Below, piece after piece: positions 1-64,000 of a stretch of 64,000 bases of DNA. Position 1 is the first letter of the stretch, and each line of letters starts with the position of its first letter. The position numbers and the translations under genes are program-made. The notes under the pieces were generated by a model. The model was not told where the DNA came from and did no database searches. It was given only the letters and a program-made list of their open reading frames with translations. Origin of the DNA: Heliocidaris erythrogramma (taxonomy: Eukaryota > Echinodermata > Echinoidea > Camarodonta > Echinometridae); assembly GCA_025617745.1 (NCBI GenBank), contig CM046858.1, forward strand, positions 50,227,925-50,291,924. The letters are read 5' to 3'.

Positions 1-123
1 CCTACGAATGCGTGGCCTCAGGTTTGCCGGGAATTGCTGGAAACAGAAGCGTCACGGTCTTTATTCAGGAATACGCTCCGCCACAGGGATCCAATACTGT
101 GGTGATAGTCGTGATGGTTTTCA
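1..123 (+). CDS. Partial exon: end of Ig-like domain and start of transmembrane helix
   Basis: Reading from base 3, the exon encodes YECVASGLPGIAGNRSVTVF followed by a short linker and the start of a hydrophobic run. The Y-x-C-x-A-S pattern is the usual F-strand end of an immunoglobulin domain. The exon ends at a good donor (GTAAGT at 124) in phase 1. The next exon (670-726) continues the hydrophobic run in frame, so the product is a type I membrane protein with at least one Ig domain; its N-terminal part lies outside the window. The family (cell-adhesion molecule, receptor kinase or other Ig receptor) cannot be decided from this much sequence. The open frame that continues past base 123 is intron. 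Confidence 0.6.
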
Positions 124-669
124 GTAAGTCTTCAGTAATTTTAGACTGTAATTTACATGCTAGATTCGAATGCTATGTATTATCTAGAAGTTTCTTTTTA
201 AATACAGATGTCCCACGTACATGACGTATTTGACATGGATAGAAGAAAGACCTCTACTTTAAGACAGCATTCATAAAATTGGTGATTGTAATTACAATTC
301 ATATTGTCAATCATTGTGTTGTAAAGCATGAACATTTCAACATGCCATAAGAAGCAAGCTTAACTAATGATATCACTCGTAACACATTTTTCTGATGAAA
401 ATGAAATGTGATCATTTATACACGTGCATCGCGTTTATTAGCTTGCCAAGATATCAGGCCTATACATACCCAAGTGAAGTCCCTTGGTTAGTTTACATGT
501 TTTACATCAGTATGTGTCAAAAAGTAAACGACATAATAGTGCTTATTTGGTGATGAAGCGAAGGGAGCTCATTCATTGATTATTTCCTGTACCGGTAACG
601 ATTATTTTCATTTTATGTTTGTTTTATGCTTTCGTACTACTTTCATTGTTGTTAATGATTCAGTTGCAG
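124..669 (+). other. Intron of the Ig-like gene
   Basis: AT-rich sequence between a GTAAGT donor and a TTGCAG acceptor. No repeat or ORF of note was seen in it. Confidence 0.45.
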
Positions 670-726
670 TCCTACTTATGGTTGCTGGAAAGTGCATTTT
701 CAAACGGTATCGAAGAAATTGCAGAG
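670..726 (+). CDS. Exon: transmembrane helix and basic stop-transfer segment
   Basis: A 57-base exon lies between a polypyrimidine/AG acceptor (ends 669) and a GTAAGC donor (727). Joined in phase 1 to the previous exon it completes a run of about 20 hydrophobic residues and then reads KCIFKRYRRN, a typical positively charged stop-transfer sequence on the cytoplasmic side. Splice phase, hydrophobicity and charge all agree, which is the main support for the three-exon model. Confidence 0.6.
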
Positions 727-1408
727 GTAAGCTTTTATAATTAATATCTACATTTACAATTTGTATTATATGAGCTGTTATCATTTTCGCCATGAAATTG
801 CTAATCACGAGGTCGTTGACTTGTTTGTAAGAATGGATCCACAGTGAATCCATGCATGCTTTAAAGGTAGTTTAGTAGTGGGAAAGAGGGCGCTTTGGAG
901 ATTTTACTACTTTGGCAGCCGGAATTAAAATTACTGCTTGTACTCATGTAAATTGATTGATTTCAAACAAAGGTGACGTTTCTTTGAGAAAGATATTGTT
1001 CAGAAATGGCTAAAATATTAAAGAAATAAACATCGAGTTTTGTACGTGGGCGTCGTATTTTATTCACACACGTGTAAAACCAATGAGATTTCCGTTTACG
1101 CATCATGTGTACGTGCACCGCTGTGAGGAGAACGGTCGGCGTGAGTGGCCCTAGCGTAGCGCAGAAGGTAGCGGTTGATACGTGATAATTTCTGTTATTT
1201 TACTGAAAGTTACCGGAAATCATTAGTGGAAAACCAGATTAACTCACGCATGTATCTGTTTTATGCAAGCCGGACAATATTTTTAATCAGTTTCATGAGA
1301 ATTTTCTTTTTGCTACCACTACTGCATAATACCATTAAGGCGGGTGTCCTATACTGCTTGCTGTTTACACACCCTACTCACTAAATGCCGTTCTATTTTC
1401 ATTTGCAG

Positions 1409-1456
1409 TTGGGTGCTGTCTAAGTGAATTCTCACCTTTGCCGACGGATTTTAATG
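1409..1456 (+). CDS. Exon: start of cytoplasmic tail of the Ig-like membrane protein
   Basis: A 48-base exon has an acceptor at 1407-1408 (pyrimidine-rich tract, TTTGCAG) and a GTAAGA donor at 1457. It keeps phase 1 on both sides and is open (VGCCLSEFSPLPTDFNG). It would extend the cytoplasmic tail. No later exon of this gene was recognised; the following 57 kb is mostly mobile DNA, so the gene either ends soon, with its last exon missed, or has a very large intron. Confidence 0.45.
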
Positions 1457-1647
1457 GTAAGATATACCCAAACAATCTGATGGGGTTCAAGGATCGAGAA
1501 TTTGAATGTCTGTTTTATTGACACCTCAGGCCACTGACGATCCACTTATGTCTCTTGTCCTCTTACACTCTTACAAGCTTACCAACTGTAATATTTTTTT
1601 AATCCTTAAAAACATGTACTAACTGATTTCATCATTGGAGATGTAGT

Positions 1648-1845
1648 GGAATTTTGGTTAATTCATTTGACTTTCAGTCAATAAGTCGAGGGTTCGAATC
1701 CCAGCTCAGCACTAACGTAATTTCGACAAGACATTAATCCACATAGGCTCTCAACCCAGGTGTAAATGGGTACACGATATGGTAGAGCGTTGCATAGTTA
1801 TTTTCCGCCCGGCTATGGCTGAAGTAATAATACTTATGTTCACAC
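1648..1845 (+). mobile_element. SINE, tRNA-Glu-like head (copy 1 of 3)
   Basis: The head contains the Pol III B-box GGTTCGAATCC, and its anticodon region reads like tRNA-Glu. The body shares with the copies at 16823-17122 (minus) and 58840-59104 (plus) the phrase CAAGACATTAATCCACAT, then a GGTGTAAATGGGTA segment. This copy lacks the 3' part with the GCGCTATACAAGAA tail that the other two keep. Confidence 0.6.
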
Positions 1846-3116
1846 GTAGTACATAGCATCGATGCTATGTAAATTTCAAAAATATTTCCACTACGTTCAG
1901 ACAGGCCGTGATCGACTTGCTTCTATCACCCACTCGTGACTATTCATCGCTCACCCGCTGCCAGAACAATAATTACTGAGCCACACATAGTGACCCGAGT
2001 ATAATTGATATGCATAGTCAAACACGCGGAAGTTTGTGTACATGGGTCATATGATGCGAAGCTTTTGTTTTGAATAATATTTTATTTGTCTTCATAAATC
2101 AACATAATAACACAATAACAATTCATTTGTAATATCGATAATACAATCAAGTAGCAAATACATGTGTTATAATACTTAATTTTAAATAAACCTTGTACAT
2201 GTCAAAATTGACTGAACTCCAATCTTATGCCAAAATAAAACACACGCATGCTCACTATATTCTCTGGTAAGCACACGTAAATCAATATCTAAAGACCATA
2301 TCATATTTTAGTTAAGGTCTGATTCTGAAAGAGCAGATTCTCAGCTTTAAAATGATATATAACTCATTGGATGTTCATAACTCAATGTACAAAGAGAAGA
2401 ATGCACAGTCCCTCATAATGTTACTTCTTAATATGGGTTTAAAGTTTGCAGTCTATTGAAGCACTCTGACTTGCAAAGTGTTGTGCTAAGGTGACAAATG
2501 GAGTGTTAGAACTCAATGAAAATTTCTATGAAGGGATTATCAGATTGTCCTAAACTTGGCATACTACATAGACATATCCTGTTTATCATAGTGCACAAGT
2601 ATCAATGCAAGAACTTACTCCGGGAGATTTATGGGAGATTAAAATGAGACAAGTTTTCAGGGTCGTGAAAAAGAAAAGTAATACAACAAAATCCAGAGAA
2701 GACACACATAAGTCTGATAAAAAGCTGTCAAAAATACCACTTCTAGATTGGTGCCTCCACATTTTAGATTACTTAGAAAAAAGTATACTCTTTCAGGAAA
2801 TACCCAAAACTAAAATTTGACCATGCATGCCAACCAAAACACATTGATTGAGCTCTAACTGAAAATCACACAGTGCGACTTTTGGGTGGTTTTTTTGGTG
2901 CCTGGTCATATATAAAAAAGAAAAACAACCCCCTTCCTTACCACACAGTATACACATTAGCCTACTTACCCCTATGTACATCATATTACATTACAGTACC
3001 AGATGAAACAGACAGAATGATAATAGAAAAAAGTAGGGAAGAGGGTACATCACATTAATACATACATTGCATTATATTATAGCACCACATGAAAGCGATT
3101 GCGCTCACATTACAAA
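1846..3116. other. No gene recognised
   Basis: AT-rich non-coding sequence. The short ORFs here (for example 2605-2820 plus) have low-complexity, lysine-rich translations with no family resemblance, and I do not support them as genes. Confidence 0.5.
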
Positions 3117-3596
3117 TGTGACCCGACGCCTCAAAACCTACAATAAGTCGCCAAAATTTGTTTTATACATTTTCTGAAAGTAGAGATTCTCAGCTTTCCA
3201 ATGGTATATCACTTGCCTAGTTTACTCAATGATAACACCTTTAAATATCACATTTAGAATCAGTATGTAACCAGCAATCAATAACTCCTATTCAGAGAAA
3301 ATGGCCGTTTAAGTTCGGAACAAAAGAGTGCTAATTTGGCATTGAATGAAAGTATTGCAAAAGCTCTCCAAACATTCATTAGCTCGACAGGTGATATGAG
3401 GGAGTCATTTTAAAATGCCCAAAAAACATATTTCTAATTACGACTCACAAACTTGAGACATGATAGAATGATAATGAAACTACCCATTTCTATCAAAAAC
3501 AGAAAATCAACTGATCCAAGCAAATTTACTATTTTGGGCTGTTTGCTACGTTGTGGTCCGTGCGACTTATTGTAGGTTTTGAGGCGGCGGGTCACA
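3117..3596. mobile_element. 480-bp MITE with about 34-bp terminal inverted repeats
   Basis: The ends TGTGACCCG...CGGGTCACA are inverted and extend into CCTCAAAACCTACAATAAG on each side with few mismatches. The interior is non-coding. A 5'-truncated relative in the other orientation lies at 19742-19910. No exact target duplication was found. Confidence 0.65.
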
Positions 3597-3739
3597 AATA
3601 GTCACAAGTGCGGTGGGTGGTCTACCGCAAAGCGTCGATGCTATGTCGCTGGATCCTGAGATTTACTCCTGCTAAACTCGCTGCAAGAATTGTTTGGAAA
3701 CTCGCTTCTATCTCGTGACTGTCTGCGTTCAGACAGCGT

Positions 3740-5060
3740 TTGGTCTCGACACCCAGTACCCAGTATCTCTAAAATCCTAGAAAAAATAATTTATAAACGA
3801 TTATATAATTTTATGACTATAAATAATTTATTGATCCCTAATCAATTTGGTTTTAGACCAGGACACTCTACTGATTATGCTGTTTTACACATGTGTGACA
3901 AAATTATAGAATCATTTGCAAAAAAGGAACATACTATAGGCATATTCATGGATTTATCGAAAGCATGTGACACAATTAATCATGGAATATTATTATATAA
4001 ACTAAATAATTATGGTGTAAGAGGACAAGCTTTATCTTGGTTCAAAGATTCTCTACATAACCGACAACAATATGTTAATTTACAATCTTATAATGCGCAA
4101 AGACAATATATAAAATGTGGCGTACCACAGGGATCAATATTGGGTCCATTATTATTTATTATTTATGTAAACTATATAATTAATTCTTCTTTATCATTGA
4201 ATTTCGTTATGTTTGCTGACGACACAAGTATACTTTATTCTCACCATGATTCAATGGTACTTATAAATAGGCCTAATTCTGAGTTAAAAACATATCTTTA
4301 TGGTTTAAATGTAATAAACTGGCTCTCAATATTAATACAACTAATTTGATTCAGTCTAGACAGGCAAACGCACAGAATGTAGATTGTAATATATTAATTG
4401 ATGGATTGCCTCTGGCAGAAAAACACTCTACAAATTTTTAGGAGTTACAATTGACTCAAATTTAACCCGGGCAGAACACACACGTAACATTCATACATCA
4501 ATATCCAGAAACATCGGAATTCTTTATAAACTACAACACTTAATAACTGAAAGGTCCCTAATGATATTATATAATTCCTTAATTCTATCTCACATAATGT
4601 ACTGCAACATTGTTTGGGGCAATTGCTGTGTAACTAAATTAAATTCTATATTACTACTTCAAAAAAAAAGCATTACGCATTGTAACTAATTCTACTTATT
4701 TTTCTCACACTGATCCTTTATTTAAGCGTCTAAAAACATTAAGGATACAGGATATACATGCTTTTCAAACAGGAATGTTTATGTACAAATTCACATTTAA
4801 GCAACTCCCTTCGTTATTTTGTAACATATTCAACTTGAATTCAAATATACATGCATATCCTACTCGTCACTCCATAGATTATCATTTAGAAAATCCCAGA
4901 ATTATTTTAGCACAAAAGTCAATCAGGCACCATGGTCCGGATGTCTGGAGCGCCCTACCACAATGGCTAAAGCAATGTTCCTCAATTTACTCTTTTAAAA
5001 CATCGATTAAAAATATTTATTATTTAAATATTAAAGTACACCTATCTAATCTAATCTAAC
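3740..5060 (+). pseudogene. 5'-truncated LINE, reverse transcriptase remnant
   Basis: From about 3745 to 4349 the frame encodes reverse transcriptase fingers and palm: KILEKIIYKRL, NQFGFRPGHST, the motif A region GIFMDLSKACDTINH (Asp present), GVPQGSILGPLLF and the catalytic FADDTS box. The thumb and C-terminal parts continue in other frames. One is around 4440-4660 (LGVTIDSNL..., MYCNIVWGN). The other is 4775-5059, with the YPTRHS...HHGPDVWSALP block usual near the end of CR1/jockey-like ORF2 proteins. Several frameshifts and the absent endonuclease make it dead. The 3' end is a (ATCTA)n tail at about 5042-5059, typical of LINE target-primed insertion. The exact clade is undecided. Confidence 0.8.
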
Positions 5061-5106
5061 TTAACAAAAATGCCACTGGAAAAAAGAACACAACAAGTTG
5101 AAAAAT

Positions 5107-5137
5107 GAAAGTCACAGATCACCCCTGGTGTTTGTGG
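5107..5137 (+). pseudogene. Left fragment of Tc1 transposase gene split by the foldback element
   Basis: The frame reads HRSPLVFV, matching the segment that precedes DGN-ITAQ in many Tc1 transposases. It stops exactly at GTTTGTGG (5130-5137), and the same eight bases resume the coding frame at 15755 (FVDGNITAQRYVEDILRP). Upstream of about 5107 no more transposase is recognisable, because the LINE tail lies there. Confidence 0.5.
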
Positions 5138-5147
5138 GGTTACGTCG

Positions 5148-5603
5148 TTTTTCCGAAGGTTCGTATTTCCGAAGGTTCGTTTTTCCGAAGGTTCATAATT
5201 CCGAAGGTTCGTTATTCCGAAGGTTCGTTACTCCGAAGGTTCGTTTTTCCGAAGGTTCGTTTTTCCGAAGGTTCGTTTTTCCGAAAATGAAATAGGGTTC
5301 ATAATTCCGAAGGTTCGTATTTCCGAAAATGAAATGAGGTTCATAATTCCGAAAATGAAATAAGGTTCGTATTTCCGAAAATGAAAAAGGGTTCGTATTT
5401 CCGAAAATGAAAAATGGTTCGTATTTCCGAAAATGAAAAAGGGTTCGTATTTCCGAAAATGAAATAGGGTTCGTATTTCCGAAAATGAAATAGGGTTCGT
5501 ATTTCCGAAAATGAAAAAGGGTTCGTATTTCCGAAAATGAAACAGGGTTCGTATTTCCGAAAATGAAAAAGGGTTCGTATTTCCAAAAAAGAAAAAGGGT
5601 TGT
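5148..5603 (+). repeat. Left terminal array of the foldback element
   Basis: The outer part (5148-5285) has about eight copies of a 16-bp unit TTCCGAAGGTTCGTAT with a variable last two to four bases. The inner part (5285-5603) has a 26-bp unit made by inserting a TGAAA-rich segment into the same core (TTCCGAAAATGAAA...GGTTCGTAT). The open frames across it on both strands are repeat artefacts, not genes. Confidence 0.9.
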
Positions 5604-5744
5604 AAATTCAGAGAATACGGCGTCAATCCGTATTTCGGATAGGGAGGAGGGGAAAGACGGCCAAGTGTAAAGATATTAATTCGTACTCAATAATCATAAC
5701 AATGATGATAACATCCAGAGAAATAGCCATTATTATCGTAATTC

Positions 5745-5850
5745 CTATCAATATTATCATTATTATTATTATTATTATTATGATTATTATTATTATTATC
5801 ATCATTATTGTTATTATTATTAATATTATTATCATTGTTCCTATTATAAT
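5745..5850. repeat. ATT microsatellite
   Basis: Imperfect (ATT)n tract. The isoleucine-rich frame on the minus strand is an artefact of it. Confidence 0.85.
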
Positions 5851-6517
5851 AACCAATATTTGTGAGCGAGCGTAGAGAGCGAGCGCCTCAGGAATACATG
5901 TTTCATTTCTCATAAAATGATATTGCTTCGGTGATTACAAATACATACTGATGTATTGAAGAAAGTGAATGATCGGATTCCGGATTAAATTTGCTACAAC
6001 GAAATTGGCTTGAAGTTATTTATATAATGTATATACCGCTTTGGAAAATGAGACACACCAAAGTTCCAAGTAGATCTTTACAAGCAGAACATGGCCACGT
6101 AAAGTTTTTGAAAGGGGGAGCTGATGCCTCTTGGCAGAATATCATACTCCCCTTTTCCACAATTTGCAAGCGAGCGAAGCGAGTTAGAAAAAAATAAAAC
6201 CCTTTTTTTATTGTAATGGAAATGCAATATTACTTAACCCTACTGCCGAATATGGAATATTTGGGCACTTCACTCGCCCTAATGAAGGGCGTTCCCTGTC
6301 CCAAACTATTCCGTTTCTAAATCTTACGCGCTAGTGAGCAAGTAAAAAAAGGAGATATTGTCTATAGAATAATGATTTTGTTACCAGATAATCCAAACAA
6401 TTATAACATTTTGAGTACCTTCCCGCCCACAGATAAGGATAGCCGACCATCTCGCTTCCCAAAATAAAAGGATGTTCGGGAACCACGCTGCTGGATTCCA
6501 GTGAGCTAAACATTGAC
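5851..6517. other. Foldback cargo without recognisable gene
   Basis: Non-coding sequence with recurring GCGAGCGNAGCGAG-like motifs (about 5863-5885 and 6168-6183). The same motif type appears at about 14330 and 56470-56770, which suggests another degenerate dispersed repeat. No coding frame is supported. Confidence 0.4.
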
Positions 6518-6536
6518 AATTTACTGCAATAAATCA

Positions 6537-6696
6537 TATATACCTACCTATTATGCCTGTAGTCTTGACTACGGGACCCCTTCGAGAATTATCACACATG
6601 TGTCACAATATTGTGCGCACCCCCCGTAATCCTATTGTCCCCTTTGCCACTCACGCGCGTCAATACGCTACGGCCATCTTCCTCTTTCTTGCTCGC
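6537..6696 (+). repeat. DIRS left inverted terminal repeat
   Basis: Begins TATATACCTACCTATTATGC. It is the near-exact reverse complement of 12531-12680 over about 150 bp. Confidence 0.9.
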
Positions 6697-7109
6697 CCCC
6701 GACGAGATAGGACGTATAGTCACAGCGCTCCTGAAATCAGGTCGTATAGTATCTTTTTGGTGCGCTTTTTCACATAGTTAAAGCACTTTTAGGTACCTAT
6801 ATTCGTTTAGATTATAGTACTTGGTGTTTTATTAGTCACTCTTGCCGATTGCAAGGGATTTTTTGATTCCCTTTCTTGGCATTTATTTTTCTCTTTCACG
6901 GTCAGCCCCACGTAGATATTTCCGTGTTTGCGGGTGTTTCCGTTTGTCACCGAGCCTTCGGGTTCGGCGTTTATTCTTACGGTTTTTAGGCTGTGAAAAT
7001 TTCTTTAGTGCGTATCTCCCAAATAATTTTACCCTTATTTACTGCATTCAGTTGAAGTATTTCTTATTTTGAAAAAAGTATACTTTATTGTCTGTTTTAT
7101 TGCAGTGGT

Positions 7110-9384
7110 ATGGATTCGGAAGAAGAAGCAGCTAGGTCAAGGAGACCTGCTTCTTCCGAAGAGTCGTCTAGCAAGACGACTCGGCCTTCCAGAACTCCCC
7201 CGAGTACTGCGGTACACGGGGGAGGGAGGAGGGCTAAGGGTAAGTTGCCTAGTGGTGTTTCCTTGCAGAGTTTGCCAGTCTCGGAGCTTGCGGCTTCGGG
7301 ACGGGTGGCGTTAACTGAATCGGGATTGTCAACTCCGAAGCCCGTGGTTTCGGGGTGGGTGGCGTCAGATTCTAGTGGTTTGGATATCTCGAATCCAATC
7401 CCCCGGTCGCTGAGACCAGAGGGGGGGGGGGGGGGGGGGGGGGCTGTTGTTTCCCGTACGGTAGCGTTCACTCGCTCTGATCCGTTAGGGGAGACGCGCC
7501 CCACTACTGCAGGGCAGCCCACGGGCTTAGTCCATGTTGGTCTGGGTTCTCAAACCCTAGCCCCCGGCAAACGCCATATGGGGGAACGAGTACTTCCTGG
7601 GCTGTCTACATTGCCAGCTAATTGGAATGCTCGAGCTAACAATTATGGACGCTCTTCGGAGCAACAGGTGTTTTCACCTGAGTGCGTGACTACTAGTGCT
7701 CCCCTATTGCTGCTTTCGAGCGGTCCAATAGCGGGTTCACACGCCTTTAGTAGTCATCGGGCACATACCGAGTCATCTCGGTCTGCCCACGCACTGGGAG
7801 CTTTTAGCTCCCAACCCAAGGCTACTGCATCTTCTTGCTTAGCCAATATGGGTGATTTGGGCGATTCTCTAGGCTTACGCCATGAGCGCTCCAATCCCTT
7901 TATGGGAAGTGAACGCCCCTCCGCGGAGGGATCGGTTTGTGTTTCCGAAGAGGCTTCGGGGACCCGAACGAATCCGATTAAGCGTTCTAAGAAAAGGGTT
8001 TCGGCTACGACTTTTGTCGAGCCAGCCAAGAAAAAGGCCAAGAAGAAGGCAAAAAGTGGCAAGGCTTTGCCGGCCTCTTGCCCGTCTGACCTGGCTAACC
8101 CAGCTAGCTCCTCTCAAGCTGACATGTTCAGTATGATGCGGGCTTTTGCTCAGAATCAGGGTTGGTCCTTTGTACCGGCTACTTCAACCCTGACTTCTGT
8201 CCCTATTCAGGGATCTCGCCTTGAGTCTAATCAGCCTTTTGTGATTGATTCCTCTTTGTCTGAGTCGGATTCGCATGTGCCTCCTATTCCCGCGGCCCTT
8301 GGGGCTCCGCCGGGCGAGGAGACTGTTGTTGAACCATGCGAGGCTCTGCCTGCGGAGGCCTTTGTTAGTGCTCCTTTGTCTCATTCCACTCGAGTGGAAC
8401 CAGATTCGGATGTGGCTTCTCAAGCTTCGGTTCCCGAATCGCTTGGACAGACGGAGTCTCAATCGCTTGCTCTTCGCGGGGTAGAAGCGATTGCTTTGTT
8501 GTCCAAATATCTCCCTGAATTTCAGTCAACCCGCGCGCAGGGTTCGACTTCGCGTTGGAAATTTAAGCAGCAGGATTCCTCTGAGGGTATCGCTCTTGAG
8601 GAGGTTTTCAAGCTGGAGTATGACCGCATTGAGGCCGCGCTGTTGATTAAGCGCTCTAATGCGGTCAAGGGTAAGGCCTTTGCCTTTTGTTCTCAGGACC
8701 AAGACAGCTTTTTTAAGGCTAAGACTCTGTCTCCTGAGATTTTGGAGGTTGGTCGTCGCTTACGGGCGACTAATCCGCTTACCTCCGCCGCTTTCAAGGC
8801 GGAGGATAAGATCTGGTCTAATATTGAAAGCCAGGTTAGGTCGGGGATGCGTTTGTCGGCGTTTCAAGGGTTTCTCTCCGACCTTAGGTCCAGGGCGGAG
8901 GAGTTGAATGTTACCGATGGTGACAAGCTGATTATTGACGACCTGTTGCATACTCTTTTTTTGTCTGCAGTGGTCGCAGCTTTCCACCGCAGCTGCTTCG
9001 GCTACGTTCCGTCGCAGGACCTCGGCTCTCTCGGCACTGGGTGTTAGAGAGTCGGGCATTGCTCAACTTCTCCGAGATGTTCCGTCTCGGGGTCCTTCGC
9101 TTTTTGGTGGTAAATTCGCTACGGTTTTTCAGAGAGAGATCGATGCGCGTAAGCAGATCTCGGATATGACTAAGCAGTTTCACACTAGCTCTAAGTCAAC
9201 GCGGGCCCCTGTTCAGCGTAGACCTGCTGGTCCCGTTTCAGGTCAACGCAGTCGCGTGTCTAGGGTCCCGCCTCCTGAGCCACAGCCAGCTCCTTCTCGT
9301 GGGAGAGGGAGTCGTGGCAGGGGCATTTCGAGAGGTACTCGTGGTAAGGCGATGGCTTCGCAGAAGGCCAAGCCTGGGTTTTGA
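7110..9384 (+). pseudogene. DIRS ORF1 (gag-like), one frameshift
   Basis: A long serine/proline-rich reading frame starts at ATG 7110 (MDSEEEAARSRRPASSEE). It has a lysine-rich basic patch (KKAKKKAKSGK) around residue 310 and a helical C-terminal part (ALEEVFKLEYDRIEAALL...). A long G run at about 7421-7442 makes a polyglycine stretch. The frame ends at 9047, but the gag-like sequence clearly continues in the next frame from about 8985 to 9384 (ALSALGVRESGIAQLLRDV, then an RGRGSRGRG tail). A single-base change near 8980 therefore splits it. DIRS ORF1 proteins are thought to be capsid-like; no zinc knuckle is visible, and the RG-rich tail may bind RNA. Confidence 0.75.
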
Positions 9385-11335
9385 TGTTTTTCCCCGAGCG
9401 CTTGTTCAACCGAATGTGGTAGGTGGCCGTCTTCACGCGTTTCTCCCCGCTTGGGAGGCCATCTCCGGGGACGCATTGGTTCTCTCCGTCGTGCGAGACG
9501 GATTCTTCATAGATCTTTGCGATTCGCTCCCCGGAGGGGCTATAAGAATTCGGTCACCTCCCATGTCTGCCCTGTCTCGATCTCATGCTTCAAAGGAGAT
9601 CGAGTCTCTTCTGGAAAAGAGGGCTATAGAAAGGGTAAGAGACAGGCCGTCTCTTTCCCTTTCTCCAATATTTGTTATTCCCAAGCGCTCGGGAAAACTT
9701 CGTTTGATACTGAACCTAAAAAGGATAAACAAATTTATTCCTCCGGTTCATTTTCGGATGGAGACTCTTGCCTCCATTCTTCCGTTGATAAAAAGGGAAG
9801 ACTACGCGGTCTCGATAGATCTCAAGGACGCGTACTTTCACATTCCCATTCATCGCGCATCTCGCGATCTTCTGGGGTTCTCCTTCCTCTCGGAGACTTA
9901 TCGTTTTCGGGCTCTTCCCTTCGGGCTGCGCCCGGCCCCTCGGGTTTTTACTCAAGTTGTAGCGGTGCTAGCGGCCTTTCTGAGGCGTCGCGGCCTGCGG
10001 TTGTTTTGTTACATGGACGATTGGCTTCTCCTTGCGGAGTCGCGCGATCGTTTGTTGGACGAGACTCGTTTGCTCGTCTCTCTTTCTCAAGACTTAGGTT
10101 TCCTAATAAATTGGGAAAAGTCAGAGTTAGTCCCCACTCGCAGCCCAGTTTTTCTGGGGGCGGTGTTAGACATAAGGAATCAGTTAGCTCGGCCCAGTCG
10201 AGACAGGATTCTCACCATTGTCTCTGCGGCTCGCAAGCTCTTGCTGGCCAGAAGAGTCTCGGCCAGACAGTGGCTTCAGTTTCTAGGTTATCTAGCCAGT
10301 CTAGTCGATGTTTTAGAGGACTGCCGGCTCCTCATGAGACCCTTTCAGAGACATCTCCTCAGGTTCTTCAAGCCGGGAAAAGACTCTCTTTTGGTCTGGA
10401 TTCCAGTACCAGTAAAGATCAAGTCTCTTCTCGCTTGTTGGACGAGCGAGGTGTTTCTCGCGCGAGGCAGGTCCTTCTCTGCCCCTCTTCCGTCGATATC
10501 GGTTTCGACGGACGCCTCTCGGTTGGGGTGGGGAGGACACTGCAACGGCAGCACGGTTGCGGGGGATTGGTCTCATCTTGGGACTCTTCCTCATATCAAT
10601 GTCCTGGAGTTTATGGCAGTTCTGTTGACCTTGCTCCATTTCAGAAGTCGACTTCTCAGTCGTTCGGTTCTGATTCTCACGGACAATGTTACTGTGGCGG
10701 CATATATCAATCGGCAGGGAGGCACTCGTTCGGTTGCCCTGAATGCCCTAGCAGCTCAGCTGTGGAGGTGGTGTCGTCGCATGGCAATCACACCCGTGGC
10801 CTCTTTCATCCCCGGTCGGGAAAACCTCATTGCGGATTTTCTGTCCCGGGGCAGGTATCTTCCATCGGAATGGATGCTCCATCCGGAGGTATTTTGCCGC
10901 ATTCGCAGTTGCCTAGGTCCACTGGAAGTGGATCTATTTGCGTCGGTGCTAAATCACCAGCTGCCGAAGTATTGCTCCCGTGTTCGCGATCAGGGAGCAT
11001 GGGCTCTCGATGCTTTCTCCCTCAGCTGGGAGAACCTTCAGGGATTCGCCTTTCCTCCCTTCCAACTGATTCCGCGGGTCTTGCGGAAAATCAGGGAAGA
11101 TCGGGCGAGGGTGCTTGTAATAGCTCCCTTTTGGCCCAGGAGGAATTGGTTTCCGGAACTTATGAGCCTTCTAGGGGCTCAACCGTTAGTTCTCCCGTTA
11201 AGAGCGGATCTGGTGTTACAGCCCCTATCGGGGATTCTTCACCACAATCCGGAGTCTCTTCATTTGACTGCTTGGCCCCTGTCAGGGAATCTGCAAGACA
11301 GTCGGGTCTCTCTGATAGAGCCGCGGACTTTGTAA
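9299..11335 (+). CDS. DIRS reverse transcriptase / RNase H
   Basis: The frame is open for 678 codons. The conserved region starts at about residue 40 (GGRLHAFLPAWEAI). Reverse transcriptase motifs follow in order: FVIPKRSGKLRLILNLKRIN, the motif A region VSIDLKDAYFHIPIH, ALPFGLRPAPRVFTQV and the catalytic YMDDWLL box. RNase H follows: STDASRLGWGG (first Asp), NVLEFMAVLL (Glu), LTDNVTVAAYINRQGG (Asp) and a late Asp in ENLIADFLSRG. After RNase H comes the VDLFASVLNHQLPKY...WALDAFSLSW block common in DIRS pol. The true start is uncertain: the first ATG at 9299 overlaps the end of ORF1, so translation may depend on overlap or re-initiation. All catalytic residues seem present. Confidence 0.9.
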   Translation: MGEGVVAGAFREVLVVRRWLRRRPSLGFDVFPRALVQPNVVGGRLHAFLPAWEAISGDALVLSVVRDGFFIDLCDSLPGGAIRIRSPPMSALSRSHASKEIESLLEKRAIERVRDRPSLSLSPIFVIPKRSGKLRLILNLKRINKFIPPVHFRMETLASILPLIKREDYAVSIDLKDAYFHIPIHRASRDLLGFSFLSETYRFRALPFGLRPAPRVFTQVVAVLAAFLRRRGLRLFCYMDDWLLLAESRDRLLDETRLLVSLSQDLGFLINWEKSELVPTRSPVFLGAVLDIRNQLARPSRDRILTIVSAARKLLLARRVSARQWLQFLGYLASLVDVLEDCRLLMRPFQRHLLRFFKPGKDSLLVWIPVPVKIKSLLACWTSEVFLARGRSFSAPLPSISVSTDASRLGWGGHCNGSTVAGDWSHLGTLPHINVLEFMAVLLTLLHFRSRLLSRSVLILTDNVTVAAYINRQGGTRSVALNALAAQLWRWCRRMAITPVASFIPGRENLIADFLSRGRYLPSEWMLHPEVFCRIRSCLGPLEVDLFASVLNHQLPKYCSRVRDQGAWALDAFSLSWENLQGFAFPPFQLIPRVLRKIREDRARVLVIAPFWPRRNWFPELMSLLGAQPLVLPLRADLVLQPLSGILHHNPESLHLTAWPLSGNLQDSRVSLIEPRTL

Positions 11336-12309
11336 TGTCCAGTCGTAGGGTTTCTACTAGGGAAATTTACAATTCCCGTCTCTCGGTCTTTTTCCTTTGG
11401 TGCAAAGAGAGAAATCAAACCCCTTCTAAGGCTCCTATTGGTTCAATTGCGGATTTCTTAATCTCGTTATTTGACAAAGGGAGATCTATTTCTACTATCC
11501 GAGGCTACCGTTCGGCGATCGGGGCCATTCATTCGGGTTTTTCGGATGGTTCGGGGATTTCCAATTCCCCGCTACTAAGCGGTTTGATTCGTTCGTTCTT
11601 TCTGAAACGACCTTCGTTTTCTAAGTTAGTACCGTCTTGGAGTCTGCCTAAAGTCCTGGAGGCCTTGGCGAAACCTCCTTTTGAACCGCTAGGTGAAGCT
11701 TCGCTTCATCATCTTACGGTTAAGACGCTCTTTTTGGTAGCTATTGCCTCTGGGCAGAGGCGCAGTACTCTTCATGCTCTCTGTCTTACTCCTGGTCATG
11801 TTCGCTGGGAGAGAAAAGGTGTTAGATTGATTCCTAGGGCTTCTTTTGTTGCCAAGAATCAGACAGCTACCTCCGGTCCTGTTGAGATTTTTCTTTGTCC
11901 GCTTTCTGACCTTTCTTCGGTGCGTGAGGACAAAGTTTGGTGTCCTGTTAGGGCTCTCAAATGGTATATTGATAAGACTAAGTCTTATCGTAAGGATGAT
12001 CAGTTGTTCCTGATCACTAGAGAGCCTTTTTCTCCTGCCTCTCTTGATTCCATTTCTAGATGGATCGTTGAAGCTATTAGGGCCGCTGGCACAGAGGCTC
12101 TTTTATCCGACAGTAAGCCTCGTGCTCATGATACTCGTAGTGTCAGCACTTCTTGGGCTGTGTTTCAAGGTGTGGCGCTTGTTGATATTTTGAAGGCTGC
12201 TTATTGGCGTTCGCCCAATTCCTTCATTTCTTGCTACCTTAGGGATATTCCCGCAGGTGAAGCTTTGTTTGCGTCAGCCACCTTGAAGGCCGCTGTGTCT
12301 TCTTTGTAG
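11254..12309 (+). CDS. DIRS tyrosine recombinase
   Basis: This is the tyrosine recombinase that would integrate a circular DNA intermediate in place of a DDE integrase. The conserved N-terminal domain begins near SSRRVSTREIYNSRLSVFFLW. Catalytic features are visible: the first Arg in SGQRRSTLHAL, the HxxR box in AHDTRSVSTSWAV, and Trp then Tyr in AAYWRSPNSFISCYLRD. The same frame is open back to 9451, overlapping the RT ORF by almost 1.9 kb, but that part is an out-of-frame shadow of RT. Overlap of RT and recombinase frames is normal for DIRS elements. No stop or frameshift interrupts it. Confidence 0.88.
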   Translation, partial: VSSFDCLAPVRESARQSGLSDRAADFVMSSRRVSTREIYNSRLSVFFLWCKERNQTPSKAPIGSIADFLISLFDKGRSISTIRGYRSAIGAIHSGFSDGSGISNSPLLSGLIRSFFLKRPSFSKLVPSWSLPKVLEALAKPPFEPLGEASLHHLTVKTLFLVAIASGQRRSTLHALCLTPGHVRWERKGVRLIPRASFVAKNQTATSGPVEIFLCPLSDLSSVREDKVWCPVRALKWYIDKTKSYRKDDQLFLITREPFSPASLDSISRWIVEAIRAAGTEALLSDSKPRAHDTRSVSTSWAVFQGVALVDILKAAYWRSPNSFISCYLRDIPAGEALFASATLKAAVSSL

Positions 12310-12378
12310 TCTTTGGTGTAATCCTATTTCCTTTGCTCGAAACATGCCTCCCGGTCTTTGAGTTGGCGCTGGTCTGGC

Positions 12379-12475
12379 ATAATAGGTAGGTATATATGAT
12401 TTATTGCAGTAAATTTGTAAAATCAGCACTGATTTTCTTATTTACTATATAAATCTATATACCTACCTATGACCC
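12379..12475. repeat. DIRS internal complementary region
   Basis: The left half (from GCATAATAGGTAGGTATATA through TTTATTGCAGTAAATT) is the reverse complement of the element's left end. The right half (GTAAAATCAGCACTGATTTT through ATATACCTACCTAT) is the reverse complement of the right end. The two are fused as in a circle junction. Confidence 0.88.
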
Positions 12476-12530
12476 TCCCTCCTTCCCCGCTCCTTGCAAG
12501 CAACATGTTTCTTCTTGGGGTTGCTCGCAA

Positions 12531-12680
12531 AAGAGGAAGATGGCCGTAGCGTATTGACGCGCGTGAGTGACAAAGGGGACAATAGGATTACGGGGGGTGC
12601 GCACAATATTGTGACACATGTGTGATAATTCTCGAAGGGGTCCCGTAGTCAAGACTACAGGCATAATAGGTAGGTATATA
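12531..12680 (-). repeat. DIRS right inverted terminal repeat
   Basis: Reverse complement of 6537-6696. Beyond it, 12681-12721 is the right-specific outer end, copied in the internal complementary region. Confidence 0.9.
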
Positions 12681-12721
12681 GATTTATATAGTAAATAAGA
12701 AAATCAGTGCTGATTTTACAA

Positions 12722-14396
12722 CTTTATTATCTTTAAGATGTAATTACTTCGTCAACATTCAACATAAATTGAGATTGAAAAAGTATACTATGAAAAATGT
12801 ATACTAAAAATAAGGTGGGGGCGTCCTGCATCCCTAGCCCTCAGAGCCATTATTACAGAGTTTGGCCAACTCGGCTCCATGTAGGTAGCAATATGGCGTT
12901 TGTTGCTTTGTTAGGCAAGCAATAAACAAATGAATATACGCCATGTTGTGCCCAAATAAAACGAGTTGACCAAAGTCTGTAATATGGCTCTGTAGATGGC
13001 TCTACAAGCCCTCCCCTCCGGTCCCCAAAACAACAGCAATAAAAACAACATAATATTACAGAGTTCATAAAGGAGTTACTGCTATGTTTAATAAATAGCC
13101 TGGCAAGTACCACAACATATTATAACAAGCATATTATTGATACGTATAGGCTATAGGCCAATTATACGATCATAACAAGGGAAATAAAAGAAGTAATAAA
13201 AGAAGTAACAGTAGAGTAACCGGTGCAATATCTAAGTTTGGTCGCATAACTCCATCCAAAATGACATCGTCATTCGTAATTCTGGGTAGTCCACTTCATA
13301 ACAACAATTGTAATAATAATAATAACAACAACAACAATAATATTATCAATAATAAAAATTTTAATGATAATAATATCAGTAATCATAATAATAATGATAA
13401 TACAGATAATACTACTGATAATAATGATAATAATGATACTCATAATAATAATACAAATAATACTAGTAATAATAATAATAAATAAATGAATAGACAAGCA
13501 AACCCGAAGAAAGATGGATCGTAACAAGTTAAGGAAGGAGTCTTATCATCAGGCTGATATGATTATCATAAAAGGAAACAAAAGTAAGACCAAACTATAA
13601 TGCAAAACTATCTTAATCCAAATAGGACTGGAGAGCCATTAGCACCCCCCCCCCACACCGCTGATAATTTTAAAGGGCTTGCCGCGCTACATTATGACTT
13701 TTTCTTTAGAGTGTAATGTATCTTTTGATACAAAATGTGTGTATATTCCCGGGTATGGTGTTACGTAACATTTGAAGGTCATAGAATTACATGTATGTCA
13801 ATGTAAAATGGTAGGTTCGTATTTATGAGTAAAACCATTAATCATTTGTACAGATTCTAATGAGTTGCTTCATTTTACTGCACAGTCTGCGTTTTTAACA
13901 GTTACAACCGCTGACCTGAAGTTTGAAATAACTTTTACAAGCATAATGAATTACAAAACACTAAAAGACATTGAGAGTAAAACAATCCTCATCGTAAAAA
14001 ATAGAAATAAGGAATTACACATGTAGAAGAAAACATTCTGACCTAAATTAATGGCTTTTATCAACCAGTGCCCCGCCTTATAAGGAGTTGAAGCGATTTA
14101 TTTGAAACAAGTGTGTACTTAACATAGGCATAGGCATAGGCGTACGAGAAGGGGGGCTGCAGCCAACCCCCCCCCCCCGGATTTTGAAAGTGCCGATATT
14201 CCGGCAACTCACACCTCATATTCAGGGAGTGAGGTGCCCGAATATCCTCCTATTTCAGTCATTATAAGCCGAAATATGTTATTTTTATGATTTTTCACAA
14301 CGGAAAGGCACAATTATTTTTGGTCGCTAGCTTCGCGCGCTCGTAAATTAAAAAAAAGGAAAGTTGCTATCATTTTTTTACAACAAAAAGGCCATA
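12722..14396. other. Foldback cargo without gene; ATA/AAT microsatellite
   Basis: Non-coding. An imperfect (AAT)n/(AAC)n tract at about 13310-13485 produces an asparagine-rich frame that I reject as a gene. C runs lie at about 13647 and 14167. The segment around 14150-14345 resembles 56540-56880 loosely (a C-rich run, then CCGATATT and GGGCAAC-like words), which suggests an old dispersed repeat. Confidence 0.5.
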
Positions 14397-14471
14397 GGTG
14401 CCGTACCAGGGATCAAACCCCCAACCTTCGCGTTTCCAGTCAAGCGCTGTAAACCGTTCGACTACGACACC
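14397..14471 (-). tRNA. tRNA-like sequence, probably a pseudogene
   Basis: On the minus strand a seven-base acceptor stem can form (GGTGTCG with CGGCACC, one G-T), followed by an A-box-like TAGTCGAACGG and a degenerate B-box GGTTTGATCCC. The anticodon stem pairs badly, so an anticodon (possibly GGA, Ser) is not reliable. It is most likely a tRNA-derived relic. Confidence 0.3.
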
Positions 14472-14930
14472 TCCACACAAGCACACACACAGTCTTGTAT
14501 TGCTTTATTTCCGAGGACAAGTATTGTTCCTCTATTGTTACTCGTCCTCGGACAGTCGACGGAATAAAGCACAAATTCATTGTTCGACGTTCGAGGACTA
14601 TTGTCCGGCTTCCGAGGACCGTTGTTGTCATGATTTTTTTTTGTTCTCTGTCCGAAAATGTCCTCGGACATACTGCTAAACACGCCCACACACAAACACA
14701 CACACACACATAAACACTTATTCGATTCTTCTAATCTCGTCCTCTTATTTTCGTCTCTTTTCTCTTCTCCTCTCCTCTTTTATAAACCTTCCCAGTTTTG
14801 TGTCTCCATTTCATTTTTTTATTCATTGCGGGGGTGGGGGAGGTGCTTTTCGTCGAAAAGAGATCCGTTTTTTGAAGATGGCAATTAAAACCATAATATC
14901 CTATCGTGACCCTAAATTTTCCCTTTAACA

Positions 14931-15174
14931 GTGGCGTAGCTAGAGTCTAGCCATTGTGGGAGCACTGGCACCATTGGAGGCACAAGTCTTTTGGAATAAT
15001 CTTAAAGCTAATCTAAGACGCCGCTGGTGGAAGAGGGTTGGGGTTGCCGGAAGGGGTCCAACCGTCTTCTTTCCTAATCCATTTTCTTTCTTTTTTCTTA
15101 TTTTTTCGCCATCCGATGAGGGAGGGGTGGGGGCGTGCCCTCCCCCAGTTGCTACACCTCTGCTCCTGATGAAT
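14931..15174. mobile_element. Short hAT-type MITE candidate
   Basis: Begins CAGTGGCGTAGCTAG and ends GCTACACCTCTG, an imperfect inverted pair of the CAGTGGCGTAGC type common at ends of hAT MITEs. It is non-coding and internally C/G-rich. No clean 8-bp duplication was seen, so the call is tentative. Confidence 0.4.
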
Positions 15175-15187
15175 TCGCCCTTTTTTA

Positions 15188-15745
15188 CCAGGAATTATGA
15201 ACCCTATTCATTTTTCGGAAATACGAACCCTATTTCATTTTCGGAAATACGAACTCTTTTTCATTTTCGGAAATACGAACCCTAGTTCATTTTCGGAAAT
15301 ACGAACCCTTTTTCATTTTCGGAAATACGAACCCTATTTCATTTTCGGAAATACGAATGTTTTACCTTCGTGTTATATTCTTTACAAACATTGTAATTAT
15401 GTCATTTTTGTATTATCTTTCTTACTTTGTACTTTATTGATATTCATTTATGATTGTCATGTATATTGTATTTCAATTTGTTGAAAAAAAAAAAAGTGGA
15501 AAAAATAAATTCAAATAAATAAAAAAAAAACCTTTTTCATTTTCGGAAATACGAACCTCATTTCATTTTCGGAAATACGAACCTTCGGAATTATGAACCT
15601 TCGGATAAACGAACTTTCGGAATAACGAACCTTCGGAATAATGCAACAAATGTTCGGAATTACGAACCCTTTTTCATTTTCGGAATTATGAACTCCCAGG
15701 CATGGGAAATTAGTGTTTCGGAAATACGAACCTTCGGAAAAACGA
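15188..15745 (-). repeat. Right terminal array of the foldback element
   Basis: The same 26-bp and 16-bp units as at 5148-5603, in inverted orientation, with the plain 16-bp units outermost. It is interrupted at 15357-15532 by a foreign insertion. Confidence 0.9.
15357..15532 (+). mobile_element. LINE-like 3' end inserted in the array
   Basis: T-rich non-coding sequence ending in A-rich stretches (AATAAATTCAAATAAATAAA then A10). It resembles in composition the 3' end at 16430-16660, and array units resume on both sides. Its coding part is absent. Confidence 0.4.
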
Positions 15746-15754
15746 GATGCCCCC

Positions 15755-16097
15755 GTTTGTGGATGGCAACATCACTGCACAGCGCTATGTGGAAGATATC
15801 CTGAGACCACACCTGGTGCCATTCCTGCAGAACAGCCGAGGACTGCGCATCTTTCAGCATGATAATGCCCGACCTCATGCTGCACGGCTAACCACTGCAT
15901 TCCTGAGGGGTGAGAACATTAACACCATGGAGTGGCCGGCGATGTCCCCTGACCTCAATCCCATTGAGCATCTGTGGGATGAGCTTGGGAGGCGCATTGC
16001 TGGCAGGGTCAGGACTCGTGCAAAACTGATCCAGACTTTGCAAGATGAATGGAACAGGATTCCACAAGATTTCATTCAAAGACTGGTGCGCGTATGA
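15755..16097 (+). pseudogene. Tc1/mariner transposase, C-terminal part
   Basis: The frame reads FVDGNITAQRYVEDILRP, then FQHDNARPHAARLT (second catalytic Asp) and SPDLNPIEHLWDELGRRI (third acidic residue in the DxE/D-type spacing), ending at a stop at 16095-16097. The helix-turn-helix domain and first Asp are missing: the gene is interrupted at its GTTTGTGG site by the foldback element, and further upstream by LINE sequence. It is not functional. Confidence 0.85.
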
Positions 16098-16429
16098 GTC
16101 GCAGATGCAATGCCTGTCTTTTTATTGTGGGTCAGTATTATAATAACAATTATTCAGGGTTCTCGTTAGATATTGATACATTCATTATGAAAAAAGGGGT
16201 TGAACTACTTCTTCAATACACACCCTACATGATAAAACAATAAAACGATCGATCAACCAAGATGCACACAGCTCTACACTTATGCACTCACGTGCACACA
16301 CTTTTACTTTTACTTTTACTTCCATACGCCCGAAACTGCTGATGTATTTTTTCTCTTTTTTTTCTCTTCTTTTCTTTTCCTTTTTGTTTAAGTATTAAAC
16401 CGTTACAATGTCCAAAAATCGTATAAAAT

Positions 16430-16665
16430 CTTCTCCAGGCTTCCATCCCAGTCAAGCTATATGCTTATGATGGAAGCCTCCTGCATTTTTTTGTTTTGTT
16501 TGCGTTCTATAATTTGTTATGTCAAAGTATATATTCTTTGTATTGATGATTATATTGTCATGTATTGTGTTACTATGTTCCGTTCACTTATTGTATATCA
16601 ATTATACTTTGTATATTTGGAAAAATGCAGAAATAAATCAAATCAAATCAAATCAAAGACACTAT
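16430..16665 (+). mobile_element. LINE 3' untranslated end with (AATCA)n tail
   Basis: T-rich non-coding sequence ending in AATAAATCAAATCAAATCAA. Pentanucleotide tails also end the LINEs at 5042-5059 and 21788-21820, so this is probably another 5'-truncated LINE copy. Confidence 0.5.
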
Positions 16666-16822
16666 CTGGTCTTCACCAAAATAGCATCGACACCTCGATA
16701 GCATCGATGCTATCACTCTACGTGTGAACGTACCTAATGTTGGAACCTGGAGCAACATGAACGCAATAAAAGTAGTCACCATTTTTTGCAGTGTCCACCA
16801 AAACTGGTGTCTTTTCATTGCT

Positions 16823-17122
16823 TAATAATAATAATAATACCACTGTTCTTGTATAGCGCATATCACATTATAATATAACGTCCCTATGCGCTTCCAAAGG
16901 GTTTTGGATATTATTACCCTGGCTTTAGCTCCGGCAGCCGTAATCAGCGGAAAGTGCATTTCAAGGAATAAATCATGCCAGGTACCCATTTACTACGCCT
17001 GGGTGGAGAATGGCAAATGTGGATTAATGTCTTGCCAAAAGACGCTAGTGCCAGACTGAGATTCGAACCCTCAACCCTTGGATTGAGAGTCAAGTGAATG
17101 AACCACTATACCACGTTATATT
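16823..17122 (-). mobile_element. SINE, tRNA-Glu-like head (copy 2 of 3)
   Basis: The most complete copy. On the minus strand it has a tRNA-like head (TATAGTGGTTCATTCACTTG with B-box GGTTCGAATCTC), a body with CAAGACATTAATCCACAT, GTAGTAAATGGGTACCTGGC and CTGATTACGGCTG, then CTTTGGAAGCGCATAG and GCGCTATACAAGAAC, ending in (ATT)n. Confidence 0.75.
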
Positions 17123-18114
17123 TGTTATTACCAGAGTTATATAAGCTTTTGAAGCATGGGCATTCAAGTAAACGTGTACAACATGATAAATTCCCAGTCA
17201 CACTAAATTGGCGACCGGTCGCCGACAAGCGAAAATCAGTTGGTTATAAGTGGTTGTAGAAAGGTTTTCGATAGTCTTTTCGATAAAGGTTGTCATTGGC
17301 AGGCGACTGGTTTGCTCGAGGATTTTTGTGCGTTTGAGGCCAGTTTGCTCGGTAGAAGATTTTTCTGACCTCTATTCGATCGTCCAGATGTAGGCGATCG
17401 GTCGACGACTGGTCTCGAATGGTTACCGGTGGTGGCCGAACATTTTCTTTAGTCGATGCCATATTCACCAGCCAATCTGCAACCATTTTAAAAATGATAT
17501 GATAATACATAGGATCATAATATTTTTAAATCGGCGCAAAATCCTCATAGTGTGCATGTACAGCAGTGTTGTAATTAAGGCCCAAACCCTCAAGGCCATG
17601 GCCAAGGTATTAATAAACACGGGGAAATAGAACGTACAAAGACGGAGGTTCACACACTCACAAACATAGGCATGCCTTCAAGAACCAAATACTTTTTTTC
17701 AGATTGGGGGGGGGGGGGGGCACCTGGCAGAAATATATATATATATATATATCGATTGAGGTAAAATGCTGCATAGCAACTACTGTTCTAGTGGTGTATA
17801 TTGATATTATGGCGATCAGAGGAAGCAATGAAATTCCCCTCCCGCCACACCCCCCCCCCAAAAAAAAAATATATTAATTAAAAAAATAAAAAATGAAATG
17901 AACATATAAACGGTTATTTCAAAATTCGCCACCTGACTATCTTAACGAATGATCTTGCATTGATCAATGAGGACTGTGGTAAACCAATTTGTGTTTTTGA
18001 AAGTTAGATTTCTCAATATGCTATTTTGCTATTATTCTCTATCTTATCTTCCGAACATGCATGAAATCATATTCATTTATTCGCATATTTTACAAACAAT
18101 CATATACCCTATGT
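17123..18114. other. No gene recognised; G/AT low-complexity tracts
   Basis: The segment 17200-17460 is unusually rich in CGACCGG/GGTCGCC words and may be a degenerate transposon end. A G run at about 17706, (AT)n at 17734-17752 and a C/A run at about 17850 follow. No supported coding region. Confidence 0.4.
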
Positions 18115-18236
18115 ATCTTCTTTTCCTCTCCCTTTCTCTCTTTCTCTCTTTTTCTCTCTTTATCTTTCTCTCTGCTCTCTCTCTCTCTCTCCCCTTTTCA
18201 CCCATCTCTTTCTCTCTCTCTCCCACCTTTCTTTTT
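18115..18236 (+). repeat. CT-rich microsatellite
   Basis: Imperfect (TCTCTTTC)n pyrimidine tract. The Ser/Leu/Phe-rich frames across it are artefacts. Confidence 0.85.
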
Positions 18237-18535
18237 CAGGATATCCATCAGAATTCTACGAAATGTCCCCTATAACATTTCCATTATTAATTATTTTCAT
18301 TTTGCACGGTTCTAACTTTGCTTTCTCAAACATTATTTTACATCATTTAAATATTTGTGTAACACACTATTATGCTGTGTTAGTTACAAGGATTACTCGA
18401 ATTTAAAAGACTTCCTACTTACTACACTTAATCTAAGTTCAAGACTGGAACTACTTACGTCGTAAAATAACTATGGGACAACCTGATAAACCCTATCCTC
18501 ATTTGAATATTACTGTATTGCCATGTTTACTTGTA

Positions 18536-18790
18536 CAGTGTGTCCAAGAAAAAAACGAAACCCATTAACAAAGGCTTATTGCGAAACAAAACTATGACTT
18601 GTATGAACATAATTCTTTGTTTTTCATGAACTAGAAGTAATATGCTTTCATATGATAGATTGATGGCATCTATCGATTCATTCTTCACAGCAACATTGTT
18701 TTGAAAATGGAATGTAAAAATCCCGTTGTGCCAAATTTGTGTAAATCCGTGAAAACTTTAGTATCACATGCTAACATGAAGTAACATGGG
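18536..18790 (+). repeat. Dispersed repeat, related to 31930-32134
   Basis: Starts ACAGTGTGTCCAAGAAAAAA and contains GCTTTCATATGATAGATTGA and GTGCCAAATTTGTGTAAAT. The reverse complement of 31930-32134 has close counterparts in the same order. Coding capacity is absent; it is probably a MITE or a LINE fragment. Confidence 0.5.
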
Positions 18791-19546
18791 TATTGGGAAA
18801 TGTAAGTGTAACACTCTAAATATTAGTTCAATTATTATCTGTAGCGTGGTACTGGGCGAGTGTCACGTCAAATAATAACAAAGCACAGGTTGGGTCCAAT
18901 GTTACAGCGAAGTACGTATAAGTATTTATTTTGCCATCCAGGCACACATAAATATGGGCGACAGTCACAGAGTCACAGAGTTATTATAGAATGTGAAAGC
19001 AATGGTATTGCCATTGAATAACTTTCTACGCTCCTTTTTCTACCGTCCACAACAAGTGGCAGGAATTGGTAGATCCAGAAAATGGAAATATTGCCAAGAG
19101 CACAAGGCTCCATCCTCTTTTATATGAGGCATTAGAGAAAGCAAAGAATGGGTATTTACCATAAAACAAGTATGTCTACTCCCAGACTATCCTTAGGGAA
19201 CTTTTGCTCTTTAAACTATCAACACTGAATGATATAGTGAGGATAACTACCGTACTCTCCTTGAGACAATCATAAGGTCTTGGGGGAGAGAAAGGGTCAA
19301 TAAACATATGGAGGTCTTGGAGGAAAGAAGTGTCAATAAACATATATTCTGAATGAGTTATATTCCAGGCTAGGTACCAGGGTTACCACAAAATAGGCCC
19401 TTGTAATTAATATGGATACACTATATTTTGGATATATACTCTTGCTATTTCCTTACATCTTACATAAGCTTTAACAGATACGATACTCGATATTCCCATT
19501 GTGGGATGATGTGCATTCAATCGGAATATTTATAAAACAAGGATTA
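18791..19546. other. No gene recognised
   Basis: Non-coding sequence without clear repeats or ORFs. Confidence 0.4.
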
Positions 19547-19553
19547 ATACCAA

Positions 19554-20610
19554 GGGCGTATCCAGGATTTCCTAATAGGGGGGGGGGGGGGGCGCGCCAG
19601 GAATTATTGATCATACCAAAAAGTGTGTTGCATTGCGCGAGTTTAACTTTCCGCGGGCGCGCATCACCCACCACAAATTTCCACCATAGAACCATGTACA
19701 TTAATCATGAAAATCCATAAATCTGAACTTTTAAAACCATTTGTGACGTCGCCTCAAAACCTACAATAAGTCGCACGGACCACAACGTAGCAAACAGCCC
19801 CAAATAGCAAATTTGCTTCGATCAGTCGATTTTCTGTTTTTGATAGAAATGGGTAGTTTCATTATCATTCTGTCATGTCTCAAGTTTGTGAGTCGTGTTT
19901 CTGATGGCGGAAAATTAACCAGTTAAATGGTTTCTTAAAAGAATACAAGGTCCAGCTTTGACCTTTCTATTCTGGCTTTCGATTGGCTGCATGGAATTCT
20001 GGCCATCCAATTTCATGAATAAATTACCTTGCCTAATGAGCGGAAAAGCCCAGAAGCAGAACTACTTTTTGTTGCCAATTTGAATTTTACGCAAATGTTT
20101 CCAAATGATGAATAATTAATTGAAAAAGATATTTGTTTGTCTCCTTACATATATTACCTATGTGTAAATTTAATATACTATTACTAATAACTATTATTCA
20201 ACTGAAAAATTGTGAAAGAAAATTATTTATCGATATTTGATTCCCTGAAAATTAGAAGATCTCTTGTGTTTGTAGACTGATCACTCAATAATCAGATCTG
20301 TGCGTGTGCTCGTATAGTGCGTGGATGCTTGTCATTCAGGTGGCCTTCAAGTACGCGGATGCAACAAAGTAGGCAAAACTTATTGACATGGGCCGTCACG
20401 GGGGAGGGGTCTTTGGAAAATTTTTGCTTCTGTAGAAGGGCTGAGATGCAAAATAGTGCTATATGTGACCAATTTTGAAGCCTATTTTATAAATGAACAA
20501 TATTTTAAATTGGTATGAGGATTTTTTTTTGCTAGTTTTTTTTTTTTTTTTACGACGGCCAATAGGGGGGGGGGGGCGCGCCTGTTGCCCCCCCCCCGGA
20601 TACGCCACTG
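19554..20610. mobile_element. hAT-like non-autonomous element
   Basis: The inverted ends are GGCGTATCCAGG at the left and GGATACGCCACTG at the right, each followed inward by a G or C run and GCGCGCC. A direct repeat ATACCAA flanks it (19547-19553 and 20611-20617; 8 bp with one mismatch), fitting an 8-bp hAT target duplication. It contains a truncated MITE copy (19742-19910) and no transposase. Confidence 0.6.
19742..19910 (-). mobile_element. Truncated copy of the 3117-3596 MITE
   Basis: The terminal sequence TGTGACGTCGCCTCAAAACC and the following GTCGCACGGACCACAACG match the reverse complement of the right end of that MITE for about 165 bp. Confidence 0.65.
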
Positions 20611-20661
20611 ATACCAATTGTCAGGCTGCAGGGAAGGCAGTGCCCTGAGGCGTACACCCGT

Positions 20662-21784
20662 GGATTTATTTATTTATTTATTTATTATGGTATATGATAA
20701 TTGACCAGCAGCATAGGGGCTGAAGGGTCAATTTACAATCAGATATATATGTGCATAATACAATAGAATCGCATCAAATATATAAAAAGATACATAATTG
20801 GAAGCAAAGCGAAAATACTAAGATTTACGCTACACAAATAACTAGATAACAAGTGTGAAAAGTTAGAGAAAGAAATAAAAAGTAAAGAATAGGAAAGAAG
20901 AGGGAAGAGAAAGAACGAAGGGGATAGTTAGAGAGAAACGAGAAGATTTGGGAGGAATACATAAATAGAACCAAGTTAGAAAGCCATAACCATGCAAAAT
21001 GAGTCATTACATCTAGGCATGGAATCTGAGAAGTGAAATGTTTGGGATGCAATGCGTGGGGGGGGGGGGGGGGGGGGGGGAGTTTATTTCAAAATTCTGG
21101 CAAGGTGAGTGATGGTGGATTTTCGATATCGTTCTGTATTGCATTTAATTGTAGGGAGGCCAGTCATGTTACGAAGCTGTCTTACATTTGAATTACATCT
21201 AGGGACGGGAAGAAGGTGTTTGTGGTGATCAGAGGTTTTGAGTTTTTGTCCAAAGCTTAGCAAAAGGGAATCTCTTCTATCAGATAGAGTAGTGAGTTTA
21301 GTTATGGCAAGGGCATTGGCATAAGTCACGTTATAGCCTACAATTATTTTGAGGGCCCGCTTTTGAAGAAATTCCAATTTATTATTCTCATTTAGGGTAA
21401 TTGAGGTGTGCCAAACAGGGGAACCATATTCGAGTATGGGTCTTATGTACGTAGTGTAGACAGTTACCATATCTACCAGGCTTGCCTTAGATTTTCTAAG
21501 GATACATAGTGTGTACAATCTTCTGGATGCTTTTGACATGATATCTGAGATATGTAAGTTCCATTTTAGATCATTCTGAATTGTGATTCCGAGTAGTTTG
21601 AGATTTTGAACAACATTAAGTTGGGTTGAGTTAAGCTGGAAGTGGGTCCTGGGGTTTAAGTTCCTGAACAATGATATGGTCATGAGGTTACATTTTGATG
21701 CATTTAATACGCTTCACAATTTCTCCAAGTGTCAAATCATCAACGTATTTCCATCGATTTTCGCAATCATTAACAAGAATCAGA
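20662..21784 (-). pseudogene. LINE fragment, RT remnant and C-terminal domain
   Basis: On the minus strand, 21784-21690 contains a reverse transcriptase box KYVDDLTLGE followed by a deletion. Then 21683-21084 is open for 199 codons (MTISLFRN...NLKLLGITIQNDLKWN, YIRPILEYGSPVWHTSIT, FLQKRALKIIVGY), the usual thumb and C-terminal region of CR1-like ORF2. About 420 bp of 3' UTR follows, with a G run at 21058-21080, and it ends in a (TAAA)n tail at 20665-20690. The 5' end is missing and the RT core is deleted. Confidence 0.75.
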
Positions 21785-22165
21785 AACAACTTCAATTCAA
21801 TTCAATTCAATTCAATTCAATTTTTATTTCGCAAGATAAAATCACTATACATGGTAACAATAGATTAAAATACATATACAAAATTATGCGGGGCTTTCCA
21901 TGAAGGTTAGGAAACCTGTAGAATTTGGATCGCCCATTAGACAATAAAAAAAACAGAACCAAATTATTTTAGGCATAAAAACAATATGAACCTAAACACA
22001 CACAAACATCTAAATTATAACAACAGAAAACAGAATACAGGAATTAAAACAAACAAAAAAAAAAAAGGGGAGGGGGGAGAAGAAGAGAACAAAATGTAAG
22101 GGAATTCGAATATAACATCAAAATTAACTGTCTAATTAATAATTATTTACTAATAATGTTTTATA

Positions 22166-22432
22166 TTACTTCCTAAAGGAAGATACAAATTGTGATTTTG
22201 TTATGTCATGGGGAATAATATTCCAATGTTTAGGACCTATGTAACTCATTGACTTAGCTTGATGACTTGATTTAATGGACCATAAATGAAATTTGTTTGA
22301 CGATCTAGTATTATAATTATGAACTTGACTATTATATTGAAAGCTGTCTAAAAAGGGGGTAGGTAATAACCTATTTTTATATTTATACATGAACGTTGCA
22401 ATTTCTTGCTTATTTATATCAGATATATTCAA
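22166..22432 (-). pseudogene. LINE ORF2 C-terminal segment
   Basis: Open frame with MYKYKNRLLPTPF, the YNTRSSNKFHL and YIGPKHWNIIP blocks, the same C-terminal signature as at 4775-5059 on the other strand. Part of the LINE 21788-27889. Confidence 0.75.
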
Positions 22433-22706
22433 TAATGATAATTTCTTAAAAATAGGAGCAGATGGCTCTAAATAGTCAGAATTAGTAATTATTCTTAAAC
22501 ATTTTTTTTTGAACTTTAAATAATGTGTCTAATTCAGTTTGAGTTGCATTTGTAGCCCATACAATATTACAGTATTTCAAATAAGGAAAGATAATGGAAT
22601 GATATAATGTTATTAAATTTTCTGGTAACAAACTATATTTCAACTTATTTATCAAACCAGTATTTCTACTGATCTTGTGTAAAACATTTATGATATGGTC
22701 TTTAAA

Positions 22707-23350
22707 GGGAAATTAACCTCAGCGTATGAATTAGCTTATTTTGAATGGTGTAGTATATGCCTCTTATTTGATACATGCAATTTCATGTAAAAACACAGGA
22801 TATAGATATAAATCACTATTTTCCAGCCAAGTTATCGTCTGCTAGCAATAATAAGGGGGCTGCCATTACTTTATGTGTACACGAACATATTTTTCATCCC
22901 AAGTAAAATTTCCTTCATCGTTAACTTGTAATTGATTTTTAGAGGACAAATATATATTAGATAAAGTCACATATTCTGAAATGTAAGTTTAGTTTTATAT
23001 ATTTTTTAAAAGGTCTTAATTTGTTCATAAAAAATATACTTCATAAAAAATATACGTCAAGGACGGAGAATTGACGTCAAGGACGGAGACAATCGTAACA
23101 ATACCAAAACAAAGCGAGGAATCTGCTTTACAGGATGGCTATTAGAACTCATGGGTCGTCAATTATCTAGGCCCATGGCCAATAACAATCGTAATACAAT
23201 CAGAACAAAGCGACGTATCTGTTGTAAAGGTAGGCTATTATCAATGCATATGGTACCTAATGATCCGTGTCATGCACAAAATGGCAGCCTCCATGGAAAG
23301 ACGTAGCAGACAATAGGTGCATCTAGAATATCACGTGGGGTTAATTGTCC
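22707..23350. mobile_element. DNA transposon E1 (about 650 bp) inside the LINE
   Basis: The imperfect inverted ends are AAAGGGAAATTAACC and GGTTAATTGTCCTTT, flanked by TTTAA direct repeats (22701-22705 and 23351-23355). Removing it with one repeat restores the LINE frame. Its whole length is closely matched, inverted, by the two arms of E2, so E1 is an E2 without the nested E3. Non-coding. Confidence 0.75.
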
Positions 23351-23454
23351 TTTAAATCCTAAGAAATCATCCAATGTGACACCCAAAAAGTTGACAGAGT
23401 TACTGAATGGAATAAGTTTATTATCAATATAAATGGGAATATTATCAGTATTAA

Positions 23455-25417
23455 AGGACACATAACCCCACGTGATATTCTAGATGCACCTATTGTCTGC
23501 TACGTCTTTCCATGGAGGCTGCCATTTTGTGCATGACACGGATCATCAGGTACCATATGCATGGCTTTTGCTAAACAGTCGGGTAACGTCGCGTCGCGTT
23601 GGTAGAAATTTTCGAACATTTTTCAGGAATTTTATGTATGGTATCTTTTTTTTAGCAGCAAAAAAAAAAAAAAAAAAAAGAAAAAAGAGAGGGGGAAAAA
23701 AGGTGGCCTGATGGCAGCATGAATTAATTATTTGATTTCTTATGCCATGAATAAATCGATTGTTGGATTAATTAATTAATTATTCAATTAATCACTGTTT
23801 TATTGAACTTTGGATTGAAAACACAGAGATGTTTAATATTTTTAATAATTTTAGCTGTGTTTACGTTTTCCGGATTCGTGGAATGACCTGAGCTGCGCAT
23901 GGCCTAGCCTAGCCTAGCCTAGCATAGTTTGCAGGCACAAACCCTGGTCAGTCGTAAAAGAGTGCCTGCACTGTAAGACTACTATAGGCCATGTACTATA
24001 GCTGCTCCTTCCGACCAGAAGGTAGCTGAATTAGGCTTCTGTCAAGACACAATGATTTTCTGATAAAGTGTCAAATTAGGGTCTGTGCTTGCAGACTAGG
24101 CCTAGCCTGCATATACACGTACGGTACGTGTAGGCTAGTCATGCTCTGGTCTACGCTGCATATCATTTCATGCGTAAAGTGCTTTGCACTGTGTCACGAT
24201 CATCGTCATCATCATCATCAGACATCATCCGTGAAAGTACAGGCCACCGGGATGGTGTATCATCGTACGATGGCTTCAAGTTCAAGCTCAGCCTCAGGGT
24301 CAGGGGAAGATGGTGACAGATAAGCATTATATTAGTCTGTTAGTAGCTTCAATTAATTTAATCTAGTTTTGTTACCTTTACTTACGTCTACTGACTACCA
24401 TCGATCGACATCTTCAAGACACGAGTCAAAGATGTCGGCATACATTAACCCAAAATATGAGAACAATTTGTATATTGTGTAGATGCGTTCGTTTTGGGAA
24501 TTATTTTTTTTTTAAATAAGTTTTCGAGCAACACGTTTGATCGGCTGATAGACAACCAACTGCTGTGCGACGATACTCCTTGGAGGTTTATGCACACTGA
24601 AGAAGAAGAAGAAGAATCTAGATCTAACACAGACGGGGTACAGAGGGAAGCTGCACCGCCGGCAGCGCAGCCACCGCCACTGGGACGGACTGTACGTCTT
24701 CTTTGCATTATCCTTCTATTGTTTTCTTTATTCCCTTGTTTGTCGTTTTTAGCCTGAAAACCGGAAAAATCATACTGAGATGGACTCTTTTTCAATTTGT
24801 CCCCTTGAAGACACCTTCCTGAAAAATGTTCGAAAATTTCTACCAACGCGACGTTACCCGACTGTTTAGCAAAAGCCCATATGCATTGATAATAGCCTAC
24901 CTTTACAACAGATACGTCGCTTTGTTCTGATTGTATTACGATTGTTATTGGCCATGGGCCTAGATAATTGACGACCCATGAGTTCTAATAGCCATCCTGT
25001 AAAGCAGATTCCTCGCTTTGTTTTGGTATTGTTACGATTGTCTCCGTCCTTGACGTCAATTCTCCGTCCTTGACGTATATTTTTTATGAAGTATATTTTT
25101 TATGAACAAATTAAGACCTTTTAAAAAATATATAAAACTAAACTTACATTTCAGAATATGTGACTTTATCTAATATATATTTGTCCTCTAAAAATCAATT
25201 ACAAGTTAACGATGAAGGAAATTTTACTTGGGATGAAAAATATGTTCGTGTACACATAAAGTAATGGCAGCCCCCTTATTATTGCTAGCAGACGATAACT
25301 TGGCTGGAAAATAGTGATTTATATCTATATCCTGTGTTTTTACATGATATTGCATGTATCAAATAAGAGGCATATACTACACCATTCAAAATAAGCTAAT
25401 TCATACGCGGAGGTTAA
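23455..25417. mobile_element. DNA transposon E2 inside the LINE, carrying E3
   Basis: Inverted relative to E1 and about 650 bp long once E3 is removed. Left end AAAGGACACATAACCCCACG, right end GCGGAGGTTAA. A 12-bp direct repeat TATCAGTATTAA flanks it (23443-23454 and 25418-25429). Its right end is about 10 bp shorter than the matching end of E1. No transposase was seen. Confidence 0.7.
23563..24877. mobile_element. TIR element E3 (1.3 kb), 9-bp target duplication, exon-like cargo
   Basis: The terminal inverted repeats of about 60 bp begin GGCTTTTGCTAAACAGTCGG and differ by a 5-bp indel. The flanking CATATGCAT is exact on both sides (23554-23562, 24878-24886) and single in E1, which is an empty site. 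TIR length and 9-bp duplication suit a Mutator-like element. The interior has no transposase but two gene-like stretches: 24271-24322 (MASSSSSASGSGEDGDR) and 24530-24690 (FDRLIDNQLLCDDTPWRF, then an acidic run and proline/alanine-rich tail, ending before a GTACGT donor-like site). It could be a gene-fragment carrier or the remains of an unknown transposase. Confidence 0.65.
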
Positions 25418-25429
25418 TATCAGTATTAA

Positions 25430-26569
25430 TTAAGGGACCACTGGTGTTAGTTATGTTTGATATTATATGAGATTTTGTTTTTCGAAAATAAATACATTTA
25501 CTTTTATTAACATTAAGTGATAGCTTATTTGCTTTTAACCAGTCACATATATTCTCAAGTTCATTATTTAAAACATGGACAGTATTAATCAAATTTTTAG
25601 ACGAAAAAAATACACTAGTGTCGTCAGCAAATTGATAGAAAGTTAACAAACTAGATGATTCAGAAAGGTCATTTATGTATAAAAGAAATAGCAAGGGACC
25701 CAGATAGAGACATTTAAAGAAGAAGATAATGTACCGTGAACAAAAGTATGTTGAATTCTGTTTGAAAGATAATCCCTAAACCAATCTGATGCAATCCCTC
25801 TTATTCCATATTGATAAAGTTTAAATAAAAGAATTGAGTGATCTATAGAATCAAATGCCTTCGACAAGTCTAAGAAAACCCCTATTATATGTTCGTTAGC
25901 TTGAAATAATTCCAATATTTTTTGTTGGACTTTCAAAAGAACATGTTCACATGAATAGTTAGGTCTAAATCCATATTGAGTGTCACTTAAAATATTGTTG
26001 TAATTTAAAAATTTATATAATCGGTTATACACAAGTCGCTCTAGTAATTTAGAAAAACATGGTAGTAGGGAGATGGGTCTATAGTTTACAAATTTTCCGG
26101 GGTCGTCTTTCTTAAAAACAGGGATTACCTTAGATTCTTTAAGTTTCAAGGGTACTTTACCAGATACAAATGAAAGATTAAATACGTGAACTAACGGCAA
26201 GACAATGGCATGAATAATATGCTTAACGACTTTGCAACTTACACTATAGATTCCACAACTTGCATTACTTCTAAGCTGTTTACTTACATTGATTAATTCA
26301 CTCGCATGAACGGGTGATAAAAAGAAGGAATTAACAACACTTGTTTGGCAATAAAAATGAGAAGAATGAATAGATTGCGGTACTGAGTCACTAACAGATT
26401 TTCCAATGTTTATAAAATAATCATTAAATTGATTTGCTATTTCCATGGGTTCAATAAATAATTTTCCATTACATTCAAAAGTTGTAGGAATTTGAGTTTT
26501 CTTTTTGCCCAATAATTCGTTAATTGTTTTCCAGGTGTTTCGTATACTACTCCGATTCGATTGTAACAC
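25430..26569 (-). pseudogene. LINE ORF2 reverse transcriptase domain
   Basis: Reads TTFECNGKLF, ANQFNDYFINIG, VIPVFKKDDPGKFVNYRPIS, LPCFSKLLERLVYNRL, YGFRPNYSCEHVL, then motif A GVFLDLSKAFDSIDHSILL (Asp). The frame shifts near 25690 before the QFADDTSVFF catalytic box (second frame, 25694-25430). It is interrupted downstream by E2. The frameshift just before the catalytic box inactivates it. Confidence 0.8.
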
Positions 26570-26629
26570 ATTTTTATAATATTCTTGACGAGCTTTACGA
26601 AGAGCATTAATAACTCTATTTCGAACTTT

Positions 26630-27889
26630 TTAAAATTTTCTCTCATCACTTTTATGTCGACTTAAACAAAAAACTTTAAACAATTTATTCTTTTTTCTAA
26701 TCAATCTCAACATTCTATTAGTGACCCACGGTTTCTTATTTTTTCTTCTCTTTTTTATTGATATCAAAGGAAAATGTTTATCGTATAATTTTAGGAAAAT
26801 ATTCATAAACAATGTATAAGCTATATCAGCATCCATACACAAAAATACGTCACTCCAATCAACATCACGCAGTTCAATAAAAAATCTATTGATCGTTAAG
26901 TCATTGATTTTCCTGCAAGTATACGTTTGATCTGAATCATTTTTATAGAAACCTTTCTTATAACAGAAAATTGGCATGTGATCAGTGATTGAAGAATATA
27001 ACACACCAGATGTAATATCGTTGCAGTCATTCGTCAATATATTGTCTATAATGGAAGCTGTGGATTTGGTTATACGGGTTGGTAAATTAATTTGAATGTA
27101 AAAACCGTGTGATGCAATAATATTCATAAGATTAGTAATCCTGTTTGAATTCATTTTTAATAGATCGATATTATAGTCTCCAAGAATATATATTTGTTTA
27201 TTTTCTTTACAAAGTTCCTGCAACAATTTATCAAAATACGTCATATATTGATCCAAATTGGATTTCGGGGGTCTGTAAATTACTCCAATCACTATACTCT
27301 TTACTCGAGGAATATTAATTTCAACAAATATAGTTTCGCAGGAAGAGCAGGTGGGATTCAAGTCATTCCGCAATCGATAATGTAAGTTTTCATCTAAGAA
27401 TATTCCCACGCCTCCTCCCTTACCCTCTTTCCTATTAGTATTCATAAAATTATATCCATTCAGCGTGTGGAGATTTTCGTTTCCTGGATTTAACCAAGTC
27501 TCCGTTATACCAATAGCCGTGAAATTATGGGAGAGGCTGCTTAGGTAGGCAGAAATTTGATCAAAATTTCTAGCCATACTCCTCGAGTTAAAGTGTATAG
27601 CACTAAACTGTACTAAATTAGAATCTATTGACTCTTTAAATTCTTCTTCTAAATAATACTTGCAAGCATTAATATCTTGTTCATCTAAGTCAGAATCAAG
27701 AATTGAAATTGAATCATTTAATCTTATTTCTTCACTTAGGTCATTCAAATCATCGTAAGTGATATGCATTTTATTTACTTGCTCAACAAAAACACAGTTA
27801 AGGAATTCTTCATTATTGACAGAATAGAATGGAAGGACGGAACACAAATTCACAGACATGCAAACTAAAATAAGAATGAAATAAACCAA
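26630..27889 (-). pseudogene. LINE ORF2 APE-type endonuclease domain
   Basis: 419 codons from ATG 27889. A hydrophobic N-terminus (MVYFILILVCMSVNLC) and acidic linker precede the endonuclease: HFNSRSMARNFDQI, AIGITETWLNPGNE (catalytic Glu), GGGVGIFL, VIGVIYRPP, YILGDYNIDLL (Asp/Asn pair), SIIDNILTN and SSITDHMPIF (final Asp-His). This would nick target DNA for target-primed reverse transcription. The frame ends about 60 bp before the RT frame resumes, so at least one frameshift separates them. Confidence 0.8.
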
Positions 27890-28146
27890 CTATAATCAGT
27901 CTACGAAAAAGACCGATGGATAACTATGAAGAGATTAAAAACAAAAACAAAAACAAAAACAAATAAAATTGTTAAAAAAGAAAAAAAAGACCAGACAAGA
28001 ATTATCAAAATGAAATTATGAAAATGCATCAGTGATATGACTGAGTCATGGTGTTATTTTTTTATATAGTGTCACAATCATTTTTGTTTTCATTATCCAT
28101 ATTATTTGTGTCCATTGTCCATTTTTTTCGTCAGTTTCTCAATTGT

Positions 28147-28491
28147 TCATTCATTCTCCTTCTTTATAACCTCTTCAATTCTTCTTTGCTTCGTATAACT
28201 CGTTTGATGGTGTTCCCTCCGGTTGCAGGCAGTAACACGACGTGGCGTACCCTGTGGTACGCCACAGGATACCTCTAGTAGGGGAGAGTAGTAATTACAT
28301 ACTTTGGTGCTCTGAGTACGTGCAGTTAGGAAGCTGCAAATAATTAGGATGATCGATCTGCGTACACCTAACAGGATGAGTTTCTTGACTACAACTGAAT
28401 GATTTACTCTATAAAACGCCTTAGTAAAGTCAATGGTAGTAAGATAGGCATAATGGCCAGATTTTCCCAAATCAATAAATAACCATCTCAT
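28147..28491 (-). pseudogene. Foreign RT fragment in LINE 5' unit (copy 1; also 29590-29934, 31032-31376)
   Basis: The frame reads LTTIDFTKAFYRVNHSVVVK (motif A with Asp), LLGVRRSIILIICSFL, then SCGVPQGT, after which similarity to reverse transcriptase stops and a basic tail follows. It belongs to a different LINE family from the one it precedes and lacks the catalytic box. It is kept open in all three tandem units. Confidence 0.7.
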
Positions 28492-28531
28492 ATGTCAATC
28501 ATCGAGCATTAAAAATGTGCCCCTCTTGCAG

Positions 28532-28626
28532 AGGCGTCGGGCTCGGACAATGCATGGGGGATCTTTTCTCCGACAGACGAAAGATGCCCCCCTAATGAGG
28601 TATCCGAGCCCGACGTTCCGACGCCT
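28532..28626. repeat. Long hairpin in each tandem unit
   Basis: CGTCGGGCTCGGA (28535-28547) pairs perfectly with TCCGAGCCCGACG (28603-28615), with further outer pairing (AGGCGTCGG with CCGACGCCT) and an inner stem GGGGGATCTTT/AAAGATGCCCCC. It is repeated near 29973 and 31414. A shorter perfect hairpin GTGGCGTACC-CTGT-GGTACGCCAC lies at 28242-28265 (again at 29685 and 31127). Confidence 0.7.
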
Positions 28627-28797
28627 ATGCCCTCTTGTGATGGAAAATGTCCCCATACTGTGGTGGGATTTGCCGTAAGCTGATATTTTCCCTGCCTTCT
28701 GTGCCCTTCATCAATACTTTACCGTTTGATGCCAATAGAAGGCGCCCATTACTTTAACTTTTCAATCGAAAATATTACCTTGCTTTCTGCCCTGTTG

Positions 28798-29322
28798 CTA
28801 TTCTGAACAATGCAAAAAATAAAAAATCATTATGATTACAGGTAATATTTCAGTGCAAAAAGTAAGCCCTTTCTTTAACCCCACCATCAACAAAAAGTCG
28901 ACCATCGTTTCGTTTCCTGGATTTAACCAAGTCTCCGTTATACCAATAGCCGTGAAATTATGGGAGAGGCTGCTTAGGTAGGCAGAAATTTGATCAAAAT
29001 TTCTAGCCATACTCCTCGAGTTAAAGTGTATAGCACTAAACTGTACTAAATTAGAATCTATTGACTCTTTAAATTCTTCTTCTAAATAATACTTGCAAGC
29101 ATTAATATCTTGTTCATCTAAGTCAGAATCAAGAATTGAAATTGAATCATTTAATCTTATTTCTTCACTTAGGTCATTCAAATCATCGTAAGTGATATGC
29201 ATTTTATTTACTTGCTCAACAAAAACACAGTTAAGGAATTCTTCATTATTGACAGAATAGAATGGAAGGACGGAACACAAATTCACAGACATGCAAACTA
29301 AAATAAGAATGAAATAAACCAA
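28798..29322 (-). pseudogene. Truncated LINE ORF2 start, tandem unit 2 (again at 30240-30764)
   Basis: Same first 137 codons as 27889-27479 (MVYFILILVC to LNPGNE), then a junction-derived tail (TMVDFLLMVGLKKGLTF...) to a stop. The two copies encode identical proteins. They cannot make a full endonuclease. Confidence 0.8.
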
Positions 29323-31929
29323 CTATAATCAGAGTCTACGAAAAAGACCGATGGATAACTATGAAGAGATTAAAAACAAAAACAAAAACAAAAACAAAAA
29401 CAAATAAAATTGTTAAAAAAGAAAAAAAAAAGACCAGACAAGAATTATCAAAATGAAATTATGAAAATGCATCAGTGATATGACTGAGTCTTTGTGTTAT
29501 TTTTTTATATAGTGTCACAATCATTTTTTTTTTCATTATCCATATTATTTGTGTCCATTGTCCATTTTTTTCATCAGTTTCTCAATTGTTCATTCATTCT
29601 CCTTCTTTATAACCTCTTTAATTCTTCTTTGCTTCGTATAACTCGTTTGATGGTGTTCCCTCCGGTTGCAGGCAGTAACACGACGTGGCGTACCCTGTGG
29701 TACGCCACAGGATACCTCTAGTAGGGGAGAGTAGTAATTACATACTTTGGTGCTCTGAGTACGTGCAGTTAGGAAGCTGCAAATAATTAGGATGATCGAT
29801 CTGCGTACACCTAACAGGATGAGTTTCTTGACTACAACTGAATGATTTACTCTATAAAACGCCTTAGTAAAGTCAATGGTAGTAAGATAGGCATAATGGC
29901 CAGATTTTCCCAAATCAATAAATAACCATCTCATATGTCAATCATCGAGCATTAAAAATGTGCCCCTCTTGCAGAGGCGTCGGGCTCGGACAATGCATGG
30001 GGGATCTTTTCTCCGACAGACGAAAGATGCCCCCTAATGAGGTATCCGAGCCCGACGTTCCGACGCCTATGCCCTCTTGTGATGGAAAATGTCCCCATAC
30101 TGTGGTGGGATTTGCCGTAAGCTGATATTTTCCCTGCCTTCTGTGCCCTTCATCAATACTTTACCGTTTGATGCCAATAGAAGGCGCCCATTACTTTAAC
30201 TTTTCAATCGAAAATATTACCTTGCTTTCTGCCCTGTTGCTATTCTGAACAATGCAAAAAATAAAAAATCATTATGATTACAGGTAATATTTCAGTGCAA
30301 AAAGTAAGCCCTTTCTTTAACCCCACCATCAACAAAAAGTCGACCATCGTTTCGTTTCCTGGATTTAACCAAGTCTCCGTTATACCAATAGCCGTGAAAT
30401 TATGGGAGAGGCTGCTTAGGTAGGCAGAAATTTGATCAAAATTTCTAGCCATACTCCTCGAGTTAAAGTGTATAGCACTAAACTGTACTAAATTAGAATC
30501 TATTGACTCTTTAAATTCTTCTTCTAAATAATACTTGCAAGCATTAATATCTTGTTCATCTAAGTCAGAATCAAGAATTGAAATTGAATCATTTAATCTT
30601 ATTTCTTCACTTAGGTCATTCAAATCATCGTAAGTGATATGCATTTTATTTACTTGCTCAACAAAAACACAGTTAAGGAATTCTTCATTATTGACAGAAT
30701 AGAATGGAAGGACGGAACACAAATTCACAGACATGCAAACTAAAATAAGAATGAAATAAACCAACTATAATCAGTCTACGAAAAAGACCGATGGATAACT
30801 ATGAAGAGATTAAAAACAACAAAAACAAAAACAAAAACAAATAAAATTGTAAAATAAAAAAGAAAAAAAAAAAGACCAGACAAGAATTATCAAAATGAAA
30901 TTATGAAAATGCATCAGTGATATGACTGAGTCTTTGTGTTATTTTTTTATATAGTGTCACAATCATTTTTTTTTTCATTATCCATTTTATTTGTGTCCAT
31001 TGTCCATTTTTTTCATCAGTTTCTCAATTGTTCATTCATTCTCCTTCTTTATAACCTCTTCAATTCTTCTTTGCTTCGTATAACTCGTTTGATGGTGTTC
31101 CCTCCGGTTGCAGGCAGTAACACGACGTGGCGTACCCTGTGGTACGCCACAGGATACCTCTAGTAGGGGAGAGTAGTAATTACATACTTTGGTGCTCTGA
31201 GTACGTGCAGTTAGGAAGCTGCAAATAATTAGGATGATCGATCTGCGTACACCTAACAGGATGAGTTTCTTGACTACAACTGAATGATTTACTCTATAAA
31301 ACGCCTTAGTAAAGTCAATGGTAGTAAGATAGGCATAATGGCCAGATTTTCCCAAATCAATAAATAACCATCTCATATGTCAATCATCGAGCATTAAAAA
31401 TGTGCCCCTCTTGCAGAGGCGTCGGGCTCGGACAATGCATGGGGGATCTTTTCTCCGACAGACGAAAGATGCCCCCCTAATGAGGTATCCGAGCCCGACG
31501 TTCCGACGCCTATGCCCTCTTGTGATGGAAAATGTCCCCATACTGTGGTGGGATTTGCCGTAAGCTGATATTTTCCCTGCCTTCTGTGCCCTTCATCAAT
31601 ACTTTACCGTTTGATGCCAATAGAAGGCGCCCATTACTTTAACTTTTCAATCGAAAATATTACCTTGCTTTCTGCCCTGTTGCTATTCTGAACAATGCAA
31701 AAAATAAAAAATCATTATGATTACAGGTAATATTTCAGTGCAAAAAGTAAGCCCTTTCTTTAACCCCACCATCAACAAAAAGTCGACCATCTTTTGTTTT
31801 ATGAGGGAATCATCCTTTCCCTCACTAACACAAAAAGCAAATGGAAGCAATATTCTCTTTAGAAATTAAAAGTTTATGATTCCATCCGGTCATGTACGTC
31901 TGTGATCCCAGCGTTCTCGCGGTTTCACC

Positions 31930-32134
31930 CAAATCTGGCACAAGTGGGTTTTGTCATTTTCAAAATGATGCGACTCAATAAAGCATGTACGGGGGAATGC
32001 CATCAATATATCATATGAAAGCAGAATACTTTTACTTTATGGTATATAGATAATCATGGTCTTACAGCACATAATTTGGTTTGAGTAACCTTTTGTTTTA
32101 GGGTTCCGGGTTTGTTTTTTTCTGGGACGCACTG
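31930..32134 (-). repeat. Dispersed repeat, related to 18536-18790
   Basis: The reverse complement starts ACAGTGCGTCCCAGAAAAAA and shares CTTTCATATGATATATTGAT and GTGCCAGATTTGGGTGAAA-type words with the other copy, in the same order. Confidence 0.5.
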
Positions 32135-33054
32135 TTTTAATATCCGTGCCAAAATATCAAAGGCTCACTTCACCTGAATAGATTCAAACGAAAGCGCTTG
32201 TGACGTTTAAACCTTGCTTCTCCTGTGTATATCATGTTATGATATTATGAACTCTATACTTTTTTATTATATATTTGACACTGCCCATTTTATCCCCCAT
32301 GCCTTGGCCTTGGCCTTGAGGGTTCAAAGCCTTGATTATCTCCAAACACTAAAAAATTAGGGTGCCTTATAGGGTGCATATTTGGGTGGAACACCCGTAT
32401 ACAGCCCTTGAAACTATTTTTAGACCAAGCTTCTGTAATAAGGGTACTATGATATGCAAACAAAATTATAAAATTGATTTGTCTTTGTATTTCATGAATG
32501 AATACCAAATTCAATTTGGTATTCACCAAGCAATTATACCTTGCTGTTATGGTATTTTATTTCCTACTTACCACAAAAATAACACTATCTGTAACCATTC
32601 TTGGTCTAATATTTTTTTTCAATTGCTGTATCTGCTCTGGTGGAATCTTGCAGCCCTACGGGTGCGCTTTGCAGGAACCCAGGTTCAAAATTGTGTCAGC
32701 TTGAATTCTGCTCCCTTCGATAAGTATAAGTCTTACATATGTAACCCGTATGGTACAGCCCAGGTCCATAAATAAAGAAAAGTACACAGAAGATTACCTT
32801 TTGACAAAATAATCCAATACGAATTCTTTATTAGCTTGTTATGTAATAAAGACTTTGAAAATAAAACAGCAAGTTTACGAGTTAACAATCATAAATCAAT
32901 CATTGCATACTACAGTGAATGTTGACCATAACTACTTCGAATCAATTCAATAAGAAGATCTTCACTAAATTGGCCTATATATCAGGTACCTACGATAAAT
33001 AAATATTATTATCCCTAATGCCGGCAATATTATTATTATTTTAAGTGTCCATTA
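32135..33054. other. No supported gene; one perfect palindrome
   Basis: A perfect inverted repeat TGAATACCAAATT-C-AATTTGGTATTCA lies at 32499-32525. The 137-codon plus-strand frame at 32362-32775 crosses it and has no recognisable domain; I do not support it as a gene. Confidence 0.4.
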
Positions 33055-33294
33055 GATCTCGCGAATTTATATGCTAATCGGTCGGTCGGGAAGCCTTGCG
33101 TTCTGAAGGATGAGCATGCTGCAGTGGTGCGATTCGTTGTACGTAAGATGCTTCGCAGCGATCCGGTGGAAGAACTGCAATCAGGCTATTTAAAAGAGGC
33201 AATGGAATGCAAAACTTTCTTAAATAGTGTGCCTTACCAAGGCATTGAATACAGAAGGGCTTCATTATTTAACTCTTATGTTATTCACGACTGA
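33055..33294 (+). CDS. Unrecognised open exon-like segment cut by the Ngaro insertion
   Basis: After a CCATTAG acceptor-like site a frame stays open for about 78 codons without an initial Met (LANLYANRSVGKPCVLKDEH, AVVRFVVRKMLRSDPVEELQ, ECKTFLNSVPYQGIEYRRAS), with mixed, gene-like composition. It ends exactly where the Ngaro element begins (TTATTCAC). The frame can continue on the far side at 41245 but soon loses coding character. It could be a host exon or an old transposon ORF; I do not recognise the family. Confidence 0.3.
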   Translation, partial: DLANLYANRSVGKPCVLKDEHAAVVRFVVRKMLRSDPVEELQSGYLKEAMECKTFLNSVPYQGIEYRRASLFNSYVIHD

Positions 33295-34162
33295 CAAAAA
33301 TTAATAACAAGAAACACAATTTTGCGATTTGTCGTGGCTTTATTGAATAATTTGCAGTGGACGCTTAGCAAGTCAAAAATCCGTATTCTGATGTCACAAA
33401 CAATTATAACATATAACTGAATTATAAAATTCCAACTGGAATACTAATAAATATATGCTGATTACAGATCCCAGCCTCCCCGCATATGAAATCGGGTGAA
33501 GCAAAATAATAGACCTTATAATTATACCAACCTCCCCGCATATGAAATCGGGTGAAGCCAAATTAGCTTATACCAACCTCCCCGCATATGAAATCGGGTG
33601 AAGCCAACTTAGGCTTATACCAACCTCCCCGCATGTTAAATCGGGTGAAGCAAAATAATAAACCTTATAATTATACCAACCTCCCCGCATATGAAATCGG
33701 GTGAAGCCAAATTAGCTTATACCAACCTCCCCGCATATGAAATCGGGTGAAGCCAAATTAGCTTATACCAACCTCCCCGCATATGAAATCGAGTGAAGCA
33801 AAATGAACCTTATTACATACCAACATCCCCGCATCTGAAAATCGGGTGAAGCAAAATAATAAACCTTATATACAACCTCCCCGCATATGAAATCGAGTGA
33901 AGCAAAATTAACCTTATTACATACCAACATCCCCGCATGTGATCTCGGATGAGGCCAATAAAATGACAGTTTAAATGTGACATCTTACTTTACTGTACTT
34001 TACCTGCTTTGCTAAAATAAATTGCAGCCTCCCCGCATTTAAAAACGAGTGGGGCTGAAGTACAGTTTTACAATATTGTGACAGCTTATAATTGTAAATT
34101 GGTTTTGTAATTACATTAAATTTACAAATAATGACTTTTCATAACGTGACATGTTCGATATG
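33281..34162 (-). repeat. Ngaro B2 repeat with internal minisatellite
   Basis: Nearly identical to 34958-35839. The centre (33470-33960) has about ten tandem units of roughly 45 bp, each with CCTCCCCGCATATGAAATCG then GGTGAAGC, and one diverged unit (CCTCCCCGCATTTAAAAACG) at about 34027. CCCG and CGGG in each unit can pair into a small hairpin. Confidence 0.85.
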
Positions 34163-34637
34163 TCACGATAATAATCACAAGTTTTATACCATGCCTCTAA
34201 ACCCGAGTAGGGGCGAAAAACCAGCTATGTTTGCTATTCTCAGCTGGAAAATTCCCCTACGGCCCACCATTCTGCATGCACGACGTCTTGAATTGTTATT
34301 ATGCAGATGTGCGACCAAGCCTTCCGCTCCCGGTTTTAGATCGGTATTCACATCATCTATGCTGTACCCCTTAAACGATTGTGCCGTTTTACAATTCGGT
34401 AATGTTTCATAATGAATAGTATATTATCATAAAAATGGCATAGCGAACCACATGTTCATGTATATAATCACAATAAAACTTGAAGCTGCATTAACATTGC
34501 CTCACACAACCCACCAACCATCTATCTTTAATTATTACAGATACTGTCAAAATGGAACCAATGAATGTATGCTGTCATTATCAAGTTACCCCTTTTACAT
34601 ACCCTTCCATGGTTGGAGAATTAGGGGTGGTGGTGGG
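34163..34637. other. Segment between Ngaro B2 and A2
   Basis: Unique in the window and not part of either split repeat. A 93-codon frame on the plus strand (34131-34412) has no recognised domain. It may be 3'-end sequence specific to this element or an insertion. Confidence 0.4.
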
Positions 34638-34965
34638 TATTTTGTTCACGAAACTTGCATAATTGTCCACTGATTGAAAGCCACGTACACTGTGAATATC
34701 TCACTATATTGCATGTGCTTGTGTAACACGTCTACCGTACGCGCTCACACGCACGTTAACAAGTTAAGTCTTGTTGCAACATTCCTAACTTTTCCCGCCA
34801 CCAATGTATTACAACTTTGCTTTGATGGTGCCGTGCGCGGAGCCCTGGATCACTCGTATTCATTACGGGCGCTCAATATCAAAGGCGCTATAACCCGACC
34901 TGTAATTTTGTCAGTCGATAAATAAGTCATTTTAAATCGTGAACTCTTTAAAAACTATTATTCAC
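34638..34965 (-). repeat. Ngaro A2 repeat
   Basis: Nearly identical to A1 at 40917-41244. The shared 83-codon open frame is not evidence of a gene. Confidence 0.85.
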
Positions 34966-35839
34966 GACTGACAAAAATTAATAACAAGAAACACAATTTT
35001 GCGATTTGTCGTGGCTTTATTGAATAATTTGCAGTGGACGCTTAGCAAGTCAAAAATCCGTATTCTGATGTCACAAACAATTATAACATATAACTGAATT
35101 ATAAAATTCCAACTGGAATACTAATAAATATATGCTGATTACAGATCCCAGCCTCCCCGCATATGAAATCGGGTGAAGCAAAATAATAGACCTTATAATT
35201 ATACCAACCTCCCCGCATATGAAATCGGGTGAAGCCAAATTAGCTTATACCAACCTCCCCGCATATGAAATCGGGTGAAGCCAACTTAGGCTTATACCAA
35301 CCTCCCCGCATGTTAAATCGGGTGAAGCAAAATAATAAACCTTATAATTATACCAACCTCCCCGCATATGAAATCGGGTGAAGCCAAATTAGCTTATACC
35401 AACCTCCCCGCATATGAAATCGGGTGAAGCCAAATTAGCTTATACCAACCTCCCCGCATATGAAATCGAGTGAAGCAAAATGAACCTTATTACATACCAA
35501 CATCCCCGCATCTGAAAATCGGGTGAAGCAAAATAATAAACCTTATATACAACCTCCCCGCATATGAAATCGAGTGAAGCAAAATTAACCTTATTACATA
35601 CCAACATCCCCGCATGTGATCTCGGATGAGGCCAATAAAATGACAGTTTAAATGTGACATCTTACTTTACTGTACTTTACCTGCTTTGCTAAAATAAATT
35701 GCAGCCTCCCCGCATTTAAAAACGAGTGGGGCTGAAGTACAGTTTTACAATATTGTGACAGCTTATAATTGTAAATTGGTTTTGTAATTACATTAAATTT
35801 ACAAATAATGACTTTTCATAACGGGACATGCTCGATATG
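34958..35839 (-). repeat. Ngaro B1 repeat with internal minisatellite
   Basis: Second copy of 33281-34162, including the same order of minisatellite variants, so both copies were made from one template recently. Confidence 0.85.
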
Positions 35840-36789
35840 ATGAGAACCTTGTGTGTTTAGGCGGCCTAATTGAAAATTACCGCCAAACGAGCTTATAAAA
35901 TATGCTCGGCCGCCAAAACACGTCGATTCTGACCCGTCAATTTTAGGGCTCGAAATGCAAGTTTTATCTGTTGAGCACGAGTAGGACAATAACTCTTGAC
36001 TAGCTTTTCTAAAATCATGCATTATGTATGATTAGACAGAGAAAATAGTATTGCCAAAAATGAGCCCTCAAGTAGCAAATCCTTAAAGGCATTCAGTAAC
36101 TTAGTGGAAGCTTGATTTAATAAATTGTTGAATTTTGATATCTGTCTTGTATAATGATGTTCAGAAGGATAAATAAATACTATAGCCAGGCATAGAAAGG
36201 TTTTCAAATATATAATGCTATTATTAAGATATCTGTGACTGAATACTCCCATTTACGAAAGCGTATGGCCATACGCTTAAGTCTAACACTGAGTCAGTGG
36301 GGAAACTGAGTCTGGCATTTCCGGTCATTTGCATATGTTTACTTTTGTGAAGCACATGGTGATTTTGAAGTGTTTTTTTTTTTTTTTTTTTCCCCATGGG
36401 CTTCATTTTTTCACCATATTACATACACTGATAGCATGTAAGGCCAGACAGCTCAGATTTTGTCAAGACTCCACAAAGTTACCTAATCACTTTAAATTGA
36501 TAACATATAAAGTTAAACATTGAAGATTGTCAACTTTGAAAATTGGAAAAAATTACCAAATTATCATATTTTACAGACCCGCCAACAATAAATTCAATAA
36601 AAATATATACATAGTAGCAATAACGTACATCAAACCAAATACAAGGAACGTTAAGATCCAAACAGCACACCAAACAAAACTCGGTGCTGTGAAGCGCGTT
36701 ACTGTAACGCAAGCCAACTAAAGCGTTCTAATACCGCTGAGTCCAACTCTCAAATTGTTAATAAATAGATAATTTGGTCAGACATCCTC

Positions 36790-37329
36790 GAGCGAGTGTC
36801 CTACAATAAATTTTGCCCCGAGGCGCAGGGAAGGGCAGACAACCGCCGGAGGGCCACCAATCGGCATGCACGAGCTCTTGCGGAAAAAAGGGGAGGCAAT
36901 GCCACACGGCACTCGAACACAAACAGGGCAGACCCGCATCTATACAGACCAGATGGCCTCCATTTATCCACGAAAGGACTTGATTTGTATGTTTTCTTGC
37001 GACTCGAACACGTTTTTCAGCGTATCTGCCAACTGTTTTTTGGATAGGGCTTCCAAGTCATTTGTCCCGACGTGTAGAACCAACACCGTCGGTTTTGGGT
37101 TACCTGTTTTCAACAATGCGTTTACTTGGCCCAAGTGCAGGCCCCGCCTCCCCGCCCAGCGGACGACAGTCCCCATGCCCAGGTTGGTCATCCCTGTCTG
37201 CTCAGCACGGCGCTCAGCCCAGTAGACGATGGAGTCGCCTACTATCCATACGGCCGGTTCTGTTAAAACAAGACAAAGGAGAGCCTGGGAAGCTTTCTGG
37301 TTCCAAAACACGTGACAAGTGTAAAACAA
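36790..37329 (-). pseudogene. Ngaro SGNH-hydrolase-like ORF, C-terminal half inverted
   Basis: On the minus strand, 37290-36985 encodes the N-terminal SGNH blocks: VWIVGDSIVYWAERRA (block I GDS), MGTVVRWAGRRG and VLHVGTNDLEAL (GxND block). The C-terminal block, ADPHLYRPDGLHLSTKGLDL (Asp-x-x-His-type end with DGLHLS), is encoded on the plus strand at 36796-36990, so the second half is inverted with a breakpoint near 36980. Some Ngaro elements are known to carry an extra hydrolase-like ORF of unclear role. The rearrangement destroys it here. Confidence 0.7.
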
Positions 37330-37509
37330 TCATTGTATTGTATAAATAATGTATTAATAGCATTTTTATTGCTTGTTGGTTTGCGTTTGTTAATTTAGTC
37401 ATCTTTTAACGTGACAAGTTCAAAACAATCATTGTATTGTATAAATAATGTATTAATAGCATTTTTATTGCTTGTTGGTTTGCGTTTGTTAATTTAGTCA
37501 TCTTTTAAC
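37311..37509 (-). repeat. Two tandem 99-bp copies
   Basis: CGTGACAAGT... at 37311 repeats at 37410 with almost no change, a local duplication within the element. Confidence 0.85.
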
Positions 37510-37689
37510 TGGCTTTATTTCTTTTTCTATTTATTAAACTAGGCCGACTTGGTTATTTATACTGGCATATATGCACATCATATAATATGCTCATCGTATT
37601 GTACATGTATTTTATATATGGGCAAATATGCTGAAACCATTGTAATTCATCACTTTATAATTGATATAAGTCAGATAACTATAAAACCA

Positions 37690-38440
37690 TGTCTAATCTT
37701 ATGTACTGTACTGTATGTACAATGTGCGACAGACGCCCATCTCCCCATATGTTGAATTTGAGCATCCGAAAAGCCCGCCATGGCGGCAATTATAGCCGCG
37801 CCTATACGAAAGGCATCCTGCTATATTCCATGCACTTCTTTACTATGGTCCCGAATTTGTATCTGGTAATTGGGGTTGCCCCATAAGAGCAAAAGAAAGC
37901 CTCTCCACTCTTTGGACGCACTTCCAAATATTATAAATTCCCGAGTTACCCTCGGGTATTAAGATTATACAGCCATTCCCTCTCTGATCGGTTTTTAAAG
38001 CATTTAGGAATAACTCTATCCTCCTTTGCGGTGTATTTCCCGCAACTCGTACATCCGACATGCAAAGCATACATTCTTGCTTATATTATGCAATCACCAT
38101 AAATTCACTAATCCACAAAAATCCATAAAATACCAATAAAAATGCGGCCTTATATAGCAACACATCATAATCACTTTCGCAAATATAATTCAAGCAGGGT
38201 AATATTCAAAACAAGATTAACAACATAATGGGATGCCTCATCTTAAGGACCGGCATCTACCCCCCTCCACTAACCGTAAAATAATAAAACTCTAAATCGC
38301 ATCATTTGCTCCTACAGATTGCAAATAAAAGACTAAACCAGAAATATATATCTGGATTATAGACCCCGCATGTCCACACCAACACAAATAAACCACAAAT
38401 TGCACTACCTTTTTAATATCTAAAAATATCTGCGGGTCAT
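37690..38440 (-). pseudogene. Ngaro tyrosine recombinase remnant
   Basis: The middle of the recombinase is readable at 38070-37843 (IELFLNALKTDQRGNGCIILIP). The C-terminal part is at 37825-37690 in another frame (AFRIGAAIIAAMAGFSDAQI, HMGRWASVAHCTYSTV), with the Trp and the final Tyr region. The His of the HxxR box is not encoded in frame: the codon lies at what looks like a one-base loss right before AFRIG, after an in-frame stop. The N-terminal domain (38080-38440) is too decayed to read. Confidence 0.65.
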
Positions 38441-38442
38441 AA

Positions 38443-39939
38443 TCATATACCCTGCAAAACTTTTTTAAATACTTCCAGAGCCACTGCGTAAATTATATAA
38501 ATATTAATTGCCCTGGATGCCGTCAGCAGCTGCGTCTGCTCTACAGCCAGCTGCTCCTGAAATCGAGAAAATGCATCGGCTATTCCGTTATCGATCCCAG
38601 GTACATATCTCGCCTTAAACATTATATTATTACTCAAACAAATAATAACCAACTTGCATACTAAGCTCATGAGCTCAGGCATTGCGCTGATTGCTCATTA
38701 ATCACTGCCACTACCGATTGGTTGTCGCAATTAAACATCACCCTCTTGTTTACAAGTTCGGCGCCCCATAACTCCAGGCCGACCCAAATTGGGAACAATT
38801 CTAAAAACGCTATCGACTTGCTAGTTGCGCCGAAACGTGCGGGCCATTTAGCCTGTGCCCATCTACCCCGGAAATAAATGCCAAATCCACTGCTAGCCGC
38901 CGCGTCGGTGAAAAATTGATTTCTTCGCTGCTGTACCAACCGGGATCCCGAAAGAAAACCTGCCCATTAAAATGAACCAAAAATTCCAGCCAGGCTTGCA
39001 TGTCTGCTCGAGCGCCCTTCGTTATCCTTATCATGTGGTAAGGCCTATTCGCTTCGCTTGTCAAGTCTATGAGCCTCCTCACGAATGCTCTGCACGATTG
39101 TATACCCCTCAATGACACTTTCTCACGGTTCGATACCTCCGTCAGCTTTCCGACCAAATTTACAATTTTTTCTATAGGGACCCATATTTGCCGAGAAACA
39201 ATATCAATTTCCAGACCGAGGTAAGACATTATTATGACCGGACCCTCCGTCTTTTCATGTGCAATTGGCACCCCAAATCTCTCACAAATCGCTGCAAATG
39301 ACGCCATTGCATGCCTGCATTCGTTGTCATTTGATTTGCCTGCAAAAAAAAGAAATCGTCAAGATAATGTACAATGTTTCGCGACTCTGCTACTTGTCGC
39401 GTACAAAATTCCAAAAAAGTAGTAAAACACTCGAACGTAGAACATGAAACTGCGCAGCCCATGGGCAAACGACGATCATAATAATAAACCCCCCACCACA
39501 CACATGCCTAACAATTCAAAATCTTTCGGCCTCCTGGCAGTAGTCGAAAAGCCGATTTTATATCGGCTTTCCCCATGAGAGCACCCAGGCCTAACCGTGC
39601 TACGATTTCGACCGCCGAATCAAAAAATGAATACGTTACAGTACACCGCTCCTCTGGTATACTATCATTAACGGAATTGCCCCCTGGAGCCAAACGATGC
39701 TGAATCAAGCGAAATTCTCCCGGCGATCTTTTGGGCACCAGCCCTATAGGAGAACACCTGAAATTTTTGAACGGAGGTATTTTAAATTGGCCTACAATCC
39801 TTCCCAATTCAATTTCTTTGCGCAATTTCATTTGCAACACTGCCCTGTGATCAAATGCTGATTTTAAATTTATTGTTGTAAGTGGGAGCCACTCCCCGTC
39901 AAAATGCAATAAAAAACCAAACTTGAAACCATTAGTCAA
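38443..39939 (-). pseudogene. Ngaro reverse transcriptase / RNase H, frameshifted
   Basis: Four overlapping frames together make one RT/RNase H: 39939-39508 (PIGLVPKRSPGEFRLIQHRL, LMGKADIKSAFRLLP with motif A Asp); 39501-39232 (LPMGCAVSCSTFECFTTFLE and the YLDDFFF catalytic box); 39307-38810 (thumb, SYLGLEIDIVSRQIWVP); and 38939-38443 (RNase H, FFTDAAASSGFGIYF, NCDNQSVVAVIN, GIDNGIADAFSRFQ). SCSTFE and YLDD boxes are typical of Ngaro rather than of DIRS-1. At least three frameshifts inactivate it. Confidence 0.8.
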
Positions 39940-39959
39940 ATATTTAGCATATTCCCGAT

Positions 39960-40801
39960 TAGGCTAAGCAACATCGCATCCAATTTTACTAGAGTAGGCC
40001 TAAGCCTGAACTGAGCATCGTATTCCCGCCAACCGTAGCCGCCGAAAGCCCTTGCGGCATGCCTGATGAGATCCATGTATTTTAGTAACTCCCTACCCCG
40101 TTCAAATAATGTGCTTCTCCATGTATATAAAAGAAAAAACCAGAAAAACCGAGGTCCATTGCTCTACTGACACGATCTTTCTACTTCTTATTTATGGCTG
40201 CAGTTGAAACCCCATGCCAAATTCCAATGGCCTTATAAGTTATACTAAACATAGCATTGGGTAATCCTAACCCAGCCTCACCTCTCTCACTCACGTCCTA
40301 CTTCAGTAACAAAGCTAACTCAATGCATTCACCCTTCCAAATCTTTTCTTTCAATGCGAGAGCTATTTCCCCACCGAGTGGGTCACACGAACTCACTAAA
40401 GGCTCGGACGCCCCAACGTTTTCGAATTCGGGACTACAGCCCATTGGGCTTGGATCGAGTAGATCTAAATCTACCTGTAATGGCCGTGTAATGGGCCGCG
40501 CATACGCAGTAGGCCTACTCGGTTGCGACTGGTCCGGTGGAGCCGGGGCCTGCGGTATGACTGATGGCCATGAAATAAGGCCGATATTCGGTTCACAGGA
40601 CTCACCGATTTGTTGCTGCGCCCCACCAGCAGCACTAGTGCTCTCCTCCCCCGTTGATCTCCTCGGGACCGATGAAGCTCGGGGCACCGAGGCCGCCCGC
40701 GGCCTGTTCGGACGCTCAGCCCCCTCACCCGGCCCGGTATCGGGGCCTGCTAATTGTACCCGTGGTCTTCCTCGTTTCGACTTAGATTTCGCTTTTGGCA
40801 T
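39960..40801 (-). pseudogene. Ngaro ORF1 (gag-like), two nonsense codons
   Basis: ATG 40801 opens MPKAKSKSKRGRPRVQLAGP, a basic N-terminus followed by a Pro/Ser-rich linker. It then reads DPLGGEIALALKEKIWKGEC before a first stop near 40298. The same kind of sequence continues (LGLPNAMFSITYKAIGIWHG, then after a second stop RAFGGYGWREYDAQFRLRPT) to about 39960. Position upstream of RT and the basic, disordered start fit the structural ORF1. Confidence 0.65.
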
Positions 40802-40916
40802 GATTCTTGCCCCTATTGCCCAATGAACATATATAGTCCCTCACTACTGGTGCCATGCGATGATTCCGATTGGTATATAACCAACCCTATTCAAAATAAA
40901 AGTTAAATTAACTGAT

Positions 40917-41244
40917 TATTTTGTTCACGAAACTTGCATAGTTGTCCACTGATTGAAAGCCACGTACACTGTGAATATCTCACTATATTGCATGTGCTTG
41001 TGTAACACGTCTACCGTACGCGCTCACACGCACGTTAACAAGTTAAGTCTTGTTGCAACATTCCTAACTTTTCCCGCCACCAATGTATTACAACTTTGCT
41101 TTGATGGTGCCGTGCGCGGAGCCCTGGATCACTCGTATTCATTACGGGCGCTCAATATCAAAGGCGCTATAACCCGACCTGTAATTTTGTCAGTCGATAA
41201 ATAAGTCATTTTAAATCGTGAACTCTTTAAAAACTATTATTCAC
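40917..41244 (-). repeat. Ngaro A1 repeat (5' end)
   Basis: Nearly identical to 34638-34965; ends at the element boundary ATTATTCAC. Confidence 0.85.
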
Positions 41245-41811
41245 ATAATTTCTTTCGCTAATCATGTATATACACTGTATTATTTTCAGAAGTCCCTGAA
41301 ATATATTTTCCATATGGTTTATCATCTAATGTATCCCTTCCAATCTCTAATATTTAATATAACAGCATTGTGTTAGTAAAGTAACATGGATTTTACATAG
41401 AACACATGCAAGATATTACATGATCAGTGCATTGTCTGTCCAGTATTGGGTTTTAATATTCACATTATGAGCTCTTGTAATGTTGCCGCAAATGCAGATG
41501 GCAAGCTCTAGTCTATCTGATCGACCTGAACAACATTGCTTGATTTTGTGAGGATCCAAATGATGTTTGACTCCCATTTGAAGTCTCGCTCTTTTAATAA
41601 TAACGAGCATCCACGCGCTGCGTAACCCTACTATAGGACAGACGTAATGCAATGGCCATGTACAAATTGTGGCAAAAGGTGTTAGTGAACATAATATACT
41701 TACAATATGAATATGCAACTGCCCTAGTATGCATGATTACAAGGAATGTTATTGACACATATATCATAGATCCTTGAATTGTCCTTTAAGGAAAATATAA
41801 TTAATGCCCCG
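41245..41811. other. No gene recognised between Ngaro and BEL elements
   Basis: AT-rich. A minus-strand 100-codon frame (41416-41718) has no recognised domain. Confidence 0.4.
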
Positions 41812-42268
41812 TGTAGCGTCAAACTACATTAGGTTAAAAAGTGTAAACGCACCAACAACGCCAGTAACAATAACACAGCATTAACGCCTTCTCGTAAATC
41901 TGTATCAGTGTTTAATTCGAGCCCTTTGCTCAACAATCGACGTACTAACGATGGTGGTTTAACTGTAATAATAAACAAATAAAATACAGTTCATTAACCT
42001 CAAACTTAATTAACAATACTTACAATAAAAAGGGGATGTGTATCACATCAACAAAAGCAAAGTATAATATACAATTAATTGAGTGACATATAAATAGTAC
42101 AATAATAATTGTTGGTAAGAAACATAGTTCTGAATGACTATGCATGAATGCTTATTAGTTATTACTCAAATGATCAGCCACATGATCATAACAATTAATG
42201 AAACAAAGATTTGTAGATTTATTTACAATTTACATAACATATAATTAGAATGGATGAGAAGTAATATA

Positions 42269-43969
42269 CACTGTTGGTCATAATGGTAGCATAATTTTTT
42301 TTTCTACCTTTCGTACACTATTGACAACAATGCGAGTCATTTTTTTTTTTGCCAAATAAAGCTTATATCTTCACAATTTTTATTGATAAATCTGTTCTCA
42401 ACATATGAAATAAAAAATATAAGACAAAAATTAATTCATATAAACTTTATACACTGGTTTAAACCACTTTTGACAAACACAATCATCCAGACCTTGGATT
42501 CCTTGATAAAATGTATCGTTTTTGGTAAATGTTTAACCATGATAAGTTTATCGTGAAAAATAAAATCTTGGGATCTTTTGATGATTGAAAGGAAGTGTTC
42601 CTCTTTTTAATCTTGTTGGGTCACTTAGTACCTGGTATGGCCACCTCTGGCACGCACCAGTGCCTCCACACGCCGTGGCATACTGTCCACAAGGTTGTTG
42701 ATGGTGTTCAAGGGCAGTGCATCCCACTCTTCGGCCAGTGCCTGGGCTAACTCCTGCACATTTTGAGGATAATTGTTTCTCTCATTGATGGCACGGCCCA
42801 ATGCATCCCAGGCGTGCTCAGTGGGGGTTCATGTTCGGGGAACTGGCAGGCCAAGGCATCTGCTGCACGTCCTCTGCGTCAAGGAATTCCCTCACCAGAC
42901 GTGCCCTATGTGATCGAGCGTTGTCGTCTTGGAGCTGAAAGTTATTGCCATATACTCTTCTCGCGTATGGAAGACAATGGCGTTCCAGGATATCGCGGTA
43001 CACGACGGCGTTGACGTTTCCTTCAGGTGCAGCCAATGGCGTTTTCCCGCCATAATGTATTCCGGCCCATACCATCACTGAGCCTCCATCTTCTTGATTG
43101 GTTTCCTGGACACAGTCATTACGGAGGTTCTCGCCCCGCAATCGTCAAACCCTCTGCCTCCCGTCGGTGCGGTCAAGGATGTACCGACTTTCATCAGTGA
43201 AGATTACATGGCGCCAGTGACCAAGCTGCCATCTCCTGTCCCTCCTAGCCCACAGGAGTCGAGCAACCCGGTGGCGAACAGTGAGACGTGGAACCTTGGT
43301 CACTCGCCGAGCTCTGTAGCCATGTTGGACAAGTCTCCTGTTTACGGTTTCCCGTGAAACGTTCACTCCGAAGTGCCTCCTCCACAAGTGGCAAAGACGA
43401 CTCGCTGGCATTCTCCGGTTCCTACGGCACATGTTCAGCAGTTGTCGGTCATCCCGTGCGGATGTTCTTCGTGGTCGACCTGTAGATCTCTCTGGACTCA
43501 AAGGACCCGCCTCTCGATGTCTTCTGAGGATGCGGCACACACAACTCTGCGATAGTCCAAGAATATCTGCAATCTGCGCCTGTGTCCGTCCATTCCGTCG
43601 GAGTGCAAGGACCCTCTGACGAATTGCAAGTGCCGTTGGGCGAGGCATAGTGTAAGGAATCAGTGTACTAAATTTGGTAGGAATTGATCAAGCTAACTCT
43701 GAAAACGGGCTGTTAACACACGTAGGCTTTCTGCACGAAATGGACAGCAAAACAACAGCAGAAAGGAGGCTCTACCTTTCATAGCACCAAACAATAAGAT
43801 AGGCCACGTTATGGAATGTTTCACTTGACCGACTTTTACCTCGATAATACAAAATCATTATGTAATCAATGAACCTGGTCAATATTATCTATTTAGGCTT
43901 TTAAATATGATTAAATCGACGGATGACTATGAAAATACGAATTATGCATTAACATTATGGCCAACAGTG
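42269..43969 (-). mobile_element. Tc1/mariner element inside the BEL LTR
   Basis: 1.7 kb with terminal inverted repeats (CACTGTTGGTCATAATGG at the left; the right end reads CACTGTTGGCCATAATGT as reverse complement), flanked by TA on both sides. The sister LTR near 51886 has the empty site with a single TA. Confidence 0.92.
42640..43648 (-). pseudogene. Tc1 transposase, one nonsense codon and one frameshift
   Basis: ATG 43648 (MPRPTALAIRQRVLALRRNG) starts two helix-turn-helix units (QIADILGLSQSCVCRIL; SRETVNRRLVQHGY). Next comes the first catalytic Asp in VIFTDESRYIL, then an in-frame TGA at 43145-43147. The same frame continues with GGSVMVWAGIHYGGKTP and LQDDNARSHRARLV (second Asp) to MNPH, where the frame shifts near 42820. 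The remaining sequence down to about 42640 encodes EHAWDALGRAINERNN (third acidic residue). Length without the lesions would be normal, about 340 residues. Confidence 0.88.
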
Positions 43970-44474
43970 TATCTGAATATGCTTCTGCGTAGCTTTTTAT
44001 TCCTATATTTCTCACGCAATCTTCTTTTTTGAAATCCTCTTCAACTGACAGAATAATCTGAGTATATTACTAGGGTTTATAGTTAAAATATGACTATAAG
44101 TATACTACACATTATATGATTCATAAAGGATAACAAAGAGATAGAAATATTCTACTCACCAACTGTTTTTCTTCCCAGTTCAACAAACTTGCAATAACTC
44201 TGACATGTCTGACTACAGATACCAGTATATTTGGGATGTTAACTTTCTTGTGTCTAAAGGTGAACTGAACCACACTATGCTCGGCTAGTGGTTTAGGTCA
44301 GAGCTATGTTCCCTTGGGTCACATAATGTCCTTGCGGGTCACAAGGGTCAGACATTGGAATGTGCATATTTGCATACACTAGGCTGGACATACATGTACC
44401 CGGTACTACATATGACATATAGGCTGTGCATAAATACATGTATATGCTGCTGTATTAGGAGAGTTGGGTTTAAA

Positions 44475-45404
44475 GTAGACATTCAAAGAAAATCACAAAT
44501 ATGGCAATTAATGTATCACTAGAAACCGGGAAGCTTACAGATGGCAATCTTATAAGTTTTATGTCAACTGCGTATCTGGTGATTATAAAAACAACACAAA
44601 TAAAATCTCTTCTCAGCATCTGGAATATCCGAGGATTCGCCAGAAATATAGCGATATTTTGATGTCGTCACACTCGGGATCGATCCTGCTTAAGCAGACG
44701 ACGTCCTATAATGAATGAACGTAATTGCAATGCAATTATTTATCAAATTATAAAGAGTTTCGTGTATTTAAACATGACCTTATTTCACACCATTATAAAG
44801 GGAAAGTGAAACTGTTTCTGATAGCTAAAACCGTTTGATTGTAAATACATAGGAGAAGGGTCAATGATCAATGAAATAAACCCCACTTTCAAATTGAAAA
44901 GCCCTCCGAATAATAGCAGGATGGTATTCGTTCCCTCTTGAAACGCCGAACATGCCCTGGTGCAAGCAGCTGAAAATACAATGGCGTCTTATTTTGTTTA
45001 CAAGTGACTGATTCCTTTATTTTTTTAACGCTGCATTTTTCATCAAAATAATACCATACACGAAGTTAAGAGTGAGGCAACAGACTAACATTAAGACTGA
45101 CGCTAGTGAAGGAAGAGAAATAAGTGAAGAGGAGATGACAAAATAGGCTCTGAAAAATGTGTAAGATGTTATGGGACATCGTCTGCTTAGACAGGACTGG
45201 TCCAGGGTGTGTCGTCACATATCTCAGCAGCGTTCGAGGAGCTCTTCAGCTGATATATCGGGGGCTGTATTTTACCGTTTTATAATTGATAATAATCATT
45301 ACTTCAAATGTTTCCAAGCGTTGAATTTGGATAACCTTGTTTAATTTATGCCATCTATGCAATAATAAGTATTAAGCCAATATTTAAAATCATTAACGTT
45401 CTAC
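44475..45404. mobile_element. MITE (930 bp) inside the BEL LTR
   Basis: Flanked by TTTAAA on both sides (44469-44474, 45405-45410); the sister LTR has one TTTAAA. The ends are weakly inverted (GTAGA...TCTAC). An inner inverted pair with GCAGACGACGTCC/GGACATCGTCTGC cores lies at about 44664-44710 and 45164-45216. No coding capacity. Confidence 0.65.
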
Positions 45405-45473
45405 TTTAAAGGGAACTATCACATATGTATGATTGGATGAATAATACCATTGTACTCATGTTGTGCCGCTACA

Positions 45474-45995
45474 TTACCGGCCCCAATGATCAGACCACAG
45501 GATGATTATTCCTTTCTATTCTATAGCGGCGTTAAATGCAAATTATGATAGTACAATGTACATTATTCTTACCAATGTTAACATAATAAGGTATTAAAAG
45601 GCTTATTTACATTGTCATTCAAATCAAATATTGACTAGCATCCATAAAGTCAAAGCAAATCGAACATCGTCTTATGTTCAATAAGTCAACAAATCAAATA
45701 TCAACTTACATCAATATATGAGTAGATTTCTCAAAGGGATAGATCGAGAGATAAAGAAAAGGAGAACAATGGACAGATATATAGAAATTATAGAGTATCA
45801 ATGTTAGAAATGTACAAATAATACGACTTCAATGTTCGACAACTAGTCAATCCACGAAAGAGGAAATTTTGGATTCCTATGAATAGCCAGTAATAACTGC
45901 TTATTACGATGCCAAACAACAAGGCACATACTTGTGTATGTAAATTAAGTAAGCAAGATGATTATGCATTATTCTGACACTCTACAACATGTTAT
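45474..45995. other. BEL internal 3' non-coding region
   Basis: Sequence between the integrase stop and the 3' LTR. No gene is seen. Confidence 0.5.
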
Positions 45996-47561
45996 CTAGC
46001 TTGATTCCAGCAGACAGATCTTTGTGATTGGCCGTTTGAATTGTTTACCGCCTACTTTTATATCTACTTGTCTTACAAACCCCTTTTTGTCTGGGTAGGT
46101 TTGGGTTATTTTGCCTAGCGCCCATTGGCCGCGCGGTGTCCGATCATCAGCTAGGAGCACTAGGTCGTCCACGGCAAAATTCCTCTTCGGCTGAGACCAT
46201 TTCTGTCGTTCTTGAAGGATAGGCAGGTATTCCTTTACCCATCGTTTCCAGAACTGATCTGCCAGGTACTGGACCTGCCGCCACCTCCTTCTACTGTAGG
46301 AATCTTCTTTAGAAAAGACTCCTGGAGGTAAGGTTGTTGGTTTCCTCAACAGAAGCAGGTGGTTTGGTGTCAACGGCTCTTCGTCTCGGGGATCCATACT
46401 GAGCTGAGTCAGCGGACGTGAATTCAAAATTGCCTCCACCTCTGTCATATAGGTGATAAGAGTTTCGTCAGATAGGAGTTGTTGGCCCAGGAGGCTCCGA
46501 AGTATTTTCCTGACCGATCGGATGATCCTCTCCCAGGCTCCGCCCATGTGACTTGCCCCTGGGGGGTTGAATTCCCAGTGAATTCCGTTCTGGCTGAGAA
46601 GCCTTCCAATCCTTGAATTGTTAAAGGATGCTAGGCTCTCCTTCAGTTCACGTTCGCCACCTTTGAAGTTTGTACCATTATCACTAAGGATCGTTTCAGG
46701 GTGTCCTCGGCGATTCATGAATCTCCTGAGAGCATTTATGAATGCATCTGTATCTAGAGAACTGACTACCTCTAGATGAACCGCTCTACTCGCTAAACAG
46801 GTGAAGATACATCCAGATCTTTTCCTTGTAGTTCTGCCCTGCTTCACGGTGAAGGGCCCAAAGAAGTCTATTCTGGTGTTGCTAAAGGCTGGTTTATCCG
46901 GGGTTACCCTAGATGGAGGGAGGTCTGCCATCAGTTGCTCCCCACGAGGTGCATTTCTCTTTTTGCATTCAAAGCATTTGCCTATTATGCGGCGGACAGT
47001 AGCCCCTCCCCTGATAACCCAATATTTTTCTCTCAAAGATGTCCAAGTTGACCCTGCACCAGAGTGTCCAACCTTTACATGGTGGTGCACTATAATCAAA
47101 GCTGTGATATGGTGGTCGTATGGTAGGATCAATGGATGCTTCTCATTCTCTCCTATTGGAGCCTTTCCAAGTCTTCCTCCCACGCGAAGGAGCCCATCTT
47201 TGACAATGGGGTTGAGCTTGTCTAATCTCTTATTCGCTCGACTGGATCTCCCTTCGGCGGTCTGCCTGAACTGGTCAGGGAAGGCTTGGTGTTGTGCATA
47301 CTGAAGGATAGCCATTTCAGCAGCTTTCAGCTCTTTGGCTGTGAGGTCCGACCTCACATTGTGAGAACCAGAGATTTGGGATGCTTTGGATCTTAGATAC
47401 TGTTTGTAGCGAAGGATCCACCCCACACCTCTTTTCAGGCGATTCCAAGTCGAGTAGCGTTCCATCAGCTTTTCGATTGAGTCTGCCGATTTTGTAAGGT
47501 TGACATGACCTTTCTTGACCTCAGGGGTCGTCTTCCAAGTTTGCTTGGGTGTCTGGGTCAT
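45996..47561 (-). pseudogene. BEL/Pao integrase region of pol
   Basis: The zinc-binding HHCC domain is visible (HHHVKVGHSG...CFECKKRN). The catalytic core has Asp in TRIDFFGPF, Asp in TILSDNGTNFKGG and Glu in GGAWERIIRSVRKIL, a complete DDE set. A C-terminal segment typical of BEL/Pao (VDDLVLLADDRTPRGQWALG) follows. The frame itself is intact to the stop at 45996, but it is out of frame with the upstream RT/RNase H frame near 47540. Confidence 0.85.
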
Positions 47562-49985
47562 TGTCTCTCTGTATTATAGACGGCATCGATGGCCAGTGGG
47601 CTTCTGTCTTCCAAAGGAACTCGGGGCCAGTAATCCACCGACAGCCTTTTGTCATTTCATTGGCATGCAGCCCCCTGGAACCATCGTCTGCCGGGTTAGA
47701 CTTCGTATCTACGTGTCTCCACTGTGATGGATCTGACGCATCATGAATCTTCGCGATCCTATTCGCCACAAAGGTGTGGAACCTCCTACTCTCATTCCTC
47801 ACATACTGGAGCACTGAGGTGGAGTCTGTCCAGTAAGTGGTAGATGATATTGGAAGTCTGAGTTCTCCACGAACCGTCTCGCTTACTGTGCATGCCAGCA
47901 CAGCTGCTGACAGTTCCAGTCTTGGGATCGTCAAAGATTTCAAGGGACAAAGTCGGGTCTTGCCTATGACAAAGCTGCAATGGATATTGCCACCCATGTC
48001 AATTGTCCTCAGATATGCCACTGCTGCATTCGTGGACCCTCGTTGGGAAGCGTCGCAGAACACATGGAGTTCATAGGTCTTGATGTCCCTGTCGGTTGAA
48101 GGTTTCAGGCATCTGTTAATGGAGATGTCAGATAGCTGAGGTAACTCTTCTAGCCACTGTCTCCATCTCGATTCCTCTGTCTTTCCCACTTGCTCGTCCC
48201 ATCCGAGCCCTTGTGCACAGGTATCTTGCAGTAGGATCTTGGCTGTAAGTACAAATGGCGACACAAACCCAAGCGGATCATACAGGGAACTCGTTACAGA
48301 CCGTATTCCTCTCCGGGTTGTGGGTTTCTCTTTGACAGCCACTTTGAACTCAAACTGGTCTGACTTAACATTCCACAGGATGCCTAATGTCCGCTCAGTT
48401 GGGAGGTCGTCTAGCCCAAGGTCGAGTACTGACGCCGCTCTTTCTGACTCTGGAATGGTTCTCAGCACTTCGGGATCATTACTGATCCATTTTGTCAGCC
48501 TAAATCCGCCACTCTGGAGGAGCTTGCGTAATCGGTCGGCTAGTGTTACCGCTTCCTCTTGTGTCTCGACAGACTTCAGACAGTCGTCGACATAGAAGTT
48601 TTCGACGACTGTTTTTACTGCTTCATCATCATTGTTTAGCTGGCTCAGCTGTCTTGCGCAGGGCATACCCTGCACAACTTGGCGATGAAGTTGCACCAAA
48701 CAGGTGCACTACCATCTGGTATTCCTTTGGGTCTCTCTGCAGGTCACCATCTAGCCACCATAGGAATCTGAGGGCTTCGCAGTCTTCTGGTGTGACCCTG
48801 ACCTGGTGGAACATGCCTTCAATGTCTGCCACAAGGGCAATCTTCCCTTGGCGAAACCTGGTCAACACCCCTACGAGGCTGTTGGTGAAATCAGGGCCCT
48901 GGAGTAGTTGGCTATTAAGCGAGATGCCATGATATTTGGCAGCACAGTCAAATACTACTGGGACCTTATTTGGTTTGTGCGGGTGTACTACTGGGTGATG
49001 AGGCAAGTACCAGGTCTTGTTTGTCTTCGGTTTGTTTCTGCTTATCTCTTCTTGGGAGGTTTGGTCTGTAGTTTCTGGAAGAACTTCCCTGGCATGTCCT
49101 TTCTCCAGATAGCCCTGCACTGTATCTTTGTACATTTGGAGTAACGACTCATCCTTTGCGAATTTCTTCTTCAGGTAACGTAGTCTCGCTTCGGCCATGG
49201 GACGGTTATTTGGAAGATAGGATTGTGCATGCTTCCAGGGGAGGTCAATTTGATAGTGGCCATCAACTTTCTTAATGGACTTTTCCATTATCGCTCTGGC
49301 TTTCTTGTCATTCACCGACTCCCCAACATCTGTTCCTAATGACGATCCTGCAGAATCCATCTGCCAGAACCGCTCCACCTGTTTGTTGAGGAGGTTATCT
49401 CCTTCATGTACAAGGCTTGTCCGGAAAGCTGACATTTTTCCGCCTTTGGCATTGTAGCTGGTGGGGCCCATTATTGTCCAGCCCAGGAGACTCCGTATGG
49501 CATACGGCTCCTTCTTTCTGCCTCGTCGCTCATCAATTACCCAGAATGCCTCAGGCACGTCCCCTCCAATCAACAGCTTAACTTGGCCTTCGTCTACTTG
49601 TGGAAGCAGGATTCCACTAAGGTGTGACCATTTCGAGATGTCATCTTGTCTTGGTAGGCTTTCCTTTGAAATCGGAAGCTTGTCAACAGTCCAGACAGCA
49701 TCTAGTTTGATTGCCTCCGATTCTCCAACTTCTGTCACAGAGGGACACGTCACTTCCGTTGTCCAGGATGGCCCACGTCTTGATTTCCCTTCCATTTGCA
49801 TTAACCCTTACCGGGACGACTCGGAGACAGACCCTTTTTGACCCTGCCATGGAAAGATTAGTCCCAGATGGGTTCTCTGTCGTAGTCGGGATACCGGCCC
49901 CATTGACAGCCGTTTCAGGTTGCCTTTCGTCCCGGGTATAATGAAGGAGGGTATGGTGCTTCCCAGTTCCTCGCAGCAGGGACAT
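47521..49985 (-). pseudogene. BEL/Pao protease, RT and RNase H region of pol, frameshifted
   Basis: Three frames in order. 49985-49683 holds the aspartic protease motif AILDNGSDVSLCD. 49801-48629 holds the linker and RT N-terminal part (PHKPNKVPVVFDCAAKYHGI, ALVADIEGMFHQVRV with motif A Asp, VVHLFGATSSPSCA). 48699-47521 holds the catalytic FYVDDCLKS box, the thumb, RNase H (LHVFCDASQRGSTNAAVAYL, TYWTDSTSVLQYV) and SNPADDGSRG. Breaks lie near 49740, 48680 and 47540. Gene order and motif spelling fit BEL/Pao, not Gypsy. Confidence 0.85.
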
Positions 49986-51380
49986 TTGTGCTTTCTCTCA
50001 CCTTGCGCACTCTGGCCCTCAGTCGCTAAGGTCGTCACTTTGCGCCCTGACGGAGCCTTGCTACTGCCTTTCTGACTTGTCCATTTCGAGTGGTCGTCAT
50101 ACGTCTTGCCGATGCTCTTGCCGTACATATTGTTGGATATCTGAGCGGCCCTCTCTACCATATTCGTCATATGGGCAAAGCTGGGTTCTTCATGTGCAGT
50201 AAGAAGGCAGTCCGCCTTTTCTGCCCACTTTGATTGTAGATATGTCGGTAGGATATGTTGGATCTTAATCAAAGTGTCGCTAGCATTGAGGTCTGCTGTG
50301 TGTCCCATTTGCTCCAGCGTAATCCGACACCTGCGCATTTCGCGGGCTAGGTCTGACAATCCATTGCCGTCATTTGGCTTTATTTGGGGCCTATTCATGA
50401 TCTTTCTAATTAATGAATTAGTGATGATGTGCGCTTGCCCAAACTGCTTCTCGAGAATTTGTCGCGCTTGCTTATATCCATCTGCTGGCTTCATAAGCCC
50501 ACAACATTCTATTGCTTCCCTAGCTTTCCCTACGCAGAATTGAGTGAGGTACATTAGCTTAGTCCTTTCATCGTTTATTCTACAGGCTACATTGATGTCG
50601 AATGTATGGATGAAATTCCAATACTTCATTGGCTCACCATCAAAAACCACTAACTCTGGCTTTGGCATATTCATTGCCAACAACATTGCATCGCACAGCT
50701 GCTGTGCAGAGCTCTGACCACTGATCATTTGATCACCTCGTACATGATACATATTACTAGCTTCGTGTGCACTAGCGGTAGTTTCATAATTTTTCATTTC
50801 ATGAACACCCTGCACACTTCCTGTCATCTGCACATAGCTACGACCTATTTCATTATTATGCATTTGCTGGTCACCCTGTACATTTCTATCTCTAGGTACG
50901 TACATGTTAGTGCCTGACCCATGAATCTTAGTTTCTTGACCACCCTGTATATTTTTAACTTCGGGTACCCAGCTCTGGCCTAACTCGTGTATGGTTACTT
51001 TTGGTACACCCTGTACACTAGGCGATTTCTTATCAACTGGTAATTTCTTACTACCTACATCTACGTGTACCTTTTCTTGAGAAACTGTCAAGTCTTCTAC
51101 TTCATCTTTCAGTTCTTCTTCAGCTTCTTGCGCCCAGAACTCTGCTTCTATTTCGGCATTGTCTCTTTCATTCTCAATGTCCAACTCAGCAAGACGATCT
51201 TCCAGTTTCCTCCTCTGCTCCTCTAGTGCTCTTTATTCTTACTGCTTCAAGATTCTCAGAACTGACGAGTAGCTTCTCTAACTCTTTGTATCTCCTTGCG
51301 AGATTCCCCTGGTATCCGATGCATGACTGCTTGAGCTCTGTAGACTCTGCCATATTGTCTACTAGGTGCTTTCCAGTCAA
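49808..51380 (-). pseudogene. BEL/Pao gag
   Basis: The likely start is ATG 51380 (MTGKHLVDNMAESTELKQSC). A one-base shift near 51220 puts the rest in the frame 51184-49808. That part has an acidic coiled N-terminal region, then the BEL-type capsid segment (LVVFDGEPMKYWNFIHTFDI, LTQFCVGKAREAIECCGLMK, GYKQARQILEKQFGQAHIIT), and a cysteine pair CPCCEE starting a zinc-knuckle-like motif just where the frame shifts again into the protease frame (about 49970). Confidence 0.8.
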
Positions 51381-51423
51381 TTACAATTGCGAGATTCCGT
51401 CAAGAACAGTTGTTAAACTTTAA

Positions 51424-52454
51424 TGTAGCGTCAAACTACATTAGGTTAAAAAGTGTAAACGCACCAACAACGCCAGTAACAATAACACAGCATTAACGCC
51501 TTCTCGTAAATCTGTATCAGTGTTTAATTCGAGCCCTTTGCTCAACAATCGACGTACTAACGATGGTGGTTTAACTGTAATAATAAACAAATAAAATACA
51601 GTTCATTAACTTCAAACTTAATTAACAATAAAAGAGATATTACAATAAAAAGGGGATGTGTATCACATCAACAAAAGCAAAGTATAATATACAACTAATT
51701 GAGTGACATATAAATAGTACAATAATAATTGTTGGTAAGAAACATAGTTCTGAATGACTATGCATGAATGCTTATTAGTTATTACTCAAATGATCAGCCA
51801 CATGATCATAACAATTAATGAAACAAAGATTTATAGATTTATTTACAATTTACATAACATAGAATTAGAATGGATGAGAAGTAATATATCTGAATATGCT
51901 TCTGCGTAGCTTTTTATTCCTATATTTCTCACGCATACTTCTTTATTGAAATCCTCTTCAACTGACAGAATAATCTGAGTATATTACTAGGGTTTATAGT
52001 TAAAATATGACTATAAGTATACTACACATTATATAATTCATAAAGGATAACAAAGAGATAGAAATATTCTACTCACCAACTGTTTTTCTTCCCAGTTCAA
52101 CAAACTTGCAATAACTCTGACATGTCTGACTACAGATACCAGTATATTTGGGATGTTAACTTTCTTGTGTCTAAAGGTGAACTGAACCACACTATGCTCG
52201 GCTAGTGGTTTAGGTCAGAGCTATGTTCCCTTGGGTCACATAATGTCCTTGCGGGTCACAAGGGTCAGACATTGGAATGTGCATATTTGCATACACTAGG
52301 CTGGACATACATGTACCCGGTACTACATGTGACATATAGGCTGTGCATGAATACATGTATATGCTACTGTATTAGGAGAGTTGGGTTTAAAGGGAACTAT
52401 CAAATATGTATGATTGGATGAATAATACCATTGTACTCATGTTGTGCCGCTACA
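51424..52454 (-). repeat. BEL 5' LTR, intact
   Basis: 1031 bp beginning TGTAGCGTCAAACTAC and ending TTGTGCCGCTACA. It preserves the empty sites of both insertions found in the other LTR. Confidence 0.88.
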
Positions 52455-55400
52455 CCCATGAATAAATTCGGTCAAACAAAACATTTTCTACATGTTTATG
52501 TCTGATGCTAAATGGCATAATATGTTGTTATTTATATTCGATTACCGAACAATCCCAACACACACTCATCAATTATCATTATGTGCGTATATGATGTAAT
52601 AATCATCATTACTAATTCAAGATCTAAATAAAGCAAATGTTAAAATTATCCAAGCAACCGCATTCACACAAATTGTCTAATGGGTATGCTACCATATTAA
52701 AGGTGGCATGGATCTTGTATTGTAGTAGGGATCTTATAGTAAGAAAACAATATAATTTATACGAACAGGGTGCATTACAATATCTCTAAAATGTCTCAGC
52801 CATCCACAAATATATTGATATAACATAAATAAAGCATCTTACCTATTTAAAAGAGCCAACACTCACTGCGGTGAAAACAGAAGGTCAAACTCCAGCAATG
52901 ACAAAAAGTACTTCAAACTTCCTTTAAATGGTGCCAAGATAAAACATGTCGAAATGCGGCTTTCTACAGTTCCACGAAATCTCAGTGAAATAATTCAGTT
53001 TTCGGACATTAAAGATGGTTTGAGAGAGAGGGAGAACAACATCTCAAATTCCAAATGGCACAATAAACAAATGGAGCACATGGCTCATAGGAAGATGAAT
53101 ACAGCAGGTTGGGAAGTGATGGCAGGAGGCAAAATGGTGATGCAGCACCTAACTCTAGTAGTTTTATTAAACTTCCTAAACTTTAACTAACACAGGTTTG
53201 TATGTACACCTTCATTGACAAATCAGGGTTGGGCTTTCTTAATCACCACTTATATGGGATTATCCCATTGGTTCCCTTCAGCCTGCATAAATTAAAAAGG
53301 CAATGTGATTGGACCATATTCTCCCCTTCCCATCCACAAGGGGGTATTTGAACAATGTCATGTCCAAACAAATGGCCATGCTTTGTTCTCGAAGGAGACC
53401 AGGACTCAACATTCTGAGAAGAGAACTTTAATGCAACAATACCACCCTTAGTCCGCCATCTTGTAAAGGCCATATATATCTAAGTGCATTTCACATATAG
53501 GTGTGCTCCCTATAATCATACATTGAAATATAAATCCTGCAGGGAATAAACATCACAATAAGAAGTTATTCTATTCATGGATCTAGTATGTCCCTCGAGG
53601 TTAGATCTACAGGACTGCACTATACTCTAATGCAAACTCTTAAAGTTGTTCATATTTATATTTGTTCATTTTCTCCTAGCCCATCATTAGCATATATGTA
53701 TAATTTTGGGCATGCGACCATGCAAACTGTTAACTTCCCATATATACAAGTATTAAGGCCCAATATCCTACATCTTAATTGAATATATACATGTATCATA
53801 TACTGTACAACTACAATCCCAATACAGTGTTCTGCCTTTAAGGCATCGCACGGACAGAACACATTCTACAACAAGCCACATAGAGAGTATCATTGGCATG
53901 TGGCATCACCCAAATGTAGGTTAAAATCTTGCCCTTTCAGTAAAGCCAGTCCTCTCCTATGACAATCTATGTAGAGGAGGACAACTCATAAACACTGACC
54001 CTGACACATAAAATGGGTCCTGAGGAGGGGGACAAAATCTTAGAAAATGCACAAAGACAGTATGTCTACAAAAGCGAGTAGGTGTTTATGTGCACCAACC
54101 TCAAATAATGGGCTAGCCTTTGTGCTGGCAATTGGGCTTGACCTAACAAAACAGTGACATACACAACAGGCTGGGGTGTTAACAGATTAATGAGAGGGCA
54201 CTTAAACAAGTTGAATGGCCACCCAACAAATGGTTGTTGCTGTATAGTACAATGTGCCAGGTTAGTTAATGGAACAAGACAGAGATAGATAGAGAGGGAT
54301 GAAGAGGGGTAACATGGAGTAAGAGATATAATTAGCCACAGTCACCCATTTTTAAGGGGGTTACACATGAATACCCACACCAGCATTGTTTACACTCATG
54401 TCACAATATCTCATGAAGTAAGACTAAATATTCAAAGCATAGAAACGAAATAAATTAGAAAAATTAAAAATAATAAATCAATTTCAACCAGATTGTGTCG
54501 TAAATTTGCTTAAACTAAAAATCTCCGTAAAGGACGTGTTTCAAGAGAGTAATCGGCAAAGACAAAGATAAACCAACTTGGAGGCCCATATGCATGTGAC
54601 ACCTGTTCTATACATATTTATACATAATAGCAATGAAGGGATGTTCTTTCGTCTACCAAAGCCATTGTGGAAGGTACAATGAGGAGCTGTATATTTTCGC
54701 CTCTTATTTTGTTCGCCATGTTCATAGTGAGGCTAAAGCAACCAACGTATCGGTATTCGTAGAGCTTAAGCGGGAAAATTTGCATAATTCGCATATTAAA
54801 ATTATATGAGGAGTTTATCATGGCTCATTTTGATAGTTTCTTTGTCAGAAAAGTTATTTGAACAAGAATACGTGGTTACATTTGATAATTCATATCATAT
54901 CATTTTAAGCGATGTGCAAGTTTAACTAACTCTTACTGTAATGATTTGTTATATGTATGGATAATTAGTGGAATACATACTCCAGTTTTTAAAGCCCTAT
55001 ATGTAAAATGGGCTGGCGGACGTGGCTTGATGGATCTCACCTAGGACCCCGCATGAGGTGTACTTTACTGCCTGTGTTCCATTCGCGCATGAATTATGAA
55101 ATATCGGCGATAACATATTATTGTTTGATATTAAGCTGTGAAGAGGCGAGAATGGTGATCTATTGCTGTAGACGATGCTGTCTTTAGGGTGCAATTATGA
55201 ACCCAGAAAAAAAAATGCACCGTATGGGTTAAGGGGTGCACGTAATGTATCCTAAAAAATCAAGTTAGCACCCTTAATTGAGTTGCAGATTGTGCACCCT
55301 TTTAAATGGTGCTGCTAAATGGTGCTGCTACCAACTAGGGTGCAAAATTGTCCCCTAAATGCTTAGTGTGGAGAACATTCATGGCATATGTAATGTTGCT

Positions 55401-55520
55401 GTTTTATGAGAAGCTTTTTTGATAGTGTGGTAGCTTTGTACAAAAGACACTTTATGAAACTAGTTAAACATAACAGGTTCAATGTAATACCAATAAGTCA
55501 GATCTGTATCAAAGTTTTAA
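52455..55520. other. Three-kilobase region without recognisable gene
   Basis: Unique, AT-rich sequence. Short frames such as 52954-53190 plus and 53243-53473 minus have no family resemblance. A cluster of GGGTGCA/TGCACCC words at 55185-55365 may be a small decayed inverted-repeat element. Confidence 0.45.
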
Positions 55521-55586
55521 AATAAATTCGAGTAGGGGAAACTGACCAGAAATATATTATGAAGTGAAAAATGAGCAAAGAAAACG

Positions 55587-55659
55587 GGATTCCAGCGGGA
55601 CTTGAACCCGAGACCTCCGGATTGCTAGACCGGCGCTCTACCGACTGAGCTATGGAATA
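55587..55659 (-). tRNA. tRNA-Ala(AGC)-like gene, copy 1
   Basis: On the minus strand: acceptor stem TATTCCA/TGGAATC (one terminal mismatch), U8, A-box TAGCTCAGTCGG with D-stem GCTC/GAGC, anticodon arm CCGGT-CTAGCAA-TCCGG (four pairs and one T-T), anticodon AGC after U33, B-box GGTTCAAGTCC, then a TTTT terminator seven bases downstream. The mismatches leave it open whether it is charged and used or is a pseudogene. Confidence 0.55.
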
Positions 55660-55878
55660 CCCCAGTACGTGTTCGTCCCAGAAACCCCATAGTTTTCAAT
55701 GCTCGTGTGGTCAGAAGCTATAGAAACCAGACATAAACCCGAAGGATCGTAATCAACTTGGGGATAAATGCGTGGGATCACGGTTAGGTGATGCAGCTTT
55801 TTGTATATATTTAATAAATTCGAGTAGGGGAAACTGACCAGAAATATATAATGAAGTGAAAAATGAGCAAAGAAAACG

Positions 55879-55951
55879 GGATTCCAGCGGGACTTGAACC
55901 CGAGACCTCCGGATTGCTAGACCGGCGCTCTACCGACTGAGCTATGGAATA
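55879..55951 (-). tRNA. tRNA-Ala(AGC)-like gene, copy 2
   Basis: Identical over the tRNA body to the copy 292 bp upstream, with the same Pol III boxes and T-run terminator. Confidence 0.55.
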
Positions 55952-56136
55952 CCCCAGTACGTGTTCGTCCCAGAAACCCCATAGTTTTCAATGCTCGTGT
56001 GGTCAGAAGCTATAGAAACCAGACATAAACCCGAAGGATCGTAATCAACTTGGGGATAAATGCGTGGGATCACGGTTAGGTGATGCAGCTTTTTGTATAT
56101 TTAATAAATTCGAGTAGGGGAAACTGACCAGAATTA

Positions 56137-57420
56137 TGAATTTAATCATATGAGGGTTTTTTTTTTCTTACCTTGCTTGTCTGTGAAACACGAACGAATC
56201 GTGTTACCCCTGGTACAATGGCACAATCCAGTAAACGTTGGTCCCTTTTCCCCGCTTAATCCGTATATATCCGACGATATAATTCGATCAAAATGTAAAA
56301 CAAAAATAGATATTGCATTCCTATAAGTAGCCTTGTCTGAAACTTGTGTATGCACCTCCTCCTATCTCAGAAGGAAAAAGATAAGAAAGGGGAAAGGAAA
56401 GGAAAATAAAAACAGGAAGAAGAGACGGAAAGGAAAAGGGAAGGAAAGAAAATAAGGAAAACTGGCCATTTTTTTTTTGCTTGCTCGCTTAGTTCGCTCA
56501 CTAAAACAATGGATATTTAATATTCGGGCAAAAGGTTCACCCCTTCGGCAGTGGGCTACAGACTCCTCCCCCCCCCCCTCCCAAGGATTTTCAAAAGTTC
56601 CGATATTTGGGCAACCACCATTTCATATTTGGGCAGCGAGATGCCTGAATATATTTGGGAAGCGAGGTTCCCCAATAATTATGAAACTTATGTATGTGAC
56701 TTCTGTACATTTTCACTACAAAAATTTATTTAAAAAAATAAAAATGCTTACTTGCTTCGCTCGCTCGCAAAAAAAATCGTTGAGTTGATATTCGGGGAGA
56801 AGGCGTCAACCCACCCCACCCCCTTGCGAAAAAGGGCCCTTATGATTAAGATCGCTATGTCTTTTTGTTTGGGAGGGGAAGAGATTAGGGTGCAGCATTT
56901 TGTCAGCAAATTTGGGTGTCACACACACACACCCTCATTTAGAATGTTCTACCGACACCCCTGCTTGCATCTTCATAATTCAAATGATAATGATAATAGA
57001 GTATTTGTAATGCACCAACTCCACATGACTTATATGCTCGATCGAGGCGCAATGGAGAAGAAGAACTTACAAGCACACGAAAATACACAAAAATGGAACA
57101 ACAATGTGAAAGTAAATCTACTGGAAAGCAGTTTTGAACAAACGAGCTTGAGGGCATTTTTAAAGGAAACCACACCTGAAATATAACGAATACATGTATC
57201 TTGTGGAAATTATTCCACATGTAAGGTCGATCGTGTGCAAATGACTGACCCCCATCATTTCTTAGTTTTCGGAACAAGCAATTTATATTCGGCTGATCTT
57301 AAAGACCCCAACTGATGCAAATACAACCATAGATCGATGGAAAGCTAAGTAGACGTAGAATACAAATACATGTGGGTAAACATCACTTTTCCTTTCAATA
57401 ATCCACAAAAAGCAGAAAGA
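56137..57420. other. No gene recognised
   Basis: Purine-rich (GGAAA)n tract at about 56365-56450. C-run and GCTCGCTCGC motifs at 56470-56830 are similar to those around 14150-14345. The plus-strand frame 56752-57186 has no domain I recognise. Confidence 0.4.
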
Positions 57421-57484
57421 ACACCTCACTGTCCGCTCCCTCCCGGTTACGTAATAACAAGGATTCGCTCGGCCGATACACTTA

Positions 57485-57492
57485 TGACGTCA
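57485..57492. promoter_or_regulatory. Perfect CRE palindrome TGACGTCA
   Basis: It lies in a GC-richer stretch (57430-57540), 120 bp before an ATG in favourable context (57613). This suggests a promoter for a gene starting there. Confidence 0.4.
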
Positions 57493-57612
57493 TCTCGTGT
57501 AGACAACTCTGTGGCTGGCGCACGTAGCGGCGCTTAAACAATGGACAGTGAATAGCTTTCGTACAACTGCCAGTTAGTTGTGGGCGGAGTTTGTCAAGTT
57601 GATTTAACAGAG

Positions 57613-57885
57613 ATGGCTGCCTCAGTTAACCAGGATTACGACCAAGATGAATTGATGAAATTTGAGAACGAGAGGATGACGGCACAGGGGAAAGTAGTGA
57701 GGAAAATGACTGCGATGAGGCAAGTGATGGTAAAGACGATGCAGATGCAGCGGGTGCGGCGAGACGGCGTGTCGTAGCATGGGAGTACGAACCTTTGCCC
57801 GTCGGTGAGCCTGGGGAAAATGTTGAACCTTTGAACGCTGAAAATCGACTTCATGCAAATGTTGAAAATATGAGATTTGTTTGCT
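57613..57885 (+). pseudogene. Acidic N-terminal exon or broken gene, frameshifted
   Basis: ATG 57613 opens MAASVNQDYDQDELMKFENE. From about 57672 the sensible reading moves to another frame rich in Asp/Glu (EDDGTGESSEENDCDEASDG) that goes on to RRRVVAWEYEPLP and stops at 57885. The original frame gives a Met/Arg/Val-rich tail with no sense, so a one-base error or mutation is likely. A GTGAGC donor at 57805 would end the exon in phase 1, which is compatible with the exon at 59184. The YEPLP segment loosely recalls N-termini of invertebrate P2X7-like cytoplasmic-domain proteins, but this is a weak resemblance. Confidence 0.35.
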
Positions 57886-58839
57886 AACTTGTAAACGTTA
57901 CTGTTGAACAATCTCTCTGAATTTGTGTGTCTACAAAGTTAGTATTTTATTCATAGGCTGTTGACTCGTGTGTGGGCCAGTGGAGATTAGGAGCCTTGCC
58001 CTCGGCCTCGCTATTTCATGACCAGTCTTACTCTCCCGGATTACATGAATATCTGATCATGCTAAAAGCTTAATTATGCAGATCAAAGTGTGTGTTAAAA
58101 TTTCTGGCTAATATCTGAAAGAACACTGTTATTTTCTCAAGAAAGAATAAGCATGTCATTTTGACATTGCAAAAAAAAAGAAGAAGAAAACATCTCGAGT
58201 GATCGAGATGGAACTCGTTTGCAGCGCAGTCAAGAGGCACTGCTCCATACGCAGTAACGCCAGACTCTGCCCGAGCGAGACGCGGAGAAAGCCGTCTTAT
58301 TGAGACATTCGTGCAGCTCAGCTCAGCTGAGCCTGCGCTGGGTCAAACACTCAAGACGCTTATAATGTGTGTTTTGGTTACAAAATAAAAGCTATAACTT
58401 CGGTTTTCATTTCTGTAACAATGTAAGATGCAGTTGAATACTTTGAAACACCATATCTTCCATTGTAATGCATTTACAAACAATAATCATGACTTCCAAA
58501 TCAAGAAAACAAAAACACCACGTGCCTTTCGCATGCAGACTTGGATCATAATTATGTTCGTGACGTCTACACGAAATGACGTTATAAATTTCGACCCCCC
58601 GCAGGCCTGTGATAATACTCGACGGCTGCCCATTTTCCAAGCCCTCCAACCCAAAGATTTGAGATGCCCTTACTTCTCCCGCAGGCAATGAAAGCTCGTC
58701 AAGCTTGCATTGTTATATTCAGAGAATAAACAGCTTTCTGTAGATATATAATTTGTCTATTCCATGTTTGGCTTCGGTTGGGGTCCTTATGCTTATTGGT
58801 GGATTATAAGGCATCAAAAAATTAATATTGTACTCTCGG
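57886..58839. other. No gene recognised
   Basis: Non-coding sequence. The plus-strand 87-codon frame (58428-58691) has no recognised motif. Confidence 0.4.
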
Positions 58840-59104
58840 GCAGATCCAATGTGGGATCATTTCGAATCTCAGCCCGGCACTAGTGTCTTTTGGCAAGACA
58901 TTAATCCACATTTGCCACTCTCCACCCAGGTGTAGTAAATGGGTACCTGGCAGGATTTATTCCTTGAAATGAACTAGCGCTGATTACGGCTGGCGGAGCT
59001 AAAGCCAGGGTAATGATATCCAAACCCTTTGGAAGCGCATAGACACGTATGTATCATAACGTGTTATGCGCTATACAAGAACGGAATATTATTATTATTA
59101 TTAT
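58840..59104 (+). mobile_element. SINE, tRNA-Glu-like head (copy 3 of 3)
   Basis: Degenerate head; the body is well matched to the 16823-17122 copy (CAAGACATTAATCCACATTT, AGTAAATGGGTACCTGGC, GCTGATTACGGCTGG, CCTTTGGAAGCGCATAG, GCGCTATACAAGAACGG) and ends in (ATT)n. Confidence 0.75.
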
Positions 59105-59183
59105 TTCTCTAACATTTTCAAGGTATTAAATGTTTACGCGACTATTCATTTTTGTGTTTTCTTTTCATAAATTGTTATTACAG

Positions 59184-59224
59184 ACATAAGGATGGCTATG
59201 AGTAAACCTGTCAAGTTACAAAAG
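59184..59224 (+). CDS. SAMHD1-like gene, exon with first Met
   Basis: Acceptor TTATTACAG before 59184 and donor GTAAGA at 59225. From ATG 59192 it reads MAMSKPVKLQK and ends in phase 0. It joins in frame to the exon at 62978 to give ...[12 protein letters not shown], matching the KVFNDPIHG lead-in of SAMHD1 proteins. If ATG 59192 is the start, the protein has no SAM domain. The exon is also open upstream in phase with a possible donor at 57805, so it may not be the first coding exon. Confidence 0.55.
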
Positions 59225-60451
59225 GTAAGAACAACGATCCGTATGATTTAACCCGATGACTACTGAATTCTCTTATTCCCATAGGCTTAATACATCGACA
59301 ACCCGGTTCCCGTGGGCAAAGGGTTAAGGTGCCTTGCATTTTTGCATAACTATCAAACATATGATACCTCAAAAAGCCCCAAGTAAAGAAACCTCTATAC
59401 GAAAAAAAAAAATACTACGTGGCAATTGAAGCTTTAACTTAATTTTAATGTTTACATTTCTTTTAGAGTTAAAATAATTATTCATTTTCCAATTTACTAG
59501 TTTTGTTTTATTACTATTATTCTGTTAAAGCATAGGCGGATTACCCTCCCCATTCCAGATCGTATACGGTGGAAACTTTCATAACCCGTCTGGATGTTTT
59601 TGTTTCTTTATTTATTTTTTATTTTTTGGTTTCTGTGAGTTTTTGTGTGCTTGTTCGTTTTGTAGGTTTTTTCAGCACTTATTGAGACATGGGGCCAAGG
59701 ACATGTCAGAGTCAGAGAGTCCAACACTGATCATGCTGATAAGAAATTATGTTTTATATCATAAAAACATATATCTATCAAGGAGTATCTTATCATAAGA
59801 AAATTTAAAGGAGAATTAACCCCTAATTACAAATTTACTTATATTGGAAGGTATAATAATCTAATAAGATATCAGAAAAGGATATAAATAAAGATATTCC
59901 AACACCCGGTATCGTCTCCTACTCATTTACATGGGGGCTGTCATTTTCTTGCTGATTTGGAGTTGTACATGAACCATTGAGAAATGTTCCAGTCAAGAAG
60001 ATATTTTGAATCCAAGGCCTAAATTGCTTTCCTTCATTACCTAAAATCCCATATGTGACGAAAACTATAAAGTGGGTGTTTACATGTCTTATAAAAATCA
60101 AATCTTTATAATGATATTTTTAAATTGTCTGGTTTTGCTTAACAAAAACCTATTTTCTTGGGTTTGCCAAACAGAGCAGAACATAATATATGCAGCATGC
60201 ATTCTGACTTTTCAAGTCCATTATCCGAAAGCAGGTGAATGCATAGTTTGCCGCTCTGGATGCTCAGGGAAGAAGCATCCATAAAATTTGAATTAATTTG
60301 CTCCGTCCCATACGTCATAGTATCGAGAAAATAATTTCTATTAAGCGAATATCGATTTTCAACAGAAATATATAAATCTTTCGGCATATTACTCCCAGTG
60401 TTAAAGATCGTATGCTCGATCTATAATGAAAAACACAAGTCAGAAAAAATT

Positions 60452-60525
60452 GGAACCAGCGGGATTCGAACCTGTCATCTACTGCTTGCCGGGCAGCAAA
60501 CTTAACCACCAGGCTATTCTGGTTC
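60452..60525 (-). tRNA. tRNA-like unit 1 (anticodon region GGC), likely pseudogene
   Basis: Perfect acceptor stem GAACCAG/CTGGTTC, A-box-like TAGCCTGGTGG, anticodon arm GCTGC-CCGGCAA-GCAGT, perfect B-box GGTTCGAATCC, and a T6 terminator directly after. D-stem pairing is poor, position 33 is C rather than U, and T-stem pairs are incomplete. This copy has one extra base near the D-arm. Confidence 0.4.
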
Positions 60526-60742
60526 ACGGCCAAGTCACGACGAACTAGAATCAAATACCCAAGATCCTCTTCTTTCTGACTCATTAATATTCAAACGGTC
60601 CGCCGTGGAACAATGGTTAGTAAACGAAGAAGCTTGACTGGGGAGGAATTTTTAATTTGTAAACAAATCTTTCGGCATATTACTCCCAGTGTTAAAGATC
60701 GTATGCTCGATCTATAATGAAAAACACAAGTCAGAAAAAATT

Positions 60743-60815
60743 GGAACCAGCGGGATTCGAACCTGTCATCTACTGCTTGCCGGGCAGCGACTTAACCACC
60801 AGGCTATTCTGGTTC
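60743..60815 (-). tRNA. tRNA-like unit 2
   Basis: Same as unit 1 without the extra base. Confidence 0.4.
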
Positions 60816-61032
60816 ACGGCCAAGTCACGACGAACTAGAATCAAATACCCAAGATCCTCTTCTTTCTGACTCATTAATATTCAAACGGTCCGCCGTGGAA
60901 CAATGGTTAGTAAACGAAGAAGCTTGACTGGGGAGGAATTTTTAATTTGTAAACAAATCTTTCGGCATATTACTCCCAGTGTTAAAGATCGTATGCTCGA
61001 TCTATAATGAAAAACACAAGTCAGAAAAAATT

Positions 61033-61105
61033 GGAACCAGCGGGATTCGAACCTGTCATCTACTGCTTGCCGGGCAGCGACTTAACCACCAGGCTATTCT
61101 GGTTC
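61033..61105 (-). tRNA. tRNA-like unit 3
   Basis: Same sequence as unit 2. Confidence 0.4.
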
Positions 61106-61442
61106 ACGGCCAAGTCACGACGAACTAGAATCAAATACCCAAGATCCTCTTCTTTCTGACTCATTAATATTCAAACGGTCCGCCGTGGAACAATGGTTAG
61201 TAAACGAAGAAGCTTGACTGGGGAGGAATTTTTAATTTGTAAACAAATCTTTCGGCATATTACTCCCAGTGTTTAACACTGGGAGTAATATGCCGAAAGA
61301 TTTGTTTACAAATTAAAAATTCCTCCCCAGTCAAGCTTCTTCGTTTACTAACCATTGTTCCACGGCGGACCGTTTGAATATTAATGAGTCAGAAAGAAGA
61401 GGATCTTGGGTATTTGATTCTAGTTCGTCGTGACTTGGCCGT

Positions 61443-61515
61443 GAACCAGAATAGCCTGGTGGTTAAGTCGCTGCCCGGCAAGCAGTAGATGACAGGTTCG
61501 AATCCCGCTGGTTCC
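61443..61515 (+). tRNA. tRNA-like unit 4, inverted arm
   Basis: Same sequence as unit 2 on the plus strand, across the palindrome centre. Confidence 0.4.
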
Positions 61516-61732
61516 AATTTTTTCTGACTTGTGTTTTTCATTATAGATCGAGCATACGATCTTTAACACTGGGAGTAATATGCCGAAAGATTTGTTTACA
61601 AATTAAAAATTCCTCCCCAGTCAAGCTTCTTCGTTTACTAACCATTGTTCCACGGCGGACCGTTTGAATATTAATGAGTCAGAAAGAAGAGGATCTTGGG
61701 TATTTGATTCTAGTTCGTCGTGACTTGGCCGT

Positions 61733-61805
61733 GAACCAGAATAGCCTGGTGGTTAAGTCGCTGCCCGGCAAGCAGTAGATGACAGGTTCGAATCCCGCTG
61801 GTTCC
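61733..61805 (+). tRNA. tRNA-like unit 5, inverted arm
   Basis: Same sequence as unit 4, 290 bp downstream. Confidence 0.4.
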
Positions 61806-62022
61806 AATTTTTTCTGACTTGTGTTTTTCATTATAGATCGAGCATACGATCTTTAACACTGGGAGTAATATGCCGAAAGATTTGTTTACAAATTAAAAAT
61901 TCCTCCCCAGTCAAGCTTCTTCGTTTACTAACCATTGTTCCACGGCGGACCGTTTGAATATTAATGAGTCAGAAAGAAGAGGATCTTGGGTATTTGATTC
62001 TAGTTCGTCGTGACTTGGCCGT

Positions 62023-62095
62023 GAACCAGAATAGCCTGGTGGTTAAGTCGCTGCCCGGCAAGCAGTAGATGACAGGTTCGAATCCCGCTGGTTCC
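62023..62095 (+). tRNA. tRNA-like unit 6, inverted arm
   Basis: Same sequence as unit 4, 580 bp downstream. Confidence 0.4.
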
Positions 62096-62977
62096 AATTT
62101 TTTCTGACTTGTGTTTTTCATTATAGATCGAGCATACGATCTTTAACACTGGGAGTAATATGCCGAAAGATTTGTTTACAAATTAAAAATTCCTCCCCAG
62201 TCAAGCTTCTTCGTTTACTAGAAATATATAAGGAAATTTTCAGTTTAAAAATAAATTGACATATTATTTTTTATTTTCAATCTCAAATGGGTTTTTAATT
62301 TTGAAAAAGGCAATTGGGCATTTGGATTAAGAAAATCTTCATGTACACATTAAAAAAATGGCAGCCCCCATGTACTGCTAGCAGACGATTCATATTGCTG
62401 GCAGATGACAAATTTTGCTCAGAAAATCTTGATTCGTATCGATCTCGTATATATTTTGACGCGAAGTCATATAGTCTAACAAGTAGGAATAAATAACACC
62501 TTTGAACACTATCGTTTATATTTTTTGAGGTTAATTCCCCTTTAATCGACTTCCACTTTCATTTGATGGGGAGGGATTTTCAAGTTGAATTAATCAAATG
62601 TAACTTCATTTGTTCACCTGCGGTACAATTATACAGTGTTGAATTGGGAATCCTATCGTTTGATGATGAAATCTCTGTTGCTATTATATAACGTTATGTT
62701 TTTCGCTGGCAACAGTACAGCAATAGTTTTGTGTGCCTTTTCATCTATTGAAATGTAAAAACAGTATTACAATCATGAATTACTTCAAAAGCCAGACTGA
62801 AACACTGAAGGCTATTCCTTTTTGTTGTAGATGGGTACTTGGTGCTGCCTGGTAATAGTTGTGATAACAGTGATTTCTTCGAAACTGTTAGGTAAATTAT
62901 AGACAATGACAAGCAATCACACAAAGAAAAAAAAAATACTTGAAGTTATTACAAAATGCTTTTCTCTTTTCTGTTAG

Positions 62978-63141
62978 TTATTCATGGACCCTATTCATGG
63001 CAGTATGGTGTTTAAAGACGAATTACTCATCAAGATAATTGACACGCCGCAGTTCCAGAGACTTCGGAATATCAAACAACTTGGTGGGTGTTACTATGTA
63101 TATCCTGGAGCTGCTCACAACCGATTTGAGCAATCACTTGG
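62978..63141 (+). CDS. SAMHD1-like dNTP triphosphohydrolase, first HD-domain exon
   Basis: A 164-base exon between CTGTTAG and GTAAGT, ending in phase 2. It encodes [40 protein letters not shown] and [13 protein letters not shown], closely matching the start of the HD domain of SAMHD1, which hydrolyses dNTPs to nucleosides and triphosphate. In human SAMHD1 the last segment is HNRFEHSLG, and its second His (H167) binds the catalytic metal. Here the codon is CAA (Gln). The remaining HD residues (the HD pair and last Asp) would be in exons beyond the window. It may be a catalytically altered paralogue or a decaying copy. Confidence 0.85.
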
Positions 63142-63379
63142 GTAAGTAATTGGCCCATCGGAGGGGGGGGGGGGGGGGGGGGGGGTTAAGGGGTGACATA
63201 TTCCTATAGCGAAAAATGAAAATAAATTATGTAAGACATAAAATATCATCTGAGATACCCACTGCTACAATTTACTTAGCCCTAAATGCTAACAGAACTA
63301 GAGACGGGTAATTCAGACGATTACACGGAGAGATTCTGGCATTGCGGTTACATGTATATTTCAAATGGTTCATAAATCT

Positions 63380-63660
63380 TGAGGTTCGTTTATCCAAATG
63401 TTCATTAATCTTAAAGGTTCGTAACTTTGAAACTAAGATAGGGTTCATAATTCCGAAGGTTCATAATTCAGAAAATAAAGTAGAAACCTATTTCTCATTT
63501 CATTAATGAAATTGCAGATAAACTAACCTTCGGAAAAATGCCACGTATGATCAAATTTCCGAACCGTTCTTCTTGTTCGGAATTATGAACGCCCTATTAT
63601 GGGAAATTTGTGTTTCGGAATAATGAAGCTTCGGAATAAACAAAGGAATAAACTCGGGAA
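63380..63660. mobile_element. Small degenerate foldback relative of the 5138-15754 element
   Basis: The left side carries forward units (GAGGTTCGTTTATCC, TTCATAATTCCGAAGGTTC). The right side carries inverted units (CCTTCGGAAAAATG, TTCGGAATTATGAACG, then ATGGGAAATTTGTGTTTCGG, also seen in the right array at about 15700). It is a complete but diverged foldback of about 280 bp with no cargo, in the intron after the SAMHD1-like HD exon. Confidence 0.6.
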
Positions 63661-64000
63661 ATGGCAGGGGTACCATTCGAAACAATGAATTCTCGAAAAA
63701 AAGGGGGGAATCTGATAGGGTACATTTTGGCTGTGGATTTATGTTTTATTCATAATTGTGGGCCTTTAAACGCGAAGTGGTGCGTTCACAAGCACCGTTT
63801 TATGCTGGATATGCCAGTTTTTTTTTTTCTAACTGCATATTTATGCAATGTATATCGATCATAAGAGGTTAATAACGTATACCTGTTTTTGGTGCATCAA
63901 ATTTATTACCTGTCTTTCGGAAATGTGAGCAAAATCAACAGCAGCACCCCCACAAGAAGGACAGTTATTTGCCATCAAAATGATTAGCTTATGGTTAAGT
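63661..64000. other. No gene recognised
   Basis: AT-rich, probably intron of the SAMHD1-like gene. A G run lies just upstream at about 63164-63185. No further exon was found before the window end. Confidence 0.4.

Follow-up and report, generated by a model that had tools for sequence, protein, structure and literature searches.

A foldback-type transposon copy within a Tc1-derived remnant, and its family, in the genome of Heliocidaris erythrogramma

The inserted unit and its target

The window, namely, the whole stretch of 64,000 nucleotides analysed here, carries at 5138-15754 one inserted unit of 10.6 kb, edged by mirrored arrays of 16-bp units on the outside and 26-bp units on the inside. 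Its left arm (5138-5640, forward strand; delimited with Tandem Repeats Finder and by its inverted match to the right arm) opens with the terminus GGTTACGTCG, followed by a 16-bp array at 5145-5285 (8.8 units) and a 26-bp array at 5312-5601 (11.2 units). The right arm (15191-15754, reverse strand; delimited with the same program, by inverted repeats and by the genome-wide pattern described below) holds a 26-bp array at 15191-15357, a second one at 15529-15585, a 16-bp array further out at 15568-15641, and the terminus GGGGGCATCTCG, reading inward. The arms match in inverted orientation, with a longest ungapped match of 93% over 167 bp, which bears out an earlier note on this DNA that had reported inverted 16- and 26-bp arrays lying 10 kb apart. 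At about 15358-15541 (forward strand) the right arm contains a short insertion with an A-rich tail, absent from another copy, L019, whose array runs unbroken.

Direct reading places GTTTGTGG at both outer edges, as the earlier note had it, forming the left (5130-5137) and right (15755-15762) target site duplications. The interrupted target consists of a left piece of 53 bp (5085-5137, forward strand), which is 98-100% identical to eleven related copies (L050-L060), and a right piece (15755-16139, forward strand), which encodes a C-terminal transposase fragment (DDE_3, E 3.2e-10) and is 98.9-99.5% identical to them; homology ends at 16119, after which the right piece reads as a Tc1-type end. 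None of the eleven copies fetched is interrupted; each has a single GTTTGTGG, and SPLVFV adjoins DGNITAQ, so that the empty Tc1 copies sought by the earlier note do exist, and the two peptides flanking the unit are adjacent where it is missing. These matched flanks and uninterrupted targets support a single foldback-type transposon with an 8-bp target duplication. The statement that it splits a Tc1 transposase stands as far as insertion into Tc1-related sequence is concerned, but the target was not an intact transposase gene: in the eleven related copies, too, nothing but the C-terminal portion of the transposase remains, and they match the left flank in the window over the 53 bp alone. The target is a remnant derived from Tc1. 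Adjoining its left piece is a LINE-type reverse transcriptase remnant (3690-5064, forward strand; RVT_1, E 2.7e-28 for 3690-4349), the tail of which was read directly.

A genome-wide family with paired ends

To count the family we used 24-bp end patterns, taken as found in other copies rather than specific to the window, which allow up to two mismatches and no length changes. In the 1.06-Gb genome they gave 2,088 left-end and 1,149 right-end matches, and 0 when the same patterns were read backwards as a control. An exact 23-base arm pattern had 0 matches in viral and prokaryotic contig collections. In DNA similarity searches, for which the best 40 candidates were scored, all 40 left ends, the window itself among them, matched at 98-100%, an identity that indicates recent spread; young copies are over-represented here, because those fetched were best-scoring or exact-match ones.

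We examined 31 copies, with both ends in hand for 28. First, a flanking duplication of 7-10 bp was found in 26 of these 28, mostly of 8 bp and clearly of 9 bp in five, and was absent from L011 and L022. The 26 include all ten pairs picked from the exact-match end lists, although one of the ten has 7 matching bases only. Second, the terminus GGTTACATGTCG opens all 20 other copies fetched; the left terminus is GGTTAC in 16/16 complete copies, the window included, and the right terminus, read inward, is GGGGGC in 15/16 and GGGGC in L026, a tally in which an extra outer base in L014, L017, L018 and L028 was assigned to the duplication. Third, every arm of these 16 copies has 15-34 seven-base core units within its outermost 900 bp.

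Could the two arrays be independent insertions or satellite arrays that lie 10 kb apart by coincidence? Left ends exceed right ends (2,088 vs 1,149), and of the 67 left ends listed as exact matches on contig C1, 28 lack a listed right end (100 places listed per end). The excess may arise because the G run at the right end changes length, which we infer a mismatch-only pattern would miss. Against coincidence, C1 has 39 paired left ends, 36 of which face an inward-pointing right end 1.2-5.8 kb away (listed exact-match ends), the cores are collinear, empty sites exist, and the edges share one duplication in 26/28 copies, where independent arrays would carry different ones. We therefore rejected two independent insertions, on shared duplications, C1 end pairing and uninterrupted targets, and regard such a coincidence as very improbable. 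The genome search proposed in the earlier note returned many further paired inverted arrays with matching flanking duplications.

Long inverted arms of tandem units, a flanking duplication and a variable middle are all present, which are the features of foldback (FB-type) elements. The unit at 5138-15754 is a member of a new family, of an element type already known. In foldback elements such as FB and TU, tandem repeats build up long inverted arms, the middle segments vary, and most copies have no transposase of their own. The family resembles FB of Drosophila and TU of sea urchins in layout; Drosophila and sea urchin are named among foldback hosts in PMC4079207, and our literature search on sea-urchin TU elements and echinoderm foldback elements found no report.

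Two core types and a nested DIRS-like retrotransposon

Between the arms, the family has two core types, which have the arms and the left 1.8 kb in common and whose middles give no blastn match to each other. In the window, the left part of the non-coding core (5641-6518, forward strand) is the portion common to both types, collinear with L019 and L016, and the remainder (12721-15190, forward strand) is of type A, with an internal deletion when aligned to L019. The 15 other complete copies measure 4.2-6.2 kb, 14 of them within 4.2-5.3 kb, and the window copy is collinear with them except for the A-rich insertion in its right arm, some deletions and a DIRS-like retrotransposon.

This nested element (6519-12720, forward strand; recognised by RVT_1 and inverted repeats, with boundaries read against L019) is 6.2 kb long and has terminal inverted repeats at 6537-6687 and 12530-12680 that are 99% identical. 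Its first ORF spans 7110-9047, its reverse transcriptase ORF 9299-11335 (Pfam RVT_1, E 1.4e-21), and a tyrosine-recombinase-like ORF ends at 12309; for the latter, the sole Pfam match is Phage_int_SAM_4 at E 0.12, below cut-off, and its motif, by reading, suggests a tyrosine recombinase. The element is missing from all 15 other complete copies aligned, and the window copy reaches 10.6 kb because it was inserted later. The unusually large, retrotransposon-bearing cargo that the earlier note described is a feature of this copy, and we rejected it at family level. As a caution, a long foldback element containing a retrotransposon may merely reflect nesting.

The DIRS-like ORFs are the sole long non-repeat ORFs (at least 120 aa) listed inside the window copy, which would suit a scenario where the recombinase that mobilises the foldback comes from this element, with the foldback as its vehicle. 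Yet the other 15 complete copies do without it, and a tyrosine recombinase is not known to generate duplications of 8-9 bp. We give this scenario next to no credence.

Six-frame Pfam scans of the type A middle, the type B middle and the shared left core, run on one example per type (L016 and L019) and stopping short of the outer arms and, on the right, of the final few hundred core bases, gave no domain above cut-off; one type A frame had two matches, both below it. Two long copies, L022 and L023, have inserts that in six frames gave no Pfam domain at E 0.01, which leaves a transposase carried by them unsupported. The claim that no transposase lies inside agrees with our finding no DNA transposase in the unit, nor, by Pfam in the core parts scanned, one common to the copies, and our search of the genome found no autonomous family copy. 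The family looks non-autonomous because of these domain-free core parts and because the same arms enclose two core types; FB, Muta and Tm1 elements likewise have differing cores between common arms.

Mobilisation and candidate superfamilies

We put at roughly 0.88 the probability that the segment represents one copy of a foldback DNA transposon that moves by cut-and-paste and, being non-autonomous, would be mobilised in trans by a DDE transposase. Such an enzyme, encoded at another locus, would bind the arms, whose many CCGAA-containing units would act as reiterated binding sites, cleave the DNA at both GG ends and integrate the copy at an 8-bp, sometimes 9-bp, stagger. This copy entered the Tc1-derived remnant, and its core later received the DIRS-like retrotransposon. 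Repeated arms have been demonstrated as transposase-binding sites in Galileo (PMC3688188).

The genome carries transposases of Merlin, Mutator and P type, and no match to any of them was tied to the family ends, nor was the mobilising transposase found. On contigs C1 and C2, none of 23 transposase matches (7 of 26 P, 3 of 31 Mutator and 13 of 52 Merlin) is faced within 25 kb by a listed exact-match end, a negative that is weak because 100 exact-match places were listed per end. It weighs against Merlin no less than against the other superfamilies.

GG at both ends, together with the 8/9-bp duplications, makes Merlin the best fit and Mutator (Phantom) a close one. Terminal GG and 8- or 9-bp duplications are Merlin traits (PMC8101967), and both occur in the family. 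The Merlin-type domain has 52 genome matches, several within open frames of 350-512 aa. Some Merlin families also have imperfect terminal inverted repeats (TIRs) and internal tandem repeats, whereas Merlin TIRs measure 24-462 bp and the available part of PMC8101967 describes no Merlin with compound foldback arms. Merlin is our leading guess, albeit a tentative one that falls short of even odds. Were it correct, the family would represent a Merlin lineage with evolved compound foldback arms and dozens of candidate binding units, a proposal we advance with considerable reserve.

A Mutator transposase of Phantom/Muta type, which would make the family a local counterpart of Tm1 and Muta1, is a possible second candidate. 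The family's duplications agree with the 8-11 bp of Mutator/Phantom, and Muta1 of Aedes aegypti has 8-/9-bp duplications and a terminal motif followed by tandem repeats; it has more than 300 derivatives, alike at their ends but for the most part differing internally, and is termed a type 2 foldback (PMC5225508). Tm1 of root-knot nematodes resembles the family in its asymmetric outer motifs (one, CGGTTAA, with GGTTA), variable unit numbers, unequal arms and non-coding derivatives, and has mostly 14-bp tandem repeats behind those motifs (PMC3169594). In the genome there are 31 MULE matches; at five places a FLYWCH domain lies upstream of a MULE domain by about 2.5-6 kb, and at one further place both domains are listed in a 290-aa frame. 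However, no MULE copy was tied to family ends, with 3 of the 31 (those on C1/C2) checked by place, and four 18-base samples near one FLYWCH-MULE copy were, by reading, without arm units. One such sample is identical, also by reading, to part of the DIRS end in the window. The palindromic 10-bp terminal motif of Muta1 is not seen at the family's right end. Muta1 also differs in having autonomous copies, active in yeast, and 12-bp repeats in a 145-bp TIR, as opposed to arms of about 0.5 kb with two unit types (PMC5225508). Tm1, for its part, has mostly 9-bp duplications, few copies and a copy with a Phantom transposase, of which none was found for the family (PMC3169594).

We think it unlikely that the mobiliser belongs to a superfamily other than these two and P, and a P-superfamily transposase, which would make the family Galileo-like, is less probable still. 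P elements make 7-8 bp duplications, whereas five in the foldback family are clearly of 9 bp. The duplications are biased in base composition (G at 1 or C at 8 in 27/52; T at 2 or A at 7 in 28/52; significance computed with base frequencies set at 0.18 and 0.32), and this GT....AC pattern presumably suits P or hAT elements; hAT elements start with YARNG, which the family's GG termini do not fit. Galileo makes 7-bp duplications and has termini differing from the family's. It belongs to the P superfamily and, like our family, has tandem repeats in its long inverted arms (PMC3688188). Eight copies in the genome have an open P-type frame of 869 aa, seven of them 99.6-100% identical to the eighth over aligned stretches. 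Nevertheless, 6.2 kb of the copy on contig C17 gave only short arm matches (E 0.095) and simple-repeat or weak matches to the core, the 5' segment of this 869-aa family is common to a separate repeat set (best 40 of 86 candidates scored), and none of the seven P matches on C1/C2 is faced by a listed end. With no arm units in those 6.2 kb, the 869-aa element as a partner is unsupported. A stretch on C17 (9187843-9188312) has no match elsewhere, and on C1 one P match has, at a distance of 5.8 kb, a left end oriented away from it.

The underlying biology is of a known type. If Merlin were the mobiliser, the foldback layout would have arisen independently once more, in addition to its origins in Mutator and P. 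The family, whose ends number more than a thousand and which has empty sites as well as exact duplications, provides a clean whole-genome example of a foldback family, so that the long-standing question of which enzyme moves TU-like foldbacks becomes directly testable in one genome.

Structure of the window element and its target site

The foldback element occupies window positions 5138-15754 (10,617 bp) and, by direct reading, is flanked by GTTTGTGG at both outer edges (5130-5137 and 15755-15762), with a compound inverted arm inside each. In the left arm a 16-bp array (5145-5285) lies outside a 26-bp array (5312-5601); in the right arm the 26-bp arrays (15191-15357 and 15529-15585) are likewise inner and the 16-bp array (15568-15641) outer, and a short A-rich insertion (approximately 15358-15541) breaks the arm up. 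The longest match without gaps between the two arms is 167 bp at 93% identity. The very ends differ, the left being GGTTAC... and the right, read inward, GGGGGCATC....

At 63360-63670 there is a second relative of the element, short and degenerate, which matches the region of the right end at 79% identity across 121 bp. It lies beside an exon (63003-63141) that we presume, by reading, to resemble SAMHD1.

Searching the genome with the right flank of the element gave 41 matches, one being the window's own (best 40 of 279 first-look candidates scored). This flank remains alignable to other target copies up to 16119, beyond which the sequence reads as a Tc1-type end. The left flank matches these copies from 5085 only (53 bp), and a LINE-type remnant lies further left. 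We fetched 12 target loci, the window itself being one of them, and all 11 others were unbroken through ...CCTGGTGTTTGTGGATGGC..., with 98.7-100% identity over the 153 bp spanning the junction; the uninterrupted site that the earlier note proposed to look for is present. That note also had the element splitting a Tc1 transposase. The insertion does lie in Tc1-derived sequence, but the aligned target copies appear, by reading, to keep only the C-terminal part of the transposase between long inverted ends, so that what was split was most likely a remnant and not a working gene.

The family in the genome

The element belongs to a family in this genome (1.064 Gb in 26 contigs, with the window located at C6:50227925-50291924). 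Its first 163 bases gave 40 scored matches, the best of 1,110 first-look candidates and including the window's own copy, all at 98-100% identity. At up to two mismatches, the left-end 24-mer was found at 1023+1065 places and the right-end 24-mer at 579+570, and the same 24-mers reversed, used as a control, gave no matches. At this equal limit left ends are the more numerous (2,088 against 1,149 right ends), possibly reflecting length changes in the G run of the right end. For contig C1 the exact-match listing contains 67 left ends; 39 of these are paired with a listed right end that faces inward and lies no more than 25 kb away, the separation being 1.2-5.8 kb in 36 pairs and larger in three.

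The family inserts as a unit. We inspected 31 copies, namely the window's own, 20 stretches that were fetched and 10 end pairs; 28 of these are two-ended, the right end being absent from the fetched stretches L010, L021 and L023. A flanking duplication is present in 26 of the 28; its length is 8 bp in 16 copies and 9 bp in eight, with single cases of 10 bp and 7 bp. Five of the 9-bp duplications are unambiguous by reading; the other three and the 10-bp case are ambiguous, since a flanking C may belong to the terminal C run. Both ends but no flanking duplication were found in L011 and L022. The 26 duplications favor G at position 1 (12/26), T at 2 (14/26), A at 7 (14/26) and C at 8 (15/26). The earlier note's core reading of a single foldback element with an 8-bp target duplication was right.

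Core types and the nested retrotransposon

Besides the window's copy, 15 complete copies fall into two core types: A (eight copies, like L019; 4.2-5.0 kb, with deletions in some) and B (seven copies, like L016; 5.2-6.2 kb). The arms and roughly the first 1.8 kb are common to both, and blastn found no match between their middles. Six-frame Pfam searches of the two middles and the shared left core gave no match above cut-off, one type A frame having two matches below it. The inserts of L022 and L023 have no Pfam match at E 0.01, and a 1,047-aa open frame in L010 looks, by reading, like a LINE.

Apart from two insertions and some deletions, the window element aligns collinearly with L019 (4,548 bp). 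The large insertion (approximately 6519-12720) has 151-bp inverted terminal repeats (99%), an open frame for reverse transcriptase (RVT_1, E 1.4e-21) and a putative recombinase-like frame, assigned by reading, whose sole Pfam match, to an N-terminal integrase domain, fell below threshold; from these features it is a DIRS-like retrotransposon. The window copy is 10.6 kb long because it holds this element and the short A-rich insertion, both absent from L019. The retrotransposon, previously taken as cargo, is thus a nested insertion in the window copy.

The window holds other repeats. Three minus-strand copies of the start of a LINE-like ORF lie at 26630-30764 (spacing 1,433 and 1,442 bp), which suggests local tandem duplication. 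A complex 46/103/149-bp cluster occurs twice (33471-33942 and 35148-35619), 1,677 bp apart, and a 292-bp tandem repeat (55521-56137) contains two minus-strand tRNA-Ala(AGC) genes 292 bp apart. At 60374-62220 a 290-bp unit is repeated about three times and then about three times more, the second set reading as inverted; the sets meet near 61272. The unit contains tRNA-like text, and tRNA gene calling over this region called none.

Candidate transposases and a proposed mechanism

Three superfamilies were considered as sources of the mobilizing enzyme. First, PMC8101967 describes Merlin elements as having GG at their termini and duplications of 8 or 9 bp, both features of the foldback family; the genome contains 52 Merlin-type domains, several within long open frames. 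Second, Mutator elements have 8-11 bp duplications (PMC6446971), and foldback types with tandem repeats are among the members of the Phantom/Muta group (PMC5225508 and PMC3169594). Muta1 has 8- or 9-bp duplications (PMC5225508), as mostly found here, and Tm1 has asymmetric ends (PMC3169594), comparable to our non-identical termini. Of 31 MULE domains in the genome, five (on C2, C12, C13, C17 and C19) are preceded by a FLYWCH domain at a distance of about 2.5-6 kb, by domain layout a Phantom-type Mutator family; one more has FLYWCH listed beside it in a same-sized frame. Third, there are 26 P-type transposase matches, eight of them (L061-L068, on C1, C3 (twice), C7, C8, C9, C16 and C17) nearly identical copies with an 869-aa open frame. 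This P element looks recently active and has dispersed relatives of its own; arm units were absent from the 6.2 kb of it that was read. A THAP-like exon lies, by reading, upstream of its transposase frame.

On C1 and C2, none of 7 P, 3 MULE and 13 Merlin matches was faced within 25 kb by the exact-match family ends listed, a weak negative since each list covers 100 places; one P and one MULE match lie near a family end that faces away.

We propose that a trans-acting DDE transposase would recognize the reiterated CCGAA units of the arms, cleave the element at its GG termini and insert it into a target cut with an 8-9-bp stagger. The model for the first step is Galileo, whose arm repeats are recognized by its transposase according to the footprinting and binding tests described in PMC3688188; by analogy, the CCGAA units may play the same role. 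Each arm has between 15 and 34 seven-base core units in its outermost 900 bp, and varying unit numbers could arise by unequal exchange within the arrays. This is a foldback family with a layout of an already known kind, its nesting and its target now corrected.
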